DNA of 64,000 nucleotides from Melioribacteraceae bacterium (GTDB lineage Bacteria; Bacteroidota; Ignavibacteria; Ignavibacteriales; Melioribacteraceae): assembly GCA_021739765.1 (NCBI GenBank), contig JAIPBD010000003.1, positions 248,001 through 312,000 of the forward strand. Reading direction: 5' to 3'. Shown piece by piece: positions 1 to 64,000 of this stretch. Made by a program: the position numbers and the translations under genes. Under the pieces are notes generated by a model. That model ran no database searches, had not been told where the DNA came from, and saw only the letters and a list, made by a program, of their open reading frames with translations. The number at the start of each line of letters is the position of its first letter. Within the stretch, counting starts at the first letter, position 1.

Positions 1-320
1 TGAATAAATTGATGGAAAATGAGAAACTTTTCACGAATCCGGAGATGAGTCTTTCCGAGATTGCCAAAATTTTGGAAACGAACACATCTTATATTTCACA
101 CATTGTCAATCAAGAATACAACCTGAATTTCAGCAATTATATAAATAGATTCAGAATTCAAGAAGCAAAAAGAATTATCCAAACTGATCTTAATCATATC
201 TATACATTCGAAGGAATCGCAAAAGATTCAGGCTTCAAGTCGAAATCCGCTTTTAACAACGCATTTAAAAAATTCTGCGGCAAAACTCCTTCAGAATTTT
301 ATGCCGAATTTCACTCATAA
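1..320 (+). CDS. AraC-family transcriptional regulator, C-terminal part (5' end off window)
   Basis: The reading frame is open from the first base of the window, so this is the 3' end of a longer gene; the ATG at 12 is probably internal. The visible ~105 residues form a complete AraC-type DNA-binding domain. A first helix-turn-helix spans the segment MSLSEIAKILETNTSYISHI, and a second contains the family signature IAKDSGFKSKSAFNNAFKKF followed by G-x-T-P-x-E-F. In this family the missing N-terminus would carry a sensor or membrane region. Regulated genes cannot be deduced; the next plus-strand genes are a lipoprotein and a B-box-like membrane protein. Confidence 0.88.
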   Translation, partial: NKLMENEKLFTNPEMSLSEIAKILETNTSYISHIVNQEYNLNFSNYINRFRIQEAKRIIQTDLNHIYTFEGIAKDSGFKSKSAFNNAFKKFCGKTPSEFYAEFHS

Positions 321-443
321 ACCAAACCCTATTTCACCAACCCGTTCTGATTTATAAATCAATCCTATAAACGTTTGTTTTGGGCTCTTTTAGTCGTTTT
401 ATTGCATTCAGCGATCGCAAAATAAATTATTTCGGAGATTAAA

Positions 444-1052
444 ATGAGAAGAAGATTTCAACTATTAGTCAATTTAGTATTCCTTTTTACGATTCTTTCT
501 TGCGGAAACGAGAGCTCGGAATTGGCTGAAAGCAAACTTTTGGGTGCTATTCCGAGAATTGCAGATGAATACACACGGAAGACTGCAACACTCGAAAAGG
601 AAAAACAAAACGCGACGGATATCGATGAATTGGTAGAATTTTCAAATGAACTTGAACTGATGGAAAATGAGGCGAAATCAAAAATTGAGCAGGCGAAAGG
701 AAGTTTAAATTTACCGATTGAAGTGCCTTTTGAAGTGAAATCTGACATTGAAGATTACAGTGTGGTGGGCTTACAAATTTTCGATGTTCGATTTAATGAT
801 GTCGAGATTCATGCAAAAATTAAATCCAATGTTACAAGGGAGCATATCTTCGGATATCTGCAAGCAGCGGACGGCAACGGGAAAGTTTTACCTGTCGAAA
901 AGAACTGGATCGTTCTGGCAGCCGGCAACTGGAGAGACCTTAAAGTTGGCGAAGAGGCTGTAATCAAAGGTTATTATCGTGGAATTCAAAAGTTGGCGGA
1001 AGCCGAAAAGTTCATTTTTAAGTCGCGTGAAGAATGGGAAAAAGACAACTAA
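444..1052 (+). CDS. Putative lipoprotein of unknown function
   Basis: A 202-residue protein starting at an ATG preceded by a GGAG ribosome-binding site. The N-terminus is a lipoprotein signal: basic MRRR, a hydrophobic stretch and lipobox ILSC at Cys20. Residues ~45-85 are strongly charged and probably helical or coiled coil. The C-terminal half (~100-195) looks beta-rich and resembles an extracellular transport/inhibition-type fold, but I do not recognise the family. It is probably anchored to the inner or outer membrane facing the periplasm. The next gene starts 28 bp downstream, so the two are likely co-transcribed. Confidence 0.75.
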   Translation: MRRRFQLLVNLVFLFTILSCGNESSELAESKLLGAIPRIADEYTRKTATLEKEKQNATDIDELVEFSNELELMENEAKSKIEQAKGSLNLPIEVPFEVKSDIEDYSVVGLQIFDVRFNDVEIHAKIKSNVTREHIFGYLQAADGNGKVLPVEKNWIVLAAGNWRDLKVGEEAVIKGYYRGIQKLAEAEKFIFKSREEWEKDN

Positions 1053-1080
1053 CCAAATTCAAAATTAAAGGAGTTACAAA

Positions 1081-1551
1081 ATGAAATGTGCTAATCATCC
1101 CGAATCAGATGCTGTTGGAACATGTGTCGATTGTGGTAAAGGACTTTGTTCAGAGTGTTTAAATCAATATGAATTTCCAATTTGCGACAGCTGTAATTCA
1201 GTTAGAGCCGACGGCGAAAAAAAGGAACTGACAAAAAATATCGCGTTAACGGTTCTCTTTTTTGCTATCGGTTTTTATTTCGCGAACAGTTCCGCCGGAA
1301 GTTTTCAGCTTGTCGGAGGAATTGTAATCGGTTATCTGTTTGCCGGAATTCCTTGGGGATGGAGTTTTTTGAATAAAATTACACCAAGTATATTCCTATT
1401 TCTTCCATTAATAGGCTGGGTAATTTATTTCTTTATTAAGGGAATTTTATCGTTCTTTATCGGGTTTATTGCACTACCGATAAAACTATTTCAAATTTAT
1501 CGGGATAGTCAAAGATTAAAGGGAGTTTCACAATCGGTTAACATTGGTTAA
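1081..1551 (+). CDS. B-box-like zinc-finger membrane protein
   Basis: A 156-residue protein with a strong AAAGGAG ribosome-binding site. Residues 1-40 hold eight regularly spaced zinc ligands (C3, H6, C15, C18, C23, C26, C35, C38), the pattern of a bacterial B-box-type zinc finger. The rest is hydrophobic, with about three membrane segments (~52-75, 78-100, 108-140). Small proteins of this layout, a cytoplasmic zinc ribbon followed by membrane helices, are common in bacteria and have no assigned function. A hairpin terminator follows directly. Confidence 0.8.
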   Translation: MKCANHPESDAVGTCVDCGKGLCSECLNQYEFPICDSCNSVRADGEKKELTKNIALTVLFFAIGFYFANSSAGSFQLVGGIVIGYLFAGIPWGWSFLNKITPSIFLFLPLIGWVIYFFIKGILSFFIGFIALPIKLFQIYRDSQRLKGVSQSVNIG

Positions 1552-1568
1552 TCCAATTGTGATAATGG

Positions 1569-1605
1569 AGCCCGGTTTGGGAAAGTGCCGGGCTTCCTAA
1601 TTTTT
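1569..1605 (+). terminator. Rho-independent terminator between convergent genes
   Basis: AGCCCGG (1569-1575) pairs with CCGGGCT (1588-1594), a perfect 7-bp GC-rich stem, followed by a T-rich run. It sits 17 bp after the stop of the plus-strand B-box gene. It is also just beyond the 3' end of the small minus-strand ORF at 1597-1773 and may serve both directions. Confidence 0.75.
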
Positions 1606-1773
1606 ATGTTTTAATCTGTGGAAATAATAAAGATTCATAAAGCTAAAAAGAGTATAACTTAACGAAAACCAAAACTCCCAATCAAAAAATCTTACAGTCG
1701 CGTGCCCTACGAACCAAATCACACTGAAAATTGAAAACACAAAACTTATCACCAACATCAATTGATTATTCAT
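1597..1773 (-). CDS. Small membrane protein, 58 residues
   Basis: An open frame begins with ATG at 1773, overlaps the stop of the upstream minus-strand gene by 8 bp, and ends at TAG 1597 next to the terminator stem. The 58 residues start MNNQLMLVISFVFSIFSVIW and contain two hydrophobic, aromatic-rich stretches (~5-22 and ~34-52) with a basic tail (HRLKHKN). The overlap suggests translational coupling, and the frame fills the intergenic space exactly up to the terminator. No family is recognised. Coding status is inferred from position and composition only. Confidence 0.55.
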   Translation of the reverse strand: MNNQLMLVISFVFSIFSVIWFVGHATVRFFDWEFWFSLSYTLFSFMNLYYFHRLKHKN

Positions 1774-2887
1774 TTTTCCTTACCTGAGTAATTTTCCAAT
1801 TCGTCGAAAAAGTTTTCCCACGGTCTGTTGAACTTTGAGCAAACCACGAAAATTTATCTTTTTCAATATCATAAAAAGTGAAATAACTGAAAGAAGGTTT
1901 AGAGTTATCCGAATTAAAAAAAGTTAGAATGATTTTATCGCCTTCTTTACGCCCGCCAAAATACAGCATTGAGTTAAATCTGTTGGTCAGGTACAGGCAC
2001 TCCCACCTTCTTTCAACCCGGTTATACAAACGAACTATTGTTGTTGCCGCCTCAGGTAAACTTGAATCGACTTCATACCAGTTGTGTTCCATAACTGCGT
2101 TGCCGTTTAAGACATAAACTCCGGACCCGTTTGACGGCCACTTCGCTGTTTGTCCATTTGGGAATGTAAATTCTTGGTGAGCCGTCCAATCACCGATAAG
2201 AAAGTCAAACTCAGCAGATTCCGGAACACGGTTTGGCTGTGCTGTTCCAAAAGATTCGTTATAAAAGAATGATTGATCAATTTCCTTGTTTGCGGTGTAT
2301 GTCCGTTCTTCCATTATCTTCCAATTATTTGAATGTAAGACCGAAGTTTCGAGTAAAGTTTTAATCAGATTTTTCGATGTATAATCGATAGTTAGTCTTT
2401 TTTCAATTATGTCCACACCACCATTTGAACGGACCGCATTTTTTAAGATCAGTTTGCCATTGTCTTCGGCACCATCAAAAATGGCGACAGATTCCAAATA
2501 ACTGTTTGCAATTCCAATATTCCAACGTTTTGCGGCAAGATTGAACGCATAAAACGTAATTGTATTTAGTTCGTTTTCCTCTCCGTCATAATTTTGAACA
2601 TGAACTTTTTCAGCGACACTATGTCCTCTATTTTGATAATAAAAAAACGCAATACCATTGGATTCGTGAACTGTTGAATCGGATGTGGCTTTTCTGATTT
2701 TTACGTTCCAATTTCCAATCAATGGGCGGAGTTTTTTAAGCTCAGGATTAGTCGAAGCACTTTCCATCTCAAGCGAAAGACCTTTATCGAAAATATTTCC
2801 GTCTCTAAGTTTATAATCCAAAGATTGTGTGTAGGAAACTGACAAAAGGGAAAAGGTGAGAAAAAGAATGGGAAAAATTCTCTTCAT
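1766..2887 (-). CDS. Secreted protein with two DUF1579-like domains
   Basis: A 373-residue protein with a clean signal peptide (MKRIFPILFLTFSLLSVSYT) and an ideal AGGAGTAATTATG start context. The body contains two related halves, each opening with the same motif: LRPLIGNWNVKIRK near residue 54 and FDFLIGDWTAHQEF near 228. These are followed by beta-rich stretches with matching F-Y and W residues. The L-I-G-x-W opening is typical of DUF1579/lipocalin-like calycin domains that may bind small ligands. The protein is probably periplasmic or exported; the ligand is unknown. It probably arose by internal duplication. Confidence 0.75.
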   Translation of the reverse strand: MKRIFPILFLTFSLLSVSYTQSLDYKLRDGNIFDKGLSLEMESASTNPELKKLRPLIGNWNVKIRKATSDSTVHESNGIAFFYYQNRGHSVAEKVHVQNYDGEENELNTITFYAFNLAAKRWNIGIANSYLESVAIFDGAEDNGKLILKNAVRSNGGVDIIEKRLTIDYTSKNLIKTLLETSVLHSNNWKIMEERTYTANKEIDQSFFYNESFGTAQPNRVPESAEFDFLIGDWTAHQEFTFPNGQTAKWPSNGSGVYVLNGNAVMEHNWYEVDSSLPEAATTIVRLYNRVERRWECLYLTNRFNSMLYFGGRKEGDKIILTFFNSDNSKPSFSYFTFYDIEKDKFSWFAQSSTDRGKTFSTNWKITQVRKNE

Positions 2888-3006
2888 AATTACTCCTATT
2901 AATGAGACAACGTGCCTTTTTAGACGGTGTTTATTCTCGTTGGTTTGGTGTCAAATTTTTTCTCTTTTTACTCACTGCAAATTGAAAAATACAATTTATT
3001 AACGAC

Positions 3007-3957
3007 CTAATTTTGTTCAGATTCATAGAGCGTAAGAAAAACCGGTCCACCTTCGTACAAAGAATCCTTTGTTAATTGAGTTACATTTTTGCTGGCGAAA
3101 TCCATAAGAAATATATCATAGTTGCCGGTCTCATCATTGCCGTCATACGCCAAATATTTTCCGTCGTAAGACCACGAATGATAAATTTCCTCGGTTGAAT
3201 CGGGAGTAATTTGCCGCAGATTTTCCCCGTCGGGATCAATCGCAAAAATACTGTAATTCCCGTTTTGCTTTGATGGATATGAAATAAAATTATGATTCGG
3301 CTCCCAGGATGGTGGTCCGGCATGGTAACCGTGCTGCGGAATTGAAGAATCATCCGGAGGGTAGTTTGTCAGTTGTAAACGGTTCGAACCATCAGAATCC
3401 ATGATCCAAAGTTCATCAATTCCCGATTCTTTTGATCTAAACACAATTTTATCACCTTCGGGAGAAAATACCGGATCATTCTCGTAAATGTTGTTGTCAG
3501 TCAGCCGTTTTAATACTTTTCCATTATTGTCGATTAAATAAAGTTCGTTTTTTTCTCCATCCAAATATGATGTAACAACAAACTCGGATTCGTTTTTTCT
3601 GCTTGCGAACCAGGAATCATGCAGAAAAAAATCGGTAATTCTTCGGACATTCTCTCCGTTACAGTCCATTTCATACAATAAATATTTGCGGTACGTTGTA
3701 TCCCGATCCGATAAAAAATATATTTTTTCTCCGGAGGTATAATAAGCCCAATCAACAGCTTTATGATTGGAAATGTTCTTTTTATCTGAGCCGTCGAGAT
3801 TCATTCTGAAAATCTCATAATTATCATTTTGTTCATCCACGAGCACATTGTAAAGCAGATATTGTTTGGGTTCTTTCTTTGCTGCCTCTTCTTTACACGA
3901 GATCAACAGGAGTAAAACCGCAAAGAGAGTTGGAGCGAATGGATATTTTAATCTCAT
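3007..3957 (-). CDS. TolB-like beta-propeller lipoprotein (PD40 repeats)
   Basis: I start the gene at the ATG at 3957, not the upstream alternative, because this gives a proper lipoprotein signal (MRLKYPFAPTLFAVLLLLISC) and overlaps the upstream stop in an ATGA. The ~316-residue protein contains at least five PD40 (TolB-type) blades, seen as repeats such as YEIFRMNLDGSDKKNIS, ELWIMDSDGSNRLQLT, SIFAIDPDGENLRQIT and DIFLMDFASKNVTQLT. These form a six-bladed propeller likely used for protein-protein contact in the periplasm. Its partner is not identifiable; it is probably co-expressed with the DUF1761 membrane protein upstream. Confidence 0.85.
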   Translation of the reverse strand: MRLKYPFAPTLFAVLLLLISCKEEAAKKEPKQYLLYNVLVDEQNDNYEIFRMNLDGSDKKNISNHKAVDWAYYTSGEKIYFLSDRDTTYRKYLLYEMDCNGENVRRITDFFLHDSWFASRKNESEFVVTSYLDGEKNELYLIDNNGKVLKRLTDNNIYENDPVFSPEGDKIVFRSKESGIDELWIMDSDGSNRLQLTNYPPDDSSIPQHGYHAGPPSWEPNHNFISYPSKQNGNYSIFAIDPDGENLRQITPDSTEEIYHSWSYDGKYLAYDGNDETGNYDIFLMDFASKNVTQLTKDSLYEGGPVFLTLYESEQN

Positions 3958-4361
3958 CGCCAAGCTCCGATAATTAGTCCTTTTAACGCAAATGCGACAG
4001 TTATATAACCGCAATTAATAAGAATATATTTCCAAGATTTCATTTCAAAAAGTGAGACTGTTGCAAAAGCTAATGATGCCCAACCAAGACCGGCAAGAAT
4101 ACCTGCGGAAAGTCCCCACATCGTGTCGGTGTTAGCATCACCAAGAAAGAATGCGAGGTTATAAGAAATTATTAATGAAAAAATAAAAGTCATACCGTAT
4201 GTTTTTGCCGGATTGATTTTTTTCAATATTTCGTTGGTCAGTTTGTTTTCATCTTTCCAAGCTTTATAGAATAGTAATGGTGAATACCAAAGAGCGCCTA
4301 CCGCAAAATCGGAGATTGCAGCTACAATAACCGCAAAATGATTTATATACATATCTTCCAT
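3954..4361 (-). CDS. DUF1761 family membrane protein
   Basis: The chosen ATG at 4361 has a GGAGGA ribosome-binding site 5 nt upstream; the longer frame (to 4397) lacks one. The ~135-residue product has four predicted membrane helices. The first helix carries the DUF1761 hallmark: NHFAVIVAAISDFAVGALWYSP followed by LLFYKAW. DUF1761 proteins are small integral membrane proteins of unknown function, frequent in Bacteroidota. The stop overlaps the start of the propeller lipoprotein by 4 bp, so the two are translated as a unit. Confidence 0.85.
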   Translation of the reverse strand: MEDMYINHFAVIVAAISDFAVGALWYSPLLFYKAWKDENKLTNEILKKINPAKTYGMTFIFSLIISYNLAFFLGDANTDTMWGLSAGILAGLGWASLAFATVSLFEMKSWKYILINCGYITVAFALKGLIIGAWR

Positions 4362-4438
4362 CGAGTCCTCCAAATAATTAGTTGAATTTGAAAGCAAATC
4401 TATTTTGAAATAGAATGAAGATATTGGAAAAAATTTAC

Positions 4439-5257
4439 CTAATCGATAGGTATATAATTTATAAATTCACCCTTTTCTTGAATATACGTAGTAGGATTGA
4501 TGCCCGAAAACTTCTTAAAATCATTAATAAAATGAGCCTGATCATAATAGCCAAGTTCGAGCGCGAGGTTAGACCAATTTAGATTTTTCTTATTCCCGAT
4601 CTCCACCAAAACTTTTTGAAACTTTATAATTCTGGAAAAATATTTTGGAGTAAGCCCGACTTGTTTTTCAAAAAGATGAATAAAATGTTTATGGCTGTAG
4701 CCGATCTTTTGTCTTATTTCAGCGATTGTCAAATTACATGAATCGGAAGTTAATTGATCCAATGCGAACCGAATACTTGGGTCGGGTTCGGTAAAAGTTT
4801 TCGACAGGGACTTGAAGAAATTGTCCGCAACGATGAATTTTTTGGTTGGAGAATCAGCCTCCAGCAATTGCTCTCTAAAGGATAAAAATCCGTTACCGAG
4901 AATCAAATCTGCCTGTACAACTTTACCCGATACTTCGTTTATTGGAAAATCAAAAAACGGCACCGTTCCGCCGGGCTTGAATTGAACAACGAACATATCG
5001 GAATTATTTGCCGAATCAAAAGTTAAGTAGTCCTTTTTTACTCCTGAAAGCCAGCCATATTTATAAGATTCCAGAACCTTTAAAGTCGAATTTTCATAGA
5101 CGTTTTTCGGTGATTCCGTAAGATCAATTACCATATAGACTGAACCGTCCGGGAACATCCTATCCTTACTGTGCGGTGAGGTAAATCCGGAATGATAGAC
5201 AAAATTTTCAATGAATTGATCTAAAGGGAAAGATGGTCTGTGAGTTCTAAGAATCAT
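4439..5257 (-). CDS. AraC-family transcriptional regulator with DUF6597-like N-terminus
   Basis: A 272-residue protein. Residues 1-130 resemble the DUF6597 sensor domain found in many Bacteroidota AraC proteins (early H-R-P-x-F-P-L-D-Q-F-I-x-N pattern, later MFPDGS and KPGGTVPFF). Residues ~165-265 are the double helix-turn-helix AraC domain, including IAEIRQKIGYSHKHFIHLFE and LALELGYYDQAHFINDFKKF. It lies 77 bp upstream of the DUF1761/propeller pair on the same strand, so it may control it or its own promoter. The ligand is unknown. Confidence 0.88.
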   Translation of the reverse strand: MILRTHRPSFPLDQFIENFVYHSGFTSPHSKDRMFPDGSVYMVIDLTESPKNVYENSTLKVLESYKYGWLSGVKKDYLTFDSANNSDMFVVQFKPGGTVPFFDFPINEVSGKVVQADLILGNGFLSFREQLLEADSPTKKFIVADNFFKSLSKTFTEPDPSIRFALDQLTSDSCNLTIAEIRQKIGYSHKHFIHLFEKQVGLTPKYFSRIIKFQKVLVEIGNKKNLNWSNLALELGYYDQAHFINDFKKFSGINPTTYIQEKGEFINYIPID

Positions 5258-5432
5258 AAATCACATTTAATTTCGATAATTATTTAATCTAAAGAAGAAT
5301 TCCTTAAAAAAATAGTAAGTATCGAATTTTATTTATCAACACCGGCACACAAATTCGGAGAATTGTTTTTGAATAGAAATCCGAAACCTCCCATAATTCT
5401 CTTTCAGCGATTCTCCTTCAAATCCGAAATTC

Positions 5433-6473
5433 TTATTTAAGTATCGTCATTTTTCGAACTTCACTAAAATTCCCGACCTGTAAACGGTAGAAATATATTC
5501 CGCTCGGTAATCCCGTGGCGTCAAAATTTACCGAATAAAATCCGGGTGATTTGCTTTCGTTCACGAGTGTCGCGATTTCATTGCCCAAAACGTTAAAGAC
5601 TTTTAAACTGACATTTGCGCCGGACGCATCGAATGCATTAACTACCGGGATTGTGTATGTAATAGTCGTGTTCGGGTTAAACGGATTCGGATAATTTTGT
5701 TCAAGTTTGAATTCAGACGGTACAGTACTTTTTGCTTCGAGACTCGTGATGGTTAAATCTGAATATGAAATAATTTCAGATTGATAAACATCCTTACTTC
5801 CGGCGCTTTGTACAAAAACTACAAACGCGAGGTTTGAAGTCTGCCAGCCATCGCTTAAAGTTATAAGTTTCGAAACTTCTTGATTATTCGTAACCGGCAA
5901 ACTTTCACCGTTTCCGCCGGTAATCATTTTTCGCATAACGTGTGTGTGATTTGAAATTCCGTTTACGCCAGTGTAATTAACATCTTCAACAACAATAAAA
6001 TGAATAACAAAATCGCCTCCCGTTACCATTTGCTCCATTGTGATGTCGGCTTTTAATTCTACATCTGCTCCGCTTTTTGTTCCACTTAGATTTATTTGAA
6101 CAGGTGTTTTCGTCGCGGTTAAAGAATTTAACTTACTTGCCCAAGTGCTGTAACTCCCGGATTGAGTTTCGCCATCAAAAAATGCGCGCGGCGTACTCGA
6201 AAACGGTCCGTAGTAATTATTCCGTGCTGCGGCATCTGCCGGATTTGCATTGTTCAAAGGATCATTCGAATATGGAAAACTCATATGGTAATAGATGTAT
6301 CTTATTTGATCGGCGCCCGGTTGTGAATTAAGATATGAGTTTAATGTCGAATGAGCAGCCGGACATAAAACACAATGAGAGTTTGTAAATATTTCTACAA
6401 GCACATTCCTATCAAAAGATTGAGCATTGAGAATTGAAACCGAAAATATCAGAAATAGAAAAAGCTTTTTCAT
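5433..6473 (-). CDS. Omp28-like thioredoxin-fold protein with T9SS sorting domain
   Basis: A 346-residue protein. Signal peptide at 1-18. Residues ~20-240 match the Omp28-related family, with a thioredoxin-like beginning (VLVEIFTNSHCVLCPAAHS) that keeps a C-x-x-C pair (C34, C37). Residues ~255-346 form a type A T9SS sorting domain (EFKLEQNYPNPFNPNTTIT ... ending MTILK). The protein should be exported through the T9SS to the cell surface or medium. It is the last gene of a three-gene operon with a DUF6029-like barrel protein (8-bp gap) and a TlpA-like thioredoxin, so thiol-disulfide chemistry at the surface is a reasonable inference. Confidence 0.88.
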   Translation of the reverse strand: MKKLFLFLIFSVSILNAQSFDRNVLVEIFTNSHCVLCPAAHSTLNSYLNSQPGADQIRYIYYHMSFPYSNDPLNNANPADAAARNNYYGPFSSTPRAFFDGETQSGSYSTWASKLNSLTATKTPVQINLSGTKSGADVELKADITMEQMVTGGDFVIHFIVVEDVNYTGVNGISNHTHVMRKMITGGNGESLPVTNNQEVSKLITLSDGWQTSNLAFVVFVQSAGSKDVYQSEIISYSDLTITSLEAKSTVPSEFKLEQNYPNPFNPNTTITYTIPVVNAFDASGANVSLKVFNVLGNEIATLVNESKSPGFYSVNFDATGLPSGIYFYRLQVGNFSEVRKMTILK

Positions 6474-6481
6474 ATTTCCCC

Positions 6482-8098
6482 CTAATTTATGGTACTTATT
6501 AAATTCATTCTAAAACCTGAAAACGGCTGGATATATCTGCAAACACCATTTGAACAAGTTTGTCCGCCACGTTCCCGTCCCACCGAAAATGAGATAGTAT
6601 TTTGCTGGTTGATTCGATAACCGGCTTCGAATGTAAACCAGTCTTGCCTTTCGCTGAGATCGTATTCGTTTGTTGAATATTCGTAACGCAGACTTACATT
6701 TAATTTTGAGTAGAGGCTCCATAAAGTCGAGACAAAATGATTTGCGTATTCGGGCTGAGCCGAATTAAAATTATCCTCTACCGATTCAAATTCGTATTGC
6801 AGAGTTGTTGAAATTTCCCTGTTAAATATGTGCTGAATATAAACCGGAAATATTAACGATTCGAGTTTATGCGATCCGGCAATTCCGGTGAAATCGTTGT
6901 AAAGTTGCTTTGAGCGTTGAGCGATTCCGAATTTTATTGAAGTAAAATAATCCGGCGAATACTCGGCCTCGAAATAATATTCCCAATAAGGAGAGTATTG
7001 ATCTTGAAGCGAAGGCAAATAATTTCCACTCCTTTCGGCAACTTCAAACTCGTATCCGTTTGGTTTTAAATCAAAAGAATTATGCCGGCTCGAAACCGAA
7101 GCATTTAAACTCAGGAATATTTGTTCGTTCAATGCGTAATAAATTTCAGCTTGCAGCCCTACTTCATCATTAAAATCAACTTCGTGAATTGCGCGCGAAA
7201 GGAATAGTTTGCTGTGTTCTTTTTGCGCAATTGGAGGATTTTGTGTCGGCAACATTCTCGAAGGACGTTCAAAGTCATTCCGGCTGTAAGGATCCTTTTC
7301 ATCAAAAAGATAGTTTTTGTAATCGAGGATAATCCCCAATCCGTCTCCGCTATAACTCAGAGAAGAGTAGATTGCGAATCCATTTGCCGTTTCAATGTTT
7401 TTTACATTTGTCCATTTCGATGCGTAGTTAAAAAAGAAATCGAATTCTTTGTATGTTAAACCGAAATAAAACTCCGGTATCTCCGATTTTGTTTCTGTCA
7501 CTTCAGGAAGAAAATTTGAAGGCAATTCACCTTTGGCGGAAACAAACGATATTCCGGCATTCAAATATTCGTTGAATTCATATTCAATATTAGCAGCGGT
7601 TAAATGGTAATCCTCTTCCCTCCAGTAGTTTATGGAATCGGCGTATTCAATTTTACCATTCAATAAAGAGATTTTCAATCCGGCAATTTCGTATTTGGCT
7701 TTAATACCATCCATCCATGTATCGTATGCCAATCCCCGTTCTTCGAACAAATTAAGCGCCAGCCCTTTTCCATAAAGCTCAGAGAAATTGCCCAGCCTGA
7801 CAAATAAATCGGAGTTGTTGTATTCAATAAATCTTCTTTTTAATCCGGTGTATTTTTGTCCGACCTCGGGCGGTTCGTCATAAAGGAAACGAAATCCGGC
7901 GGTAAAATTATACGGCAATCCTAATCGTCCATCGCTGATAATTTCTCGATAAACTAAATCACTTTTGATTCCAACAATCGATTGCTCACCATTTCCGTAC
8001 CTTACTTGCGTTGTTAATGATGGATGAAACTGAGCAATTAAATTCGAAAATGGAAGAATCGCCAACAGGAAAATTGAGGCTAATATTTTTTTGATCAT
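6482..8098 (-). CDS. Outer-membrane beta-barrel protein, DUF6029-like
   Basis: A 538-residue protein with signal peptide MIKKILASIFLLAILPFSNLIA and long runs of alternating hydrophobic/polar strands rich in Tyr and Phe throughout, as expected for an outer-membrane barrel. From memory it resembles DUF6029, a Bacteroidota family often beside Omp28-like proteins. The early segment with VRLGNFSELYGKGLALN is characteristic. It overlaps the upstream TlpA-like gene by 4 bp and precedes the Omp28-like gene by 8 bp. The role is unknown; it could be a surface partner or channel for the Omp28-like protein. Confidence 0.72.
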   Translation of the reverse strand: MIKKILASIFLLAILPFSNLIAQFHPSLTTQVRYGNGEQSIVGIKSDLVYREIISDGRLGLPYNFTAGFRFLYDEPPEVGQKYTGLKRRFIEYNNSDLFVRLGNFSELYGKGLALNLFEERGLAYDTWMDGIKAKYEIAGLKISLLNGKIEYADSINYWREEDYHLTAANIEYEFNEYLNAGISFVSAKGELPSNFLPEVTETKSEIPEFYFGLTYKEFDFFFNYASKWTNVKNIETANGFAIYSSLSYSGDGLGIILDYKNYLFDEKDPYSRNDFERPSRMLPTQNPPIAQKEHSKLFLSRAIHEVDFNDEVGLQAEIYYALNEQIFLSLNASVSSRHNSFDLKPNGYEFEVAERSGNYLPSLQDQYSPYWEYYFEAEYSPDYFTSIKFGIAQRSKQLYNDFTGIAGSHKLESLIFPVYIQHIFNREISTTLQYEFESVEDNFNSAQPEYANHFVSTLWSLYSKLNVSLRYEYSTNEYDLSERQDWFTFEAGYRINQQNTISFSVGRERGGQTCSNGVCRYIQPFSGFRMNLISTIN

Positions 8099-8583
8099 TC
8101 TTTCGAAAGCACTTTCTTAATTTCTTCTTCAAGTTGAAACTCATCACCGGGAAAATATCCTGTGCTCTGATAAACAATTTCCCCTTTTTGATTAAAAAGA
8201 ATATTTGTCGGTAAAATTTGAGCATTAAATTCTTCGTAAAGGGTTTTGTCGGGATCGAGCACAATGTTGTACGAAATTTCCCGCGTAGAAATATATGTTT
8301 TTATTTTTGCCAGACTTCTCGGTGTATCTTGATTTATACCAAGAATTCTGAAACCTTGCGATTGATACTTTTCATAAAGTTGATCCAAAGCTTTCATTTC
8401 AGCAAGACACGGAGTACACCAAAGCGCCCAGAAATTTACAAGGACAGGGCCTTCGGAATAAATTTCTTCGAAGGATTGTTTTTCTCCATCAAGAATTTCA
8501 ACCGTAAAATCCTTTGACGATTGCGCGAAAATGCATGAAGATATTATCAGCAGAAAAATGATAATTGCGGGATTAAATCTCAT
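8095..8583 (-). CDS. TlpA-like thioredoxin-family protein
   Basis: A 162-residue periplasmic thiol-disulfide protein. The N-terminal signal may be a lipoprotein signal (IISSC, Cys17) or a Sec signal cut after FA-Q. The active site is WALWCTPC with C56 and C59, and the cis-Pro loop appears as AQILPTNILF. The insert typical of TlpA/ResA proteins is present (GFRILGINQDTPRSLAKIK). It is the first gene of an operon with the DUF6029-like barrel and the Omp28-like CxxC protein. An inferred role is to keep exported cysteines of this operon or other periplasmic proteins reduced. Confidence 0.88.
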   Translation of the reverse strand: MRFNPAIIIFLLIISSCIFAQSSKDFTVEILDGEKQSFEEIYSEGPVLVNFWALWCTPCLAEMKALDQLYEKYQSQGFRILGINQDTPRSLAKIKTYISTREISYNIVLDPDKTLYEEFNAQILPTNILFNQKGEIVYQSTGYFPGDEFQLEEEIKKVLSKE

Positions 8584-8667
8584 ACCCTTTGTCTTTTTTT
8601 ATAGAAGATAGATAATTAGAAAGAGTATGTAAATATCAATTCTTATGGACTATTAAAATGTCGCCCA

Positions 8668-8693
8668 TACGATAACTCTATTGAGTTATCGTA
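8668..8693. repeat. Perfect 11-bp inverted repeat, terminator-like
   Basis: TACGATAACTC (8668-8678), loop TATT, then GAGTTATCGTA (8683-8693). It lies 43 bp beyond the stop of the GH26-like gene and ~85 bp upstream of the TlpA-like start. No strong T-run follows on either strand, so it may be a weak terminator or a regulatory hairpin in the leader of the TlpA operon. Confidence 0.6.
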
Positions 8694-8735
8694 AAGACGA
8701 TTCCAGATAATTGAAGCGGTTGGGTTAAATTTTTG

Positions 8736-9818
8736 CTACGGATAACTTATCAAAGTGTAGAGATTATCCTCGGCGTGTAATAAAAATGGAATGTTTTCAA
8801 TCCATGTAGTTTTTACGGCTTGCGAAGCTACTTGGATTCTTGTATCTCCCCAGGTGCTCGATGAATTTTTGCCTTCCCAATCGGTATTTATATAAGTAAA
8901 TGCTTTTACCGAATTATTCAATGCGATCAAACTAAACACATGTGTGAACCACGAATTATCTTCAATCACCCAATTCGGGTCGGATGAGTTGGATGTTTTA
9001 ATCGCGGCGGTTTCTGCGAGCATAACCGCTTTTCCATGATCTTCCGCAAAATCAATTAAATATTGAACCACAGAGTTGGTATTCAAATTTCCCCATCCGA
9101 TGCCAAAAATAGAAAGTCCAACCCAATCAACATAATCATCGCCGGGATACCAAAGAGCTTGGTTGATTTCTACTCCGGAACCAAGATCGGGATAATAATC
9201 TGGGAAATCGGAAGAGCCGTAATATGCGCCAACTCCCCATGAATGCCAGACATACGCAACATTAGTAACATTATTCGCACGCATTTTATCGACGAAATAT
9301 TTGTAAGCGGCGATGTATTTATCGGGCGGATAAGCGTTATGCCAGCCGTCAAATTCATAGCCGAATCTGATATAAATTGGTTTCCCGAAACCTTTGCACG
9401 CATCCGCTAAAGCAATTATATTCGCGTCGTAATCACCCGCGAGAACTTCATCCAGATAATATCCCGGGTTTCCCCATCGCCGTTCGCCTGTCCAAATTGC
9501 AAGCTGTAAAGCTGTGTTCGGATAGTTATCCATAAATGTTTTGTACTTCGGCAAATCAGTTTGAATTGCGGAACCGGAAAGACTTGTGTAGAAAGCAAAT
9601 CCCGCCGGATGAGGGGAATGGTTAACTTCATTTACATAAGCCGCCATTTCTTGTGTATCGGCTTGACCAAGAATAAACAAACACTCACCATCCGCCGGAG
9701 CAAATTTTACCGCCGCTGAAGTTGTATCACTTTCAGGTTCTGTGCCGTTATCAGAGCAAGCTGTTAAAGTCAGTATGAATGAAAATGAGAGGAGCAGAAT
9801 TAGTTGGTTCTTTTTCAT
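8736..9818 (-). CDS. GH26-like glycoside hydrolase lipoprotein (putative beta-mannanase)
   Basis: I start at ATG 9818 (MKKNQLILLL...); an in-frame TTG four codons earlier is less likely. The N-terminus is a lipoprotein signal with lipobox LTAC. The ~360-residue body has the layout of GH26 (beta/alpha)8 enzymes. The acid/base motif is YIRFGYEFDGWHN (Glu155), comparable to R-x-x-H-E-x-N-G-x-W in mannanases, and a likely nucleophile lies in VMLAETAAIK (Glu269), with VWHSWG between. GH26 enzymes cut beta-mannans or beta-1,3-xylans. The usual His-Glu at the acid/base is Tyr-Glu here, so the substrate is uncertain. Probably surface- or periplasm-anchored. Confidence 0.75.
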   Translation of the reverse strand: MKKNQLILLLSFSFILTLTACSDNGTEPESDTTSAAVKFAPADGECLFILGQADTQEMAAYVNEVNHSPHPAGFAFYTSLSGSAIQTDLPKYKTFMDNYPNTALQLAIWTGERRWGNPGYYLDEVLAGDYDANIIALADACKGFGKPIYIRFGYEFDGWHNAYPPDKYIAAYKYFVDKMRANNVTNVAYVWHSWGVGAYYGSSDFPDYYPDLGSGVEINQALWYPGDDYVDWVGLSIFGIGWGNLNTNSVVQYLIDFAEDHGKAVMLAETAAIKTSNSSDPNWVIEDNSWFTHVFSLIALNNSVKAFTYINTDWEGKNSSSTWGDTRIQVASQAVKTTWIENIPFLLHAEDNLYTLISYP

Positions 9819-9907
9819 TTTTACGCTCAATTATTTGGGAGAAAATGCGTTTTTAATTTATAAAAAATTCAAGCGGGAATGAGAAAAATCGATTCTGAAA
9901 TTTCTTA

Positions 9908-9932
9908 CTGTCAAAGCACGGGATTGTGACAG
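9908..9932. repeat. Hairpin module, copy 1
   Basis: CTGTCA (9908-9913) pairs with TGACAG (9927-9932). The module with flanks (about 9901-9937) resembles the end of the long direct repeat at 10152-10186, giving a third, short copy just outside the left repeat. Confidence 0.65.
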
Positions 9933-9936
9933 CCGA

Positions 9937-10186
9937 GGAATTAGTTGTGTCAACCTGTCAAGTATTAATATTATCTGCTCGGCTGTCATGGTCTTTGGAT
10001 TCATTTTAGTAGTCAATACCTTGACAGCAAGAAATAAAACCATCTCTCGAAGGACAAAAACCACTTCTTGCCTGTGTAATAGTTCTTAAAATTAATATTG
10101 TTCGAGTTGTATCTGAGAAAGGTGAGATGTAAATTCAAATGTGTGTCAAGTTCTTGCTGTCAAAGCTTGGGCTTGTGACAGCCGAG
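9937..10186. repeat. Left copy of a ~250-bp direct repeat flanking the GIY-YIG gene
   Basis: The block starting GGAATTAGTTGTGTCAAC and ending with a TGACAGCCGAG motif recurs in the same orientation at 11256-11504, on the other side of the GIY-YIG gene. By eye about nine bases in ten agree, with a few indels. It ends in a strong hairpin (GCTGTCA 10156-10162 with TGACAGC 10176-10182; inner AAGC/GCTT) and carries the same 7-mer pair further apart at 9982-9988 and 10022-10028. A 68-codon minus-strand frame inside it is broken in the right copy, so the repeat looks non-coding. It occupies most of the 430 bp between the GH26-like and GIY-YIG genes. Confidence 0.9.
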
Positions 10187-10249
10187 ATGTAATTTTCAAT
10201 TAGTGATATCTATACTTGTTAATTTGAGGATGAAACAAACTGAGCGATG

Positions 10250-11119
10250 CTAATTGTTTTCACCTGTTTCAAAATCTTGCAATGTTTCTCCCGTTTTCAT
10301 TTTCCATTCAGTCAATCCGTTTGCACTCCGACCCATTATTATCATCGCAGCCGAAGATGAGCTACTAAACAGATAATCACGTTTTAAAATCAGTTTGTCT
10401 CCATCATTCACAATTATTCCCTCAGAAATCAAAGTATCCCGAAGTTTTTGCATTGTCTTAGGATAAGAATTTGTCACTGGGTCAGCGATTTGTGAGTGTT
10501 CGAAAACTACAAATCCTTCACTCGTTGTTTTTCCTATTCCATTTGCCCCTCGTGCAGCATCTATGTAAAACAAATCTTCTTCATCAGTTTCTACGTTAGT
10601 GTCGGCTTGTCTAATTTGTTCAAAGGCATTGTATCCGAGAGTACTTACCAAAGTTAGAATGTTTGATAAAAACTCTTCCATTTCTGCTCTATCAGACTCC
10701 GAAATGCTCGATTGAGTTGGTTTTTGATTATTGATCAATTCATATCGGTTGGCAGAAAATCCGATCTCATGAAGTCTGTTTTCTAAATATTTTATATGAG
10801 CTTTATTTAAATTGTCATCCTTGCTAATAAACACAATTGCCTCATTCCAAAAGTCTTTTTCTTTTATATGCTGTGTAAGTCGATTAAAAATATTTTCTGC
10901 CTCGCCGATGTATAGCTGTCCTTTTTTTGAAAGATCCGCACTCTTATTTAACAAAATATAAACGCCGGTTGTCTGTATCTCAGGTCTATCCGTACAAATC
11001 TTAATCAAGTTACGTGGAAGTTTATATGCTTTACCTGTCCAATTTGATAATTCACAAGTCAGCCTCCCGTTTGTGTCTCCATCAATCAAGAATATTTTAA
11101 TCGTTTTTCCAAATTTCAT
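10250..11119 (-). CDS. GIY-YIG nuclease-domain protein with C-terminal DUF4357
   Basis: A 289-residue protein. The GIY-YIG core at ~50-125 has its catalytic landmarks: GVYIL (52-56), LYIGE (69-73), Arg80 in IFNRLTQH and Glu113 in YLENRL. The C-terminus (~205-285) matches DUF4357, with the SSSSAAMIIMGRSANGLTEWK signature. Proteins of this architecture are widespread, often in accessory or mobile regions, and are presumed to cut or nick DNA; a defence or element-mobility role is inferred only. It is a single gene bracketed by ~250-bp direct repeats (9937-10186, 11256-11504), suggesting the segment arrived or was duplicated as a unit. Confidence 0.88.
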   Translation of the reverse strand: MKFGKTIKIFLIDGDTNGRLTCELSNWTGKAYKLPRNLIKICTDRPEIQTTGVYILLNKSADLSKKGQLYIGEAENIFNRLTQHIKEKDFWNEAIVFISKDDNLNKAHIKYLENRLHEIGFSANRYELINNQKPTQSSISESDRAEMEEFLSNILTLVSTLGYNAFEQIRQADTNVETDEEDLFYIDAARGANGIGKTTSEGFVVFEHSQIADPVTNSYPKTMQKLRDTLISEGIIVNDGDKLILKRDYLFSSSSSAAMIIMGRSANGLTEWKMKTGETLQDFETGENN

Positions 11120-11255
11120 ATCATTGCCCTCAGGTCTTATTTACTGCCGTTTCACGTTTTCTAATATGAGTTGAATAATTGTTCAAATTTGACATAGACT
11201 AAATTAATTAGCTTTCAGCGAATCGGTACAAGTTCAATTGTACTAAAATACTAAA

Positions 11256-11504
11256 GGAATTAGTTGTGTCAACGTGTCAAGTTATAATATTAACTGCTCG
11301 GTTGTTATGGTCTTGGATTCATTTTAGTAGTCAATACCTCGACAGCAAGAAATAAAACCATCTCTCGAAGGGCAAAAACCACTTCTTGCCCTTGGAATGG
11401 TTCTTAGAATTAATATTGTTCGAGATGTATCTGAGAAAAATGAGATGAGAAATCAAATGTGTGCCAAGTTCTTGCTGTCAAAGCTTGGGCTTGAGGCAGC
11501 CGAG
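11256..11504. repeat. Right copy of the ~250-bp direct repeat
   Basis: Direct repeat of 9937-10186, lying upstream of the GIY-YIG gene. Here the hairpins are partly decayed: GCTGTCA (11474-11480) faces a mismatched GGCAGC arm at ~11495-11500, and the inner inverted motif reads CTCGGTTGTTA instead of CTCGGCTGTCA. Around it, 11120-11255 and 11505-11597 hold no gene I can support. Confidence 0.9.
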
Positions 11505-11597
11505 GAAAGTTGGTTTAATAAATCCCATTAGTGGCTTCGAAAGTTGGCGGTGACTTACACTCTATGTGGTAGAGGTGTAAGTCACCACAAAAGAGAT

Positions 11598-13112
11598 CTA
11601 TTTCATTTTTCGGATCAGATGAACCAGCAGATCATCAATCGCGATTCTTTCTTGTTCCATTGAATCTCGCTCTCTAACAGTAACGGTATTATCTTCCAGA
11701 GTTTGAGTATCAACAGTTAAGCAAAAAGGAGTTCCGGCTTCATCTTGTCTGCGGTATCTTCTGCCGACGGCACCTTTGTCATCATAAAATACTTTCATGT
11801 GTGGACGAAGATCAGCTTCAATTTTTCGTGCGATTTCGGGCATTCCATCTTTATTGACAAGCGGAAGAATAGCCACTTTGATCGGAGCCAATTTTGGATG
11901 AAACCGGAGGACAACCCGGGTTTCGCCTTTTACCTCTTCTTCGCTGTAAGCATCAACCAAAAAAGCCATAAAAGAACGGCTTGCCCCGGCGGATGTTTCA
12001 ATAATAAATGGAACGAATTTTTCTTTCGTTTCGTCATCATAATATTGCTGAGATTTCCCGGAGAATTCTTGGTGTTTGGATAAATCAAAATTCGTACGAT
12101 TGTGAATTCCTTCTATCTCACCCCATCCAAACGGAAATTGATATTCGATATCGGTTGCTTCTTTTGCGTAATGTGCAAGTTTATCTGCAGGGTGATCATG
12201 AAAACGAAGCTTTTCAGCTGTCATTCCGAGATCTTTAAACCACTGAATTCTAGCTTCTTTCCATGTATCGTAATGTTTTTTATCATCTTCCGGTTTAACA
12301 AAATATTGCATTTCCATCTGTTCAAATTCGCGGGTTCTGAAAAGGAAATTTTTTGTATTGATTTCATTTCTGAATGCTTTACCGATTTGAGCAATTCCAA
12401 AGGGAAGTTTTTGTCTGCTCGCACCTTGAACATTTAAGAAATTCACAAAAATTCCCTGCGCGGTTTCCGGTCTCAGGAAAACCGTGTTTTCGGTACTTTC
12501 AACCGGACCGACGAAAGTTTTGAACATCAAATTAAAACTTCTCGGTTCGGTAAATGATTCGGCGTTTCCGCAATTAGGACAGTTCAAGTGTTTTAACATT
12601 AATCTGCTGAGTACTTCGTCTTCAAGAATGTGTTCGAAAACATCATCAAGTTTTGCCTCACCTTCGGCATCGGAATTAACGAAGAACGAATTGATTTTTT
12701 CCACTCCTTCATTTCCATCGCCTAAAGCTTCCTTCAATGCATTTATAGTTTTTTTCTTTCTTTTTTGATTTACGAGGTCTGAAAGTGTATCCAACCGGTA
12801 ACGTGATTTACACTGTTTACAATCAATCATTGGATCGGAAAAGTTATCCACGTGTCCCGATGCCTGCCATACTCGAGGGTGCATTAATATCGAAGCATCC
12901 AGGCCTTCAATATCTTCACGGAAGGTCATAAACTTCCACCATTCTTCTTTAATATTTCTGAGCAGTTCAACTCCCAATGGACCGTAATCCCAGCAGCCGT
13001 TTAATCCACCATAAATTTCACTCGATTGAAAAACAAATCCTCTGCGTTTCGCGAGAGAAACCACTTTTTCAACAACTGTTGCTTCCTTCTTCTGTGCGAT
13101 TTTAGACCTCAA
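11598..13112 (-). CDS. glyQS: Glycyl-tRNA synthetase (alpha2 type)
   Basis: A 504-residue class II aminoacyl-tRNA synthetase that charges tRNA-Gly. The N-terminal signature AKRRGFVFQSSEIYGGLNG and WDYGPLGVELLRN is diagnostic of the dimeric (eukaryote/archaea/Bacteroidota-type) enzyme rather than the alpha2beta2 form. Motif 2 includes FRNEINTKNFLFRTREFEQM and motif 3 is SAGASRSFMAFL; the anticodon-binding domain occupies the last ~110 residues. No in-frame ATG exists near the expected N-terminus. The frame begins with TTG at 13112; a GTG about 17 codons later is the only alternative. Monocistronic. Confidence 0.95.
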   Translation of the reverse strand: MRSKIAQKKEATVVEKVVSLAKRRGFVFQSSEIYGGLNGCWDYGPLGVELLRNIKEEWWKFMTFREDIEGLDASILMHPRVWQASGHVDNFSDPMIDCKQCKSRYRLDTLSDLVNQKRKKKTINALKEALGDGNEGVEKINSFFVNSDAEGEAKLDDVFEHILEDEVLSRLMLKHLNCPNCGNAESFTEPRSFNLMFKTFVGPVESTENTVFLRPETAQGIFVNFLNVQGASRQKLPFGIAQIGKAFRNEINTKNFLFRTREFEQMEMQYFVKPEDDKKHYDTWKEARIQWFKDLGMTAEKLRFHDHPADKLAHYAKEATDIEYQFPFGWGEIEGIHNRTNFDLSKHQEFSGKSQQYYDDETKEKFVPFIIETSAGASRSFMAFLVDAYSEEEVKGETRVVLRFHPKLAPIKVAILPLVNKDGMPEIARKIEADLRPHMKVFYDDKGAVGRRYRRQDEAGTPFCLTVDTQTLEDNTVTVRERDSMEQERIAIDDLLVHLIRKMK

Positions 13113-13223
13113 TATTTATTCATTATTAAAAAGCAAATATAGTGTATAGCGAGTTCAATCTGAACCGAATAACAAAAAATTACAATGGGAGTGTGAGAAT
13201 TATGTTGATGCGTTAGATACAAC

Positions 13224-13246
13224 GACACTTCGGCAAGCTCAGTGTC
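13224..13246. repeat. REP-like hairpin, copy 1
   Basis: GACACT (13224-13229), core TCGGCAAGCTC, AGTGTC (13241-13246): a perfect 6-bp stem around an 11-base core. The same core recurs inverted at 13298-13320 with a different self-complementary stem. Confidence 0.75.
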
Positions 13247-13297
13247 CGGGGATTTAATTTTGTATTTTTCGGATTAATTGCTGATAATTTAGTCCGG

Positions 13298-13320
13298 TGG
13301 TCTGAGCTTGTCGAAGACCA
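13298..13320. repeat. REP-like hairpin, copy 2 (inverted)
   Basis: TGGTCT (13298-13303), core GAGCTTGTCGA, AGACCA (13315-13320). The core is the reverse complement of copy 1 with one difference, while the stem bases differ but still pair. The core CTTCGACAAGCTCAG type is, from general knowledge, a dispersed repeat seen in many bacterial genomes. The 13113-13448 interval holds no gene I can support. Confidence 0.75.
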
Positions 13321-13448
13321 ATAGTATTAACCGGTACAAAAGATATTCACTGAAAAATTTATGTGGTTTATTCGCATGGGATGCGGCCTTCGAGTTTTCG
13401 GGTGTTTATAAAATCTAATGTCTATGATCGATTTGAATTTTGGAAATA

Positions 13449-13484
13449 AAAAACCCCGCACCAATTAAGGAACGGGGTTTTGAA
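13449..13484 (-). terminator. Rho-independent terminator of the T9SS surface-protein gene
   Basis: On the minus strand an AAAACCCCGT arm pairs with GCGGGGTTTT, followed by a T-rich tail. It lies 23 bp past the stop codon at 13507. Confidence 0.88.
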
Positions 13485-13506
13485 ATCCGTTGAAACGGAA
13501 AGACTC

Positions 13507-16500
13507 TTATTTGAGAAGCATCATTTTTCTTGTCATTTCAACATTTGCTCCTTTTATTCGGTAAACATAAAGTCCGGATGAAAGTCCCGAGGCATCAAAT
13601 GAAAACTCAAAACTACCAGTACTGAATTCTCGATTCGCGACTATCGCAACTTCTTCACCTAAGACATTATAAACCGAAAGACGATATGATCCCGCTTCCG
13701 CTATGTTAAATTTAATAATTGTAGTCGGATTAAATGGATTCGGATAATTTTGAGACAATTTGAATTGTTCGGCATTTCCGAAAGTCGCGCTTGTGGTTTC
13801 ATTTGTAAACTTCAGAATCGCGCCATCCATTGTTCCGGCAAGAACAGTATTGTGTTTAATTGAAGCATAAACCGCACTGACATCAAGAGCTTGTAAACCA
13901 AGATTTGCCCATGTTCCGGCTTTTGCTCCGGCGGTTAATTTATAAACACCATTAGACCACGAAGAAAGGAAAACATCATCATTAGCGTCAAATGTAATTG
14001 AGTAAATATATTGACCGCTCAGCCCATTGTTGGCTACGTTCCAAGTTGCGCCGTCAGTTTCCGAAACATAAACTCCGCCGCCGTAAGTTCCGGCATAAAG
14101 AACATCATCGGATGAAATACCCAGAGTCCAAATATGATTATAACCGACCGGCATTCTTGTCCAGGAATCTCCAGCATCTACAGATTTGTAAACACCCCCG
14201 CCGAAAGTTCCGGCGAATAATTCGTTGTTGGAGTTTTTCACAATTGCGTGAACCGCAAGTTCATCCAATCCGGCATTTGTTTCTGTCCAATTTCCTCCTT
14301 CGTCGGCTGATTTATAAATTCCGTAACCCCAAGTTCCGGCGTACAAATCATTTCCAACAAAAGTTAATGCACGAACATCGTATCCGTTAAGATCAATAAA
14401 TGTCCAGTTTTCCCCATCGTCAACCGATCTGTAAATACCAATTTCGGTTGCCACATAAATATCATCATTTGCAGCGACGGTAATATCCCAAATGTAAGTG
14501 GCATTTATTGTAGTGGATAAAGTATCCCAAGTCGCGCCGCCATCAAACGATTTGTAAATATTTCCGCCCCAAGTTCCTGTTAGAATGTTGCCTGAATTGT
14601 CATTTGTCATCGTCCAGATAATTTCTGAAGATGAAAAACCTCCGACATAATCCCAACTTCCTTCGAACGATCCGCCACCTCCATTACCATTTCCAACATC
14701 TTGAGCGCTTGCTGTGGAAATATTAATGGAGACATCCGCATAATCATCTTCTTCATTGTCGCCGTTATTTGGAGTTGAATCAAGATCCGGTTGATCGGAT
14801 GAGATAATTTCCGCGATATTTACGATTGTTGTATCGATTGGCACATTACCCAAAAACTTTACATTGTTAAACTGACCGGTTCCGGTAACATTTTTAGCGA
14901 TCATTTGCCCGTTTTGAACACCGCTGATAAAATTCACATTCGCTTTTGGAGCGAGAATGGAACCTGTTACATCAATTCGCAATATTTCCAGATTTCGAGC
15001 CTGATAAAAATTATATATAACATTTGAAATGTCTGTACCGTGAACTTCTAATCCACCGCTCCAGCTGATATCGTTCTTATTTATATTAACAACAACAACC
15101 GCTCCGTTGGGGACAGTAATTTCAAAGTTGTTTGAAGCTGAAAGACTATCACCATTAACTGAAAAAACATTTAGGAAGGGATTTTGTCCGGTGCAGAAAA
15201 CACCGTTATATTCGTACAGCGTATTCCCGTTTGTGGAATACCCTTTCAATTGATTTGATAAACCGCGCAAATATGTTCGAGATGCCGGGAAATCTACAAC
15301 TGTATCCTGACGAATGGTTCCTTCATCAACACTTACCCTCGAAGTCATATCTTTGAATCTTCCGTATACAACATTGCCTGAAAAAACTCTGCCGCTTGAG
15401 AATGTCAGTTTTCTGCCGACAACCAAAACATCATCGGTTCCGTTTGAATTCGGAAGTTTATCCGCGACACTATAATTTGAAAGAGTTGCATTTCTGCCAA
15501 CCGCGACTCTGCCTTCAGTATCTGACGATGGTTGATCAAGATCATTTAGAACAAACAAGTTATAATCAGCAGCAGGACCAAGGTTAAAAGCAGTTGTTTC
15601 AAAAACTGAGTAGTCAACGGTTCCGGTTATGGTTAAAGTTGCCGAAGAACCATTTGATAAGTTTCCAACTGTCCAAACTGTGGTTGGTTCATCGAATGAA
15701 CCTTGTGAAGGAACGTAAGAATAATTAAGCAAACCGCTCGGTAATATTTCATTTACAACAATTCCGGAGGCATCAGATGGACCGTTGTTCGTTACCGTAA
15801 TTGTGTAAGAAATTACATCACCATCTTCAGGTTCGCTGTTATCAACAATTTTGGTAATTGATAAATCCGCCTGTTCCCACCAGTTTATGCGGGCATTTGT
15901 AACACGTGGCGCTACAGTCGGTGTTGCCAAAACAAGCTTTTGATATGCATCGGGGCTTCCGGCGTGCATATAACGTGTTCCTTGCGGTATCACAACATTA
16001 GCGGCGGCGGTTACGATTGCCGAGTCCGCTCCGTTTTGAAATAAAGTTATGGTATCCGAAATTCCCGAAGCGTTGGTATAAATGGTATCGTGACTTAATG
16101 TGCCGGCGGTAGTTGTAAGAATAATTTCAATGTTGGCGGCTGGGTCATTATTCTGATTATAAGATTCTACAACAAAACGAACGTCATTTCCACTAATTAC
16201 CGATTGATCGACAGGCTCAAAAACTAATGTCTGAACGGGAACAACTCCGGTAGAATTGGAATCGGCATCTAAAATTATATCGAGCGCTCGGTTACGAATA
16301 GCTGAATTTGTGATTGTATTTACATTAAGACTATCACTGAAATGCCATATCGAAGCTTGTACCGCAGCAGCTTCATTATTTTCAGAATTCAAGGCTCCGG
16401 CATAAGGATATTCTTGATAAGGAAAATAATTATTCAGGATGTATGTAATCGGCGAAATTGTAGCGGATGTATCTGTGTAATCTTCATTAAAAACTAAATT

Positions 16501-16788
16501 ATGTTGAAGATCAATGCAGTAAAGTGTTGTAGGATTACCATCGACGACTGCGTTAAATGTTCCGGCATAAACGGACATATTATTAAATGGTGCGAATGGT
16601 TTTTTAAATGTAACTGCAGTATATCGGTGAAGACTTGTAACTTGGGCTGTACTTGCGCCTTTTATTTCATCACCATCACCGGTTCCTTTTCCCTTGGATT
16701 TTTCATTTACATTTGAGCCGTTTACAACTGAAATTGAAATAAAAAAAAGCATAGCTAGAACTAGCCGAAAAAAAGTAGAATTTTTCAT
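13507..16788 (-). CDS. Large T9SS surface protein: thioester domain, DUF11, choice-of-anchor A, Asp-box propeller
   Basis: 1093 residues. Signal peptide 1-24. Residues ~50-175 look like a Cys-Gln thioester (TED) domain: TLYCIDLQHN (Cys91) and AAVQASIWHFSD (Gln144), the pair that forms an internal thioester in Gram-positive adhesins. Residues ~185-295 resemble a Big-1/invasin Ig repeat. A DUF11 repeat begins at ~308 and resumes at ~652 (IVNIAEIISSDQPDLDSTPN); a choice-of-anchor A-like domain (~400-645, NLGPAADYNLFVLNDLDQP, EGRVAVGRNATLS) is inserted in it. Residues ~708-1000 are Asp-box propeller repeats (SVDDGENW, SADEGGNW, SVDAGDSW). The last ~90 residues are a T9SS sorting domain (FKLSQNYPNPFNPTT). 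Probably a surface adhesin; the target is unknown. Confidence 0.88.
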   Translation of the reverse strand: MKNSTFFRLVLAMLFFISISVVNGSNVNEKSKGKGTGDGDEIKGASTAQVTSLHRYTAVTFKKPFAPFNNMSVYAGTFNAVVDGNPTTLYCIDLQHNLVFNEDYTDTSATISPITYILNNYFPYQEYPYAGALNSENNEAAAVQASIWHFSDSLNVNTITNSAIRNRALDIILDADSNSTGVVPVQTLVFEPVDQSVISGNDVRFVVESYNQNNDPAANIEIILTTTAGTLSHDTIYTNASGISDTITLFQNGADSAIVTAAANVVIPQGTRYMHAGSPDAYQKLVLATPTVAPRVTNARINWWEQADLSITKIVDNSEPEDGDVISYTITVTNNGPSDASGIVVNEILPSGLLNYSYVPSQGSFDEPTTVWTVGNLSNGSSATLTITGTVDYSVFETTAFNLGPAADYNLFVLNDLDQPSSDTEGRVAVGRNATLSNYSVADKLPNSNGTDDVLVVGRKLTFSSGRVFSGNVVYGRFKDMTSRVSVDEGTIRQDTVVDFPASRTYLRGLSNQLKGYSTNGNTLYEYNGVFCTGQNPFLNVFSVNGDSLSASNNFEITVPNGAVVVVNINKNDISWSGGLEVHGTDISNVIYNFYQARNLEILRIDVTGSILAPKANVNFISGVQNGQMIAKNVTGTGQFNNVKFLGNVPIDTTIVNIAEIISSDQPDLDSTPNNGDNEEDDYADVSINISTASAQDVGNGNGGGGSFEGSWDYVGGFSSSEIIWTMTNDNSGNILTGTWGGNIYKSFDGGATWDTLSTTINATYIWDITVAANDDIYVATEIGIYRSVDDGENWTFIDLNGYDVRALTFVGNDLYAGTWGYGIYKSADEGGNWTETNAGLDELAVHAIVKNSNNELFAGTFGGGVYKSVDAGDSWTRMPVGYNHIWTLGISSDDVLYAGTYGGGVYVSETDGATWNVANNGLSGQYIYSITFDANDDVFLSSWSNGVYKLTAGAKAGTWANLGLQALDVSAVYASIKHNTVLAGTMDGAILKFTNETTSATFGNAEQFKLSQNYPNPFNPTTIIKFNIAEAGSYRLSVYNVLGEEVAIVANREFSTGSFEFSFDASGLSSGLYVYRIKGANVEMTRKMMLLK

Positions 16789-16812
16789 CGTTTCCTCATC
16801 GTTTTTGGATAA

Positions 16813-16843
16813 TGTCCGAATATTGAATACGGTTTATCGGACA
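16813..16843. promoter_or_regulatory. Inverted repeat in the leader of the T9SS surface-protein gene
   Basis: TGTCCGA (16813-16819) pairs with TCGGACA (16837-16843), 17-base spacer, beginning 24 bp upstream of the ATG. It could be an operator or an mRNA leader hairpin; the sequence alone does not decide. Confidence 0.45.
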
Positions 16844-16975
16844 ATGTATATTGTTTTATCGGCTGGACGGTAATAATAGACAATATTAATTAAATAAGCT
16901 ATGATTTAAATAACATTTTTTGAGCGAGGTGAGTATTTTAACAGAATGCGATCAATATTATGCAGGTTAAAATCA

Positions 16976-17785
16976 TCAATAAAAAAGTGCCGATAAATAT
17001 CCTACAACATTAGATAAATCGCCGCTTACTAATCCGGAATCGGTTCTATTCATAACTTTGGAATTTACAATTCCTTTTTTATGCAGAGCTTTCATTACGG
17101 CAAGAGTGGGACCGCCTCCGCACGCTTCGCATTCACCGGTTCTAAGGTTTTCTTCCAAATTGTCAAAATCAAATTCCCGAACTCTCTTTTCAAAAACCGA
17201 ATCAAGTTTATCGGCGTTATTATGCGAGTAAAAATGGGATAGGTCGGTTGAAGCAATTACCAAAGTTCGATCATCAATAACATCGGAAAGTGAATCCGCT
17301 AATCCATCAACATATATTTTGTTTTGGTCGCCCATAACTATCGGAACAAATGAGAAATCGGAAGAAACATATTGCAAGAATGGAATTATTACTTCGATCC
17401 CATGTTCTTGTCGATGTCCTTTCACACCTTCAAAAATCATTGGATTACTATCGACTAATTTTTCAGTAACAGTCTTATTAACTGGAACGGAGCCCAGAGG
17501 AGTTCCATACGCGTCTCCATCATAAATGGAGCACCCCTCAAAATACTCGTGATGGCTGGGACTAATGATAATTGCAGTTTCAAAATTTTGATTGATTAGT
17601 TTGTTAAAAACGAATGAAGCGGTTTTCCCCGAATACGGATAACCGGCATGAGGAGAAATGATTCCTTTTATATTTGAATAATTTTCTTCGGAAGCTGAAG
17701 ATTCGAAAAGATGTTGTAAAGTGTTTTTGAGTGAAGTTTCTGAGCCCGGGTAAAACGTGCCCGCAAAGGCGGGTTCCCTAATCAT
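16976..17785 (-). CDS. amrB: MEMO1-family protein (AmmeMemoRadiSam system B)
   Basis: A 269-residue protein with the MEMO signature: MIREPAFAGTFYPG at the start, GIISPHAGYPYSG, IISPSHHEYFEGCSIYDGD and a late STDLSHF. MEMO proteins share the fold of class III ring-cleaving dioxygenases and metal-binding histidines are visible (SPHAGY, SPSHHE, DLSHF). In prokaryotes MEMO1 is found with AMMECR1 and a radical SAM enzyme, a conserved trio of unresolved biochemistry. Here it follows the AMMECR1 gene by 26 bp with a GGAG ribosome-binding site, so the two form an operon; the radical SAM partner is not in the window. Confidence 0.92.
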   Translation of the reverse strand: MIREPAFAGTFYPGSETSLKNTLQHLFESSASEENYSNIKGIISPHAGYPYSGKTASFVFNKLINQNFETAIIISPSHHEYFEGCSIYDGDAYGTPLGSVPVNKTVTEKLVDSNPMIFEGVKGHRQEHGIEVIIPFLQYVSSDFSFVPIVMGDQNKIYVDGLADSLSDVIDDRTLVIASTDLSHFYSHNNADKLDSVFEKRVREFDFDNLEENLRTGECEACGGGPTLAVMKALHKKGIVNSKVMNRTDSGLVSGDLSNVVGYLSALFY

Positions 17786-17811
17786 AACTTTCTCCGGATT
17801 TTTTGAACAAC

Positions 17812-18366
17812 TTATAAATCAGATTCATCAAAAACAATAGCTGTAAAAGCTTTTAGTGTTAATTTTTTTCGCTTCCAAAGGTCGGCTTTGAATCCACCTT
17901 TTTCGCACAGAGCGGATAAAAATTGATCTTTGTTCATCCCATGTTCAGCGGGAACTTGTGGCAATAATAGAGCACGATGACCGCCTTCTTCCAATATTAA
18001 ACCGTGTTTACCTAGAATTATTTCATCATACGATTTTAAGGGGAAAGGTTCCGACAGAACGGAAATTTCTATTTTAACTTGCTCAAACTCGGTTCTTGTC
18101 AGCTTTGGAAAACGGGGATCATTTCCCGCTGATTGCAATGCCGCATCCGAGATTGTTGAATAAAGCGGCTGATCTGAGATAATATATCCGATACAACCGC
18201 GCAAACTGTTATTTATTTTTAGTGTAACAAACGCTCCGCAATTTGAATTTAGAACCGGGTGTTTTTCAATATCCGGTGTAACTAATTCGTTATCATCAAA
18301 TAAATTTTTTATTGAATCCCGCGCGATTTTGATAAGTACACTTTTTTCTTCTTTTGTTAATTCCAT
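17812..18366 (-). CDS. amrA: AMMECR1-domain protein (AmmeMemoRadiSam system A)
   Basis: A 184-residue single-domain AMMECR1 protein. The invariant block LRGCIGY (residues ~56-62, in NNSLRGCIGYIISDQPLY) is intact, and DAALQSAGNDPRFPKLT and EISVLSEPFPL follow as in the family. The function is unknown; co-occurrence with MEMO1 and a radical SAM protein suggests a conserved modification pathway. It is upstream of amrB and 23 bp downstream of the 270-residue protein gene, so probably co-transcribed with both. Confidence 0.92.
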   Translation of the reverse strand: MELTKEEKSVLIKIARDSIKNLFDDNELVTPDIEKHPVLNSNCGAFVTLKINNSLRGCIGYIISDQPLYSTISDAALQSAGNDPRFPKLTRTEFEQVKIEISVLSEPFPLKSYDEIILGKHGLILEEGGHRALLLPQVPAEHGMNKDQFLSALCEKGGFKADLWKRKKLTLKAFTAIVFDESDL

Positions 18367-18389
18367 TGTAATTTCCGTTTTGATTTAAT

Positions 18390-19202
18390 TTATATCTCAA
18401 ACGCCATTAGCTCAGTTTTTTCTTTTAGTAAAAGCAGAGTGCTTTTATAAACGAAAAATGAGTCGGGAGCAAAAGCATTCAAATTAGTATTTATTATATC
18501 TGTATAAACAAATTTCATTTTAGATAAATCGAAAGCTGTGAATGTGTTATTCAAACGATCGCCTTGAAATTTATGATGATAGTTTATAAACAAATTGTTT
18601 TCCATTTGCAGGATTTCTAAATCACCAAAAATCGAATTTTTCTGCATTATCGTTTTGATTACTTCTTCGGCTTGTGACTCCAAATCAATCTGAAGGTAAT
18701 TCTCAGGATAAAAATAATTGCTAAAGTCTTCTTGCTCGATTGATTGATTTCTTAATTCATTTATTCTTTCAAAGTCCGTCCCAAGTTCGTCAAGCACACT
18801 TCCCGTTTGGATATCCAAGGTATAGAACTCCCTTCCTTCAAATCTTTGTTTGAAACAATAAATTTTATTTTCCAAAAGAAAAAGGAATGAATCGTTCTCG
18901 TTTTGCCAAATAAAATTTTTGCTTGTGATATCGTAAGCAAATATGCCTTTGTGTTTTGGCAGAGTCGGCTGCTCAAATTTGTGAAAAAGAATTATGTTAT
19001 TGTAAAAAGCATCTACTCCCACCCAATATTTTTCTTCGAGTTCGAGGTCCCGAAAAATTGGTTTTCCTGTAGCTACATCCAGACAATGAAATGAAGCGAT
19101 TTTATTTTGAACATCTCTTGTTTCAATAAGCAAATTGTCATTTCCCGAAATTAGAATTCGGAATATTTGCTTCGAATTAGTGAATTTATATTTTAATTGC
19201 AT
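18390..19202 (-). CDS. DUF4905-like beta-rich cytoplasmic protein
   Basis: A 270-residue protein without signal peptide. The sequence consists of beta strands with repeated phrases of the type CLDVATGKPIFRDL, AYDITSKNFIWQNE and TLDIQTGSVLDELG, the D-x-x-T-G-x-x-x-W-like blades of PQQ/WD-type propellers. From memory it resembles DUF4905, a family of Bacteroidota and relatives with no known function. It lies between tryptophanase (38-bp gap) and the amrA-amrB pair on the same strand; whether it works with either is unknown. Confidence 0.65.
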   Translation of the reverse strand: MQLKYKFTNSKQIFRILISGNDNLLIETRDVQNKIASFHCLDVATGKPIFRDLELEEKYWVGVDAFYNNIILFHKFEQPTLPKHKGIFAYDITSKNFIWQNENDSFLFLLENKIYCFKQRFEGREFYTLDIQTGSVLDELGTDFERINELRNQSIEQEDFSNYFYPENYLQIDLESQAEEVIKTIMQKNSIFGDLEILQMENNLFINYHHKFQGDRLNNTFTAFDLSKMKFVYTDIINTNLNAFAPDSFFVYKSTLLLLKEKTELMAFEI

Positions 19203-19240
19203 CGAATCTCTTTTTTATAAATCTAATTAATGTTTGCGGA

Positions 19241-20614
19241 TTATAATTGTTCAAACCTCGCTGTAAAGTGCCGCAGCATCGGAGCTTCGTAAGTGAATTT
19301 GTAACCCCTCAGATTGTTGCGATTTTTGTAAACATCAATCAACACTTCCGCGACATAATCAATATGACTTTGTGTGTAAACCCTGCGTGGAATTGCCAAT
19401 CTTACAAGCTCCATATCAGGTGAAATCGGCTCACCGGTTTTTTTGTCGTATTTCCCGAACATCACACTTCCAATTTCAACCGCACGAATTCCACCTTGCA
19501 AGTAAAGTTCACAAACGATGGATTGGCCGGGAAACAGGTTTTGTGGGATGTGTGGTAGAAATCTTTTTGCGTCGATATAAATAGCGTGTCCGCCCGGAGG
19601 TTCAATAATCGGAATTCCGTTCACCAACATTTTTTCACCGAGATAAGCTGTGCTTCGAATTCTGTATTCGAGATAGTGTTCATCCATAACTTCTTCCAAT
19701 CCTTGAGCGACAGCTTCTAGATCGCGACCGGCCAAGCCGCCGTAGGTTGGAAATCCTTCAGTAACTATTAGTAAGTTCCTGCATTTTGTTGCAAGATCGT
19801 CATTATTAATTGATAGAAATCCTCCGATATTTACGAGCGCGTCTTTCTTCGCACTCATCGTTGCTCCATCTGTATAGGAGAACATTTCCCGGCAAATCTC
19901 CGGAATTGATTTCTCACTATAGCCGGGTTCTCTCAATTTAATGAAATAGGCGTTTTCGGCAAAACGGCAAGCATCCATAAAAAATGGAAGTTCATATTTA
20001 TCACAAACCGATTTTACGTCTTTAATATTTTGCATCGATACCGGCTGACCACCGCCGGAATTATTCGTAATCGTCATCATCACGAGAGGGATGTTTTCCC
20101 GCCTGGTTTTTTTGATAAAATCTTCAAGTTTATCGACGTTCATATTGCCTTTAAAATCTGCCCGAACTTCAGGTTTTTTACCTACGTCGCATAAAAGATC
20201 AACAGCTTCCGCGCCTGAAAATTCGACATTCGCACGTGTTGTATCGAAGTGTGTGTTGTTTGGGATAAACTTCCCCTCGCCACCAACAATTGAAAAGAGA
20301 ATTTTTTCGGCGGCTCTTCCCTGGTGGGTCGGAATAATAAATTCATGTCCGGTAATGCTTTTTACAATCGATTCAAAACGGTAAAAACTTCTTGAACCGG
20401 CGTATGATTCATCGCCTTCCATTATTCCCGCCCACTGTTTCGCGCTCATCGCGGAAGTTCCGCTGTCGGTAAGTAAGTCAATCAAAACATCATCGGCATG
20501 AATTAGGAAAGAATTAAATCCGGCATCGGTTAATATTTTTTCTCTTTCTTCTCGTGTTGTAAATCTGATAGGTTCAACAGACTTGATTCTAAAAGGCTCT
20601 ATTATTGTTTTCAT
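19241..20614 (-). CDS. tnaA: Tryptophanase
   Basis: A 457-residue PLP enzyme cleaving L-tryptophan to indole, pyruvate and ammonia. ATG at 20614 has a GGAG site. Fold-type I landmarks: LLTDSGTSAMS, YAGSRSFYR, IPTHQGRAAEK, TITNNSGGGQPVS, the PLP lysine in TMSAKKDALVNIGG, and FPTYGGLAGRD. It is distinguished from tyrosine phenol-lyase by AVEIGS (no Arg at the phenol-lyase position) and a C-terminal LRHFTARFE with His where phenol-lyases have Phe. The product indole could act as a signal or feed Trp-like metabolism. No tnaC-type leader was recognised upstream. Confidence 0.92.
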   Translation of the reverse strand: MKTIIEPFRIKSVEPIRFTTREEREKILTDAGFNSFLIHADDVLIDLLTDSGTSAMSAKQWAGIMEGDESYAGSRSFYRFESIVKSITGHEFIIPTHQGRAAEKILFSIVGGEGKFIPNNTHFDTTRANVEFSGAEAVDLLCDVGKKPEVRADFKGNMNVDKLEDFIKKTRRENIPLVMMTITNNSGGGQPVSMQNIKDVKSVCDKYELPFFMDACRFAENAYFIKLREPGYSEKSIPEICREMFSYTDGATMSAKKDALVNIGGFLSINNDDLATKCRNLLIVTEGFPTYGGLAGRDLEAVAQGLEEVMDEHYLEYRIRSTAYLGEKMLVNGIPIIEPPGGHAIYIDAKRFLPHIPQNLFPGQSIVCELYLQGGIRAVEIGSVMFGKYDKKTGEPISPDMELVRLAIPRRVYTQSHIDYVAEVLIDVYKNRNNLRGYKFTYEAPMLRHFTARFEQL

Positions 20615-20778
20615 CAAAACTCCACTTTATTCTTAAGCCAAGAAAGTAACTAATCAATAAGAAACATTGTTTTAATCTAAATATAAATTTAATACATCCA
20701 CGTCTAATTTATTTCCTTCTTATCGTAAAAAATTATTAATTTTATTTTATTTCCATTCACAAAAAAAGGGGATCGAAT

Positions 20779-21603
20779 ATGGATGAGCAAAACGAAAACA
20801 AATTATCGGAAAAAGAGTACGACGAGGATGACGAACTCGAATTAAATCATACCGACAAATTAGTGGGGGTATTTACCGAACCGAGCTCAACTTTCGAGAA
20901 AATGTCTAATTTCCCTCCGAAAGCCACAGATTGGTTTTTACCACTTATTCTATTAATTGTGATTGCAATTGTTTCAAATTTCGTGATGATGAGTAACCCG
21001 GCAATTAAATACCAAGTGATGGAAAAACAAATTGGTGAGATGGAAAAAAGATTTGATAAAATGGTTGAAGACGGGACTTTGAGTCGTGAACAAGCTGATC
21101 AACAATTAGAAGCAACCAGAAATTTTATGGAAAGCGGAGGAGCGACCGGACAAGCAATTCAATCTGTTGGGATCGTAATAGTTAGTTTTATAATATTTTT
21201 TGTCGTCTCTCTGGCTTTCTGGCTGGCAGCTAAATTCGGCTTAAAAGGAGAAGGCACTTACACACATTCGATGGTAGCTTACGGACTGCCGTATTACATA
21301 GCGATTATTCAAACAATTTTTGTTGTTTTGGTTGCGTTCATAACAGATAAATTTATGACAGGTTTAAGCGTTGCCGAATTTGTTGATGTTGAAAAATCAA
21401 CTTTAGTCGGATTCCTTCTCTCTAAATTAGATGTTTTCTCAATTTGGTTTTATGCGGTTGTTGCAATCGGATTTGCGAGAATGTTCAAATCGGAATCTAC
21501 AGGCAAATATTACGCGATGGTTTTTGGAATGTGGATTGGCTTCGGACTTTTGTTTTTCTTCCTTGCCAAAGCGGTTCCATTTTTGGGCTTCTTGAATCAA
21601 TAA
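20779..21603 (+). CDS. Yip1-domain membrane protein
   Basis: A 274-residue protein. An acidic cytoplasmic N-terminus (~1-45) is followed by the family phrase VGVFTEPSSTFEKM and five predicted membrane helices (~53-72, ~128-152, ~170-190, ~215-235, ~250-270), matching bacterial YIP1-family proteins. A charged amphipathic stretch (KQIGEMEKRFDKMVEDGTLS) connects helices 1 and 2. The function is unknown. Single gene, read towards the sucrose synthase gene and closed by a strong terminator. Confidence 0.82.
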   Translation: MDEQNENKLSEKEYDEDDELELNHTDKLVGVFTEPSSTFEKMSNFPPKATDWFLPLILLIVIAIVSNFVMMSNPAIKYQVMEKQIGEMEKRFDKMVEDGTLSREQADQQLEATRNFMESGGATGQAIQSVGIVIVSFIIFFVVSLAFWLAAKFGLKGEGTYTHSMVAYGLPYYIAIIQTIFVVLVAFITDKFMTGLSVAEFVDVEKSTLVGFLLSKLDVFSIWFYAVVAIGFARMFKSESTGKYYAMVFGMWIGFGLLFFFLAKAVPFLGFLNQ

Positions 21604-21630
21604 GTATTTTTAATAATCTGGAATTTGATT

Positions 21631-21662
21631 ACGCCCCGAAGTTATTTGGGGCGTTTTCATTT
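21631..21662 (+). terminator. Rho-independent terminator after the Yip1 gene
   Basis: ACGCCCC (21631-21637) pairs with GGGGCGT (21648-21654), followed by TTTCATTTT. It lies 28 bp after the Yip1 stop and directly beyond the sucrose synthase stop on the other strand, so it may act in both directions. Confidence 0.88.
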
Positions 21663-21666
21663 TAAA

Positions 21667-24042
21667 CTAATTAGTTAAAGCTTCGGCACGTTTTTTAAAT
21701 AGTAAACTGTACAAAACGTCAAGATAAGCTTCGAGATCCTTTTTCTCCAAGTCTGTGGAGTATTTCCAAAAACCGTAAATTTTAGCATTACTCAATAAAT
21801 TTTGTGAATACAGTTTCCAATTATAAGCAGCGTTTACACGTTCGATTGAAGCTTTCGAAATTTTCTCCCAAAAATCCTTTTCGAAATTAATTCTATTTAC
21901 AACATCCACCAATATTTTAATACTCTCTTCATCATTTACCGGATCGATGTGGAAACCGTTAATTCCATTTTGAATTATTTCCAACGGGCCGCCGTATTTG
22001 GTTGCAATAACAGGCAAACCCGAAATCATAGCTTCGAGCACAGTTAAGCCGAAGCCTTCAAATAATCCTGGCTGAACAAAAAGACCTCTCCTCTCGGCGA
22101 TTATTCTGTACACTTCCCCGGCTTCATCTTTTCGGAATAATTTACCGAGCCATTTAATTTTATTATGAAGATTATACTCGTTGATGATATTGTGCATTAT
22201 ACCAATCTGGTTTTTTTCTTCATGATCCGATGAATCATCCGCGTTTATTTTGCCCGCGACAATTATCAAATTAGCCTTTTCTTGAAGTTCCTTGTTTTGC
22301 CCGAACCACCTCGCGAGCGCTACAATATTTTTATTTTCATCCAACCTTGCCATCGAAAAAATCGGGATCTTTTCCGGATTCTCAAGATTTCCAAAAATTT
22401 CCGGATCATCTGTATCTTCAAATATCATTTTGTTTAATTCATCACGTGTTCCACTAATTCGATTTTTTTGGTTAGTGTAAGGGAAGTAGATCGATTCATT
22501 AACTCCGGGTGACATAATATTAAACTTAGGATGATAAAGATTTACACCGTTTTCAACACGGTACAATCCCGGTAAAGTAAAATGCTGATGAGTTTCATAT
22601 TGTCCAACGGTATTTTCAGTTCCGGCAATTTCTTGGTAAGTAGAAGTAATTTGGAAATCGGACGCGTTCATTGCGATTAAATCCGCTGTAAATTGAAGAG
22701 AAAAGTTATAATTATCTTCAAGGTCGCTCCAGTAGATATCACTAAAAAGATATTTGCTTTTTTCGAGAGCATGTGCGATACAGCATTGAGTTACATTAAA
22801 CCTCTTTGCGAGCAAATACGAAACCAAATTTCCATCAGAATAGTTGCCGATAATAAGATCCGGGCGGCCATTAAATTCGGCTTTTAGCAAAATGAATGAT
22901 TCCTCCGCGAAGGATTCGAGATATGGCCACACTTTAAATCGTGAAATCCAATCCGGGATGATTTCTGAGTTGTTATCTTTGAACGGAACCCGAACTATCC
23001 AGCAATTTTTGGTGCCGTGAATTTTTTCACGTTTTTCATTACACTTTGTTCCCCTTGAGTTTGGAATCAACCGTGTAAGAACAACAATTTTGGGTTGAAT
23101 TTCCAAGCCCATTTTTTTCAGCGATTGAGACAAAGCCTTTTCAAGTGATTTTACTTGATCGAGAATATATACTACCTGACCGCCTGTATCCGGTAACCCA
23201 AGCACTCCTTCTTGGGCAAAAAATCCGTGTGGACTAATTACCGCGATATTAAAAACCATCGGGATTCTTGAAATGAAATTCTTTAGTGCGATATGATCGG
23301 GCGAGTTTAGCAGATCGTCGAGAAGCTGAAAAGTAAGTTTTATTTCTTTTACATTTTTACCCAGCCCGGGTTCGAATCCATATTCCTGAAGTTTATTTTT
23401 AACTGTGGCGAATTTTTCATTATCATCAAATTCGTTAAGGTGTTTTAACGCGTGTTTAATGTTTTTAAGCAGTTCCTCACTGTTTGAAACTCTATCGTTG
23501 AGCAGCAGTTGCATTCCAAAGTGATTATGCATTTTCAGAAAATCGAATAGTTGCTCTTTCCATTTTTCAATATTTGTAAACATTTCACTGGAAAGATGAC
23601 GATTCAGAAACTTAACCCCGGAACCGATATTTTTGGTGGAACGGACACTTGGAATTTTATCAAAAAAAGGTTTGAAATTAATAGTGAGGATGTTTCCGGA
23701 ATTTTCCCCATCAACAAATTGTTCCTTTGCTTTTAAATATTCAAGAATTTCGATTTCTTCTAATACAAACTCTTCAATATTAACAAAGTAAAATTTCGTT
23801 TTCCCGATATTAATTCTAACATCGAAATAAATATAGTTCCCTTGAATAACAGCTTCTTGTAACAAAGCTGTTATCTCTCTTAAATTCTTTTCCGAACCGT
23901 TCAAAGAGGTTGAATACTCCTCGAATGATTCAATTAAATCGCCGAGAATCAGCAGTTTTTTTTCTTTTTTAATGAGGTGACCGCAAAAGCCAAAAAAATG
24001 ATCTCTAAATTCTATTACGATACTTTCGAAATCATTTATCAT
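21667..24042 (-). CDS. susA: Sucrose synthase
   Basis: A 791-residue GT4 glycosyltransferase, the full length for sucrose synthases. The ~265-residue N-terminal regulatory part is followed by the catalytic region beginning with ISPHGFFAQEGVLGLPDTGG, then VVYILDQVKSLE, DFQITSTYQEIAGT, MSPGVNESIYFPY and the GT4 EX7E motif in GLFEGFGLTVLEAM. It reversibly converts sucrose plus NDP to NDP-glucose and fructose. It starts 13 bp after the sucrose-phosphate synthase gene with a GGGGAG site, so it is co-expressed with the synthesis enzyme. Together they allow sucrose to be made and recycled to NDP-glucose. Confidence 0.95.
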   Translation of the reverse strand: MINDFESIVIEFRDHFFGFCGHLIKKEKKLLILGDLIESFEEYSTSLNGSEKNLREITALLQEAVIQGNYIYFDVRINIGKTKFYFVNIEEFVLEEIEILEYLKAKEQFVDGENSGNILTINFKPFFDKIPSVRSTKNIGSGVKFLNRHLSSEMFTNIEKWKEQLFDFLKMHNHFGMQLLLNDRVSNSEELLKNIKHALKHLNEFDDNEKFATVKNKLQEYGFEPGLGKNVKEIKLTFQLLDDLLNSPDHIALKNFISRIPMVFNIAVISPHGFFAQEGVLGLPDTGGQVVYILDQVKSLEKALSQSLKKMGLEIQPKIVVLTRLIPNSRGTKCNEKREKIHGTKNCWIVRVPFKDNNSEIIPDWISRFKVWPYLESFAEESFILLKAEFNGRPDLIIGNYSDGNLVSYLLAKRFNVTQCCIAHALEKSKYLFSDIYWSDLEDNYNFSLQFTADLIAMNASDFQITSTYQEIAGTENTVGQYETHQHFTLPGLYRVENGVNLYHPKFNIMSPGVNESIYFPYTNQKNRISGTRDELNKMIFEDTDDPEIFGNLENPEKIPIFSMARLDENKNIVALARWFGQNKELQEKANLIIVAGKINADDSSDHEEKNQIGIMHNIINEYNLHNKIKWLGKLFRKDEAGEVYRIIAERRGLFVQPGLFEGFGLTVLEAMISGLPVIATKYGGPLEIIQNGINGFHIDPVNDEESIKILVDVVNRINFEKDFWEKISKASIERVNAAYNWKLYSQNLLSNAKIYGFWKYSTDLEKKDLEAYLDVLYSLLFKKRAEALTN

Positions 24043-24055
24043 CGAAACTCCCCTT

Positions 24056-26215
24056 TCAGTCTAAGAATTTATAATATTGGATTCCTTCAATTATACCGGC
24101 CGCGAATTTATTTTCGGCGAAATAGACTCTTCTTCGCCCCTTTAAATCAGCCAACTCTTGTGTATGGTTTCCGACTATTACACCCAGTAATTCACCGGTT
24201 AACATATCCTGATCGTTACCGGAATCGCCGGCGACAAGGATTTTTTCGTGTGGGATATTCCACCTATAACTAAGATATCGAATCGCTCTGCCTTTGCTTG
24301 CTCTAAAAGGAAGGAAATCAATAAATTTCCCATGGCTGACAATCAGATTGGTTTTGATATTATTCTTGATCAAAATATCATTAGCGAGGTATAGCTCTTC
24401 AGGTGACCCAATTAAATTGTAACTCACTTTAAAATCTCTGATTCCGTTATCCTGCAGTTCTATAAAATCGCAGTCTTCTAATAACTCCAGTATTCTATCC
24501 GGTTTCCACGCATTTTTGATATGCGCGGCCCAACTTGTAGAGTAGACATAATCTTCGCCACGATTATAATAAATCTCTGAGCCGACAGATGACACAATAA
24601 CATCCGGTCTTTTAACGCCATTTATATCAAGAACTTCGCATGCGGCATCAATCGTTCTTCCCGTTGAAACACCCCAGCCAATTTTTGATCCTAAATTATT
24701 TGTGAGAAGATCATTCAATTTCGCAAGGGCATCGGAATCTCCAGTCATTGTATCGTCGATGTCAAAAAACATCATTTTTTCATAATTCAATAATTTTTTC
24801 CCGGTCTTAATTACAAATGTTTTTTCTTTCTCTTTATCTTCTTCGAGAACTTCATTTACCAAATTCAGATAATTATCGGTGTGTGCTTCCCAAGAATAAA
24901 ACCTATCAACACGGTCAATACCGCTGAATGAAAACTGCTCCCATTTTTTTTGATCATCCAAAATTTCAAGAAGTTTCTTTTCGATATTTTTTGAATCGCT
25001 TACATCAACAAGCAATCCGTGATGAAGGTTTGAAATAATATCTCTCGGTCCGCCGTCATCTGTAGCAACGATTGGTAAACCGCTGCATGCAGCTTCAATA
25101 AGCGTTAAGCCGAAATTTTCCGAAAATGCAGAATTCACAAATATTCCTTTCGTTTCTGCGGCAATTCTATAAAGCTCCGGCACTTCATTTTGGAAATCAT
25201 GTTTTTTGGGAATTGCCATTTTTCCGTAGAGGTTATATTTATCGAGAAGCAGTAACATCTCAGTCAAAACTTCGCTTTCAATTTCCGGCATCGTTTGAAT
25301 ATCTTTTCTGATTCCGGCAAAAATTGCAAGATTCGCTTTCTTTTGAAGTTCCTCACTTTCGCCGAAGGCTTTAATTAATCCGCCGATATTTTTTTTCTTC
25401 TCGGGGCGACAAAGCGAGAGGATCAAAGGTTTGTTCATATTTGTAAAAAAACGGTACAGTTCCGCTCGGATACTATTCCGTATTACTTGTTCTTCATCAG
25501 TCCATTCGCGTTTGTAGTTATAAGCATAAAACTTTGAAAGATCGATTCCCGGGGGCAGAACGGTAATATTATTTGGGTTTGTGTTTTCATACATTCCATA
25601 CTGTTCTTCAGCCTCCTGAGTTGTACTCGAAATGATTCGATCGGCATAAAAAATTACATCTTCTTCATGACGAATTCGTTTAGACATCGCATATTTTCGC
25701 TCAATTTCTTCTTCGGTCAGGTTTTGCGCTTCGAGATTTTTTTTCTTCATTCTTCCAAGCGAATGTCCGGTATGTATCAGCGGTACGCCAAAAAAACGTG
25801 TCAGAGTCGCTCCCACATATCCTGCATCGGCGTAGTGGCTGTGGATAATGTCCGGCAGCCTTCCAACCGATTTAATATACTTGATCGTTTTGTCGCCAAA
25901 TTCTTCGAGATGATCCCAAATTTGTTCTTTACGGATATATTTTGACCCGCCGCACTTGATGCGAATGATACTCAACTTATCATTTACTTTTTCAATTGGC
26001 TGCGCATAATCTTGGGCAACTGTTTTATCCGCGACTAATCTTGTAACGATTTCGACCTTTTCAACCGATTCACGTTCGCTTAATGTTTTAGCAAATTCAA
26101 GCACATATTTGGTCTGCCCTCCCGTATCAACATCGTGTCCAAGTTCAAGATCATGTCCACGAATTAAACCATGGATATTATAGAGCTGAATATAAAGCTT
26201 ACTTTGTTTTTTCAT
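24056..26215 (-). CDS. spsA: Sucrose-phosphate synthase/phosphatase fusion
   Basis: 719 residues, two domains. Residues 1-~460 are a GT4 sucrose-phosphate synthase: NIHGLIRGHDLELGHDVDTG, GGQTKYV, IHSHYADAGYVG, PPGIDLSKF, and SENFGLTLIEAACSGLP with the EX7E pair. Residues ~478-719 are a HAD-family sucrose-6-phosphate phosphatase with catalytic DIDDT (Asp485), STGRT (motif II) and VAGDSGND (Asp664/Asp668), all intact. The single chain should therefore convert NDP-glucose and fructose-6-P to sucrose. It is the first gene of the pair with sucrose synthase. Sucrose as compatible solute is the likely purpose. Confidence 0.93.
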   Translation of the reverse strand: MKKQSKLYIQLYNIHGLIRGHDLELGHDVDTGGQTKYVLEFAKTLSERESVEKVEIVTRLVADKTVAQDYAQPIEKVNDKLSIIRIKCGGSKYIRKEQIWDHLEEFGDKTIKYIKSVGRLPDIIHSHYADAGYVGATLTRFFGVPLIHTGHSLGRMKKKNLEAQNLTEEEIERKYAMSKRIRHEEDVIFYADRIISSTTQEAEEQYGMYENTNPNNITVLPPGIDLSKFYAYNYKREWTDEEQVIRNSIRAELYRFFTNMNKPLILSLCRPEKKKNIGGLIKAFGESEELQKKANLAIFAGIRKDIQTMPEIESEVLTEMLLLLDKYNLYGKMAIPKKHDFQNEVPELYRIAAETKGIFVNSAFSENFGLTLIEAACSGLPIVATDDGGPRDIISNLHHGLLVDVSDSKNIEKKLLEILDDQKKWEQFSFSGIDRVDRFYSWEAHTDNYLNLVNEVLEEDKEKEKTFVIKTGKKLLNYEKMMFFDIDDTMTGDSDALAKLNDLLTNNLGSKIGWGVSTGRTIDAACEVLDINGVKRPDVIVSSVGSEIYYNRGEDYVYSTSWAAHIKNAWKPDRILELLEDCDFIELQDNGIRDFKVSYNLIGSPEELYLANDILIKNNIKTNLIVSHGKFIDFLPFRASKGRAIRYLSYRWNIPHEKILVAGDSGNDQDMLTGELLGVIVGNHTQELADLKGRRRVYFAENKFAAGIIEGIQYYKFLD

Positions 26216-26394
26216 TTTTCTTTTGTGTTGTTAATGAATGTTTCCAAAACATATAATGCGGAAAAGTAAATAACAGAAATCTGATTTGCTTTCGTCCTTT
26301 ATTAATAACAATAAATGTAGTTAAAAGCAAAAAAGAGTAGTTAAATCCTTAATAACAGATTTAGTAGTGAAGGGAGTAGTAAAATAAGTAAAAT

Positions 26395-26427
26395 TTAAAA
26401 AGTGTCGCCATAAAAGCGACACTTTGA
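26395..26427 (-). terminator. Rho-independent terminator of the RRM gene
   Basis: AAAGTGTCGC and GCGACACTTT form a 10-bp stem with a short loop. On the minus strand it is followed by a TTTTTAAATTTT tract. It lies ~30 bp past the RRM stop at 26454. Confidence 0.85.
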
Positions 26428-26453
26428 GATATTACATGATATTTATTATCTAA

Positions 26454-26699
26454 TTATCTTCTTGGACGGGCTTCATTTACAACTAATTTTCTTTCACGAA
26501 AATCTGTTCCGTTCAATTCCTCGACTGCCTTGTTAGCGTCATCATTAGATGCAAATTCAACGAATCCAAAGCCTTTGGACTTTCCGCTAAATTTATCCAT
26601 GATAATTTTAGCACTTGTAATTTCTCCGTACTGACTGAATAATTCGTTTAAGTCTTCGTCAGTTACACCGTAGTTTAAGTTGCCAACGTACAAATTCAT
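26454..26699 (-). CDS. RRM-type RNA-binding protein
   Basis: An 81-residue single RNA-recognition motif. RNP2 is LYVGNL (3-8) and RNP1 is KGFGFVEF (42-49), with the aromatic residues that stack on RNA present in both. The short basic tail ARPRR is typical of the small bacterial/cyanobacterial Rbp proteins, which are often induced by cold or stress. The gene is monocistronic, with its own terminator and an AGGAG ribosome-binding site ~10 nt upstream of the ATG. Confidence 0.93.
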   Translation of the reverse strand: MNLYVGNLNYGVTDEDLNELFSQYGEITSAKIIMDKFSGKSKGFGFVEFASNDDANKAVEELNGTDFRERKLVVNEARPRR

Positions 26700-27010
26700 G
26701 GCACTTATTCTCCTATACTTTTAATTGTGCTAAGCATAGCATTCGCAGCATACTTTTGGGATGTAAAGAAAATGGAAGGTATGAGAGACGAAAACAAATA
26801 ACTCAACACATGTAGTGAAAAAATAATTAACGATTAAGTTTACATTAGATTTGTATTTAAAACAAGAGAAATCGCAATTATTAAAGAAAATTGTAGTTGT
26901 ATTAAACCGGTAAATTATCTCCAAACCTTGCATCTTTACTGGAGTGAACTTACGCGAGGAAGGTTTTTTACAAAGTAAAAACCTATTTTGTTAGAAAAAA
27001 AATCGAGCCT
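26700..27010. other. 311-bp divergent intergenic region with a hairpin
   Basis: This region lies between the divergent RRM and META-lipoprotein genes and should hold both promoters. A TACTTTTG sequence at 26751-26758 on the plus strand fits the Bacteroidota -10 consensus TAnnTTTG, but no partner -33 is obvious. AGGTTTTTTAC/GTAAAAACCT (26961-26983) forms an AT-rich hairpin 27 bp upstream of the lipoprotein start. A 67-codon minus-strand frame here shows no protein-like features. Confidence 0.5.
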
Positions 27011-27742
27011 ATGAAAATCAACAAATCTTACCTGTTTAGAAGTTTGTTATTACTTGTTTGTACCGGATTGTTTTCATGCGCCTCAGTGAGAGATTACGAA
27101 CACATTTCTTCAACCAAACATATGACCGGATACTTTTCATATATGGCCGATTCCGGAATATTTATAGATTGCCAAAGTGGTGCACAATATCCTGTTGCTT
27201 CAGAGCAAGACTATCTCAACATGGAAAAAGAATATTTATCACTCAGAACAGAAACCAATCAAAAAATTCTCGTGGATATTCAAGCAAGGATTGGGAGAAG
27301 GTTGCCGATGGAAGGTAATGAAGATGTTGATTTTCTGATTGTTGATAGTTTAGGTCAATTTTACATAGATAAGAATTGTTCTGATTTTATATCAGTGGCA
27401 ACTTTAATAAACACATATTGGAAATTAGTTGAATTAGATGGAGACTCTATCGCGAAAAATTTTGACCGTGATGTTCATTTTATTGTGGAGAATGAAGGTA
27501 CAAAAATCCGCGGGTTCTCCGGTTGTAACAATTTTTTTGGGGAATTTGAGCTGAACGGAAATTCAATTTCAATAAGTCAGCCGGCAACTACTAAAAAATT
27601 ATGTGAAAATATTAGCGATTTTGAGGATCGATTTCTATTCGCATTAACTTCATCAACGCACTATGAAATTTGGGGAGAGACGCTCACTCTATTTAGCAAA
27701 AACACTATCATTGCAAAGTTTAAATCAATTTACTTTAATTAG
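27011..27742 (+). CDS. META-domain lipoprotein with NlpE-C-like domain
   Basis: A 243-residue protein. The lipoprotein signal ends in the lipobox LFSC (Cys23). Residues ~35-125 (TGYFSYMADSGIFIDCQSGA, PVASEQDY) resemble the NlpE C-terminal OB-like domain; residues ~133-240 are an HslJ-type META domain with TYWKLVELDGD and IRGFSGCNNFFGEFELNGN. Two-domain proteins of this type are periplasmic or outer-membrane lipoproteins linked to envelope stress or resistance to hydrophobic antibiotics in relatives; direct function is unknown. The esterase gene follows after 9 bp. Confidence 0.82.
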   Translation: MKINKSYLFRSLLLLVCTGLFSCASVRDYEHISSTKHMTGYFSYMADSGIFIDCQSGAQYPVASEQDYLNMEKEYLSLRTETNQKILVDIQARIGRRLPMEGNEDVDFLIVDSLGQFYIDKNCSDFISVATLINTYWKLVELDGDSIAKNFDRDVHFIVENEGTKIRGFSGCNNFFGEFELNGNSISISQPATTKKLCENISDFEDRFLFALTSSTHYEIWGETLTLFSKNTIIAKFKSIYFN

Positions 27743-27751
27743 GAATCTAAC

Positions 27752-28630
27752 ATGAAAAGAGCATTTATCGTTTTCGTACTTTTTGCAAGCGCGCTGTTTG
27801 CACAATCAAATCACGGAATTGTAAAAGAGGGACTAAAAATTAAAAGTGATATTCTGGGCAAGGAAGTTCGTTATACGGTTTATTTACCTTATGATTATAA
27901 CACTTCCGAAAGGTATTACCCGGTAGTTTATTTGCTTCACGGTTATTCGGATAATGACATGGGATGGCTTCAATTTGGGGAAGCTAACGCACTTGCGGAT
28001 GAAGCAATTCAGAAACGGGAAATTCCCCCAATGATATTAGTTATGCCCGATGCAGGAGTTTCTTGGTACATCAACAATCATGACGGAACCGTCCGTTATG
28101 AGGATTTTTTCGTTGAAGAATTCATTCCATTTGTAGAAGACAATTATCGAATTCGAAAGGAAAAAAGATACCGGGGAATAGCCGGTCTTTCGATGGGAGG
28201 TTACGGTACTTTGGTTCTAAGTTTAAAACATCCCGATTTATTCACTGCCTGCGCGGCATTTAGTTCTGCTGTTTATACCGAAGAAGATATTCTCGGGTTC
28301 GATCAAAGACGGTGGGATAATTTTGAAGCTGTTCTATTTGGTTCGGGTTTGAAAGGAGAGGAACGATTAACGGAACATCTTTTATCAAATAATATTATGA
28401 GCCTGCTTGAAGAATCCGACATGCAAAAACTTAAACGTGTTAAGTATTACATCGATTGTGGAGATGATGATTTTCTTACCAACGGGAACGCAGCTTTACA
28501 TATTAAAATGACGAAGATGGGAATACCGCATGAATATAGAGTGCGCGATGGAGCGCATAATTGGACTTACTGGCGAACCGGATTAATTGACGGACTAAAA
28601 TTTATCGGGCAAAATTTCCATCAATTTTAG
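27752..28630 (+). CDS. Secreted alpha/beta-hydrolase esterase (esterase D / CE1 type)
   Basis: A 292-residue protein with signal peptide MKRAFIVFVLFASALFAQ. It matches the putative esterase family (PF00756): YPVVYLLHGYSDNDMGW (oxyanion region), nucleophile GLSMGG (Ser147), an acidic residue in YIDCGDDDFL and the catalytic His in RDGAHNWTYW. Relatives hydrolyse feruloyl/acetyl esters, S-formylglutathione or siderophore esters; the substrate here cannot be fixed. Being exported, it probably acts on extracellular or envelope esters. Paired with the META lipoprotein. Confidence 0.88.
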   Translation: MKRAFIVFVLFASALFAQSNHGIVKEGLKIKSDILGKEVRYTVYLPYDYNTSERYYPVVYLLHGYSDNDMGWLQFGEANALADEAIQKREIPPMILVMPDAGVSWYINNHDGTVRYEDFFVEEFIPFVEDNYRIRKEKRYRGIAGLSMGGYGTLVLSLKHPDLFTACAAFSSAVYTEEDILGFDQRRWDNFEAVLFGSGLKGEERLTEHLLSNNIMSLLEESDMQKLKRVKYYIDCGDDDFLTNGNAALHIKMTKMGIPHEYRVRDGAHNWTYWRTGLIDGLKFIGQNFHQF

Positions 28631-28670
28631 CCGGGTGTGATGCCGATAGATTTTGGGAGATTCAATTAAA

Positions 28671-28709
28671 ATGAAAAATGAGACTTACATCACAATAATG
28701 AAATTATGA
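28671..28709 (+). CDS. Possible 12-codon leader peptide upstream of the PqqD-like gene
   Basis: An ATG with a GGGAG sequence ~10 nt upstream opens a 12-residue frame (MKNETYITIMKL) in the intergenic space before the PqqD-like gene. It could be a leader peptide, a tiny substrate peptide, or chance. Nothing but position and the ribosome-binding site supports it. Confidence 0.2.
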   Translation: MKNETYITIMKL

Positions 28710-28769
28710 TTAAACGATTGTGCGGGCTTCGAGGTCTATATTCCAAGTCAATCAAAAAGGGAGAGAGAA

Positions 28770-29006
28770 ATGGATAGGTTACAAAAATTGGCTGTTAACT
28801 CTGAAGGATTCGTTTTCGATCCTACCACCGGTGACAGTTTTACAGCAAACTCAACAGGACTATTTATCCTTAACAGATTAAGAGAGGGTAAATCGGCTGA
28901 TGAAATTGCAGAGGAGTTAAAAAAAGATTTCGAGAACGCGCCTGAAGAGGTAAGCAAAGATGTTTCCGATTTCGTGACACACCTTCATACCTATAATCTA
29001 ATGTAA
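28770..29006 (+). CDS. PqqD-like peptide-chaperone/RRE protein
   Basis: A 78-residue protein with a strong AGGGAGAG site. It follows the PqqD pattern: GFVFDPTTGDSFTANSTGLFIL then LREGKSADEIAEELKKDF and EEVSKDVSDFVTHLHTYNL, i.e. the three-stranded winged helix-turn-helix. In known systems this domain (the RiPP recognition element) binds the leader of a precursor peptide and hands it to modifying enzymes. No PQQ genes (pqqA, C, E) are nearby. It begins a tight operon with an ATP-grasp ligase (10-bp gap) and a PLP decarboxylase (1-bp gap), so it likely serves that enzyme pair. Confidence 0.8.
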   Translation: MDRLQKLAVNSEGFVFDPTTGDSFTANSTGLFILNRLREGKSADEIAEELKKDFENAPEEVSKDVSDFVTHLHTYNLM

Positions 29007-29016
29007 GGGGTAAATT

Positions 29017-30054
29017 ATGTACGAAATTAAAGTCGCAGTTTCCGGAATTAATGCTGTTGATAACCCCGGCCCCGGAGTTGGAGTTGCCCGCTCATTAAAA
29101 GAAGATAAAGAACTAAATGTAACGGTTTACGGATTAGCTTATGACGCAATGGAACCCGGTATATATATGGATTGGGTGATTGATAAGTCGTTCATTATGA
29201 GTTATCCTTCCGGCGGACGAGATGCCTTGCTTGAACGGCTCGGTTATATAAAAAACCGGCATGGCTTAGATATGATAATCCCTAACTTGGATTCCGAGCT
29301 TCCTATCTACACAAAATACGCGAATGAAATTGAAGAAATGGGAATCAAAGTGTACGTTCCTACCGAAAGCCAATACAAACTTCGCGGAAAAGATAAATTG
29401 GAAGAAGTCGCAAAAAATATGGATATCGATCTGCCAAAATCCAAAGTTGTTACATCAGCGCAGGAAGTTATGGAGGCTGTTGAAGATATCGGACTTCCGG
29501 TGATGGTTAAAGGAGCGTATTACAAAGCTGAAAAAGCGTATACTACTCAAGAAGCACTAAATCATTTTCACAAAATCGCCGCTGAATGGGGTTACCCGCT
29601 AATTATTCAGAAAGTTGTGAAAGGGGAAGAAATGAATATTGTTGGTGTCGGAGACGGTGAAGGCAATACTCTCGGAAAACTCGGTATCAAAAAATTGTGG
29701 GTAACCAGCCAGGGCAAAATATGGACAGGTGTAACAATAAAAAATGACGCGATGTTAAAAGCGGTTAACAAGTTTATTGAATTTTATAAATGGAAAGGTC
29801 CGTTTGAACTAGAATGTATGGTTGATAAAGGCAATGTTTATTTGATCGAAATTAATCCAAGGTTTCCCGCATGGTCATATTTCGCTACGGGATGTGGAAT
29901 TAATCTTCCGTCAAACCTTGTTCGAAAAGCGTTTGGCTTGAGCCTAAATATGAATAATGACTATGAAGCCGGAAAATTATTTGTGAGATATACTTATGAA
30001 ACAATTACCGACATGACGGCATTTCAAAATGTGATTTCAAAAGGAGAAAATTAA
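29017..30054 (+). CDS. ATP-grasp carboxylate-amine ligase
   Basis: 345 residues with an AAGGGG site. The N-terminal Rossmann-like part (EIKVAVSGINAVDNPGPGVG) precedes the ATP-grasp fold at ~120-310. KLRGKDK and PVMVKGAYYKAEKAY provide nucleotide-binding lysines, IIQKVVKGEEMNIVGVGDG is the hinge strand, and ELECMVDKGNVYLIEINPRFPAW carries the Mg-binding E and E-x-N. It resembles CarB-like ligases that join a carboxylate to an amine via an acyl-phosphate. Partners suggest the substrates: the neighbouring decarboxylase product and/or a peptide held by the PqqD-like protein. The reaction is inferred, not shown. Confidence 0.85.
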   Translation: MYEIKVAVSGINAVDNPGPGVGVARSLKEDKELNVTVYGLAYDAMEPGIYMDWVIDKSFIMSYPSGGRDALLERLGYIKNRHGLDMIIPNLDSELPIYTKYANEIEEMGIKVYVPTESQYKLRGKDKLEEVAKNMDIDLPKSKVVTSAQEVMEAVEDIGLPVMVKGAYYKAEKAYTTQEALNHFHKIAAEWGYPLIIQKVVKGEEMNIVGVGDGEGNTLGKLGIKKLWVTSQGKIWTGVTIKNDAMLKAVNKFIEFYKWKGPFELECMVDKGNVYLIEINPRFPAWSYFATGCGINLPSNLVRKAFGLSLNMNNDYEAGKLFVRYTYETITDMTAFQNVISKGEN

Positions 30055-30055
30055 A

Positions 30056-31411
30056 ATGATAAAGAAATATGAAAAACCCGTCATGCTGAAAATCGAAACG
30101 GGTATGATGAATAAATTTGGGAGCAGCCCATATTATACCAGAAAAGTAAGAACTGAAATTGATGGCGTGAAAATAGATGATTTAGTGAACGAACACGGAT
30201 CACCGCTCTTCGTCTTCTCAGAATCAACATTGCGTCAACGCTACAAACAGCTTTACAATGTTTTCTCAACCAGATATCCCAACATTGCGTTTGGCTGGTC
30301 ATATAAAACAAATTATTTGCCCGCAATTTGCAATATCCTTCATCAAGAAGGAGCAATTGCAGAAGTAGTTTCCGAGATGGAATATGACAAAGCAAGACTT
30401 GCCGGAATACCCGGAGATAAAATTATTTTTAACGGACCATATAAATCAATCTCCGCTTTGGAAAAAGCAGTAAGCGAAGGTGCGCTTGTAAATATTGATC
30501 ATTTTGACGAGATATACGATTTGGAAAAAGTTGCTAAAAACTTAGATAGAAAAATCAAAGTCGGAATGCGCTTAAACATGGATACGGGAATTTATCCGCA
30601 ATGGACGAGATTTGGATTTAACCTTGAATCCGGGCAAGCAATGGATGCGGTTAAACGAATTGTAAATGGAGGCAAATTAATTCTTAACGGGCTTCACTGT
30701 CACGTCGGTACATTTATTCTTGATCCGAACGCGTACGCGTTAGAAGTTGAAAAAATGACCGGTTTAATGTACGATCTCGAATCGAAGTTCAATATCAAAC
30801 TTGAATATTTGGATATCGGCGGTGGATTTCCATCAAAAAGTAAGTTGAAAGGGACTTATCAATCTCCCGATACTTTGATTCCTTCAATTGATGAATATGC
30901 CGAAGCGATTTCTACAGCGCTTTACAGGAACTTAAAAGGCGGTCACATGCCTCAGGTTTATCTCGAAACCGGAAGAGGAATAATTGATGAAGCCGGTTTT
31001 TTAATCACTTCGATTGTTACTTCTAAACGTTTACCGGATGGAAGAAAAGCGTACGTTGCGGATGCGGGTATTAATCTTTTGTATACGGCATTTTGGTATA
31101 AATACACAATCGAAACAGATCGAGAATTGCAAGGAACGAACGAACCCTCAATGATTAATGGTCCTCTTTGTATGAATATCGATGTAATCGAAGAAGGAAC
31201 TTTACTTCCTCCGATGGAGAAGGGAGTTCGGTTAATACTTTCTCCAGTTGGTGCTTATAATGTCACACAGTGGATGCAGTTTATCGAATACCGTCCTGCC
31301 GTTGTTTTAATCGGTCCGAACAAAACAGTTGATTTGATTCGAGAAAGGGAAGACCTATCCGATATAATCAGACGGGAAAAGGTTCCGGAAAGATTAAAAA
31401 TCAAAGCGTAG
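30056..31411 (+). CDS. Fold-III PLP decarboxylase (DapDC/ODC-like) with leader-like N-terminus
   Basis: A 451-residue alanine-racemase-fold decarboxylase. PLP lysine K84 is in FGWSYKTNYLPA; HCHVGT, YLDIGGGFPS and ETGRGII bind the phosphate and substrate; GPLCMNIDVI supplies the C-terminal Cys-Asp of the dimer active site. Family members decarboxylate diaminopimelate, ornithine, arginine or carboxyspermidine; the substrate here is not the obvious DapDC one given the context. The first ~30 residues (YEKPVMLKIETGMMNKFG) are an extension upstream of the domain and look like a RiPP precursor leader. It has its own AAGGAG site one base after the ATP-grasp stop. Confidence 0.85.
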   Translation: MIKKYEKPVMLKIETGMMNKFGSSPYYTRKVRTEIDGVKIDDLVNEHGSPLFVFSESTLRQRYKQLYNVFSTRYPNIAFGWSYKTNYLPAICNILHQEGAIAEVVSEMEYDKARLAGIPGDKIIFNGPYKSISALEKAVSEGALVNIDHFDEIYDLEKVAKNLDRKIKVGMRLNMDTGIYPQWTRFGFNLESGQAMDAVKRIVNGGKLILNGLHCHVGTFILDPNAYALEVEKMTGLMYDLESKFNIKLEYLDIGGGFPSKSKLKGTYQSPDTLIPSIDEYAEAISTALYRNLKGGHMPQVYLETGRGIIDEAGFLITSIVTSKRLPDGRKAYVADAGINLLYTAFWYKYTIETDRELQGTNEPSMINGPLCMNIDVIEEGTLLPPMEKGVRLILSPVGAYNVTQWMQFIEYRPAVVLIGPNKTVDLIREREDLSDIIRREKVPERLKIKA

Positions 31412-31418
31412 CCGGTTG

Positions 31419-33491
31419 ATGAAACATCTAAATGCAATCCTTTATAGTTATTCGGAAATATTATTTATAAGAAGCCGGTGGTCCGGCTTCTTATTATTTC
31501 TGATTACTTTGCTAAATCCATATGTGTCTTTGGGCGGAATTGTTTCGGTTTTGTCGGCATATACTTTTGCACGATTAATAAACATGGACAATGAATTTCT
31601 CAAAGAGGGGTTCTACACTTACAATCCATTGCTTACGGGATTATCAGTTGGTTATCTGTTCAGTTTTACACCTTTAACGATTCTGTTTATGGTTATAACC
31701 GGGATTCTAACATTCGTTACCACAATATTTCTATCAAGCATTTTCTCATATTATTTAAAACTTCCCGTTCTGAGTATGCCGTTTGTGATTATCTCTTCCC
31801 TCGCATATATGGCGTCCACGCAATATTCAAATCTCTTCGTAACGGGATTGTATAATCACACCTATTGGGATATACAATTAACTTTCGGTTTTTGGATTGA
31901 CGGATATTTCAAATCCATCGGCGCGATATTTTTTATGCCGAATGTTGTTACGGGAATTATAATTGCCTCTATAGTTTTGGCTCTTTCTCGTATTCACTTT
32001 CTCCTTTCCATTCTGGGCTATTATATAGGCACCTTAGTGATTGCGCTGATGGTGGGATCGTTCGAGCAATCCTTTTCCGATATAAATCATTTCAATTTTA
32101 TATTAATTTCGATGGTCGTCGGAGGAATTTTTCTCGTCCCATCACCCAAAAGTTATTTGATCGCAATTATCGCGGTCTGCACTTCAACGGTTTTACTGGA
32201 TGCTGTTTTGGTTTTTTGGTCGAATTATGGAATCCCGGCTTTTACATTGCCGTTTAATATAATCTCACTCTCGTTTATCTATGTTTTGGGAGTCGTCAAA
32301 TTCCCGCAAATGGCATATTTAATAAAAGATACACCAGAAGAAACGATCGACTTATACCTCTCCAACAAAGACCGTTACAGAGGATCTTGGATTACAATAA
32401 TGCTTCCATTTGCCGGGAAATGGACTGTCTATCAAGGATTTAACGGGAAATGGACTCATCAAGGCGGATGGCGATATGCTTACGATTTTATAATCACAGA
32501 TGAAGATGGTAAAAGTTTTAAAAATGAAGGAAATCTCGCAACCGATTATTACTGCTTTAAGAAACCGGTTCTGTCTCCCATTAGAGGAAGAGTGGTTAAA
32601 GTTGTAAATAATCTGCCTGATGTTGAAATAGGAACTGTTGATAAGGTGAATAATTGGGGCAATTTGATAATAATTAAAGATGAAAGAAATTTTTATGTTG
32701 AAATTTCTCATTTAGCCGAAGATTCGATAAAGTTGGAAGAAGGCGCGTGGGTCGAACGTGGCACAATGTTGGGGCTTTGCGGCAATTCGGGGTATTCGCC
32801 TCAACCACACATCCATATACAAGTTCAAGAAGTTGAGTCAATTGGCGCTTACACAATTCCATTCAGTTTTGTAAACTTTATGGAATCGGGAGTTTATCAT
32901 TCCAACGACTTGCCCGAATTGGACGCAATCGTTGAACCGTTGCATGTTGATTTGAAGTACGATTCCAAAACATCATTTGTTCTTGATGATGTTTTTGAAT
33001 ATAAAATCATTAAAAATGAAACTGAAATTGACAGATTGAATCTAACTGTAAAAATGGCTCTGGATGGAACCTTTTATCTCGATTCGGGAAAAGGAAAATT
33101 ATATTTCGGAAAACATGAAGGCACTTTTTATTTTTACAGTTCGGAAGGAAACGATAAATATTTGAATGCGATATTTCAATCGCTCCCAAGGTTTCCATTA
33201 ACATACCGGGAAAATCTAACCTGGAGCGATACAATTCCTGTCGGACGTGTTTTGAAAGCCGTGCCCAAAGCGATTGTTCAGTTTTTAATTTCATTCGTTC
33301 ATAACGCATTTAAAATAAATGTAAACTTAAAGTTTAGTTCGCCTACTAAAATTACAAGCAAAATCAGCTCGAAAGTACTAAAGGTAAATCGTACGGCAGA
33401 GCTTGAATTTTCGGATCAAGTCGGATTTAAAAGTATAAAAGTGGAAGATATAGAATTAAGGAGAATCGAAAGTGCGTCGAATACTGATTAG
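31419..33491 (+). CDS. Urea transporter / M23 (LytM) peptidase fusion
   Basis: ~690 residues; the ATG at 31419 is preferred over an in-frame TTG just before it. Residues ~1-305 are a urea-transporter domain with about ten membrane helices and the motif TYNPLLTGLSVGY. Residues ~325-475 are an M23/LytM metallopeptidase domain whose zinc ligands are intact: H347-x8-D356 (THQGGWRYAYDF) and HIHIQV (H464, H466), with SHLAEDS between. Residues ~490-690 are an unassigned beta-rich tail. The peptidase should face the periplasm and could trim peptidoglycan or a peptide, while the channel passes a small urea-like solute. It follows the decarboxylase by 7 bp. Confidence 0.88.
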   Translation: MKHLNAILYSYSEILFIRSRWSGFLLFLITLLNPYVSLGGIVSVLSAYTFARLINMDNEFLKEGFYTYNPLLTGLSVGYLFSFTPLTILFMVITGILTFVTTIFLSSIFSYYLKLPVLSMPFVIISSLAYMASTQYSNLFVTGLYNHTYWDIQLTFGFWIDGYFKSIGAIFFMPNVVTGIIIASIVLALSRIHFLLSILGYYIGTLVIALMVGSFEQSFSDINHFNFILISMVVGGIFLVPSPKSYLIAIIAVCTSTVLLDAVLVFWSNYGIPAFTLPFNIISLSFIYVLGVVKFPQMAYLIKDTPEETIDLYLSNKDRYRGSWITIMLPFAGKWTVYQGFNGKWTHQGGWRYAYDFIITDEDGKSFKNEGNLATDYYCFKKPVLSPIRGRVVKVVNNLPDVEIGTVDKVNNWGNLIIIKDERNFYVEISHLAEDSIKLEEGAWVERGTMLGLCGNSGYSPQPHIHIQVQEVESIGAYTIPFSFVNFMESGVYHSNDLPELDAIVEPLHVDLKYDSKTSFVLDDVFEYKIIKNETEIDRLNLTVKMALDGTFYLDSGKGKLYFGKHEGTFYFYSSEGNDKYLNAIFQSLPRFPLTYRENLTWSDTIPVGRVLKAVPKAIVQFLISFVHNAFKINVNLKFSSPTKITSKISSKVLKVNRTAELEFSDQVGFKSIKVEDIELRRIESASNTD

Positions 33492-34329
33492 TTTAATGCT
33501 TCTTTCCGGATTAGTTTTTTCACAATCGGAAATTTTAGTAATGCCTTATTATATGCCGATTCAGTATCATGATTCAGATTACCGAAAAGGAAGCTATTTA
33601 TTGGGAATATATTCCTCGCTTGAGTTAGATCTTGATAACTCTTTAGAGATTGAACTTGATTACACCAAATTGAGCTTTATCAATAATGTTTCCTTAAAAC
33701 AAAAGGATGTTACAATAGCTTTTAACAATTTATCGATTCCCGATTGGAAATTTAGGGCCGGATTGCATTATATAATCTCGGATGATAGTTTTACCGATAA
33801 AGGGTTTACGGTTTTCGGTGGAGTTGGAACTTATCGTTTTAATTCATGGGATGCTTTTGTAAGTGTTTATTACTCAGATTACAAAAACTATCAACCCGGA
33901 ATAAACGTTTTTCAAGTTTCACCAAAGTTTGGATATACTTTTAAATTATCAAGAAATAAGGGAATTTACGCCTCGGTCACCGGTCATTTGATAAATCTTT
34001 CAGAAGAATTAAACTTGGGAGGGAAGAAATATAATTCGGGAGAAATTAACGCGACTTATTTTGAAGATATGATTTCACTCAATGTTTTTTTCTGGTTTGG
34101 CGAACAGGTTTTTGCGGCAAAAAAAGATGGATTTTTACTTTATAACGTAAATGAAGTTTATAAAGGTGGATACGGCCTATCAGCACAATACGAATTGACT
34201 TCATCTTCTTTTATTAAGCTAACTTACGAAATTGATAATTACGACGAGATTTATGATTTTGGCGGTTTCAATATTCAAAACAGCGCAAAATCTTCAAGGG
34301 CAATTTTAGCTTTAGGAATAACTTTTTAA
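33472..34329 (+). CDS. Putative outer-membrane beta-barrel protein
   Basis: A 285-residue protein starting at GTG 33472 with AAGGAG 8 nt upstream, overlapping the transporter-peptidase gene by 20 bp. Signal peptide 1-18 (ISLMLLSGLVFS-QS). The rest alternates hydrophobic and polar residues in about twelve strands rich in Tyr/Phe/Asn, ending in Phe (LALGITF), the terminal aromatic typical of outer-membrane barrels. No family recognised. The position suggests an outer-membrane pore for the substrate of the neighbouring system. Confidence 0.72.
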   Translation: MRRILISLMLLSGLVFSQSEILVMPYYMPIQYHDSDYRKGSYLLGIYSSLELDLDNSLEIELDYTKLSFINNVSLKQKDVTIAFNNLSIPDWKFRAGLHYIISDDSFTDKGFTVFGGVGTYRFNSWDAFVSVYYSDYKNYQPGINVFQVSPKFGYTFKLSRNKGIYASVTGHLINLSEELNLGGKKYNSGEINATYFEDMISLNVFFWFGEQVFAAKKDGFLLYNVNEVYKGGYGLSAQYELTSSSFIKLTYEIDNYDEIYDFGGFNIQNSAKSSRAILALGITF

Positions 34330-34366
34330 TTTATTTTTCAGTTGGATCAACTTTCGGGGAGTCGGG

Positions 34367-34981
34367 ATGAACAAATTATTTTGTTTGCTTTTTTTTCTAT
34401 TTACAATTTCAGTAAGCGCTTTAACGCCGGAAGAAATAAAAGAGGCTTATCACCGTTCTTACACATACGAGAAAATAGAAGATTATGAAAACGCCATCCG
34501 TGCGATAATGCCGGTTTACGACGAGTATTCATCAGCCTACACAGTAAATTTACGACTCGGTTGGCTCTATTATTTATTGGGGAAATACTCAAATTCACTC
34601 GATCATTATCAAAAAGCGATGAAGGCAAATCAGTATTCGCTTGAAGCTAAAAACAGCTCCATTCTTCCATTGCTCGCTCAGAATAAATATTCTGAGGCTG
34701 AAACAATGGCTTATCAAATTGTCTCGGTCGATTATTATAATTATTACGGGAATCTTCGTTTATCATACGTTCTACGAATGCAGAAAAAAAACGAACTTGC
34801 CTCTCAAGTTGTAAATAAGATGCTTGCGGTTTATCCAAGCGATGTTTCATTCCTTACCGAACTCGCATATTTAAAACACGCGCAAAATGATAAAGAAACC
34901 GCGGCGTCATTATTCTGGGATATTTTAATTCTTGATCCTGAAAACAACGATGCAAAATCCTATTTACAAGTTGATGAATAG
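34367..34981 (+). CDS. Periplasmic TPR protein
   Basis: A 204-residue protein with signal peptide (MNKLFCLLFFLFTISVSA) and a GGGGAG site. About four TPR-like helix pairs follow, e.g. RLGWLYYLLGKYSNSLDHYQKA, PLLAQNKYSEAETMAYQI and LAYLKHAQNDKETAASLFWD. TPR proteins scaffold complexes; with the preceding barrel and transporter-peptidase it may assemble an envelope machine. Binding partners unknown. Confidence 0.82.
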   Translation: MNKLFCLLFFLFTISVSALTPEEIKEAYHRSYTYEKIEDYENAIRAIMPVYDEYSSAYTVNLRLGWLYYLLGKYSNSLDHYQKAMKANQYSLEAKNSSILPLLAQNKYSEAETMAYQIVSVDYYNYYGNLRLSYVLRMQKKNELASQVVNKMLAVYPSDVSFLTELAYLKHAQNDKETAASLFWDILILDPENNDAKSYLQVDE

Positions 34982-35007
34982 AAGATTGGAAAGGCGTTGA
35001 AACCAAT

Positions 35008-35817
35008 TTGTTGAAAAGTAGAATTAAGCCGATTACCCTCCCGATTTTAATATTTTCAATCATATTATGCGGCTGCTCGTACGATTGGAGTTATCCTTCC
35101 GAAGATTTTATGATTATTGCTCACAGAGGGGCTTCGGGTTCAGCACCCGAAAATACGATTCCGGCGATAAAAAAAGCGATTGAATTCGGCGCCAATTTTA
35201 TCGAAGTAGATATTCATCAAACCCGTGATCAAAAATTAGTTGCGATTCATGATTTTACTGTTGACAGAACAACAAACGGAACGGGTGAAATCGCACGACT
35301 TAATTATAAAGATCTCCAATTCCTTGATGCAGGAAGCTGGTTCGATCAAAAATTCGCAGGCACACAAATTCCTATGCTGTCAGAAATATTTCCTCTAATC
35401 CCGGATTCGGTCAAACTTATTATTGAAGTAAAAGGGGATTCGGCTGATTATCCGGATATCGAAAATAATGTGGTGAACTTAGTACGCGAACACAATTTTG
35501 AGGAGAGAGTAATTCTAAAATCTTTTGATGAAGATGTTTTAGACCACTTCAAAATGCTCGCCCCCGAAATTCCACGATTGCTTGTTTATGTTTTCGGGTT
35601 TGGGGTTCTCGATACTGAAGTCACTTATTTGCAGCATTACGAACTATTCCTTTCCAAAGGATTTACGGAATCCGCACAAAAAGAGGGATACAAAGTTATC
35701 GCGTGGGGAGTTCAGTCCGAATCTGAAATGGAAAAAGTTTTAAGCTACGGAGTCGATGGAATTGAAACAGATTTTCCGGAGAACCTTATTAAACTTATCA
35801 AAATCAATAAAAAATAA
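35008..35817 (+). CDS. ugpQ: Glycerophosphodiester phosphodiesterase lipoprotein
   Basis: A 269-residue GDPD enzyme hydrolysing glycerophosphodiesters to glycerol-3-phosphate and an alcohol. The catalytic set is intact: IAHRGASGSAPENT (His39), FIEVDIH (Glu66, Asp68), and IHDFTVDRTTNGTG (His81). A hydrophobic N-terminus with cysteines (IILCGCS, Cys23) implies a lipoprotein. The start is TTG (35008 or the next codon) because no ATG lies before the signal; a GGAAAGG sequence is ~15 nt upstream. It follows the TPR gene by 26 bp and may share its transcript. The symbol follows the usual family name. Confidence 0.87.
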   Translation: MLKSRIKPITLPILIFSIILCGCSYDWSYPSEDFMIIAHRGASGSAPENTIPAIKKAIEFGANFIEVDIHQTRDQKLVAIHDFTVDRTTNGTGEIARLNYKDLQFLDAGSWFDQKFAGTQIPMLSEIFPLIPDSVKLIIEVKGDSADYPDIENNVVNLVREHNFEERVILKSFDEDVLDHFKMLAPEIPRLLVYVFGFGVLDTEVTYLQHYELFLSKGFTESAQKEGYKVIAWGVQSESEMEKVLSYGVDGIETDFPENLIKLIKINKK

Positions 35818-35870
35818 TTGCCTCCAGATTGAATAGAATTATTAAAGGCTCATTGTTGTTATCTTAGAAT

Positions 35871-38003
35871 ATGCGAAAAATATTTCTATCAATCCTAATT
35901 TCGGCGGTTTCTGCTCAGGTCATCTTTTCTCAAAACTCTGATACATTATCTTTTAAAATGGATTCGGTTATTGTATCTGCAACTCGTTATGATCAGCCGC
36001 TCAACAGCATTCCATTTTCCCTTGATGTGATTAAAGCCGATGAATTGCTGCTTACTCAAAACTCATTTTCAACGATCGATTTGCTCGCAAGTGTTCCCGG
36101 CATTTATGTGAGCGATAGAAATAATCTGTCGCAAGGAGATAGAATCAGCATTCGGGGAATGGGGAACAGGGCACAATTTGGTGTTCGCGGTTCAAAGATT
36201 CTTTTGGATGGAATTCCCCTCACTTTTGCCGATGGTCAATCGCAACTAAATAATTTAGAATTAAACAACATAGAGAAAGTGGAAATAATTCGCGGACCAA
36301 GTTCATCCCTTTATGGAAATTCTTCCGGCGGAGTAATTTTATTTACGAGCAAAATTAGTAATAAAAAAAAGTTCACTTTTGAGCCGGCTTATAAAACCGG
36401 CAGTGACGGATTCAGGAATATAAACTTAAATGTTCATGGCGTTGCCGGCAAATCATTCCTTTCGCTAATGTTAAATTCTAAAAAGTATGACGGATTCCGG
36501 GATCATTCTGCCGGAGAATCGTATTCAATCAATTTTATTAGCAAAACCAAATTTAGAGACGAGTGGGCGATAAATTCAATATTAAATTTTTATGATGCTC
36601 CATATCTGTTAAATCCCAGTTCGTTAACAAAAGAAGATGCGTTAAACAGACCGACATTTGTTCGAGATTTTGTTAAAAAACAAGCGGCGGGAAAAGAGGT
36701 TCGTCAAGGTCAGGCCGGCATTACTCTTACCAGAAAACGGGAAAACAGTAATTTTAATTTTACAATTTTCGGCGCCTCCAGATCAATGTTTAACCCGATT
36801 CCCGGCAGAATAATAAAATTAAATCGTCTGGCCGGCGGTATTCGAACGACATTTTCCAGTTCGTTTTTAGTCGGGAAAAAAACGGTTAATTACACCACGG
36901 GTTTCGATTATGAATTTCAAAATGACGTGCGTACGGAATTTGAGAATGATGGAATAAACGATGCTGACTATGCAAATGTTGATCCATCAGAAATTATCCG
37001 CAACGTTCGAATTGGTGAGGCGGTTTTAGATCAAAAGGAATCAGTTGAATCGTACGGCGCATTTGTAAACTTTGATTATGATCCGAGTCCAAGAATAAAT
37101 CTGATTGCAGGGATGAGAGTCGACAACTTCCTTTTCGAAGCGACGGATAAATATTTGTCCGATCTGTCGGATGATTCCGGTGAGCGTGAAATGAACAGCG
37201 TAAGCGGAATGCTCGGAGTAATTTACAAACTAAATATAACCGATCATTTTTTCGCGAATTTCAGCACATCTTTTCAAACACCGACAACAAATGAATTGAG
37301 TAATCGCGAGGACAATCTTGGTGGATTTAATCCCACTCTTAAACCCGAAAATATCCTCAGCACTGAAATCGGCTTTAGAGGATATTCCGATAAACTCGAT
37401 GCTTTTTTTACGGCCGCGATTTATTATCTACAAATTGATAATATAATGTTACCCTTTCAGTCAACATTAAATTCGAGCGATGAAGTATTTTATAAAAACG
37501 CTGCCAGGGCGGGTAACTTCGGAATTGAACTTTCAACAGATGTAAATATCACTTCGAAACTACTATTCGGATCGGCGTATACTTTTTCTAACTTCAGATT
37601 TATTAGCTACTTCACCGATGGAAATGATCTAAAAGGAAATAAAATCCCGGGCATTCCGGACCACAAAGTTCATTTTGATTTGAGATATAATTCTTCATTC
37701 GGATTGAGTTTATTGTTCAATGTAAGTTGGAATGGTGAGTATTTCACAGATGATTTTAACGGAAGCAACTCAACGAGCGAAGCTGACAAAAATAATTTTA
37801 TTAACGATTCATACACCGCAGCAAATTTCACATTTCTATATAAATACGTAATGTCTTTTTCAGATATTATTATTAATATGAGTATTAACAATATCTTAAA
37901 TGAAAGATACAACAGTTCAATCACGCCAAATTCTTTTGGAAACAGATTTTTTGAACCTGGAAGAGATCGAAATTATATTTTCGGTGTTCAAATATTTCTA
38001 TAA
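35871..38003 (+). CDS. TonB-dependent outer-membrane receptor
   Basis: 710 residues. Signal peptide ~1-20; a TonB-box-like SVIVSATR near residue 34; plug domain (~45-165) with LLASVPGIYVSDR, RISIRGMG, LLDGIPL, VEIIRGPSSSLYGNSSGGVI; then a 22-strand-type barrel ending IFGVQIFL. It lacks the CarboxypepD-like N-terminal domain of SusC proteins, so it resembles siderophore/cofactor receptors. The ligand is unknown. It stands after the GDPD gene (53-bp gap), and might import a compound handled by that operon. Confidence 0.93.
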   Translation: MRKIFLSILISAVSAQVIFSQNSDTLSFKMDSVIVSATRYDQPLNSIPFSLDVIKADELLLTQNSFSTIDLLASVPGIYVSDRNNLSQGDRISIRGMGNRAQFGVRGSKILLDGIPLTFADGQSQLNNLELNNIEKVEIIRGPSSSLYGNSSGGVILFTSKISNKKKFTFEPAYKTGSDGFRNINLNVHGVAGKSFLSLMLNSKKYDGFRDHSAGESYSINFISKTKFRDEWAINSILNFYDAPYLLNPSSLTKEDALNRPTFVRDFVKKQAAGKEVRQGQAGITLTRKRENSNFNFTIFGASRSMFNPIPGRIIKLNRLAGGIRTTFSSSFLVGKKTVNYTTGFDYEFQNDVRTEFENDGINDADYANVDPSEIIRNVRIGEAVLDQKESVESYGAFVNFDYDPSPRINLIAGMRVDNFLFEATDKYLSDLSDDSGEREMNSVSGMLGVIYKLNITDHFFANFSTSFQTPTTNELSNREDNLGGFNPTLKPENILSTEIGFRGYSDKLDAFFTAAIYYLQIDNIMLPFQSTLNSSDEVFYKNAARAGNFGIELSTDVNITSKLLFGSAYTFSNFRFISYFTDGNDLKGNKIPGIPDHKVHFDLRYNSSFGLSLLFNVSWNGEYFTDDFNGSNSTSEADKNNFINDSYTAANFTFLYKYVMSFSDIIINMSINNILNERYNSSITPNSFGNRFFEPGRDRNYIFGVQIFL

Positions 38004-38036
38004 TTTTTAAACCGGTCATCAGCTCTTTAAAATAAT

Positions 38037-38477
38037 ATGGACGAAATAAAAAGAAGACGAATTGAAAAATATGGTGGTTATCTTTTTAAGATAATGGCCA
38101 TGGTTATTCTTGTAACCTTGGTTTACAGATTCTTTTTTCATGTTTCCACTTCCGAAGAAACAACGCTTGTCGGTGAATGGAAGTATCTGCAAGTTTTGAA
38201 GGACGGTGATGTGTTGGAAAACAATCAATACTTGCTCGGTGATAAATCTATTATACTTTATGAAAACGGTGTTTTTGAAACGATAGATGAATCTAACATA
38301 AAAAGCGTGGGAAAATGGAGCTATAATGAAAACACCCGAATGTTATCGCTTGATGATAAAGAACGCGAAGGTGATGAGCAATATTGGATTGTTACTTTCC
38401 TTCACAATAAAGTAAAATTATCGGGCATCCAAAATCGTAATATGGACGGTTATGAAATAATTTTGGTTAGAGAATAA
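38037..38477 (+). CDS. Membrane-anchored lipocalin-like protein
   Basis: 146 residues. A short basic cytoplasmic segment (KRRRIEKYGG), one membrane helix (~16-38), then a beta-rich domain (~48-146) with VGEWKYLQVLKDGD, VFETIDE, VGKWSYNENTRMLSL, typical of lipocalin-like DUFs opening with a G-x-W. The function is unknown. It follows the TonB receptor by 33 bp. Confidence 0.68.
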   Translation: MDEIKRRRIEKYGGYLFKIMAMVILVTLVYRFFFHVSTSEETTLVGEWKYLQVLKDGDVLENNQYLLGDKSIILYENGVFETIDESNIKSVGKWSYNENTRMLSLDDKEREGDEQYWIVTFLHNKVKLSGIQNRNMDGYEIILVRE

Positions 38478-38483
38478 TATTTA

Positions 38484-38503
38484 AGAAATGATCCTTCATT
38501 TCT
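38484..38503. terminator. Weak hairpin between convergent genes
   Basis: AGAAATGA (38484-38491) pairs with TCATTTCT (38496-38503) around TCCT. It sits between the converging lipocalin-like and AlkC genes and touches the AlkC stop. Low GC makes it a weak terminator at best. Confidence 0.4.
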
Positions 38504-39587
38504 ATCTTACAACTTCAAATTCTTGCACCGCTTTTGTGATTCCATTTACAACAATTTCAAGTTTATGTTTGCCGGGGTAATGTTTACGAATCGTCAGATC
38601 AGCAAAGTTTTGGTTCCTTGTGACTTCCTTTTTTTCTGCCGCATTAATATTTGATTCCGAAATTTTGAAAATCCGAACTGAATAATTCCCGGATTTATTC
38701 ATAAAATGGATTTTGTACTCTAATCTGACTTGAATCGGTTTTGATTCCTGTGAAATCAAATTGAATGAAAACTTCATTTTGTTGCCAATCTTTACCGACT
38801 GTGGAGAGAGGGATAAATTCAAAACTTCTAAATTGGCGTTGTTTGCGATTCCAAATAATTCCAACGCTTCGGGATTTCCTTTTTTAAGAAGAGTTCTCAG
38901 TCCGTGTTTTAGAATCTTATCCGTATTGCCGGATTTGCCGAGCCAATCCTTCGCTAAAGAAAGCACTAAATCGGGGTTATCCTTTGTTATGTCGTTCAAG
39001 TTATTCGCGACACTTTTTCGTACATATTCCGATTCGTCATCTTTCAAATTTTCAAGAATCGGAATTATCGGAGCCGGGTCTTTTTTAAATTGGGGTAACG
39101 CCATTGCCCATGGAAGTCGAGGTCTGCAGCCCTCACTTGAGAGTCTACGAACATGATGGTTTTTGTGTTTGGACCATTTTAACATTTGCTTCATCATTTT
39201 GTCAGGATACTTTACGATAAACGGTCGAACCGCAAATTCAGAACTTGATCTTTGTGTAAATAACTCAAGCGCGGGAATTGATTCTTTGTAGTAATCAACG
39301 CCGTAGAATTCAACAAAATCCGGATAAACAAAGGAAGTCCAGGTGCTTTTATTATGTGGAACTTCCATTAAGATTTTAATTGCTTCTTTATACGGAAGGT
39401 CCAAAGCATTAAAAGTTGAAATAGTTAAATGACGAAATCGTTGTTTTAATTCTTCGTTCTCCCAGTTTAGATCAAAAACCGAGGAAAGAAATTTTTCAAT
39501 TTCAAATTTTGGAAAAACAGAATTGATTTCTTCGGCGAATTCTGTCACTACTTTTCGGGTAATAAGATTTTTAAAGGGTTCGGGCAT
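38502..39587 (-). CDS. alkC: AlkC-type DNA alkylation-repair glycosylase
   Basis: A 361-residue protein. Residues ~1-240 are HEAT-like helical repeats of the AlkC/AlkD superfamily, with the AlkC block HHVRRLSSEGCRPRLPWA (~140-158) and DESEYVRKSVANNLNDITKD. The C-terminal ~100 residues are a beta-sandwich with Ig-like features (LSLSPQSVKIGNKMKFSF, HYPGKHKLEIVVNG), which AlkC enzymes also carry. AlkC excises cationic N3-methyl purines from DNA without flipping the base. Single gene, opposite in strand to its neighbours on one side. Confidence 0.88.
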   Translation of the reverse strand: MPEPFKNLITRKVVTEFAEEINSVFPKFEIEKFLSSVFDLNWENEELKQRFRHLTISTFNALDLPYKEAIKILMEVPHNKSTWTSFVYPDFVEFYGVDYYKESIPALELFTQRSSSEFAVRPFIVKYPDKMMKQMLKWSKHKNHHVRRLSSEGCRPRLPWAMALPQFKKDPAPIIPILENLKDDESEYVRKSVANNLNDITKDNPDLVLSLAKDWLGKSGNTDKILKHGLRTLLKKGNPEALELFGIANNANLEVLNLSLSPQSVKIGNKMKFSFNLISQESKPIQVRLEYKIHFMNKSGNYSVRIFKISESNINAAEKKEVTRNQNFADLTIRKHYPGKHKLEIVVNGITKAVQEFEVVR

Positions 39588-39698
39588 AATAGCTCCCTCG
39601 ATTGAGAAACAAATTAAAGTTTAAGTTGACTTTTCAAATAACGCGATAAATTTTAAGATCCGCTTAAGGTTATCTGCAAATAATAACATCTTTGGCAA

Positions 39699-39728
39699 TA
39701 AAAAACCCGGCAAAAACCGGGTTTTAAA
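39699..39728 (-). terminator. Rho-independent terminator of the second TonB receptor
   Basis: On the minus strand an AAAACCCGG arm and a CCGGGTTTT arm pair with a short loop, followed by a TTTTATT tail. It lies 30 bp beyond the receptor stop at 39758. Confidence 0.88.
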
Positions 39729-39757
39729 ATAATAAAATTGATTATAAGTCAGACTTC

Positions 39758-42226
39758 TTAGAAATCACCGCCGCCTTCCATATCGAAACCATCATCGCCT
39801 CGTCTCGATTGACTGTCTCTTCTCATATTAAAGTTCCATCGAAGGTTCAACATTACAACCGGTGATTCGCGTTGAGTAAAGGAGGAGTTGTAATAGTTCA
39901 GAGATTCACTAACTGATCTGTATTCGGCAGTTCCGAATAAATCGCGGACTTGCAATGTGGCAGATAAAGCTCTTTCGAAAAACTCTTGTTTTACCGCAAT
40001 GCTTGCCATAAAAAATCCTTCACGTGTACCTTGAGCAGAAACCGATTTGCTATTATACATGCCATTGAATTGAAGCATTGTTCCGGTAGAAAATTTAAAT
40101 GTGTTATTAAATCTTAAACTCCAGTTAAAACTTTCTCTTGCAAATGACCTGCCATCCAATTCTCCCTCAACTTTGTAATTGTACAAGTTTCCCATCAAGT
40201 TGACATTCCACTTCTCAACCGGATCAAAATTGAACATTATTTCATTCCCGAAGGCGTAATCTTTCCCTACATTTTCTATTGATTGCAAAGTTACATTTGG
40301 CGCGTAAGGCGAAACAATTCTTTCAATTTTATTTTCAACCTCACGATAGTAGGCTTCAATTGAAAGCATTGTATTTCCGAATAAAGTCTGCCATCCAAGT
40401 TCGTAGGAATCAATATATTCCGGTTTTAGTCCGGGATTACCAACTCTTACATTATACGCGTCGGTAAAAGTTTCGAATGGTTCAAGATACCAGCCCCTCG
40501 GACGGTTAATTCGTTTTGTATAACTCGTCATTAACTGCATATCATTATCAAATTTGTATGACAAATATGCTGAAGGGAAATAGTCAAATCTGTCAATTAC
40601 GAATTCATCACCGGTAGAAAGCAGGCTCACGCTACGATCGGTGTATTCACCCCTCACCCCGGCTTGATAACCCAAGCTGCCAATTTCACCTTTGTAGATC
40701 GAATAAAGCGCGTAAACATTTCTCTTATAATTTGTAGAATTGCTGAATTGCGGCTGAATTACAAATTGGTTTGAAGGCAGATCATATTCCAAAAGGTTTG
40801 AAAAGTCGGTGGATTCGTCCAAATCCGTTTGAAAACCGGCTTCAAATTTTTGAGTGGAATTAATCGGTAACGCATAATCCAACTTTGTATTAAGTCCTTC
40901 TGATGGACCATATTCCAAATTCTTTTGTCCGCTGACATATCCAAATGAATTTGCGAGAGGGTCGTTAAAATTAACGAGTTTGTTTAAAGTTTCTTCATCG
41001 CCATTCCGTTTTTGATAGCTTATATCTAATGTCAGTTTGTGGTCATCGGTATCAAATTTTTGCTCGAAATTGGTATAAATCGAATATCTGTCTCCCTTTC
41101 TAGATCGTTCGGTAATACTGTAATATGAATTTGAATTGTTTATATCGTTTTCCCAAGAAAGAAAATTTTGCTCCATTTCATTTTCAAAACCGCCATCGCT
41201 GTACCTTCCACCAACACTCCAGATTGATTTATCGGAGAGATGATAAGCGAATTCTCCCTTTAAACCATATCCGATTCTGCCCCAATGACCGGAAGCGTCT
41301 GAATTCAAATAAGATGTATTTCCTCCGAAAGTTGTACGGTTTTCGTTGGTTTGATCCATAAAATATAATTGATTGTTGTAATCCACGCCGAAGTTAAGAT
41401 CATAGTTTTCGGTTTTTAATTCTACTGAAGCGTCGGCACCGTACTTTTCCCTCAATCCGCCTTTGATATCGAGTAAAGCGCTTAATCCCTGCCGCTGATT
41501 TTTTTTCATTACAAGATTTATGATTCCGGCTGTTCCTTCCGGATCATATTTGGCGGAAGGGTTTGTAATTATTTCGATGTTTTCGATTGAACTTGCTGCT
41601 GTTTGTTGCAATACATCATTCGCGTCCATAATTGTCGGTCGCCCGTCGATCAAAACAGTAAAATTTCCACTGCCACGCAGAGAAACATTTCCTTCAATAT
41701 CAACCGTGATAGATGGTACATTCTCTAAAACTTCAGCCGCATTACCGGCGGTTGCGGTAATATTTTGATCAACATTAATTACTTTTTTATCTATTTCGTA
41801 GGAGATTGGTGATCTTTCGCCTTGTACAACAATATCATCAGTTTCATAAGAATGAGGCTCTAATATTACTTCACCCAAATCAACTCTTCGGCTGCTTTCG
41901 TCTATTTTAATATCGTCGATAGTTTGGGCATCAAATCCTATAAAACTAACGGTAGCATAATAGCTGCCGGACTTAACACCAGGGATAAAAAATCGACCTT
42001 TTTCATCGGTTATTGTCCCTTGCGTTTGCGAGCTATCCAAACTGCTGAATAGAATCACATTAGCATACTGCATTAATTCACCGGTTTTATATTCTTTTAC
42101 AACACCCATCAAAACCGGTCCACGCTGAAAATTTTGACCTCCGCTTCCCATTGGTCTTTGCTGGGCAAATGTTGTCCCCAGAATTATAAACATCATTAAA
42201 GGTATAAATTTTAAAATTTTCTTCAC
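39758..42226 (-). CDS. TonB-dependent receptor with CarboxypepD-like N-terminal domain
   Basis: I start at GTG 42226, which has AGGA 7 nt upstream and gives a proper signal peptide (KKILKFIPLMMFIILGTTFA); the longer frame lacks a ribosome site. The ~822-residue product has a carboxypeptidase-regulatory-like domain (~30-125: GVVKEYKTGELMQYANVIL, GRFFIPGVKSGSYY), a plug (~140-230: VLENVPSITVDIEGNVSLRG, FTVLIDGRP) and an outer-membrane barrel of the OMP_b-brl_3 type. A Gly/Asp-rich tail (FDMEGGGDF) is unusual because it replaces the terminal aromatic strand end. The substrate is unknown. Confidence 0.92.
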   Translation of the reverse strand: MKKILKFIPLMMFIILGTTFAQQRPMGSGGQNFQRGPVLMGVVKEYKTGELMQYANVILFSSLDSSQTQGTITDEKGRFFIPGVKSGSYYATVSFIGFDAQTIDDIKIDESSRRVDLGEVILEPHSYETDDIVVQGERSPISYEIDKKVINVDQNITATAGNAAEVLENVPSITVDIEGNVSLRGSGNFTVLIDGRPTIMDANDVLQQTAASSIENIEIITNPSAKYDPEGTAGIINLVMKKNQRQGLSALLDIKGGLREKYGADASVELKTENYDLNFGVDYNNQLYFMDQTNENRTTFGGNTSYLNSDASGHWGRIGYGLKGEFAYHLSDKSIWSVGGRYSDGGFENEMEQNFLSWENDINNSNSYYSITERSRKGDRYSIYTNFEQKFDTDDHKLTLDISYQKRNGDEETLNKLVNFNDPLANSFGYVSGQKNLEYGPSEGLNTKLDYALPINSTQKFEAGFQTDLDESTDFSNLLEYDLPSNQFVIQPQFSNSTNYKRNVYALYSIYKGEIGSLGYQAGVRGEYTDRSVSLLSTGDEFVIDRFDYFPSAYLSYKFDNDMQLMTSYTKRINRPRGWYLEPFETFTDAYNVRVGNPGLKPEYIDSYELGWQTLFGNTMLSIEAYYREVENKIERIVSPYAPNVTLQSIENVGKDYAFGNEIMFNFDPVEKWNVNLMGNLYNYKVEGELDGRSFARESFNWSLRFNNTFKFSTGTMLQFNGMYNSKSVSAQGTREGFFMASIAVKQEFFERALSATLQVRDLFGTAEYRSVSESLNYYNSSFTQRESPVVMLNLRWNFNMRRDSQSRRGDDGFDMEGGGDF

Positions 42227-42600
42227 GACAAATTCCTGTTGATTAAAATTGTTTTGCAAATACGATAATCTCTACTTTCGGGCAATTAATTCTTGTTTCA
42301 TCGATTAATTAATACCCGACGTCCACTTTATATAATAAAGATTGGTTGTGAAAAGTTCAATTTGGGAGTGTATTTTAAATGTTGAAGTGACTAACAGATA
42401 GAAAAGCACATCCAAAATTTGATTCAACCGAAATATGACGCTTATACTTTGAATTAGTTCCAAAAAAAAATGAAAATTGTGTGGTGCGCTGATTTTTCAT
42501 TTCTTGGAAATTAGATTAGCTTCTGTTTATAACGCTTGCGATTCGAGGAACATTGAATTTTGCGGTGTTGCGAAAAGAACCGGCAACACCGCCAGAATAA
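42227..42600. other. 374-bp intergenic region with a 10-bp hairpin
   Basis: This should contain the TonB receptor promoter. A perfect stem GCGGTGTTGC (42562-42571) / GCAACACCGC (42583-42592) sits 9 bp past the SDR stop; on the minus strand it is followed by AAAATTC rather than T's, so it is either an imperfect terminator or a REP-type palindrome. No gene seen. Confidence 0.6.
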
Positions 42601-43506
42601 TCAAATTGTGAATTTGAGTCCTGTAAGCTCTTCAGATGTTCCCCAAAGTTGTTTCGCGATGGATTCATCTTTTGAAAGCGCATTTGATTCAACTTTTTTC
42701 GGATATCCTTTCCATTCTTGCCAACCATCGGGACCGAAGTAATCTCCATTTTTAACATCCTTTTCGGTTGCCGCATAAAGCGTAGGAAGCGCTCCCATTT
42801 CTATATTTTGTGCAAATAATTTATTTAGGAATTCGACAAATCCACTGTGGCGTTGGAGTTCGGTCGCAGTCCATCCGGGATGAGATGCAGCCGCGATAAC
42901 TTCGATATTACTTTTTGCCAAACGACGGGCCAATTCGTAAGTAAAATATAAATTGGATATTTTGCTGTCGCCGTAAGATTTCCAAGCTTCATATTTTCGA
43001 TTTTCCCACTGAAGGTCTTCGAAATTTAGCTTTCCCATTTTGTGCGCGTTGCTCGCCACATTGATTATTCTTGAACCTGGAGTTGATTTTATTAAATCGA
43101 AAAGTAATGCTGTTAAGGCAAAATGACCAAGATGATTTGTCCCGAACTGCAATTCGAATCCGTCTTTAGTTTTTGAATACGGCGGTATCATAACTCCGGC
43201 ATTGTTGATCAAAATATCCAATTTGGTGTATTGGTTTTTGAAATTTTCGGCGAATGATTTTACCGAACCGAGATCAGATAAATCCAACAACATTAGTTTT
43301 AGATTCGCGTTTGGCACAGTCGACTTAATTTTTTCGATCGCATTGTTCCCTTTCTCGGCGTTTCGCACGGCGATAATAACTTCCGCGTTTTTGCCGACCA
43401 AAACTCTTGCATTGTCGAACCCGATTCCACTGCTTGAACCTGTTACAATTACAACTTTTCCCGATAAATCACCTACGTTTGTTTCATTCCATTTGTTAGT
43501 TTTCAT
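42601..43506 (-). CDS. Short-chain dehydrogenase/reductase (retinol-dehydrogenase-like)
   Basis: A 301-residue SDR. NAD(P) motif TGSSSGIG (22-29), NNAG (101-104), catalytic Ser152, Tyr178 and Lys182 (YGDSK), then PGWTATEL. The length and the block FGTNHLGHFALT match the WW-oxidoreductase/retinol dehydrogenase subgroup, which reduces or oxidises lipophilic alcohols. It is 8 bp downstream of the metallo-beta-lactamase-fold gene and likely under the same TetR control. Confidence 0.9.
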   Translation of the reverse strand: MKTNKWNETNVGDLSGKVVIVTGSSSGIGFDNARVLVGKNAEVIIAVRNAEKGNNAIEKIKSTVPNANLKLMLLDLSDLGSVKSFAENFKNQYTKLDILINNAGVMIPPYSKTKDGFELQFGTNHLGHFALTALLFDLIKSTPGSRIINVASNAHKMGKLNFEDLQWENRKYEAWKSYGDSKISNLYFTYELARRLAKSNIEVIAAASHPGWTATELQRHSGFVEFLNKLFAQNIEMGALPTLYAATEKDVKNGDYFGPDGWQEWKGYPKKVESNALSKDESIAKQLWGTSEELTGLKFTI

Positions 43507-43514
43507 TTGTATTC

Positions 43515-44663
43515 CTATTTATTTGAATTTTCTAAAGCCATTTTCATTTCGTTTTCCCACCATTTCCCGGATGGAATATTTTTATCATAAACCGTAGTTG
43601 CGCCTACAATCGGCAATGCCAGCTCAATCCCGGCGGATTTTGCGGCAATCGAAACCCTTTCCATCGGATCGAACCAGGAGTGCAATGATAAATCGAATGT
43701 TCCCCAATGAATCGGATGCAAAACTTTTCCTTTAAGGTCGAGATGTGCTTGCACTGTTTCTTCGGGATACATGTGGATATGATGCCATTTTTCGTTGTAT
43801 GCTCCGCACTCTAAAAAAGTCATATCAAATGGTCCATATTTATTTCCGATTTCCAAGAATCCGTCAAAATATCCCGAATCACCGCCAAAGTATATTTTAT
43901 GATTTGGCGCCTCGATTACGTATGAAGCCCAAAGAGTTTTATCACGGTCAGTAATACTTCTGCCCGAAAAATGTTGCGCGGGAGTTGCCGCGAATTTTAA
44001 GTCCTTGAACGAAAATTCTTCCCACCAATCGAGTTCGATTATTTTTTCTTTTGGAATTCCCCATTCTTCTAACTGTGCGCCAACCATTAATGGGACGATA
44101 AATAAATTTGCTTTTTCTTTGAGAAATTTGATCGAGAACTCGTTCAAATGATCGTAATGATTGTGAGAAATTATTACAAAATCCACATCATCGATTTTGT
44201 TTATATCAAACGGAATGTCTCCGTTAAATCTCGCAGGTCCGAAAAGCAAAGTTGCCTTTTTCTCAAACACCGGATCTGCGATTATTTTATAACCGTCTAT
44301 GTTTATAAGGAGGGAAGAATGTCCGACCCATGTTGAGCTTAAGTGATTGTTGTTCGATACGTTAAACTCAGAAAGATCGGATTCAGCTTTTGGCAATTTA
44401 TTTTTTGGTTTGCGATTATTCGATACAACCAGAAAATCCCACATTGTACTTATATATTCAATAAATGCCGGGTCCTTCCAACTTATTTGATTTAAAAATT
44501 TTCCGTTTTCGAAGTTTTTAGATTCTTGAATTTTGGTCATACTTGGGGTTCCTTCTTCATAAATAGCTGCCGAACTGATATGATTTATATAGTAAACAAT
44601 CAAGATCAAAGCAAAAATTAAGGTTAAAAGTGATTTCGATATTTTTTTGGTTCGTTTTGTCAT
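43515..44663 (-). CDS. Membrane-anchored metallo-beta-lactamase-fold hydrolase (NAPE-PLD/UlaG-like)
   Basis: 382 residues. One N-terminal membrane helix (~10-28), then an MBL domain with zinc motif SHNHYDH (H167, H169, D171, H172), TPAQHFSGRS, YFGGDSGYFDG and LHPIHWGTFDLS. The HFSGR and WGTFDLS blocks are those of N-acyl-phosphatidylethanolamine phospholipase D-like enzymes, so a lipid or phosphodiester substrate is plausible. An AAATGAA-TG-TTCATTT palindrome touches the start codon. Co-transcribed with the SDR. Confidence 0.88.
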   Translation of the reverse strand: MTKRTKKISKSLLTLIFALILIVYYINHISSAAIYEEGTPSMTKIQESKNFENGKFLNQISWKDPAFIEYISTMWDFLVVSNNRKPKNKLPKAESDLSEFNVSNNNHLSSTWVGHSSLLINIDGYKIIADPVFEKKATLLFGPARFNGDIPFDINKIDDVDFVIISHNHYDHLNEFSIKFLKEKANLFIVPLMVGAQLEEWGIPKEKIIELDWWEEFSFKDLKFAATPAQHFSGRSITDRDKTLWASYVIEAPNHKIYFGGDSGYFDGFLEIGNKYGPFDMTFLECGAYNEKWHHIHMYPEETVQAHLDLKGKVLHPIHWGTFDLSLHSWFDPMERVSIAAKSAGIELALPIVGATTVYDKNIPSGKWWENEMKMALENSNK

Positions 44664-44679
44664 AAATGAATGTTCATTT
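44664..44679. promoter_or_regulatory. Probable TetR-type operator before the MBL-SDR genes
   Basis: AAATGAATGTTCATTT: perfect 7-bp arms with a 2-base spacer, immediately upstream of the MBL start codon and 18 bp after the tetR stop. A related sequence lies before tetR at 45279-45297. Confidence 0.6.
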
Positions 44680-44697
44680 AATTTGTTGGTAAATTTT

Positions 44698-45270
44698 TTA
44701 GAGTTTTATCGCGTCCCACGCCAATTGGAAAGCATCTTCTATCGTTTTGCTATCTGCTGTGATGTTTTTGCACAATCTTGCGTTCGATAAATTCATAATC
44801 GGGTAAAACATAAACACGCTCAGAATCTCGAAGCTGACATTCTTAATAATTTTCTGCTCAATTCCTTTTTGAAGAACTTCGTAAATCGGCGTAAAGCTTT
44901 TTTCCACATCTTCATGATTCACCTTTTCAGAGTAAGGTGAATTTGCAAACTGTTCAGTATACTGGAAATATGAATTGTTTTGAGAGATAAAATGAAAGGC
45001 GTTTGTCCAAAATTTATAAAGCGAATCCCGAATCGGAGCGTTTTGATTAAATTCCGATAGAATTTCTTCACTCAATCTTTGTTTGATTTCCAAGTATGTA
45101 GAAACTAACAGATCTTCTTTGTTTTTATAGTAGATATAAAGTGTCGCCGGAGAAACATTTGCCTCTTTCGCAATTTTGGAAACAGAACTGGACACAAACC
45201 CGATTTCATTTACAAGTTTGACTGTCGCGTCTATTATTGCCGATTGTTTTGCTTCGTCTTTAATTCTCAT
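44698..45270 (-). CDS. TetR/AcrR-family transcriptional regulator
   Basis: About 190 residues from ATG 45270 (MRIKDEAKQ); the seven-residue longer form is less likely. The N-terminal helix-turn-helix is canonical: AIIDATVKLVNEIGFVSSSVSKIAKEANVSPATLYIYYKNKEDLL in overlapping segments ~9-53 (recognition helix at ATLYIYYKNK). The C-terminal ligand domain (~60-190) is aromatic-rich. It probably represses itself and the downstream MBL-SDR pair through the ATGAATG-type palindromes at 45279-45297 and 44664-44679. Confidence 0.92.
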   Translation of the reverse strand: MRIKDEAKQSAIIDATVKLVNEIGFVSSSVSKIAKEANVSPATLYIYYKNKEDLLVSTYLEIKQRLSEEILSEFNQNAPIRDSLYKFWTNAFHFISQNNSYFQYTEQFANSPYSEKVNHEDVEKSFTPIYEVLQKGIEQKIIKNVSFEILSVFMFYPIMNLSNARLCKNITADSKTIEDAFQLAWDAIKL

Positions 45271-45278
45271 GCTTCTAA

Positions 45279-45297
45279 AATAAACGATCATTCATTT
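45279..45297. promoter_or_regulatory. Probable TetR-type operator in the tetR promoter
   Basis: On the minus strand AAATGAATGATCGTTTATT: an imperfect palindrome (6 of 8 arm positions pair) sharing the half-site AAATGAATG with the site at 44664-44679. Confidence 0.5.
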
Positions 45298-45374
45298 AAT
45301 GTCAAGAAAATATTAGAAACTTTCCGAAATGTTGGTCTCTCAAACGGATTGAAAAGGTTATTACATGAATCTAC

Positions 45375-46301
45375 TTACCTGACCGCCGAACAACTTGATT
45401 CACCCAAAACACAAAATTTCGCGCAAAATGGGTGGTTTAGAAAAACTTCCTTTTGCGACTCCTTTAATGTTGAGCCCAATTCAAAAGCTTCGTCGTACGC
45501 AATTAAAGTACACGAAAGAACGGAAGCTTTCCCGGCGCCTTTCCTTTTTACAATCATTCTTTCGGTTGCGCACATCTGATCTTCCGGTTTTTTGTTTAAA
45601 ATTCCCCAGCAGTTAACCGTAATTTCCGGAACATCCTCGTCGGCAATCATTTCCGGGAAAATGACTACATTTTTACCAATCGCGAGATTCATGAAAATAT
45701 CATAATCTTCGAGCGCTTTTTGATAATTAATCGCGGATGTTTCTTTCGATTCCAAACCGAACGATCGTCCGGCAATCGAAAGATTAAAACCGTTATCAAA
45801 TAGCCATTTAATTCCTTTCATCGCGCCTTCGAATGCTCCGCTCCCCCTTTCATCGTCATGTAATTTCTCCGTGTAATGATCGAGCGAAACTCGCAAATGT
45901 AATTGATTGCCGTATTTTGCTTTTATTTCCAACAAGGCAGATTTATGACGGTTCAACACCCGGTATGCATTGGTAAGAATCAAAAGATCGAATCCGCGAC
46001 TCAATATTGATTTTGTGATTTCGATGATCTCCGGATTGATAAACGGTTCGCCGCCGGTAATCCCTATCAATTCAGTCCCAAATTTTAATTCCTCAATTTC
46101 ATCCAGATAAGGTTCCACATCAGTTAATGACAAATAAACCAGCCGATCATTTCTCGGAGTTGATTCTATATAACAATTTTTGCATTCGAGATTGCAGAGC
46201 GTTCCCGAATTAAACCACAGGGTTTTAAGATCGGTGAGATTTACGCTGGCGCGTTGTTCACCTTTTGCGGTAAGTGTTTCATTTTCAAATTTAGAGTACA
46301 T
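45375..46301 (-). CDS. Radical SAM protein of the arsenosugar-type cluster
   Basis: About 308 residues from ATG 46301, which has AAAGGAA upstream. The 4Fe-4S motif is GTLCNLECKNCYIEST (C36, C40, C43), with ITGGEPFINPEI (SAM-binding GGE) and SLDHYTEKLHDDERG. A further Cys-containing region includes MCATERMIVKRKG and a C-terminal FCAKFCVLGESSCSAVR that could hold an extra cluster. It is not the classical ArsS sequence type. It follows the ArsM-like methyltransferase by 14 bp. Radical chemistry on an arsenic-sugar precursor is inferred from context. Confidence 0.85.
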   Translation of the reverse strand: MYSKFENETLTAKGEQRASVNLTDLKTLWFNSGTLCNLECKNCYIESTPRNDRLVYLSLTDVEPYLDEIEELKFGTELIGITGGEPFINPEIIEITKSILSRGFDLLILTNAYRVLNRHKSALLEIKAKYGNQLHLRVSLDHYTEKLHDDERGSGAFEGAMKGIKWLFDNGFNLSIAGRSFGLESKETSAINYQKALEDYDIFMNLAIGKNVVIFPEMIADEDVPEITVNCWGILNKKPEDQMCATERMIVKRKGAGKASVLSCTLIAYDEAFELGSTLKESQKEVFLNHPFCAKFCVLGESSCSAVR

Positions 46302-46315
46302 ATTAATTCCTTTCT

Positions 46316-47374
46316 TTAACAACAACTTGCGGATAAATTGGACGACGAATCATTTTCCGAAAATGGAGCATTTTCACCGCAGCCAGTAAAAATTCCGTAA
46401 TGGGTCGAAAAATCACCGTAAAATTCGAAATGATTTTTGTAGCGGGTATCGTGCAACATTTTATATGTGTTTCCACAAACCGATTCAATTTTTCCGGTTG
46501 AGAAATAATGGTGATTGTCTAATTCCATTCCAAAAGGGAAGTGTTCGATTGAACCGAGATAACGGACAGCCTGTCCAAAATCCTCGCATGAATCTTCCAA
46601 TCCTTCAATTTTGAATAAACGATAAGTCACACTGTGAAATTTAATATCGCCCGTCAATTCTTGAAGTTCTTCATTCTCCACAGTGATAGGATTACTTTTA
46701 ACAACACGCGGATCAATAAATCCGGCACCTTTCGCGATTCGAAGAAAATCATTCCAATAAAGCGCACCGCTCAAACATTCACCCCAAAGGATTTTATCCC
46801 GCCGGAGTTCCATCGGAATTCGCCGATCGGAATAAACATCGCTGAAATACATTTCCCCGCCGGGTTTTAATAAAGAGTAAACGTCTTTTAATACTTTGCT
46901 CTTATTTTCAACAAGATTGATCACACAATTGGAAATTATTAGGTCAATCGATTCTTTTTCAATTCCCAGAGAATCTAATTCCTCGATGTTGCCTTCAATA
47001 AATTTTACATTTGAAGTCATGTAACCAAATCTTTCTCGGTGTAAATCAATCGAGTTGATTGCTGTATCGAGCTGCTCTTTGGTCATATCAACTCCGATCA
47101 CGAGTCCGTTTTCACCGACAAGCTGAGAAGCAACATAAACGTCCCGTCCGCTCCCGGAACCAAGATCGAGAACCGTGATATTTTTCATCGCGGAGGGAAT
47201 TACGAGTCCGCATCCGTAATATTTGATTTGAACTTCGTCACTAATTTGCGACAAAGCATCCTTTATGTACCGTGGATATTCTTCATCCGTACAGCATGCG
47301 TTTGTTTTTAAGTCCGAACTTTTTTGAAGTTCTTTTCCATAATAATATTGGACATCAAGATTGATATCTTTCAT
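46316..47374 (-). CDS. arsM: ArsM-like arsenite S-adenosylmethionine methyltransferase
   Basis: A 352-residue class I methyltransferase. SAM motif VLDLGSGSGRDVY (68-80), followed by GVDMTKEQL and ISNCVINLVENK as in ArsM. Conserved thiols for As(III) binding are visible: C55 in YYGCGLVIP and C200 in LWGECLSGALYW, plus a CC pair at 27-28 and a terminal ASCC. It methylates trivalent arsenic. It heads a minus-strand run with a radical SAM protein after it and, upstream, DUF2064 glycosyltransferases and DUF547, the setting known for arsenosugar biosynthesis. Confidence 0.93.
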   Translation of the reverse strand: MKDINLDVQYYYGKELQKSSDLKTNACCTDEEYPRYIKDALSQISDEVQIKYYGCGLVIPSAMKNITVLDLGSGSGRDVYVASQLVGENGLVIGVDMTKEQLDTAINSIDLHRERFGYMTSNVKFIEGNIEELDSLGIEKESIDLIISNCVINLVENKSKVLKDVYSLLKPGGEMYFSDVYSDRRIPMELRRDKILWGECLSGALYWNDFLRIAKGAGFIDPRVVKSNPITVENEELQELTGDIKFHSVTYRLFKIEGLEDSCEDFGQAVRYLGSIEHFPFGMELDNHHYFSTGKIESVCGNTYKMLHDTRYKNHFEFYGDFSTHYGIFTGCGENAPFSENDSSSNLSASCC

Positions 47375-47420
47375 AAATTTTCCCTTTTCTGAATTATGAG
47401 TTTAATAGAATTGTTGAAAT

Positions 47421-48149
47421 TCAGATTGATGGCGGAGGCATCAAAAGGGAGAAAGAGAAGGATTTAGTTAAGTTGGAAACAAGGAAACGTTCGAACTGAA
47501 ATAGATGATACTTTTTGAAAATCTCGTCGCAACTATGTAAACCCCGAACAAATAATTGTCTTAACTCTTCTTGAAAGATTGAAAAATCATAATGGGAGTT
47601 TAGGTCTTGTTTCCCGGATAAAGTGTAAATCGATAAACCGGAAGATTTTAGTAACCGTTTGAAATGAGACAATGTTTTCTTTGATTGGAAATAAATATTC
47701 TGAAAAGAGTTTTGGTCAATTTGTAAAAAGGATTCTTTGGAAATGGTCAATAAGTAAAAACCACCATTCTGCGAAGGACCAATAACGGTTTTTTCTGCGC
47801 TTATTTTTTTGAAACTTTTCCGAATATCGGAAATTGTTAGCGAAGGAGTATCGTTTCCAACAATACAAACTGAGTTGTAACCAGATTGGAAAGTTTTGGA
47901 AATGGCATCGAAGAATCTTTCTCCGAATCCTTTCCCGGATTGAAAAATCACTTTTGTAATATTTTGGTAATCGGCAAGAGGTGAGTTTTTCTCGGTAGAT
48001 AAAATCAAATCACAACCGGCATAAGCGGCGGAAATAATGTTTTTTATATCCCGATCAAAAATATCGGACGCATTTTTTGCGGTTGAAAATTTCTTTTCAG
48101 CATCTTTTACAGGATCGTTTGAAAAAATTATTATGGCTTGCTTATTCAT
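47421..48149 (-). CDS. Divergent DUF2064/TIGR04282-like glycosyltransferase
   Basis: A 242-residue GT-A-fold protein related to the gene at 48924-49592. It keeps QSGKGFGERFFDAISK, SVCIVGNDTPSLTISDI and VIGPSQNGGFYLL, the donor and metal region of the family. However, the N-terminal nucleotide-binding signature F-A-K-x-P-x-x-G-K-V-K-T-R-L is degraded to FSNDPVKDAEKKFS, and a ~60-residue C-terminal extension (KKYHLFQFERFLVSN) is added. It may be inactive, use a different donor, or regulate its paralogue. It lies between arsM and DUF547. Confidence 0.8.
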   Translation of the reverse strand: MNKQAIIIFSNDPVKDAEKKFSTAKNASDIFDRDIKNIISAAYAGCDLILSTEKNSPLADYQNITKVIFQSGKGFGERFFDAISKTFQSGYNSVCIVGNDTPSLTISDIRKSFKKISAEKTVIGPSQNGGFYLLTISKESFLQIDQNSFQNIYFQSKKTLSHFKRLLKSSGLSIYTLSGKQDLNSHYDFSIFQEELRQLFVRGLHSCDEIFKKYHLFQFERFLVSNLTKSFSFSLLMPPPSI

Positions 48150-48160
48150 AAAATAAAATC

Positions 48161-48931
48161 TTATTTTGACTTAATGTCGTTTAAGTTCCAATCATAATCC
48201 GTGTAACCGAGATCCCACTTATCTGCATTCATTTTAATATCTTCAGCAACTTCTTTGGGCAGGAAGTTAGCCAAATAGATCAAAACCTGCTCATCATTCT
48301 CCCCGAAATCTTCCTCAAACCAATCGAATATTTTGGAAATTTTGGCTTCGCGATTCTGGAGATCAAATAAATTCTTGGTTTTATCATTTACAAACTGAAT
48401 CGATTGTTCTTCAAGTTGTTTGTAAATCTTATCGGATTCAAAAGCTTCGTTCCGTAATTGCGGGCAACCTATCGAAGCACACACAATCGCAAAGTGAATG
48501 CGAGGTTCCTCAAAATCTTTTCTTAAAATTTCATGCTCGATGTAATTTAATGAAATCATTTTGCCGTTAATTTCGAACAAATCTTTATCCCATACCGTAG
48601 TCCCGAGAACTGTTCCGAGATACAAACCGCCGCTGTGAAGATCATTTATACTTTCGACGGGATAAAACTCTAGAATTATTTCGAGGGTAAACGCGTTGTA
48701 AGCATTTATCCAAAAAGCCAGTTTTACTTCATCCGCATTCAACTTTGAAGGATCAGTTTTATGAAGGATTTCCAAATAATTTTTGAACTCCGAATCTTTT
48801 TTTAGCTCTTCATAGTTCACCCAACCATCCTCAACATATTTTTGCAAAACAGTTGTAAAGATTGAATGATCTTGAGCGAAGTTTGTGGATAGAATCAGAA
48901 AAAGAAAAAATATTATTAATCGATTATTCAT
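48161..48931 (-). CDS. DUF547 exported protein
   Basis: About 256 residues from ATG 48931, which gives a clean signal peptide (MNNRLIIFFLFLILSTNFAQ) and overlaps the upstream stop by 8 bp; an ATG five codons earlier is possible. DUF547 hallmarks: YVEDGWVNYEELKK, LAFWINAYNAFTLEIILEFYP, DLFEINGKMISLNYIEHEIL and FAIVCASIGCPQLRNEAF. The C-x-x-x-x-C pair and N-A-Y-N motif suggest an enzymatic fold related to peptidase/transglutaminase-like proteins, but no activity is established. DUF547 genes recur in arsenosugar-type clusters. Confidence 0.88.
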   Translation of the reverse strand: MNNRLIIFFLFLILSTNFAQDHSIFTTVLQKYVEDGWVNYEELKKDSEFKNYLEILHKTDPSKLNADEVKLAFWINAYNAFTLEIILEFYPVESINDLHSGGLYLGTVLGTTVWDKDLFEINGKMISLNYIEHEILRKDFEEPRIHFAIVCASIGCPQLRNEAFESDKIYKQLEEQSIQFVNDKTKNLFDLQNREAKISKIFDWFEEDFGENDEQVLIYLANFLPKEVAEDIKMNADKWDLGYTDYDWNLNDIKSK

Positions 48932-49592
48932 TAGAGAGACTTTCATATTTGTTTTTAATTTTTTTATAAATCGGATGAGTGGAAGAAATTAGCAACCAGT
49001 TTTTTAGATCATCTTCAGTATCAATATCAATTAACTGATTTAAATTAGTATAAGTTCTTTCATTTGATTCTAATCGAAAAATAGTTTCAGCCAACACGCT
49101 TGGTGTACTCCATTCAATTTGTTCATATAAAAAACGGTGCAGCTTTTTTTGTCCCAGTAAATTATAACCACCATCTGTTGAGGGAGAAATTACGACATCG
49201 TATTTTTCTAATTCGCTAAACGCGCGTCTAAAATAATCGAAATTCAGATCAGGTACATCGGTTCCCATAATCAGAACTTTCGTGTATCCTGCTTCAAAAC
49301 ACTCCTTAAAAGCATTGGACATTTTCTCTCCAAGATCATTTCCACCTTGAGTTTTATAGATAAAATTATAACCAACCCAATCTTTAACTTCGTTTTCCTT
49401 TCCGGGATTTGCATGATATATAATCACATCCGTTGAGCGAGGCAAACGTCGTAACTCATTAAACAAATATTCGGTACACTCTTTATAAAAATTTAGAGCG
49501 AAATCCGCCGAAGTGGTTTGAGCTAATCTTGTTTTGACCTTTCCTTCTTCGGGAAGTTTGGCGAATACTATTACTGCATTTTTATTTGTCAT
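48924..49592 (-). CDS. TIGR04282-family arsenosugar-type glycosyltransferase (DUF2064)
   Basis: A 222-residue GT-A-fold protein with all family landmarks: AVIVFAKLPEEGKVKTRLA at the start (nucleotide binding), GGNDLGEKMSNAF, VLIMGTDVPDLNFDYF (metal-binding D-x-D-like region) and VISPSTDGGYNLLG. NCBI names this family after arsenosugar biosynthesis by genome context. It is the first gene of the minus-strand run that continues through DUF547, the divergent paralogue, arsM and the radical SAM gene. Confidence 0.9.
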   Translation of the reverse strand: MTNKNAVIVFAKLPEEGKVKTRLAQTTSADFALNFYKECTEYLFNELRRLPRSTDVIIYHANPGKENEVKDWVGYNFIYKTQGGNDLGEKMSNAFKECFEAGYTKVLIMGTDVPDLNFDYFRRAFSELEKYDVVISPSTDGGYNLLGQKKLHRFLYEQIEWSTPSVLAETIFRLESNERTYTNLNQLIDIDTEDDLKNWLLISSTHPIYKKIKNKYESLSNE

Positions 49593-49773
49593 ATTATCGA
49601 TATCAATTTATTCAGAAATACAAAAAAGATTAGTTGGTTAGAAGACAGTTTGAATACTTAATTGAGACACAAATTTACTTTGCATCCGAAACTAACCGGG
49701 CAAATGATAATATTAATAATCGCGAAAACAATATAAGACGAAATGTCTAATTTCGTTTCTGAATATCGAAAAA

Positions 49774-50769
49774 CTATAAGTCAAAAACTTGATTTAGGCG
49801 GGCAATATTAAATCCATTTTCTAAAACAATTTTTGTTTTTTCACTGTTTGGATTAAGCAAAGGATTTGTATGATTAAGATGAGTGAAATAAATTTTCGCT
49901 TTTTGATCAGCGGGAAGTGATTCAAATTTTGCCATACTTTCAATTACAAAAGGATGGGGAATTTGAGAAATATCGCGATTGTTGATTTCTTCTCCATCGA
50001 AAAATGTCGCGTCAAGAAAAGCATAATTGACTTTAGCGATTTCATCAATTATATCTTTATCCCACTTTTCCCATTTATCAATATCGGGTATAAAAAGCGC
50101 GGACTTGTTCGGTCCCGAAATAACGTATCCGACTGTTTCTGAATATTCGTCGCGGTGAGGAACAGTAATCGATTTAACTTTAAGAGAAGAAGTTAGCATT
50201 AATTCAACTTCATTATCAATTGGTTGAACTTCAATGTTTTTTAAAGCAATTAATTGATCCCAAGGACCGTTATTTTCCAAGAATGATTTCATTTTTGGCA
50301 TTGTGTAAACCGGCACTGATTTAGCACTCATCGATTCTTTGCCGAGATACATTAATCCGGTATAATGTCCAATATGAGCGTGAGTAAGAAAAATTCCATT
50401 GGGCGTTTCCTGTTGCATAAAAGGTGCAAGGGTGTTCAGAGATTTCATTTGTCGAGGAAGATCAGGAGTTGCTTCGAACAGATATGTTTTCCGGTTTTTT
50501 TTATCTGTAAGTCCTAACGAAACAACCATTCGCTTTTTATCGGGAGATTCGAATAAATCGGCGCAACAATCTTTTGTACATCCCGCATGAGGTGATCCGG
50601 CATCTTGAACCGTACCGAGAACGATTAAAGAAACATTTCCGGTAGATTTAATATTGTTATCAACTTCATCAATATTTTGAATATCTTCTGCACAGGCAAT
50701 AACGATTATCAAAAAAATAGTTAAAACAGAAAAATAGTAAACTATTGATTTTCTTATGTGTTTGGTAAT
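49774..50769 (-). CDS. PqqB-like metallo-beta-lactamase-fold lipoprotein, possible ATT start
   Basis: ~331 residues. Lipobox IVIAC near residue 26, then an MBL domain of PqqB type: LIVLGTVQDAGSPHAGCTKDCC, LTHAHIGHYTGLMY (zinc motif H-x-H-x-x-H), ITVPHRDEYS, FIPDIDKW and ITFTHLNHTN-like YFTHLNHTNPL. PqqB-type proteins are oxygenases or hydrolases in PQQ synthesis, but no other pqq genes are adjacent. The sequence AGGAGTAATTATT at 50767-50779 equals the genome's AGGAGTAATTATG pattern (see 1766-2887) except that ATG is ATT, so translation may begin at ATT 50769; otherwise a TTG at 50787 without a ribosome site would be used. Confidence 0.8.
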   Translation of the reverse strand: MTKHIRKSIVYYFSVLTIFLIIVIACAEDIQNIDEVDNNIKSTGNVSLIVLGTVQDAGSPHAGCTKDCCADLFESPDKKRMVVSLGLTDKKNRKTYLFEATPDLPRQMKSLNTLAPFMQQETPNGIFLTHAHIGHYTGLMYLGKESMSAKSVPVYTMPKMKSFLENNGPWDQLIALKNIEVQPIDNEVELMLTSSLKVKSITVPHRDEYSETVGYVISGPNKSALFIPDIDKWEKWDKDIIDEIAKVNYAFLDATFFDGEEINNRDISQIPHPFVIESMAKFESLPADQKAKIYFTHLNHTNPLLNPNSEKTKIVLENGFNIARLNQVFDL

Positions 50770-50810
50770 AATTACTCCTTCATGCAATTTATGTTTTACT
50801 CGAAAACATG

Positions 50811-52208
50811 TTAATTGTTATTGAGTAATTCAACATTATATTCTGAATTACTCGCAACAATGACAAGCACAAAATCACTTCCCCGACCCTTTGCCCAGGG
50901 AGTAAAAACATGTTGATCCGAAATCGAAAAGTTACTGATTAATCTAATTTTCCCACTTCGAGGATTATACCAGTATGCCTTTGCCCCTTCTGAACTAAAA
51001 CCGGAGAGATTAAGTGCAATAGATTTTCCGACGGGAGTGTACGCAATTAAAAAATCTTTCTTTTTACTAATCGCGCATGTTATGTAAGACTCATCTCCTT
51101 GATTGTCGCCAAGAATTAAATTCGGGGAATATGTCATTTGCTGCCATGGGAAAACTTCAAACAGTTCTTTCATAAATTTCATTTGTAGAGAACCGGGTAA
51201 ATCCATTGCCGCTTTCCAACCTGTCCTAGCATTAATGCTCGGAATCTTATCAATTGAGTACATTTGCCAAATATCATTACATCCATACGTATATCCGGCC
51301 GCACCGCTTAACATAGTCCAATAAGCCGAAACTCTTACATCGGAATCATCTAACCAACCATAATTATTTCCTTCCTCCCAGAATCTATCGGGGATATTCT
51401 CGTAACGTGCTTCTCCATTAATTACAGGTCTCAAATTTGGTTTTGCTTTGCTTCTGAGAACATACTGAAATTCTTGTGTGATTCGGCTGTGCCCGCTTTG
51501 GTACATATCTAAATCAAGCCAATTTTCGTTGATGTAATCACTTGCTAAACTGCCACCGGATGGATGATATGTAATAAGCTGTTTAGGTGAGTTTTCTTTT
51601 AGAGTCTTTCCCATCGCCTGGATAATCATCAAATGATTTTCATTTTCTGGGATTCTATCTCCTCCCAGGATCCAAATTATGTTTGTACGATCCTTATATC
51701 GTTCAGCGAGTATTTTAGAATATTCAGCGGCATTTCTCGGAGTAAAAATTTCCGGTCCTTCTCCCCATTTTTTGTTGAATTTATCGCCCCATGTTGGAAG
51801 TAACCCGACGTACAGGCCATTTTGCTCAGCTGCTTCGATCACAAAATCAATATGTTCGAAATACTTTTCATTTATTTTTGTCGGGTCGTTATTTTGAAGC
51901 GGAAGATCACCAAATACATTTGGAGTAACTAATCCTGAAAGCTCTGCCAGAATTACAGTTTGAATAACTGTAAATCCTTTTTCTTTTCTATCCTTTAGGT
52001 ACAATTCTACTTCTTTCTTGTCCAATCGATGAATTAATTCCCAAGCCGTTCCGCCAAGCCAAAAGAAAGGTGCACCATTCTCTTTTGTAATATATTGGTG
52101 ATCGCTGCTAATTTTCAACAATGGCAACTGCTGAGAAGTTATCGTAGAAATCGAGAATAGAATTATCAGCAAAAAAGGCATCAACTTTTTTGGCATATCA
52201 TTAAACAT
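50811..52208 (-). CDS. GH140-like (DUF4038) secreted glycoside hydrolase
   Basis: 465 residues. Signal peptide (FLLIILFSISTITS). The DUF4038 catalytic domain (~30-370) has APFFWLGGTAWELIHRLDKKE, IIWILGGDRIPE (candidate acid/base Asp-Arg region) and PVINGEARYEN (candidate nucleophile Glu). The C-terminal ~85 residues match the putative collagen-binding-like domain that follows DUF4038 (AYWYNPRSGKIRLI). Characterised GH140 members release apiose from pectin side chains; specificity here is not proven. Start could also be four codons later. Confidence 0.85.
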   Translation of the reverse strand: MFNDMPKKLMPFLLIILFSISTITSQQLPLLKISSDHQYITKENGAPFFWLGGTAWELIHRLDKKEVELYLKDRKEKGFTVIQTVILAELSGLVTPNVFGDLPLQNNDPTKINEKYFEHIDFVIEAAEQNGLYVGLLPTWGDKFNKKWGEGPEIFTPRNAAEYSKILAERYKDRTNIIWILGGDRIPENENHLMIIQAMGKTLKENSPKQLITYHPSGGSLASDYINENWLDLDMYQSGHSRITQEFQYVLRSKAKPNLRPVINGEARYENIPDRFWEEGNNYGWLDDSDVRVSAYWTMLSGAAGYTYGCNDIWQMYSIDKIPSINARTGWKAAMDLPGSLQMKFMKELFEVFPWQQMTYSPNLILGDNQGDESYITCAISKKKDFLIAYTPVGKSIALNLSGFSSEGAKAYWYNPRSGKIRLISNFSISDQHVFTPWAKGRGSDFVLVIVASNSEYNVELLNNN

Positions 52209-52239
52209 TAGAGCTGTTTCGGGTAAACAATATTAATCA

Positions 52240-53685
52240 TCATTTTACGCTTTCTGTTACAACAATAACTTCACCGGATTCATTCTCAATTTTGTCGCCG
52301 TCGATATAAGAATAAAGAATCGTAATGTTATCTCCGATCTCAGAATCCTTTACAATGCTTAATTCATCAATAGTAACGTTGTTTCCGGTTTTGCATGAAT
52401 CTGTAAGTCCTTTTACTTCACAATTTCTACCGATATTATTTTCCGCACCAAGTTCAACAGATCCCCAAACTAACGCATTCGCGGCGACAGCGGAATTTTC
52501 TCCGATTTTAATCACTCCATCGCAAGCGTCAATTTTTGCGTTTTCGTAAATAGTTACATTTTTCGCCAGTTCAACATTTCCTGTTACGGTTGCGTTTTTT
52601 AGGATTTGAACCCCATTGTTTAGTTTCACGCCGCCGCCGATATAAGCGCCTTTTCCGATTGTAATATCTAAAGGGTTTTTGGGATCATCAGCTTCAATGA
52701 TTTGATCAATAACATCGTCCGCGATAAAAAAGTCTTTTGGATCATCGATGTAGACAATTTTACTGATTTTATCATAGACCAATGATCGCGCTATTTCATT
52801 CATTTCCGTCAAAACTGCTTTATCATTAAAACCCATTAAAACGTATTGTTCTTTTGGTGAAACCGCTCCAACCGATAATCCGTTTTTGTTAAAAATATCG
52901 ATCATATCGGTAATATAGATTTCTCCCTGCGCATTATTGCTGTCAATTGTATGAAGAAATTGAGCAAGCTTTTGAGCGTCGAACGCAAAAACTCCCGAAT
53001 TAAACTCGTTGTTTTCGATCAATTCTTGTTTTGAATAACTGTAATTCTTCCCATTATATTCAACCAAATAAGGCGAGTCATCGGAAAGAGCGAGAATATC
53101 TTTGTGTTCTTTAATCTCAATTACTTTCCCGGAATCTTCGGATTTATTTCCATCGGCGTCAACTTCTTTTACACGAATTATTCTTCCGTATGCATTTTCA
53201 TTCGGATCGCCTTCATATAATCCCGTCAAGACCATCATGTCGCTATTCGCCAATTTAAAAGCCGACGAAAAATCAGAGACGGTTTCACTATCGAGAAGAC
53301 CCATATCTCCAGCAAAGATGTAAACAATTCCTTCATATTTTGCGGTATCAACGTTTTCCAATGCTACTTGAACCGCGTGTCCAGTGCCATGTTGAACTTC
53401 TTGATAAGCAAAAGATGTATCAGATTTTTTGCCGATTGTTTTCGTAACATTTTCTGCTTTAATTCCCACCACAACAATCGAATTAGATGATTTCAAACCT
53501 TTTCTACACGCGTTGTAAACTTTTTCAACGGTTGGGACTTCTAATATTTTGTGAAGCATTTTTGATGTGCTGGATTTTATGCGTTTACCGTGACCCGCGG
53601 CTAATATAATTGCTGTTTCGGAGGCATTGTAATTAAATTCTGCTGAGTATTCTTTAACAAGTTCGTGAATATTAACTTCGCTCAT
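52240..53685 (-). CDS. GlmU-like sugar-1-phosphate nucleotidyltransferase with left-handed beta-helix
   Basis: 481 residues. Nucleotidyltransferase domain ~22-290: IILAAGHGKRIKSSTSKMLH (nucleotide signature), QEVQHGTGHAVQVAL, IFAGDMGLLD. The hexapeptide beta-helix (~345-470) has repeats such as GVQILKNATVTGN, ENAKIDACDGVIKIGEN. It resembles GlmU, but the helix ends early and the His/Lys/Arg acetyltransferase residues of bifunctional GlmU are not apparent, so it is probably a uridylyltransferase only. It would make UDP-GlcNAc or a related NDP-sugar. Single gene. Confidence 0.85.
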   Translation of the reverse strand: MSEVNIHELVKEYSAEFNYNASETAIILAAGHGKRIKSSTSKMLHKILEVPTVEKVYNACRKGLKSSNSIVVVGIKAENVTKTIGKKSDTSFAYQEVQHGTGHAVQVALENVDTAKYEGIVYIFAGDMGLLDSETVSDFSSAFKLANSDMMVLTGLYEGDPNENAYGRIIRVKEVDADGNKSEDSGKVIEIKEHKDILALSDDSPYLVEYNGKNYSYSKQELIENNEFNSGVFAFDAQKLAQFLHTIDSNNAQGEIYITDMIDIFNKNGLSVGAVSPKEQYVLMGFNDKAVLTEMNEIARSLVYDKISKIVYIDDPKDFFIADDVIDQIIEADDPKNPLDITIGKGAYIGGGVKLNNGVQILKNATVTGNVELAKNVTIYENAKIDACDGVIKIGENSAVAANALVWGSVELGAENNIGRNCEVKGLTDSCKTGNNVTIDELSIVKDSEIGDNITILYSYIDGDKIENESGEVIVVTESVK

Positions 53686-53808
53686 GATTTTTCCTTTGGG
53701 ATAGATTTTTAATTATCTTTTTTCAAAAAATACTAAATAATAAATTTATTAATCTGTTTTGAATTATTATTTGGAAGTATTAAAAAGTTATTAATAATAA
53801 GGATGCTG

Positions 53809-54264
53809 ATGAAAACATCACTTTTTCTCTTTTTTATTTCAATTACTTTAATTGCCCAAGAACAAGGAACAGGAATCGGATTAATTTCAGGAGCACCGAC
53901 CGGATTTTCCCTCAAACATTGGGTTAATGAAACCGAAGCTTACGATGCGGGTATCGGATTTTCATTCGCCGCGGATGAATCGTTATCAATGCATCTCGAC
54001 TACATCTATCATCATGAAGGTTTATTGGATTTGGATATAAGGTTGCCAATATATTATGGCTTTGGTGGAAGATATAGAGTTAAGAAAAATACTGACGATA
54101 GTTTTGGGGCGAGAGGCGTTATCGGCGCGTTAGCCTATTTGAAAGATTATCCCGTAGATATATTTGTTGAAATCGCTCCGATTTTTCAAATTATGCCGAA
54201 AACTAAACTTGGTCTGGATGCAGGAATCGGTATCCGTTACTTTTTTAATTCATCAGAAAATTGA
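53809..54264 (+). CDS. Small outer-membrane-type beta protein
   Basis: About 151 residues from ATG 53809, which has AAGGA 6 nt upstream; an ATG at 53803 lacks spacing. Signal peptide (MKTSLFLFFISITLIAQ). The rest is Gly/aromatic beta strands: GIGLISGAPTGFSLKHWV, AGIGFSFAADESLSMHLDYIYH, LGLDAGIGIRYFF, ending FF followed by a short polar tail. It resembles small eight-stranded barrels of Bacteroidota with no assigned role. It is divergent from the GlmU-like gene and convergent with crtW. Confidence 0.72.
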   Translation: MKTSLFLFFISITLIAQEQGTGIGLISGAPTGFSLKHWVNETEAYDAGIGFSFAADESLSMHLDYIYHHEGLLDLDIRLPIYYGFGGRYRVKKNTDDSFGARGVIGALAYLKDYPVDIFVEIAPIFQIMPKTKLGLDAGIGIRYFFNSSEN

Positions 54265-54270
54265 AATCAA

Positions 54271-54945
54271 TCAACTTTTAGTTTTATAAAGCTGCCACCA
54301 TGGCACGTTGGGTGCATCGTGATGTTCAAAATGATATCCGAAAAAGTAGCATGAAATCATTGCCCAGATGTGATTTTTGCGTTGTGTTCGAGCATTGTGG
54401 GGTACCATGTTCTCATCATGCGGTTTGCGATGAGGTAAATATGTTCCGAAAAAGAATAGCTGAACACTTCCAAGAAAAGCCGGGATGACCCACATCAGCC
54501 AAATGTTGATTTCCGGGAACCAAAATTTTAACAGATTAAAAACTACAGCCATAAATATCAACTGTGTGATTGTCGTATAACGAAACATAAACACAGCCCA
54601 CCAAACTAAAGGATTTTGTGACTTTACATAAAAGTCGGGATCTTTATCCGTTCCGGGATAACGATGATGATCGAAATGGTTTTTAATTAATCTTTTATAA
54701 GACATTCCGGCAAATAATAGAGATGAAACCGTTCCAATAATTTGATTAGCAAATTTGTTTTTCGGAACAACAATTCCGTGCATGGCATCATGAGCGGTAA
54801 TAAACAAACCCGTATACAAATATCCCTGAAGCATAATGTGAAAATACATCCAAGGATTTGAAAGGGAAATTGTAACTAAACTGAGAGCGTAATAGAGATG
54901 TGTTCCCCAAATTCCCACAACCAAAAACGCAATTAACAGACCCAT
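54271..54945 (-). CDS. crtW: Beta-carotene 4-ketolase, CrtW type
   Basis: 224 residues with about four membrane helices and the diiron histidine set of CrtW: AHDAMHG (H52, H56), KNHFDHHRYPGTDKDPD (H90, H93, H94), YLPHR (H172) and YHFEHHDAPNVPWWQLY (H205, H208, H209). These residues and the C-terminal block are diagnostic. It introduces a 4-keto group on a beta-ionone ring. Starts directly at the CruF stop and is the last gene of the carotenoid operon. Confidence 0.93.
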   Translation of the reverse strand: MGLLIAFLVVGIWGTHLYYALSLVTISLSNPWMYFHIMLQGYLYTGLFITAHDAMHGIVVPKNKFANQIIGTVSSLLFAGMSYKRLIKNHFDHHRYPGTDKDPDFYVKSQNPLVWWAVFMFRYTTITQLIFMAVVFNLLKFWFPEINIWLMWVIPAFLGSVQLFFFGTYLPHRKPHDENMVPHNARTQRKNHIWAMISCYFFGYHFEHHDAPNVPWWQLYKTKS

Positions 54946-55590
54946 TTATTTTAATCCTAAGTTTAATGTCAAAAAGAAAACACATTGAATAATATAATAT
55001 TGTTTAGACAAACTAGAAAACGTTTGGATTTCTGAATAAATAAAACTCGCCGAACCGATTAACGAGATTATAAACCACGCGGCGTAATTTTGCATCGGGA
55101 CAGGTCCGAACCAATCCCAATACTTTAGATTTATGGCAACGGGTTCGAGTAGAAAGTCAAAGAATACGGCCAGAAATGCTGAAATAAAAATCGCTAAAAT
55201 TTTATTTGAGGTAATCTTCTGAGCGATAAGTATTGCACCTAAAATTACGATAACCCAGTTAAATCCAATGATCAGCGGGGTTCCGAAAATCATTGGTCCG
55301 AGTACCACACCGTATTCGTATTTACCAAAAACCAGTCCTGTATTCACTCCGATAATCTCAATCAGCAAAGTGAATAAATAAACAACTCCAAACCATTTCA
55401 AAAATTTTAAGTTTTTTTTGTAAAAATCTTCGAAAAGAACCAAGCCACCCATCAGCAAAAGTGTAAAAGGAGTTAAAGAAATCATCAAATCATAAAGCGG
55501 AGTTGTTAAATGCCCGACTATCCCGACAGTATAAATCACTATCAAAACAAAAAGCCGCCAATGTTGTTTTATATCAATCTTCCTTTCCAT
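54946..55590 (-). CDS. cruF: Carotenoid 1,2-hydratase, CruF type
   Basis: A 214-residue protein with about six membrane helices. CruF family block: LLIEIIGVNTGLVFGKYEYG, followed by MIFGTPLIIGFNWVIV and a late DFLLEPVAINLKYW. CruF adds water to the open (psi) end of gamma-carotene-type carotenoids to give a 1'-hydroxyl that can be glycosylated. It overlaps the glycosyltransferase gene by 22 bp and is followed without a gap by crtW. Confidence 0.88.
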   Translation of the reverse strand: MERKIDIKQHWRLFVLIVIYTVGIVGHLTTPLYDLMISLTPFTLLLMGGLVLFEDFYKKNLKFLKWFGVVYLFTLLIEIIGVNTGLVFGKYEYGVVLGPMIFGTPLIIGFNWVIVILGAILIAQKITSNKILAIFISAFLAVFFDFLLEPVAINLKYWDWFGPVPMQNYAAWFIISLIGSASFIYSEIQTFSSLSKQYYIIQCVFFLTLNLGLK

Positions 55591-56669
55591 TCAACCTTTT
55601 TGCGTTTTGTATCAATCATACTTTTTATTCCGACAAAAAGCATAATTAAAAATTGAAACGGATGAAGAGCGGTATTGAAAAAAATATTTTGTTTGCTCAA
55701 GTGTGAAATAATCATCCGCGCGCTTACAACTATAAGAACAGGATAAATGAAAAGAGAGTTTATAAAAACCAAAATAAAAGGATGATAATTTGCGGAAAAA
55801 GCGAAAATCACAAAAACAGAAAAAGCCAGATATGAAATGTTAAAACCCGGGAAAAAGTTTTTTGAGAATCCGTTAATTGATTCACGAAAACCCGAATACA
55901 TTTTACAATAAATGGAATTCCAGCCCAGGAGAGTCATCATTTTTTCGCCGGAATTTTTAACGGCTCGGGCAAACTCCATATCTTCAACAACTTTGTCTTT
56001 TACTTTTTCGTGTCCGCCAAGTTTTTTATAAACAGATTTTTTGAACAGAAGAAACTGCCCATTTGCAGCAACAAATGATTTGTTATTCGAAGCAAAAACT
56101 TGTTTCAAAGGGAGGAAACTTAGAAGCAACCAATTCATTAAAGGAACAACGAGATATTCACCAAACGTATTCATCCACTGTGTTGGAAAAACGGAAAGCA
56201 TCGAAAGATTGTTTTTTTGCATTGCCGAAATAGTTTGCGAAATCGCGTGTTCTTTTAGAGTTACATCGGCATCCACAAATAATAAAAATTTTCCGTTTGC
56301 TTCGTTGCCCAGTTGATGGCAAGCCCAATTTTTACCAATCCATCCTTCCGGTTTTGCTTCGCCGTTTATAAATCGAAAACGTGTTTCGTCTGATTTGAAT
56401 TCGGATAAAATCGCCTCTGTTTCGTCGGTTGATTCATCATTCAATACGATGATTTCCAAATTTTTATATGATTGATTTTTGATCGAAATCAGACAATTCT
56501 TGATATTCGCGGCTTCGTTTCTTGCGGGAATCAGAACTGACACCAACTCATCATCATCAATTTCCACATGCTTATTTTGAACCAGTGGAGCTGTGAATAA
56601 ATTATAAACCAAAACCATAAAACAAACCGAATTGAAAACCAATGCGATATAAAAAACGGCATCAATCAT
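55569..56669 (-). CDS. GT2 glycosyltransferase of carotenoid pathway (CruC/CrtQ-like)
   Basis: About 366 residues from ATG 56669, which overlaps the upstream acyltransferase stop by 8 bp. GT-A motifs: VLIPARNEAANIKNCL, IIVLNDESTDET, FVDADVTL (D-x-D), VEDMEFARAVKNSG (E-D acceptor/base). C-terminal membrane helices follow. It resembles carotenoid glycosyltransferases CruC/CrtQ. With CruF in the cluster it most probably glycosylates the 1'-hydroxyl group. Confidence 0.85.
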   Translation of the reverse strand: MIDAVFYIALVFNSVCFMVLVYNLFTAPLVQNKHVEIDDDELVSVLIPARNEAANIKNCLISIKNQSYKNLEIIVLNDESTDETEAILSEFKSDETRFRFINGEAKPEGWIGKNWACHQLGNEANGKFLLFVDADVTLKEHAISQTISAMQKNNLSMLSVFPTQWMNTFGEYLVVPLMNWLLLSFLPLKQVFASNNKSFVAANGQFLLFKKSVYKKLGGHEKVKDKVVEDMEFARAVKNSGEKMMTLLGWNSIYCKMYSGFRESINGFSKNFFPGFNISYLAFSVFVIFAFSANYHPFILVFINSLFIYPVLIVVSARMIISHLSKQNIFFNTALHPFQFLIMLFVGIKSMIDTKRKKVEWKGRLI

Positions 56670-57336
56670 ATTGAAATAAATCCCTCCCGAATTTTTTATT
56701 AAAAGCGTCTTGTGCCAAATTATCCAATGTATCATAAAATTTGGTTTCGAAAACAGTCCAATCGTCTTTCAATTCGGAAGAGCTAATTTTTGAACCGAAC
56801 CGACAAATTAAAGCCGGATTTTTCTCCTCAAAATGTTGAATCCGAAATACAACCGGTAAAACAGTAAATTCAAATTCTGCCATCCTTGAGATTAATTGGA
56901 TTCCCCGTTTAATCGCCAAAGGTCTTTTTTCATAAGCCTCGATTTCGCCTTGAGTATAAATAACCGAAAAATTTCTTGGATCGTTTATTGTCTCCAATGT
57001 ATAATCAAAACTTTCTTTAATTTTTTTGGTGTTCGATGGATCAATAGAATAAGCACCAACCTTATTAAAAAAATGATACCGTTTTAATTGATCTTCCAGC
57101 ATCATCACATGAATATTTCGGTGCAATAATGATTTATTAATAAAATCTACAAAAAATCCGTCCCACCAACTTATGTGATTTGGTGTAATAATTAATTTTT
57201 CGGAATTAGAAATATTTGGTAAGTCGTTGGTGATCCAAAAGTTGGAGAAGTTTTTTTTAAGAAGACGATGTATATATTTATCGAATAAAAAGTGCGCCCA
57301 TTTTTTGTGTTCGGTTTTAATCACCGGCGATCTCAT
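56662..57336 (-). CDS. Lysophospholipid-type acyltransferase of the carotenoid cluster
   Basis: 224 residues of the PlsC/glycerol-3-phosphate acyltransferase family. Catalytic motif NHISWWDG (H-x4-D), acceptor motif region VIYTQGEIEAYEKRP in place of F-P-E-G-x-x, and IKRGIQLI. In carotenoid clusters such enzymes (CruD-like) acylate the sugar of carotenoid glycosides. Overlaps the crtD-like gene by 20 bp and the glycosyltransferase by 8 bp, so translational coupling is probable. Confidence 0.85.
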   Translation of the reverse strand: MRSPVIKTEHKKWAHFLFDKYIHRLLKKNFSNFWITNDLPNISNSEKLIITPNHISWWDGFFVDFINKSLLHRNIHVMMLEDQLKRYHFFNKVGAYSIDPSNTKKIKESFDYTLETINDPRNFSVIYTQGEIEAYEKRPLAIKRGIQLISRMAEFEFTVLPVVFRIQHFEEKNPALICRFGSKISSSELKDDWTVFETKFYDTLDNLAQDAFNKKFGRDLFQYD

Positions 57337-58813
57337 ATTTTTTGATCAATTCGGATGTAATTTTCGCCGAGAGTAAAACAAGAGGAATTCCACCTCCCGG
57401 ATGAGCGCTTCCGCCTACAAAATAAAGTCCTTTATACTTTTTAGATTTATTTGACTGCCGTAAAAACGCAGCGGATTTTGAATTCGATGAAATCCCATAA
57501 ATGCTTCCATAACTGCTGGAAGTATCTGTTTGGATTTTATCGGGAGTAAGTACTTCTTCAAAAACTATTTGCTTGCGTAAATTTATCCCGAACATGTTAT
57601 TAATCTTGTCTATCACTCTTTCCTTCGCAATCTCTTTTTCAACTTCCCAATTCTGATCTGTATGGTAAGGTGTATTGATCATCACAAACCAATTTTCGAA
57701 TCCTTCCGGAGCGTCGTTCTTATTTAATTTTGAAGAAACATAAATATACGTTGTAGGATCAAGCGGGATCTTTTTCTGGTCGAATAATTGATCAAATTCG
57801 GATCTGTAGTTTTTTGAAAATAAAATGTTGTGCACGGCCAACTCAGGGTAATTACCTTTTACTCCCCAATAATAAACTAAGCCGGAAGAAGACGGCTCCA
57901 AATTTTTATACTTTTTCGATTCGGCAGAAAGTTCATCGTTGAGCAAATATTTGTAGGTATTGAGCACATCCGAGTTTGAAATTACGATGTCAAATTTTTT
58001 GACATGATCAGCTCTTAGTCCGCGAAACTTTACTCCTTTTACCCGATTGTTATCCACTTCGATGCCTAAAACTTTTGTGCCGAAATGCATAAATACACCA
58101 AGATTGTCGGCAATTTTTTGAAGCGATTTTGTTATTTGATTGATGCCACCCTTTGGTAAGAATCCACCCAGGTTATATTCAACATGTGGAATTACGTTAA
58201 GGGTTGCCGGGGCTTTGTATGGGTTTGAACCATTATAAGTCGCATACCGATCAAACAACTGCAGGGTTTTAGGATCTTTAAAAAATCGTTTGAGCGAGGA
58301 GTGCATATTTCTGAGCGGATCAATGGAGCCAAGTTTTAGAAATGTTTTTACCGCTTTAGCGTTTGTGTAAGTATCTAATTCCGCCAAACTTGAAAAAAGA
58401 AAAATGTCTTTTGTCAGTTCGTAGATGTTTTCGGAATATTTTAAAAACTTCCTTATAGACGCGGCGGAATCAATCGTTTTGTTTTCAATTTCGCGACAAA
58501 ATTTATCAGCATCCGAATAAGCAATTATTTCGGATTTATCAGAATAAAAATATTTACAAATAATTTCTAAAGGTTCGAACTGAAAATGATCGGCTCGTTT
58601 TTCACCGGCGAACTCAATCAGGTCATCCAACACGAAGGGCATAGTTAAAAGTGAAGGGCCGGTATCGAACCGAAAACCATCTTTTACAATTTCGCCCGCT
58701 TTACCGCCGGCAAAATTATTTTGCTCAAAAAGATCTACTTCAACACCCATTTTGGCTAATCGAATAGCCGCTGCAAGACCGCCAAGTCCTGCTCCAATAA
58801 CCGCTGCATTCAT
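57317..58813 (-). CDS. crtD: CrtD-like carotenoid 3,4-desaturase (CrtI family)
   Basis: 498 residues. FAD-binding AVIGAGLGGLAAAIRL (4-19) and FEQNNFAGGKAGEI, substrate loop FDTGPSLLTMP, C-terminal YFVGGSAHPGGGIPLVLL typical of CrtI/CrtD. Because a separate, better CrtI lies in the same operon, this copy is assigned as CrtD, which adds a 3,4 double bond next to a 1-hydroxyl. It is located between the cyclase and the acyltransferase. Confidence 0.85.
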   Translation of the reverse strand: MNAAVIGAGLGGLAAAIRLAKMGVEVDLFEQNNFAGGKAGEIVKDGFRFDTGPSLLTMPFVLDDLIEFAGEKRADHFQFEPLEIICKYFYSDKSEIIAYSDADKFCREIENKTIDSAASIRKFLKYSENIYELTKDIFLFSSLAELDTYTNAKAVKTFLKLGSIDPLRNMHSSLKRFFKDPKTLQLFDRYATYNGSNPYKAPATLNVIPHVEYNLGGFLPKGGINQITKSLQKIADNLGVFMHFGTKVLGIEVDNNRVKGVKFRGLRADHVKKFDIVISNSDVLNTYKYLLNDELSAESKKYKNLEPSSSGLVYYWGVKGNYPELAVHNILFSKNYRSEFDQLFDQKKIPLDPTTYIYVSSKLNKNDAPEGFENWFVMINTPYHTDQNWEVEKEIAKERVIDKINNMFGINLRKQIVFEEVLTPDKIQTDTSSSYGSIYGISSNSKSAAFLRQSNKSKKYKGLYFVGGSAHPGGGIPLVLLSAKITSELIKKYEIAGD

Positions 58814-58816
58814 AAA

Positions 58817-59482
58817 TTAAATTTTACGGAATTTTGTATAGAAAAGTAAATAAAATGCGGTCAATGAGAAATGATAGAAAAAATCTTCGAGGGGTATAGT
58901 AAGAAACCTTATTCCCCAAATTGCTTCAGGGGAATACTTCACAATCGGAACTGAAGTTAAAATATAGTTGACAACTAAAAATGGCAGAAAACTCAAGACA
59001 ACGAATAACCAGAAATTTCTCGATTTTAACAGGTCATTATTGAGGAAAAAGAGCACCAACAAACAAAGAGCACACGCCAATAATACAGTAAATGTATAAT
59101 CTTGAGCATGAAATAAAAAAGCCGTAACAAGAAATGTTAAAACTAGAATTATCAATAAACTTGATCGGAAACTGATTCTTTTATCGGTGATGTAATATGA
59201 CAATGTTTCATAAAGAAACGTAAACGCGTATGGAACAGTTATAAAGAACAAGACTTCTTCTAAGGGCAGATTAAAGATTTTTAATCCCAAAAGATAATCA
59301 GAGTTGAATCCCCAATCGGTTCGCGCGGTTGCAAAAATATCCCACCAGATATAACCGGTGCTGACAATAAGAATTGAACCGATTAACGCGGGTAATCTTT
59401 TATAAAATTTAAGTTTGTTTTCAAATGAAAGGATTAACGGGAAAAGTATAGTTGCAATATTAATAATTAAGTAGATTTTCAT
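58817..59482 (-). CDS. crtYcd: Lycopene cyclase, CrtYc-CrtYd fusion type
   Basis: 221 residues, six to seven membrane helices and two homologous halves: WWDIFATARTDWGFNSDYLLG with LPLEEVLFFITVPY in the first, and WGIRFLTIPLEDFFYHFSL in the second. This is the heterodimer-type (CrtYcd) cyclase as a single chain, as in Bacteroidota and actinobacteria. It forms beta-ionone rings at lycopene ends. It overlaps the preceding gene by 4 bp. Confidence 0.92.
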   Translation of the reverse strand: MKIYLIINIATILFPLILSFENKLKFYKRLPALIGSILIVSTGYIWWDIFATARTDWGFNSDYLLGLKIFNLPLEEVLFFITVPYAFTFLYETLSYYITDKRISFRSSLLIILVLTFLVTAFLFHAQDYTFTVLLACALCLLVLFFLNNDLLKSRNFWLFVVLSFLPFLVVNYILTSVPIVKYSPEAIWGIRFLTIPLEDFFYHFSLTAFYLLFYTKFRKI

Positions 59483-60045
59483 TTTTGAACGAATTGAAAC
59501 TCTCTTTTCAAATTAGCTATTTCGATTTCTTCGAGTCGATCCGATTCTATCATAAAGTCAACAACTCCGCGCACCGTTTTTTCATCTAATCCTGAAGTCT
59601 TACCATTATTGAGCAATCGTAAAATCATTTCCAAATCAGACTCCAACTCTTTGCTGTAGCCAAGAAATGATGGAACATAATGAAGAATAGAAAATCTAAG
59701 AAAACGAATTTCCAGATTCTCCGGCGCTTTTTGAATGACTGTTTCAAGGGCGACCATACTTGTATCCAGATAGTTCATCTTGGTAAGCGGCCAAAAAGCG
59801 TGCTTTGCTTTTACGGAAATTATTGCCGCATTATAGGCGGCGAGCACCGGACTTTCAGCCAACAGGTCGTTTGAAAAGTTGTTGTTGATAAAGGTTTCGA
59901 AAACTTCCACGTAATCTTCCTCCTCAACCGATGAATAATAAAGATGACGAATTTCGTCAAGCATCGGAGCGGGAACTTCTGAAGATCCGGCGTGAGAATT
60001 AGTGAACAAAAAAACGAATAATATGAGAGTATTTAAATAACGCAT
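59479..60045 (-). CDS. Exported protein of unknown function within the carotenoid operon
   Basis: 188 residues with a signal peptide (RYLNTLILFVFLFTNSHA). The remainder is helical, with repeat-like phrases (SPVLAAYNAAIISVKAKHAF, MVALETVIQKAPENLEIRFLRFSIL, LESDLEMILRLLNNGK) reminiscent of TPR or Sel1-type solenoids. No enzyme motif seen. Its exact fit between crtB (0-bp gap) and the cyclase (4-bp overlap) argues for a role in the pathway, e.g. handling pigment in the periplasm. Confidence 0.75.
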   Translation of the reverse strand: MRYLNTLILFVFLFTNSHAGSSEVPAPMLDEIRHLYYSSVEEEDYVEVFETFINNNFSNDLLAESPVLAAYNAAIISVKAKHAFWPLTKMNYLDTSMVALETVIQKAPENLEIRFLRFSILHYVPSFLGYSKELESDLEMILRLLNNGKTSGLDEKTVRGVVDFMIESDRLEEIEIANLKREFQFVQK

Positions 60046-60897
60046 TTAGGTAACTTTAAGAACTTTTACTTCAACAATTGATTTTAGTAATAAAAGGAAT
60101 TTAATTCTATTTGGAACACGCACTCTTTTTGCGAGTAGTTGGTCAACGCTCAGTTTTTTAATTTTGTTGAACAAAACCCTATAGTACATATAAGCTGAAT
60201 AAACTCCGAGTTTGACACCTATCGGTAATTGTTTAATGCCGACTAAAGCATCATCAAATTCCTTTTCAACTTCAAGCTCTAATTGCTTTTTATTTGAGTC
60301 GGAAATTTTTACTTCTTCGTGTACACCGGGGAGATAAATTCTTCCTCTCTCTTCGAGATCGCTTTGAATATCCCGAAGAAAATTCACCTTTTGAAATGCG
60401 GCACCAAGTTGTCGCGCGGGTTCTTTTAAGGTTTGATATTCTGCCTCATTTCCTCGGGTAAAAACTCTTAAACACATTAATCCAACCACCTCTGCGGAAC
60501 CATATATATAATTATCATAATCGTCTCGTTCGTAAGAAACTTCAGACAAATCCATTTCCATGCTATTCAGAAATGATTCAATCAGTTCCTTTTCAATCTT
60601 GTATTTTCGCGCAACTTCCTGGAATGAATGTAAAACCGGATTAGTTGAGATTCCCAGCTCAATAGCTTCGTGAGTATCTTCCCGAAACTTTTTCAGCAAG
60701 TGTTTTTTATCTGTGTTGTGAAAAGTATCCACAATTTCATCCGCGATTCTCACAAACCCGTAAATCCCATAAATCGGATCGCGAAATTCGGAAGAGAACG
60801 CTTTAATGCCCAGACTAAAGGATGTACTATATGCATTAGTAAGTTTTTTGCTGATACCGTAGCTGACCTTGTTATACTGCTCTAAAATCATTCTCAA
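60046..60897 (-). CDS. crtB: Phytoene synthase
   Basis: 283 residues. Prenyl-transferase signature one DEIVD (D53, D57) in RIADEIVDTFH and signature two LRDIQSDLEERGRIYLP (D176, D180), with ARQLGAAFQKVNFLRD. Condenses two geranylgeranyl-PP to phytoene, the first committed step. Start at ATG 60897 or two codons later; either overlaps the crtI stop by about 20-26 bp. Confidence 0.95.
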   Translation of the reverse strand: MRMILEQYNKVSYGISKKLTNAYSTSFSLGIKAFSSEFRDPIYGIYGFVRIADEIVDTFHNTDKKHLLKKFREDTHEAIELGISTNPVLHSFQEVARKYKIEKELIESFLNSMEMDLSEVSYERDDYDNYIYGSAEVVGLMCLRVFTRGNEAEYQTLKEPARQLGAAFQKVNFLRDIQSDLEERGRIYLPGVHEEVKISDSNKKQLELEVEKEFDDALVGIKQLPIGVKLGVYSAYMYYRVLFNKIKKLSVDQLLAKRVRVPNRIKFLLLLKSIVEVKVLKVT

Positions 60898-62350
60898 TCC
60901 TTTCAGTTACTAATCTGGAAGAAATTATGACCATCGGCAATCCGGTTCCGGGTGTTGTCGATGCACCAACATAGTATAAATTATTAAAATATTCATCTTT
61001 ATTTTTAGGTCTGAATGCACCTACTTGATCCATGTCGTGGGCTAAACCAAGACCCGAACCTTTGTATAAATTAAGTTTGCTTTCCCAGTCATCCGGACCG
61101 AGAATTGTCTTTGTCATTATTTTACTCGAAATATCAAATCCAACTCTTTTTGATAAATCATCAATTATATTTAGAGCGAGTTCTTCTTTATCGCTCCAAT
61201 CCGGTTTGAATCTTAAATCGGGAACAGGGCAAAGGATAAATAGATTTTCACATCCCTCGGGAGCCACATCATTTTCTGATTTTGACAGCGCATTAACGTA
61301 ATAATATGGTTTTTGCGGGCTGACGGAAGAAGTAAAAATCATATCCGCATAGCCTTTAAAATTTTCACCCAAAAAATAATTGTGGTGCTTTAACTTGTCG
61401 ATTCTTCCATTTACACCGAGATAAATTGTAAACGGAGCTAAAGTCCAATGCATCTTATCGAGTTTTTTCGGGCTGTAAGACTTCCTTCCAAGTATTTGAC
61501 CACGGAATGAAGCCGCATCAGAATTTGATATAAAAATATCAGCTTTCCACTTTTTACCGTGATTATCAACTAATTCGTGAACAGCGCCGTTGTTGTTTCC
61601 GACTCCTACAATCTCAGTATTGTAATGGATTTCAACATTCATCTCTTTAAGAATTTTTAGAATTTCGGTAACAACTTTGTACATTCCGCCTTTTACTTTC
61701 CAATAACCGTTATGGCGCATTTCCGTGTAATTGAGCAGTGAATAAATCGCCGGAGTTTGAAAAGGAGTTGAGCCCAAGAAAAAAGCAACCAACGAAAAAA
61801 TAATTTTTACTTCCTCTGAAGTGAAAGTTTTGTCAACCTCTTTCCACATTGTCCTGAACAAGTAAGGCAGATGCTTTAAAGGAACTCTGGTGAGTTTTAA
61901 AATATACTCTAACTTATTATTGAAATTTGCCTTAACAACTTTGTCTTCTGTGTCGTGAAAGAACTCGCCTGCACGGGTTAAATACTTATCCACTTTTTCG
62001 GCGAGATTCGGCTCAATATCCGCGAATTCTTTTTCAAGATTTTCCAAACTTTTGTAAATCTGTCTTGGTTTTTCTTGTCCTTCAAAAAAGACCTGGTAAA
62101 GCGGATCAAGCTCTTCCAACTGAATCGGATTTTTCCTTCCGATACTTTCGAAAAGTTCTTCCAATTCGTAAGTCATGCTCATAAATGACGGACCCATATC
62201 AAAAGTAAAGCCATCTTTTTTGATTATGTTTAATCTTCCGCCGGCTGTTGAATGCTTTTCGAGAATGGTAACTTTGTGACCTTTATGCGCCATTCTTAAA
62301 GCTGTGGAAAGTCCGCCGAGCCCCGATCCTATTACTATTACATTTTTCAT
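60872..62350 (-). CDS. crtI: Phytoene desaturase
   Basis: 492 residues. FAD-binding IVIGSGLGGLSTALRMAHKG (5-24), EKHSTAGGRLNIIKKDGFTF, FDMGPSFMSM, WKVKGGMYKV and the CrtI C-terminal YVGASTTPGTGLPMVIISS. Converts phytoene to lycopene or an intermediate. Located directly upstream of crtB with overlapping ends. Confidence 0.94.
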   Translation of the reverse strand: MKNVIVIGSGLGGLSTALRMAHKGHKVTILEKHSTAGGRLNIIKKDGFTFDMGPSFMSMTYELEELFESIGRKNPIQLEELDPLYQVFFEGQEKPRQIYKSLENLEKEFADIEPNLAEKVDKYLTRAGEFFHDTEDKVVKANFNNKLEYILKLTRVPLKHLPYLFRTMWKEVDKTFTSEEVKIIFSLVAFFLGSTPFQTPAIYSLLNYTEMRHNGYWKVKGGMYKVVTEILKILKEMNVEIHYNTEIVGVGNNNGAVHELVDNHGKKWKADIFISNSDAASFRGQILGRKSYSPKKLDKMHWTLAPFTIYLGVNGRIDKLKHHNYFLGENFKGYADMIFTSSVSPQKPYYYVNALSKSENDVAPEGCENLFILCPVPDLRFKPDWSDKEELALNIIDDLSKRVGFDISSKIMTKTILGPDDWESKLNLYKGSGLGLAHDMDQVGAFRPKNKDEYFNNLYYVGASTTPGTGLPMVIISSRLVTERIENDFRAV

Positions 62351-62448
62351 TTCGTTCTAATTTTTTCCTTTTCTCATGTTTATCCAAAACTGAAAGTTTT
62401 TAAAGATAGTTCCCAATTAATGACCTTCATTTAGTTTTGATATTCAAT

Positions 62449-63921
62449 CTAATCTAAAATTCGCTCAATTGTGTTTAATGCTCCAAGCACAACCGCCGGA
62501 GTTCCCTGGCCGGGGAACGCTGTATCGCCAACCATATAAAAATTTTCAAATGGTGTTTTGTTGGGAGGCATTCTCAACAAACTTTTCTTAATTGAATGTG
62601 GAATGCCGCCGACAAATCCACGATCCCTTTTTGTGTAAAATTCGAAAGTATCCGGAGAACCGGGAAGCACATACATTTTCTCGGCATTCGTCGAGTCGGG
62701 AAAAATTGAATCGAATTCGTTTAGGATTTTTGAGCAAATTAATTCCTTCCTTTGGGATCTTTCAACTTCGGATATATTCTCCCAATTGCGGACATCAGTA
62801 TGAGATGAAATTGTTACCGTTCTCCAACCTTCCGGCGCCCTTTCAATATCGTCCGGAAGAGAAAATGAAACAAAAATGGAACCGGAATTTAAATATGGGA
62901 TTCGCTCTTTCAAGTGAATTTGATAATACGGGCTTTTAATTTCCTCATCAGTTTTAATCGCGAAATTAATGGCAAAAGCTCCCCATGCAAAATCGAAATA
63001 GCCGCTTTGTTTTTGAAAATACTTTTGAATATTTCCACCGGTCAGACTAACCATATTCCAAATCGGTAAATTTGAAATTAAATGTTTTGTTTTGAATGAT
63101 TTGCCATTCTGTGTTGCTATTTCGTAGTAATCGGATTTTTGCACAATTGAAGAAACACGATGCTTAAATTTTATCTCACCTCCGTTTTTTCGGAAACTTT
63201 CCAAAATCAATTTGGCGGGATTTATCATTCCGCCGTAGGGATAATAAGTCTCTGCCGGATATGCCAACCCCATCGCGGCTGTAAATAATGGCGCATCTGA
63301 ACTTACATTCTGAGTAGTAATTAAAAGCTGCTCATCCAAAAAATTTTTGAATTTCGAATTTGTTTGCAAACCATGTTTTGTAACCAACGAATCAAAATTT
63401 TTGAAAATGGTTGGAGCCAGCTTGGAGAATTTTAGATTACTCGGATTCGCGATCCTGAGATAATCCATAAAATTAACCGGAGGAAGGCTTCTGTTCTTGT
63501 CTACAAAATCCCAACCTAATTCTTCGATTCTGTGAATCTCTCGCCAAAAGGATTTTTGATCTCCGCCAAATTTGTTTTCAGATTCTTCGATCCAATCGTT
63601 TAACTCAGCGTGCCGAATTACCTCATCCCCGTTTATATTTATTATCATTCCGGGATTGACTTTTTCTAATCGGGGATTTATTTGCAACTCCTTGAATAAT
63701 CTGCCCAATGGTTGATGAGATCGAACACCGCTAAAAGTTGTCGCGCCCACATCAAACATAAACTCTTTTCTTTTGTAGCTTGATGCGCAACCGCCAACAG
63801 CGACGTGCGATTCAAGAAGAAGAACTTCTTTTCCCGCTTTTGCTAATAGCGCAGCGGTTGATAATCCACCATAACCCGCTCCAATAACAATAAAATCATA
63901 TTTGGATTGTGTATCATTCAT
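62449..63921 (-). CDS. CrtISO/CruO-like carotenoid FAD-oxidoreductase
   Basis: 490 residues. FAD motif FIVIGAGYGGLSTAALLAKAG (11-30), ESHVAVGGCASSY, FDVGATTFSGV, and a C-terminal YMVGDTAFPGQGTPAVVLGA. The GAGYGGL/GGC-ASSY and TFSGV variants separate it from CrtI and place it near carotene cis-trans isomerases (CrtISO) and related ketolases. It is the third FAD enzyme of the cluster; isomerisation of poly-cis lycopene or an oxidation step is inferred. The ATG at 63921 is near the end of the window, so the promoter lies in the final 80 bases. Confidence 0.87.
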   Translation of the reverse strand: MNDTQSKYDFIVIGAGYGGLSTAALLAKAGKEVLLLESHVAVGGCASSYKRKEFMFDVGATTFSGVRSHQPLGRLFKELQINPRLEKVNPGMIININGDEVIRHAELNDWIEESENKFGGDQKSFWREIHRIEELGWDFVDKNRSLPPVNFMDYLRIANPSNLKFSKLAPTIFKNFDSLVTKHGLQTNSKFKNFLDEQLLITTQNVSSDAPLFTAAMGLAYPAETYYPYGGMINPAKLILESFRKNGGEIKFKHRVSSIVQKSDYYEIATQNGKSFKTKHLISNLPIWNMVSLTGGNIQKYFQKQSGYFDFAWGAFAINFAIKTDEEIKSPYYQIHLKERIPYLNSGSIFVSFSLPDDIERAPEGWRTVTISSHTDVRNWENISEVERSQRKELICSKILNEFDSIFPDSTNAEKMYVLPGSPDTFEFYTKRDRGFVGGIPHSIKKSLLRMPPNKTPFENFYMVGDTAFPGQGTPAVVLGALNTIERILD

Positions 63922-64000
63922 ATAACATTTCTAACCTTTGTCTTTATTTCCGAATTAATTAGTTTTGGGGATTAAGAACGGAAATGATAAAAATTGGGGA

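Follow-up and report, generated by a model that had tools for sequence, protein, structure and literature searches.

The closest described relatives of the gene set considered here are pathways in which a ligase couples an acid with an amino acid and a fold-III decarboxylase then takes off the alpha-carboxyl, as in rhizoferrin synthesis by FigA/FigC (FslA/FslC) and in the systems of SbnH and AcsE. PqqD-fold small proteins are found in PQQ and lasso-peptide systems. ATP-grasp enzymes appear in two further arrangements: in butirosin synthesis BtrJ carries out ATP-grasp loading, and in the LysW/LysX amino-group carrier system ATP-grasp ligation to a small protein is paired with a zinc peptidase for release. 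The substrates of FigC, SbnH, AcsE, MccE and BtrK are either ligated amino acids or a modified peptide-nucleotide; BtrK decarboxylates the amino acid loaded on BtrI (PMC7857480). Graspetide loci of branches 7 and 8, as presented in the main text of their description, place an ATP-grasp enzyme beside peptidases, with the precursor not found; that main text contains zero occurrences of the words decarboxylase, urea and M23 (PMC8939145).

The locus compared here with these systems lies in a 64,000-nucleotide stretch of DNA from a Melioribacteraceae bacterium (the window). Seven plus-strand ORFs are separated by gaps of 10, 1, 7, 37 and 26 bp and a 20-bp overlap (the 7-bp gap is counted from ATG 31419 of the fourth gene, which has an alternative start at TTG 31416), all as a sequence-only reading of the same DNA had described. 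That reading placed the start at 28671, but the frame opened by the ATG there closes with a TGA after 12 codons; the first gene, for a PqqD-like protein, begins at 28770 and is preceded by the purine-rich gggagagaga. It also took in the seventh gene, which matches the GDPD model (35008..35817). Among 31 related loci fetched, no GDPD, esterase or META gene adjoins the cassette; GDPD is not a member of it. The cassette is six genes: the PqqD-like protein, an ATP-grasp ligase, a fold-III PLP decarboxylase (DEC), a urea-channel domain fused to an M23 zinc peptidase (UT-M23), an outer-membrane barrel and a TPR protein. In the window, 139 bp separate the esterase gene from the PqqD-like gene.

Co-occurrence was followed in 98 genomes from the window's own family and order, its own genome included. 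The ligase was present in 32 of them and DEC in the identical 32 (E below 1e-100). UT-M23 was found in 31 of these 32 (30 full length and one, G027, split over two contigs), the sole exception being a genome whose contig ends after DEC (G021), and full-length UT-M23 occurred in none of the 66 genomes without the ligase. Across the 80 best loci of a GTDB scan, which carry 19 phylum labels, mostly of MAGs, the PqqD-like, ligase and DEC genes lay on one strand in 77, so that the neighbourhood of enzyme genes proposed from the window alone proved to be conserved; UT-M23 was also near, on the same strand, in 68. Groups with the cassette include Aquificota, Cyanobacteriota, Campylobacterota, Bacteroidota and Verrucomicrobiota. 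Where the contig left room, 76 of 77 loci had the PqqD-like gene next to the ligase, and 49 of 58 had a TPR homologue. Three loci (L081, L121 and L129) have no linked UT-M23 but carry one on another contig. The three cyanobacterial cassettes lack both TPR protein and barrel, and one cyanobacterium (L095) keeps the ligase, with PqqD, DEC and UT-M23 not found. Some loci are duplicates of the same contigs (L042/L063, L044/L084 and L045/L141); several alignment sets count both, and distinct totals are given separately. Distance matrices of ligase, DEC, UT-M23 and TPR protein correlated pairwise with rho of 0.84–0.87, and pairs with PqqD with rho of 0.60–0.67, while permutations (200 per pair) reached at most 0.13. 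The co-occurrence and neighbourhood counts put the association far beyond chance; judged from these sequence comparisons, the cassette's genes are found in the same genomes, sit in one neighbourhood and have diverged in step. The cassette is real and conserved, and no paper describing this set of PqqD-like, ATP-grasp, DEC, UT-M23, barrel and TPR genes was found in the open PMC literature; nor did it match a PQQ or polyamine route, which agrees with the earlier remark that no named pathway is known to have this content. Retention across phyla, together with absence from 66 of the 98 family and order genomes, points to a useful, widely exchanged product.

The CarB-like ligase (29017..30054, plus strand, 345 aa) matches PF15632 and PF02786, both over cut-off. 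Its nearest solved sequences are the carbamoyl phosphate synthetase large chain and 2pn1, and EINPRFPAW and other residues are invariant in 22 aligned sequences. FigA/FigC differ in using an NIS synthetase in place of an ATP-grasp enzyme, and graspetide loci differ in that the cassette ligase is CarB-like. DEC (30056..31411, plus strand, 451 aa; Orn_Arg_deC_N and Orn_DAP_Arg_deC) is FigC/FslC-like: its best solved relative is 7kh2, an N-citrylornithine decarboxylase (204 bits). GPLCMNID and a GAYxxTQwmQFI region are kept across 101 aligned proteins of the cassette, of which 98 are distinct. With residues paired by hand on the alignment, M355, T327 and Y331 of FigC are kept as M373, T344 and Y348, so that in DEC, as in FigC, Met follows the catalytic Cys and the specificity helix has its T and Y, whereas the citryl-binding H357 and R387 of FigC are replaced by I375 and Q405. 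DEC thus shows FigC-like specificity positions, as far as aligned residues tell, without the citryl-binding residues. Its NCBIfam FslC score is 231.6 bits against a threshold above 500, and identity with N-citrylornithine decarboxylase (FigC/FslC) was rejected on that score and those two replacements.

Identity with LysA (DAPDC) was also rejected. DEC scores 224.8 bits against a curated LysA cut-off of 297.9, and in ten cassette genomes DECs score 213–242 bits; LysA genes over the cut-off are present in 6 of 11 genomes, at 467–548 bits. DEC carries CMNID and TxxWY instead of CETGD/CESGD and the RP specificity helix with its Arg. Nine LysA-like references (six over the LysA cut-off, the other three matches to the DEC profile) were compared: eight have CETGD or CESGD plus RP, and L148 has neither. 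In five cassette genomes, G000 included, no LysA over cut-off is present, so on genome content a lysine role for DEC is possible there. Where ODC, ADC and DAPDC have the residue that binds a side-chain amine, DEC and FigC have Met, and DEC has neither the acidic residue of ODC, ADC and CASDC nor the DAPDC residues. By these residues DEC is no DAP, ornithine or arginine decarboxylase, and the set does not fit a polyamine route. In comparison with FigC only, DEC shows the specificity positions of the group that uses conjugated substrates: Met follows the catalytic Cys, and the specificity helix carries neither Asp nor Arg. Because its nearest relative, FigC, belongs to a group acting on already ligated amino acids, ligation followed by decarboxylation is favoured, and the order that the sequence-only reading had proposed, amine first and ligation afterwards, is probably reversed.

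The PqqD-like gene (28770..29006, plus strand) encodes a stand-alone, putatively peptide-binding (RRE-type) protein of 78 aa that matches PF05402 at 51.7 bits (cut-off 23.4), the PqqD-fold hallmark of RREs in RiPP clusters. It falls below the PqqD equivalog cut-off (25.5 against 46 bits) and does not reach the lasso cut-offs. PqqE (TIGR02109) over cut-off was found in 0 of 40 ligase-bearing genomes (and in 0 of 14 control genomes), so PQQ biosynthesis, which the earlier reading had set aside, was rejected on both scores; the missing PqqE, the subthreshold scores and the lack of a visible precursor separate the cassette from PQQ and lasso systems. A precursor was sought by comparing 1021 short ORFs (22 to 114 aa, outside larger genes) from 104 of 112 loci all against all. 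No credible family emerged, and those obtained resembled out-of-frame or repeat sequence. A conserved cross-phylum precursor or carrier peptide of this size was not found beside the cassette: the peptide substrate proposed earlier, and the conserved short ORF that had been expected to accompany it, found no counterpart across phyla, which leaves the peptide deduced from the PqqD-like gene alone. The C-terminus of the PqqD-like protein varies among relatives. This distinguishes the cassette from LysW/LysX, with which it shares the pairing of ATP-grasp enzyme and small protein with a zinc peptidase. Butirosin synthesis resembles the cassette in its small partner protein and in its fold-III decarboxylase, which works on a loaded amino acid; it differs in that the cassette's partner is PqqD-like rather than a carrier protein (no acyl carrier protein matched among nine window proteins scanned with Pfam and NCBIfam) and in the cassette's channel-peptidase and outer-membrane part. 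A 114-aa gene lies 86–87 bp upstream of PqqD in the window's closest relatives only (L042, L043 and L044); the window itself lacks it.

UT-M23 (31419..33491, plus strand), like the PqqD-like, TPR and barrel genes, has no equivalent in FigA/FigC systems. In the window protein the UT domain scores 209.7 bits and Peptidase_M23 41.1 bits. The former aligns end to end with solved urea transporters and has an LPxxT/SxPF-like motif in both halves (LPVLSMPF and IPAFTLPF), as expected of the urea transporter family; urea transport itself is putative. H348, D357, H432, H465 and H467, which we take to be the zinc ligands and catalytic residues of M23, are invariant in 86 of 86 distinct proteins. Side charges place M23 in the cytosol in 85 of these 86 (L109 is opposite), on a topology that is partly circular, its spans and loops having been our own choices drawn after the hydropathy and charge table; in a solved UT used as a control for the charge rule, the difference was only 6 versus 4 positive residues. 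M23 may therefore face the cytosol, which makes the earlier idea of a product exported and then trimmed doubtful. The signal-peptide-like starts of the nearest stand-alone M23 relatives, L151 and L152, argue for a periplasmic M23. The barrel (33472..34329, plus strand, 285 aa) has no Pfam or NCBIfam match at E 0.01; its predicted model (pLDDT 92.5) consists of an N-terminal helix and 14 strands, a modelled pore fold that resembles small-molecule pores, CymA and FadL-like barrels. The TPR protein (34367..34981, plus strand, 204 aa) matches several TPR models and by eye has a signal-peptide-like start.

The cassette probably builds a small amine-bearing molecule and moves it through the cell envelope. 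Our tentative reading is of a horizontally mobile, envelope-linked biosynthetic cassette in which ligation comes first and decarboxylation second. The PqqD-like protein would present a peptide or other carboxylate to the ligase, which would couple it to an amino acid through the side-chain amine (or hydroxyl) and leave the alpha-amino and alpha-carboxyl groups free; DEC would then strip the alpha-carboxyl to give an amine-ended conjugate. M23, at the probably cytosolic mouth of the urea-type channel, would free a small amine-bearing part, the channel would pass it, and the TPR protein and barrel would carry it across the outer membrane. The order of ligation and decarboxylation is the best supported element, and the release and export steps are the least. 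A fuller version, in which across phyla the PqqD-fold protein and CarB-like ligase load an amino acid, the FigC-like enzyme removes its carboxyl group in the loaded state and a cytosolic-face M23 releases the product into a urea-type exit channel, is doubtful. Set against the proposed pathway are the narrowness of a urea-type pore for a conjugate, the lone ligase of L095, the three cyanobacterial cassettes without TPR protein and barrel, and the missing cross-phylum peptide with the variable PqqD-like C-terminus; the starts of L151 and L152 count against its cytosolic M23. If the fuller version is true, a urea channel would serve in a machine for synthesis and secretion, and an M23 enzyme would work in the cytosol. 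The decarboxylase and PqqD-like protein suggest concrete substrate classes, and the product, once found, would be either a metabolite of a new class or the means of a new modification of the envelope.

Other arrangements of the same parts can be weighed against this one. The kinship of DEC with N-citrylornithine decarboxylase, the fruitless precursor search and the pore-like barrel would suit a peptide-free route, in which ligase and DEC, much as FigA/FigC do, make a metallophore-like N-acyl-diamine that exits by channel and barrel, with the PqqD-like protein serving only as a ligase subunit. Such a route is possible, if rather unlikely: the citryl-binding residues are not conserved in DEC, heavy-metal RND and copper ATPase genes were not clearly enriched around the ligase (within 10 kb in 3 and 1 of 40 genomes), and the PqqD-like protein and M23 stay unexplained. 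CymA and FadL-like barrels are uptake channels, which suggests the opposite direction, import or salvage, with barrel, TPR protein and channel bringing in a small amide or peptide to be cut by M23 and used by the enzymes. Since the ligase and decarboxylase appear to be of biosynthetic types and the cassette seems to bring no energy source for transport, we consider this very improbable.

It is improbable, too, that the cassette modifies the cell wall, with a periplasmic M23 and with DEC and ligase altering or recycling diaminopimelate-containing wall peptides. The M23 part has wall peptidases, ShyA and lysostaphin among them, as relatives, the two stand-alone ones noted above look exported, and DEC and DAPDC are of common ancestry; the charge pattern nevertheless points to a cytosolic M23, and DEC has neither the DAPDC motifs nor the RP helix. 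No better placed is the order first proposed for the window, in which DEC makes a free amine that the ATP-grasp enzyme ligates to a PqqD-held peptide before export and trimming. The gene content accords with it, but the conjugated substrates of FigC and its group, and the Met in place of the residue that would hold a side-chain amine, make it quite unlikely.

Neighbouring genes had raised the idea of metal resistance: cyanobacterial loci have a divergent heavy-metal-like two-component system and a small secreted gene, L120 encodes a multicopper oxidase of the copper-resistance type (793 bits, over cut-off), and RND genes lie near L071 and L125. Within 10 kb of the ligase, TIGR00914 was found in 3 of 40 ligase-bearing genomes (G100 and G129 over cut-off, G118 under) and TIGR01511 in 1 of 40 (G102), where chance would give about 1.3 (at least 207 matches in about 132 Mb) and about 0.4, as worked out by hand among the matches listed with contig ends ignored. 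A metal-resistance role, though possible, is not supported. Plasmid or phage origin was rejected: the top plasmid matches reach only 28.7% identity for the ligase (26 records) and 30.2% for DEC (263 records), and phage matches are four weak ones to Listeria phages. A type IX secretion protein as a core part was likewise rejected: the window's cassette has none upstream, and in other phyla it is no general feature. Upstream of PqqD, 22 of 32 Ignavibacteria loci carry a homologous gene on the same strand (in L039 as a fragment at the contig end), with a type IX sorting domain in all three that were scanned.

The PqqD-like, ATP-grasp ligase, decarboxylase, channel-peptidase and TPR genes form a conserved cassette within the order. 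The ligase (29017..30054), a CarB-like protein with many invariant residues among the aligned sequences, is matched in 32 of 98 genomes (E no higher than 1e-20), the window's own (G000) among them; the match in G025 covers only the last 81 residues and sits at a contig end. The profile of the fold-III PLP decarboxylase (DEC, 30056..31411) reaches E < 1e-100 in exactly those 32 of the 98 genomes searched, and beyond them ordinary relatives start at 5e-50. UT-M23 (31419..33491), a urea-channel domain fused to an M23 zinc peptidase, is matched at full length in 30 of the 32 and split across two contigs in one more; the sole ligase-bearing genome without a match (G021) has its locus on a 4.6-kb contig. 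None of the 66 genomes lacking the ligase has a full-length UT-M23 match, separate UT or M23 genes being present there. Across the order loci (31 fetched plus the window), PqqD occurs in 31, DEC in 32, UT-M23 in 30 and TPR in 28, and wherever a cassette gene is missing the contig end is reached at that point. The sequence-only reading had drawn a seven-gene set: the cassette part stands on the counts above, while GDPD, the gene downstream of TPR, drops out, as neither it nor the esterase or META gene lies beside the cassette in the fetched related loci.

The cassette is real and widespread. Scanning GTDB with the ligase alignment gave at least 566 stretches that encode relatives, and the best 80 were kept. 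Among these best 80 of at least 566, PqqD and DEC each adjoin the ligase in 76 of 77 loci with room, UT-M23 lies near it in 59 of 63 and TPR in 49 of 58; by same-strand count, UT-M23 is nearby in 68 of the 80. The proposed adjacency of PqqD-like, ATP-grasp and decarboxylase genes was borne out, with the trio on one strand in 77 of these 80. Two of the three remaining loci are at contig ends (L078, L093), and at the third, in a cyanobacterium (L095), only the ligase is present: its genome (G108) carries LysA, the diaminopimelate (DAP) decarboxylase, as the only DEC match, with no DEC proper and no UT-M23 found. The other three loci with room and no linked UT-M23 have it on another contig. One locus (L088) holds a second, partial PqqD and ligase copy upstream of the cassette, and in one genome (G101) the ligase is matched in full twice, on different contigs.

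Rows of the ligase tree carry 19 phylum labels (from submitters' titles) and are mostly metagenome bins; the full set also occurs in a named strain, Thermodesulfatator autotrophicus S606 (L097). In this quick tree, which took in 8 of the 32 order loci, the window ligase falls in a five-row clade (support 99; nearest row L062, 76% identity) near Thermodesulfobacteriota, Gemmatimonadota, Calditrichota and Aquificota rows, at forks of only 84-88. Another nine Ignavibacteria rows cluster with Bacteroidota (support 100), so the order contains two subtypes and transfer is likely. Distance matrices correlate at rho 0.84-0.87 for pairs among ligase, DEC, UT-M23 and TPR and at 0.60-0.67 for pairs with PqqD (at most 0.13 in 200 permutations per pair). 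Since the rows are related, hence not independent, and three loci were counted twice, the correlation shows that the genes travel as a unit, not that they interact.

The best solved relative of DEC is 7kh2, an N-citrylornithine decarboxylase (204 bits; DAP decarboxylases score 143 bits or less). Hand-counted on the alignment against specificity positions of FigC, an N-citrylornithine decarboxylase, from PMC7857480, C354 and M355 are kept as C372 and M373; T327, Y331 and Y383 correspond to T344, Y348 and Y401, and T330 to W347; H357 and R387 are changed to I375 and Q405. None of C372, M373, I375, T344, W347, Y401 and Q405 varies among 12 aligned sequences, and the GPLCMNID and TQwmQFI regions stand out in 101 (98 distinct). 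A lysine role could be entertained for some genomes: LysA is over cut-off in six of 11 ligase-bearing genomes, and in the other five (G000, G024, G044, G043, G023) DEC is the only match in the LysA search, so genome content there is compatible with such a role. DEC has none of the acidic or arginine residues found in ODC, ADC, CASDC and DAPDC, and differs, in the blocks compared, from nine LysA-like references of these genomes, of which six score above the LysA cut-off and three are matches of the DEC profile; eight of the nine carry CETGD or CESGD. According to PMC7857480, the substrates are citryl-amino acids for FigC, SbnH and AcsE, a modified peptide-nucleotide for MccE and, for BtrK, an amino acid bound to a carrier protein. 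Because these relatives use conjugated substrates, ligation first and decarboxylation second is by analogy the likelier order, the reverse of the amine-first scheme originally suggested. The cassette's logic resembles known ligate-then-decarboxylate pathways.

The PqqD pattern is retained in the PqqD-like protein; its C-terminus is variable among the aligned sequences listed, making C-terminal tethering unlikely. None of 40 ligase-bearing genomes has PqqE above cut-off, and none of the control genomes does either. The check for a conserved short ORF beside the cassette turned up no credible small ORF family. Immediately upstream of PqqD, the window's closest relatives have a 114-aa gene in common (L042, 10777-11121, the only copy scanned, with no family match above cut-off; L043, 5291-5635; L044, 10641-10985) that is missing from the window. 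The peptide partner is therefore putative and unproven. The cassette's parts are known families and the cassette itself is undescribed as far as searched: judging from listings of open PMC literature, with subscription papers mostly outside, no description of the gene set was found, in keeping with the initial statement that no named pathway has it, and passages of PMC8939145 and PMC12710340 do not mention it.

In UT-M23, the alignment of the UT domain with solved urea transporters spans its full length and takes in the PE motif behind the last helix; M23 matches solved peptidases (e.g. ShyA, lysostaphin) mostly across its C-terminal half. All 86 distinct proteins (all 89 if repeats are counted) conserve H348, D357, H432, H465 and H467; C455 is conserved in 87 of 89, repeats included. 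In solved UTs, the N- and C-terminus both lie in the cytosol. Ten membrane spans were assigned by hydropathy and UT repeat symmetry, and in 85 of the 86 distinct proteins (all but L109) K plus R are more numerous on the termini side than on the other, in a partly circular test, the loops having been picked after the charge table was seen; controls gave 6 vs 4 positive residues for a solved UT and 7 vs 1 for two stand-alone UT relatives. UT passes into M23 with no hydrophobic stretch in between. A cytosolic M23 is likely but unproven; the signal-like N-terminal start of the stand-alone M23 relatives L151 and L152 counts against it. The start of the gene contains a hairpin of 12 perfect pairs followed by a T-rich tail (31467-31494), which could be an attenuator or simply coding sequence.

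In 22 of 32 Ignavibacteria loci, PqqD is preceded by a homologous gene on the same strand, with a type IX sorting domain in all three scanned copies; two Bacteroidales loci (L123, L130) have ~1270-aa genes upstream of PqqD whose start suggests secretion. Upstream of the ligase, four cyanobacterial loci (L095, L096, L098, L105) have a divergent two-component system and a small secreted gene that by eye resembles Spy/CpxP. The best matches of the system in L096, the one cyanobacterial locus scanned, are heavy-metal models, below cut-offs. A metal link of the cassette failed a distance test. In the window, a META/NlpE_C gene and a putative esterase (27011-28630) lie directly upstream of the cassette, and 35008-38003, downstream, holds GDPD, whose start looks lipoprotein-like by eye, and next to it a TonB-dependent receptor. 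On the minus strand, sucrose synthase adjoins a sucrose-phosphate synthase/phosphatase-like fusion (21667-26215), and an 81-aa protein (26454-26699) is RNA-binding RRM-like by eye.
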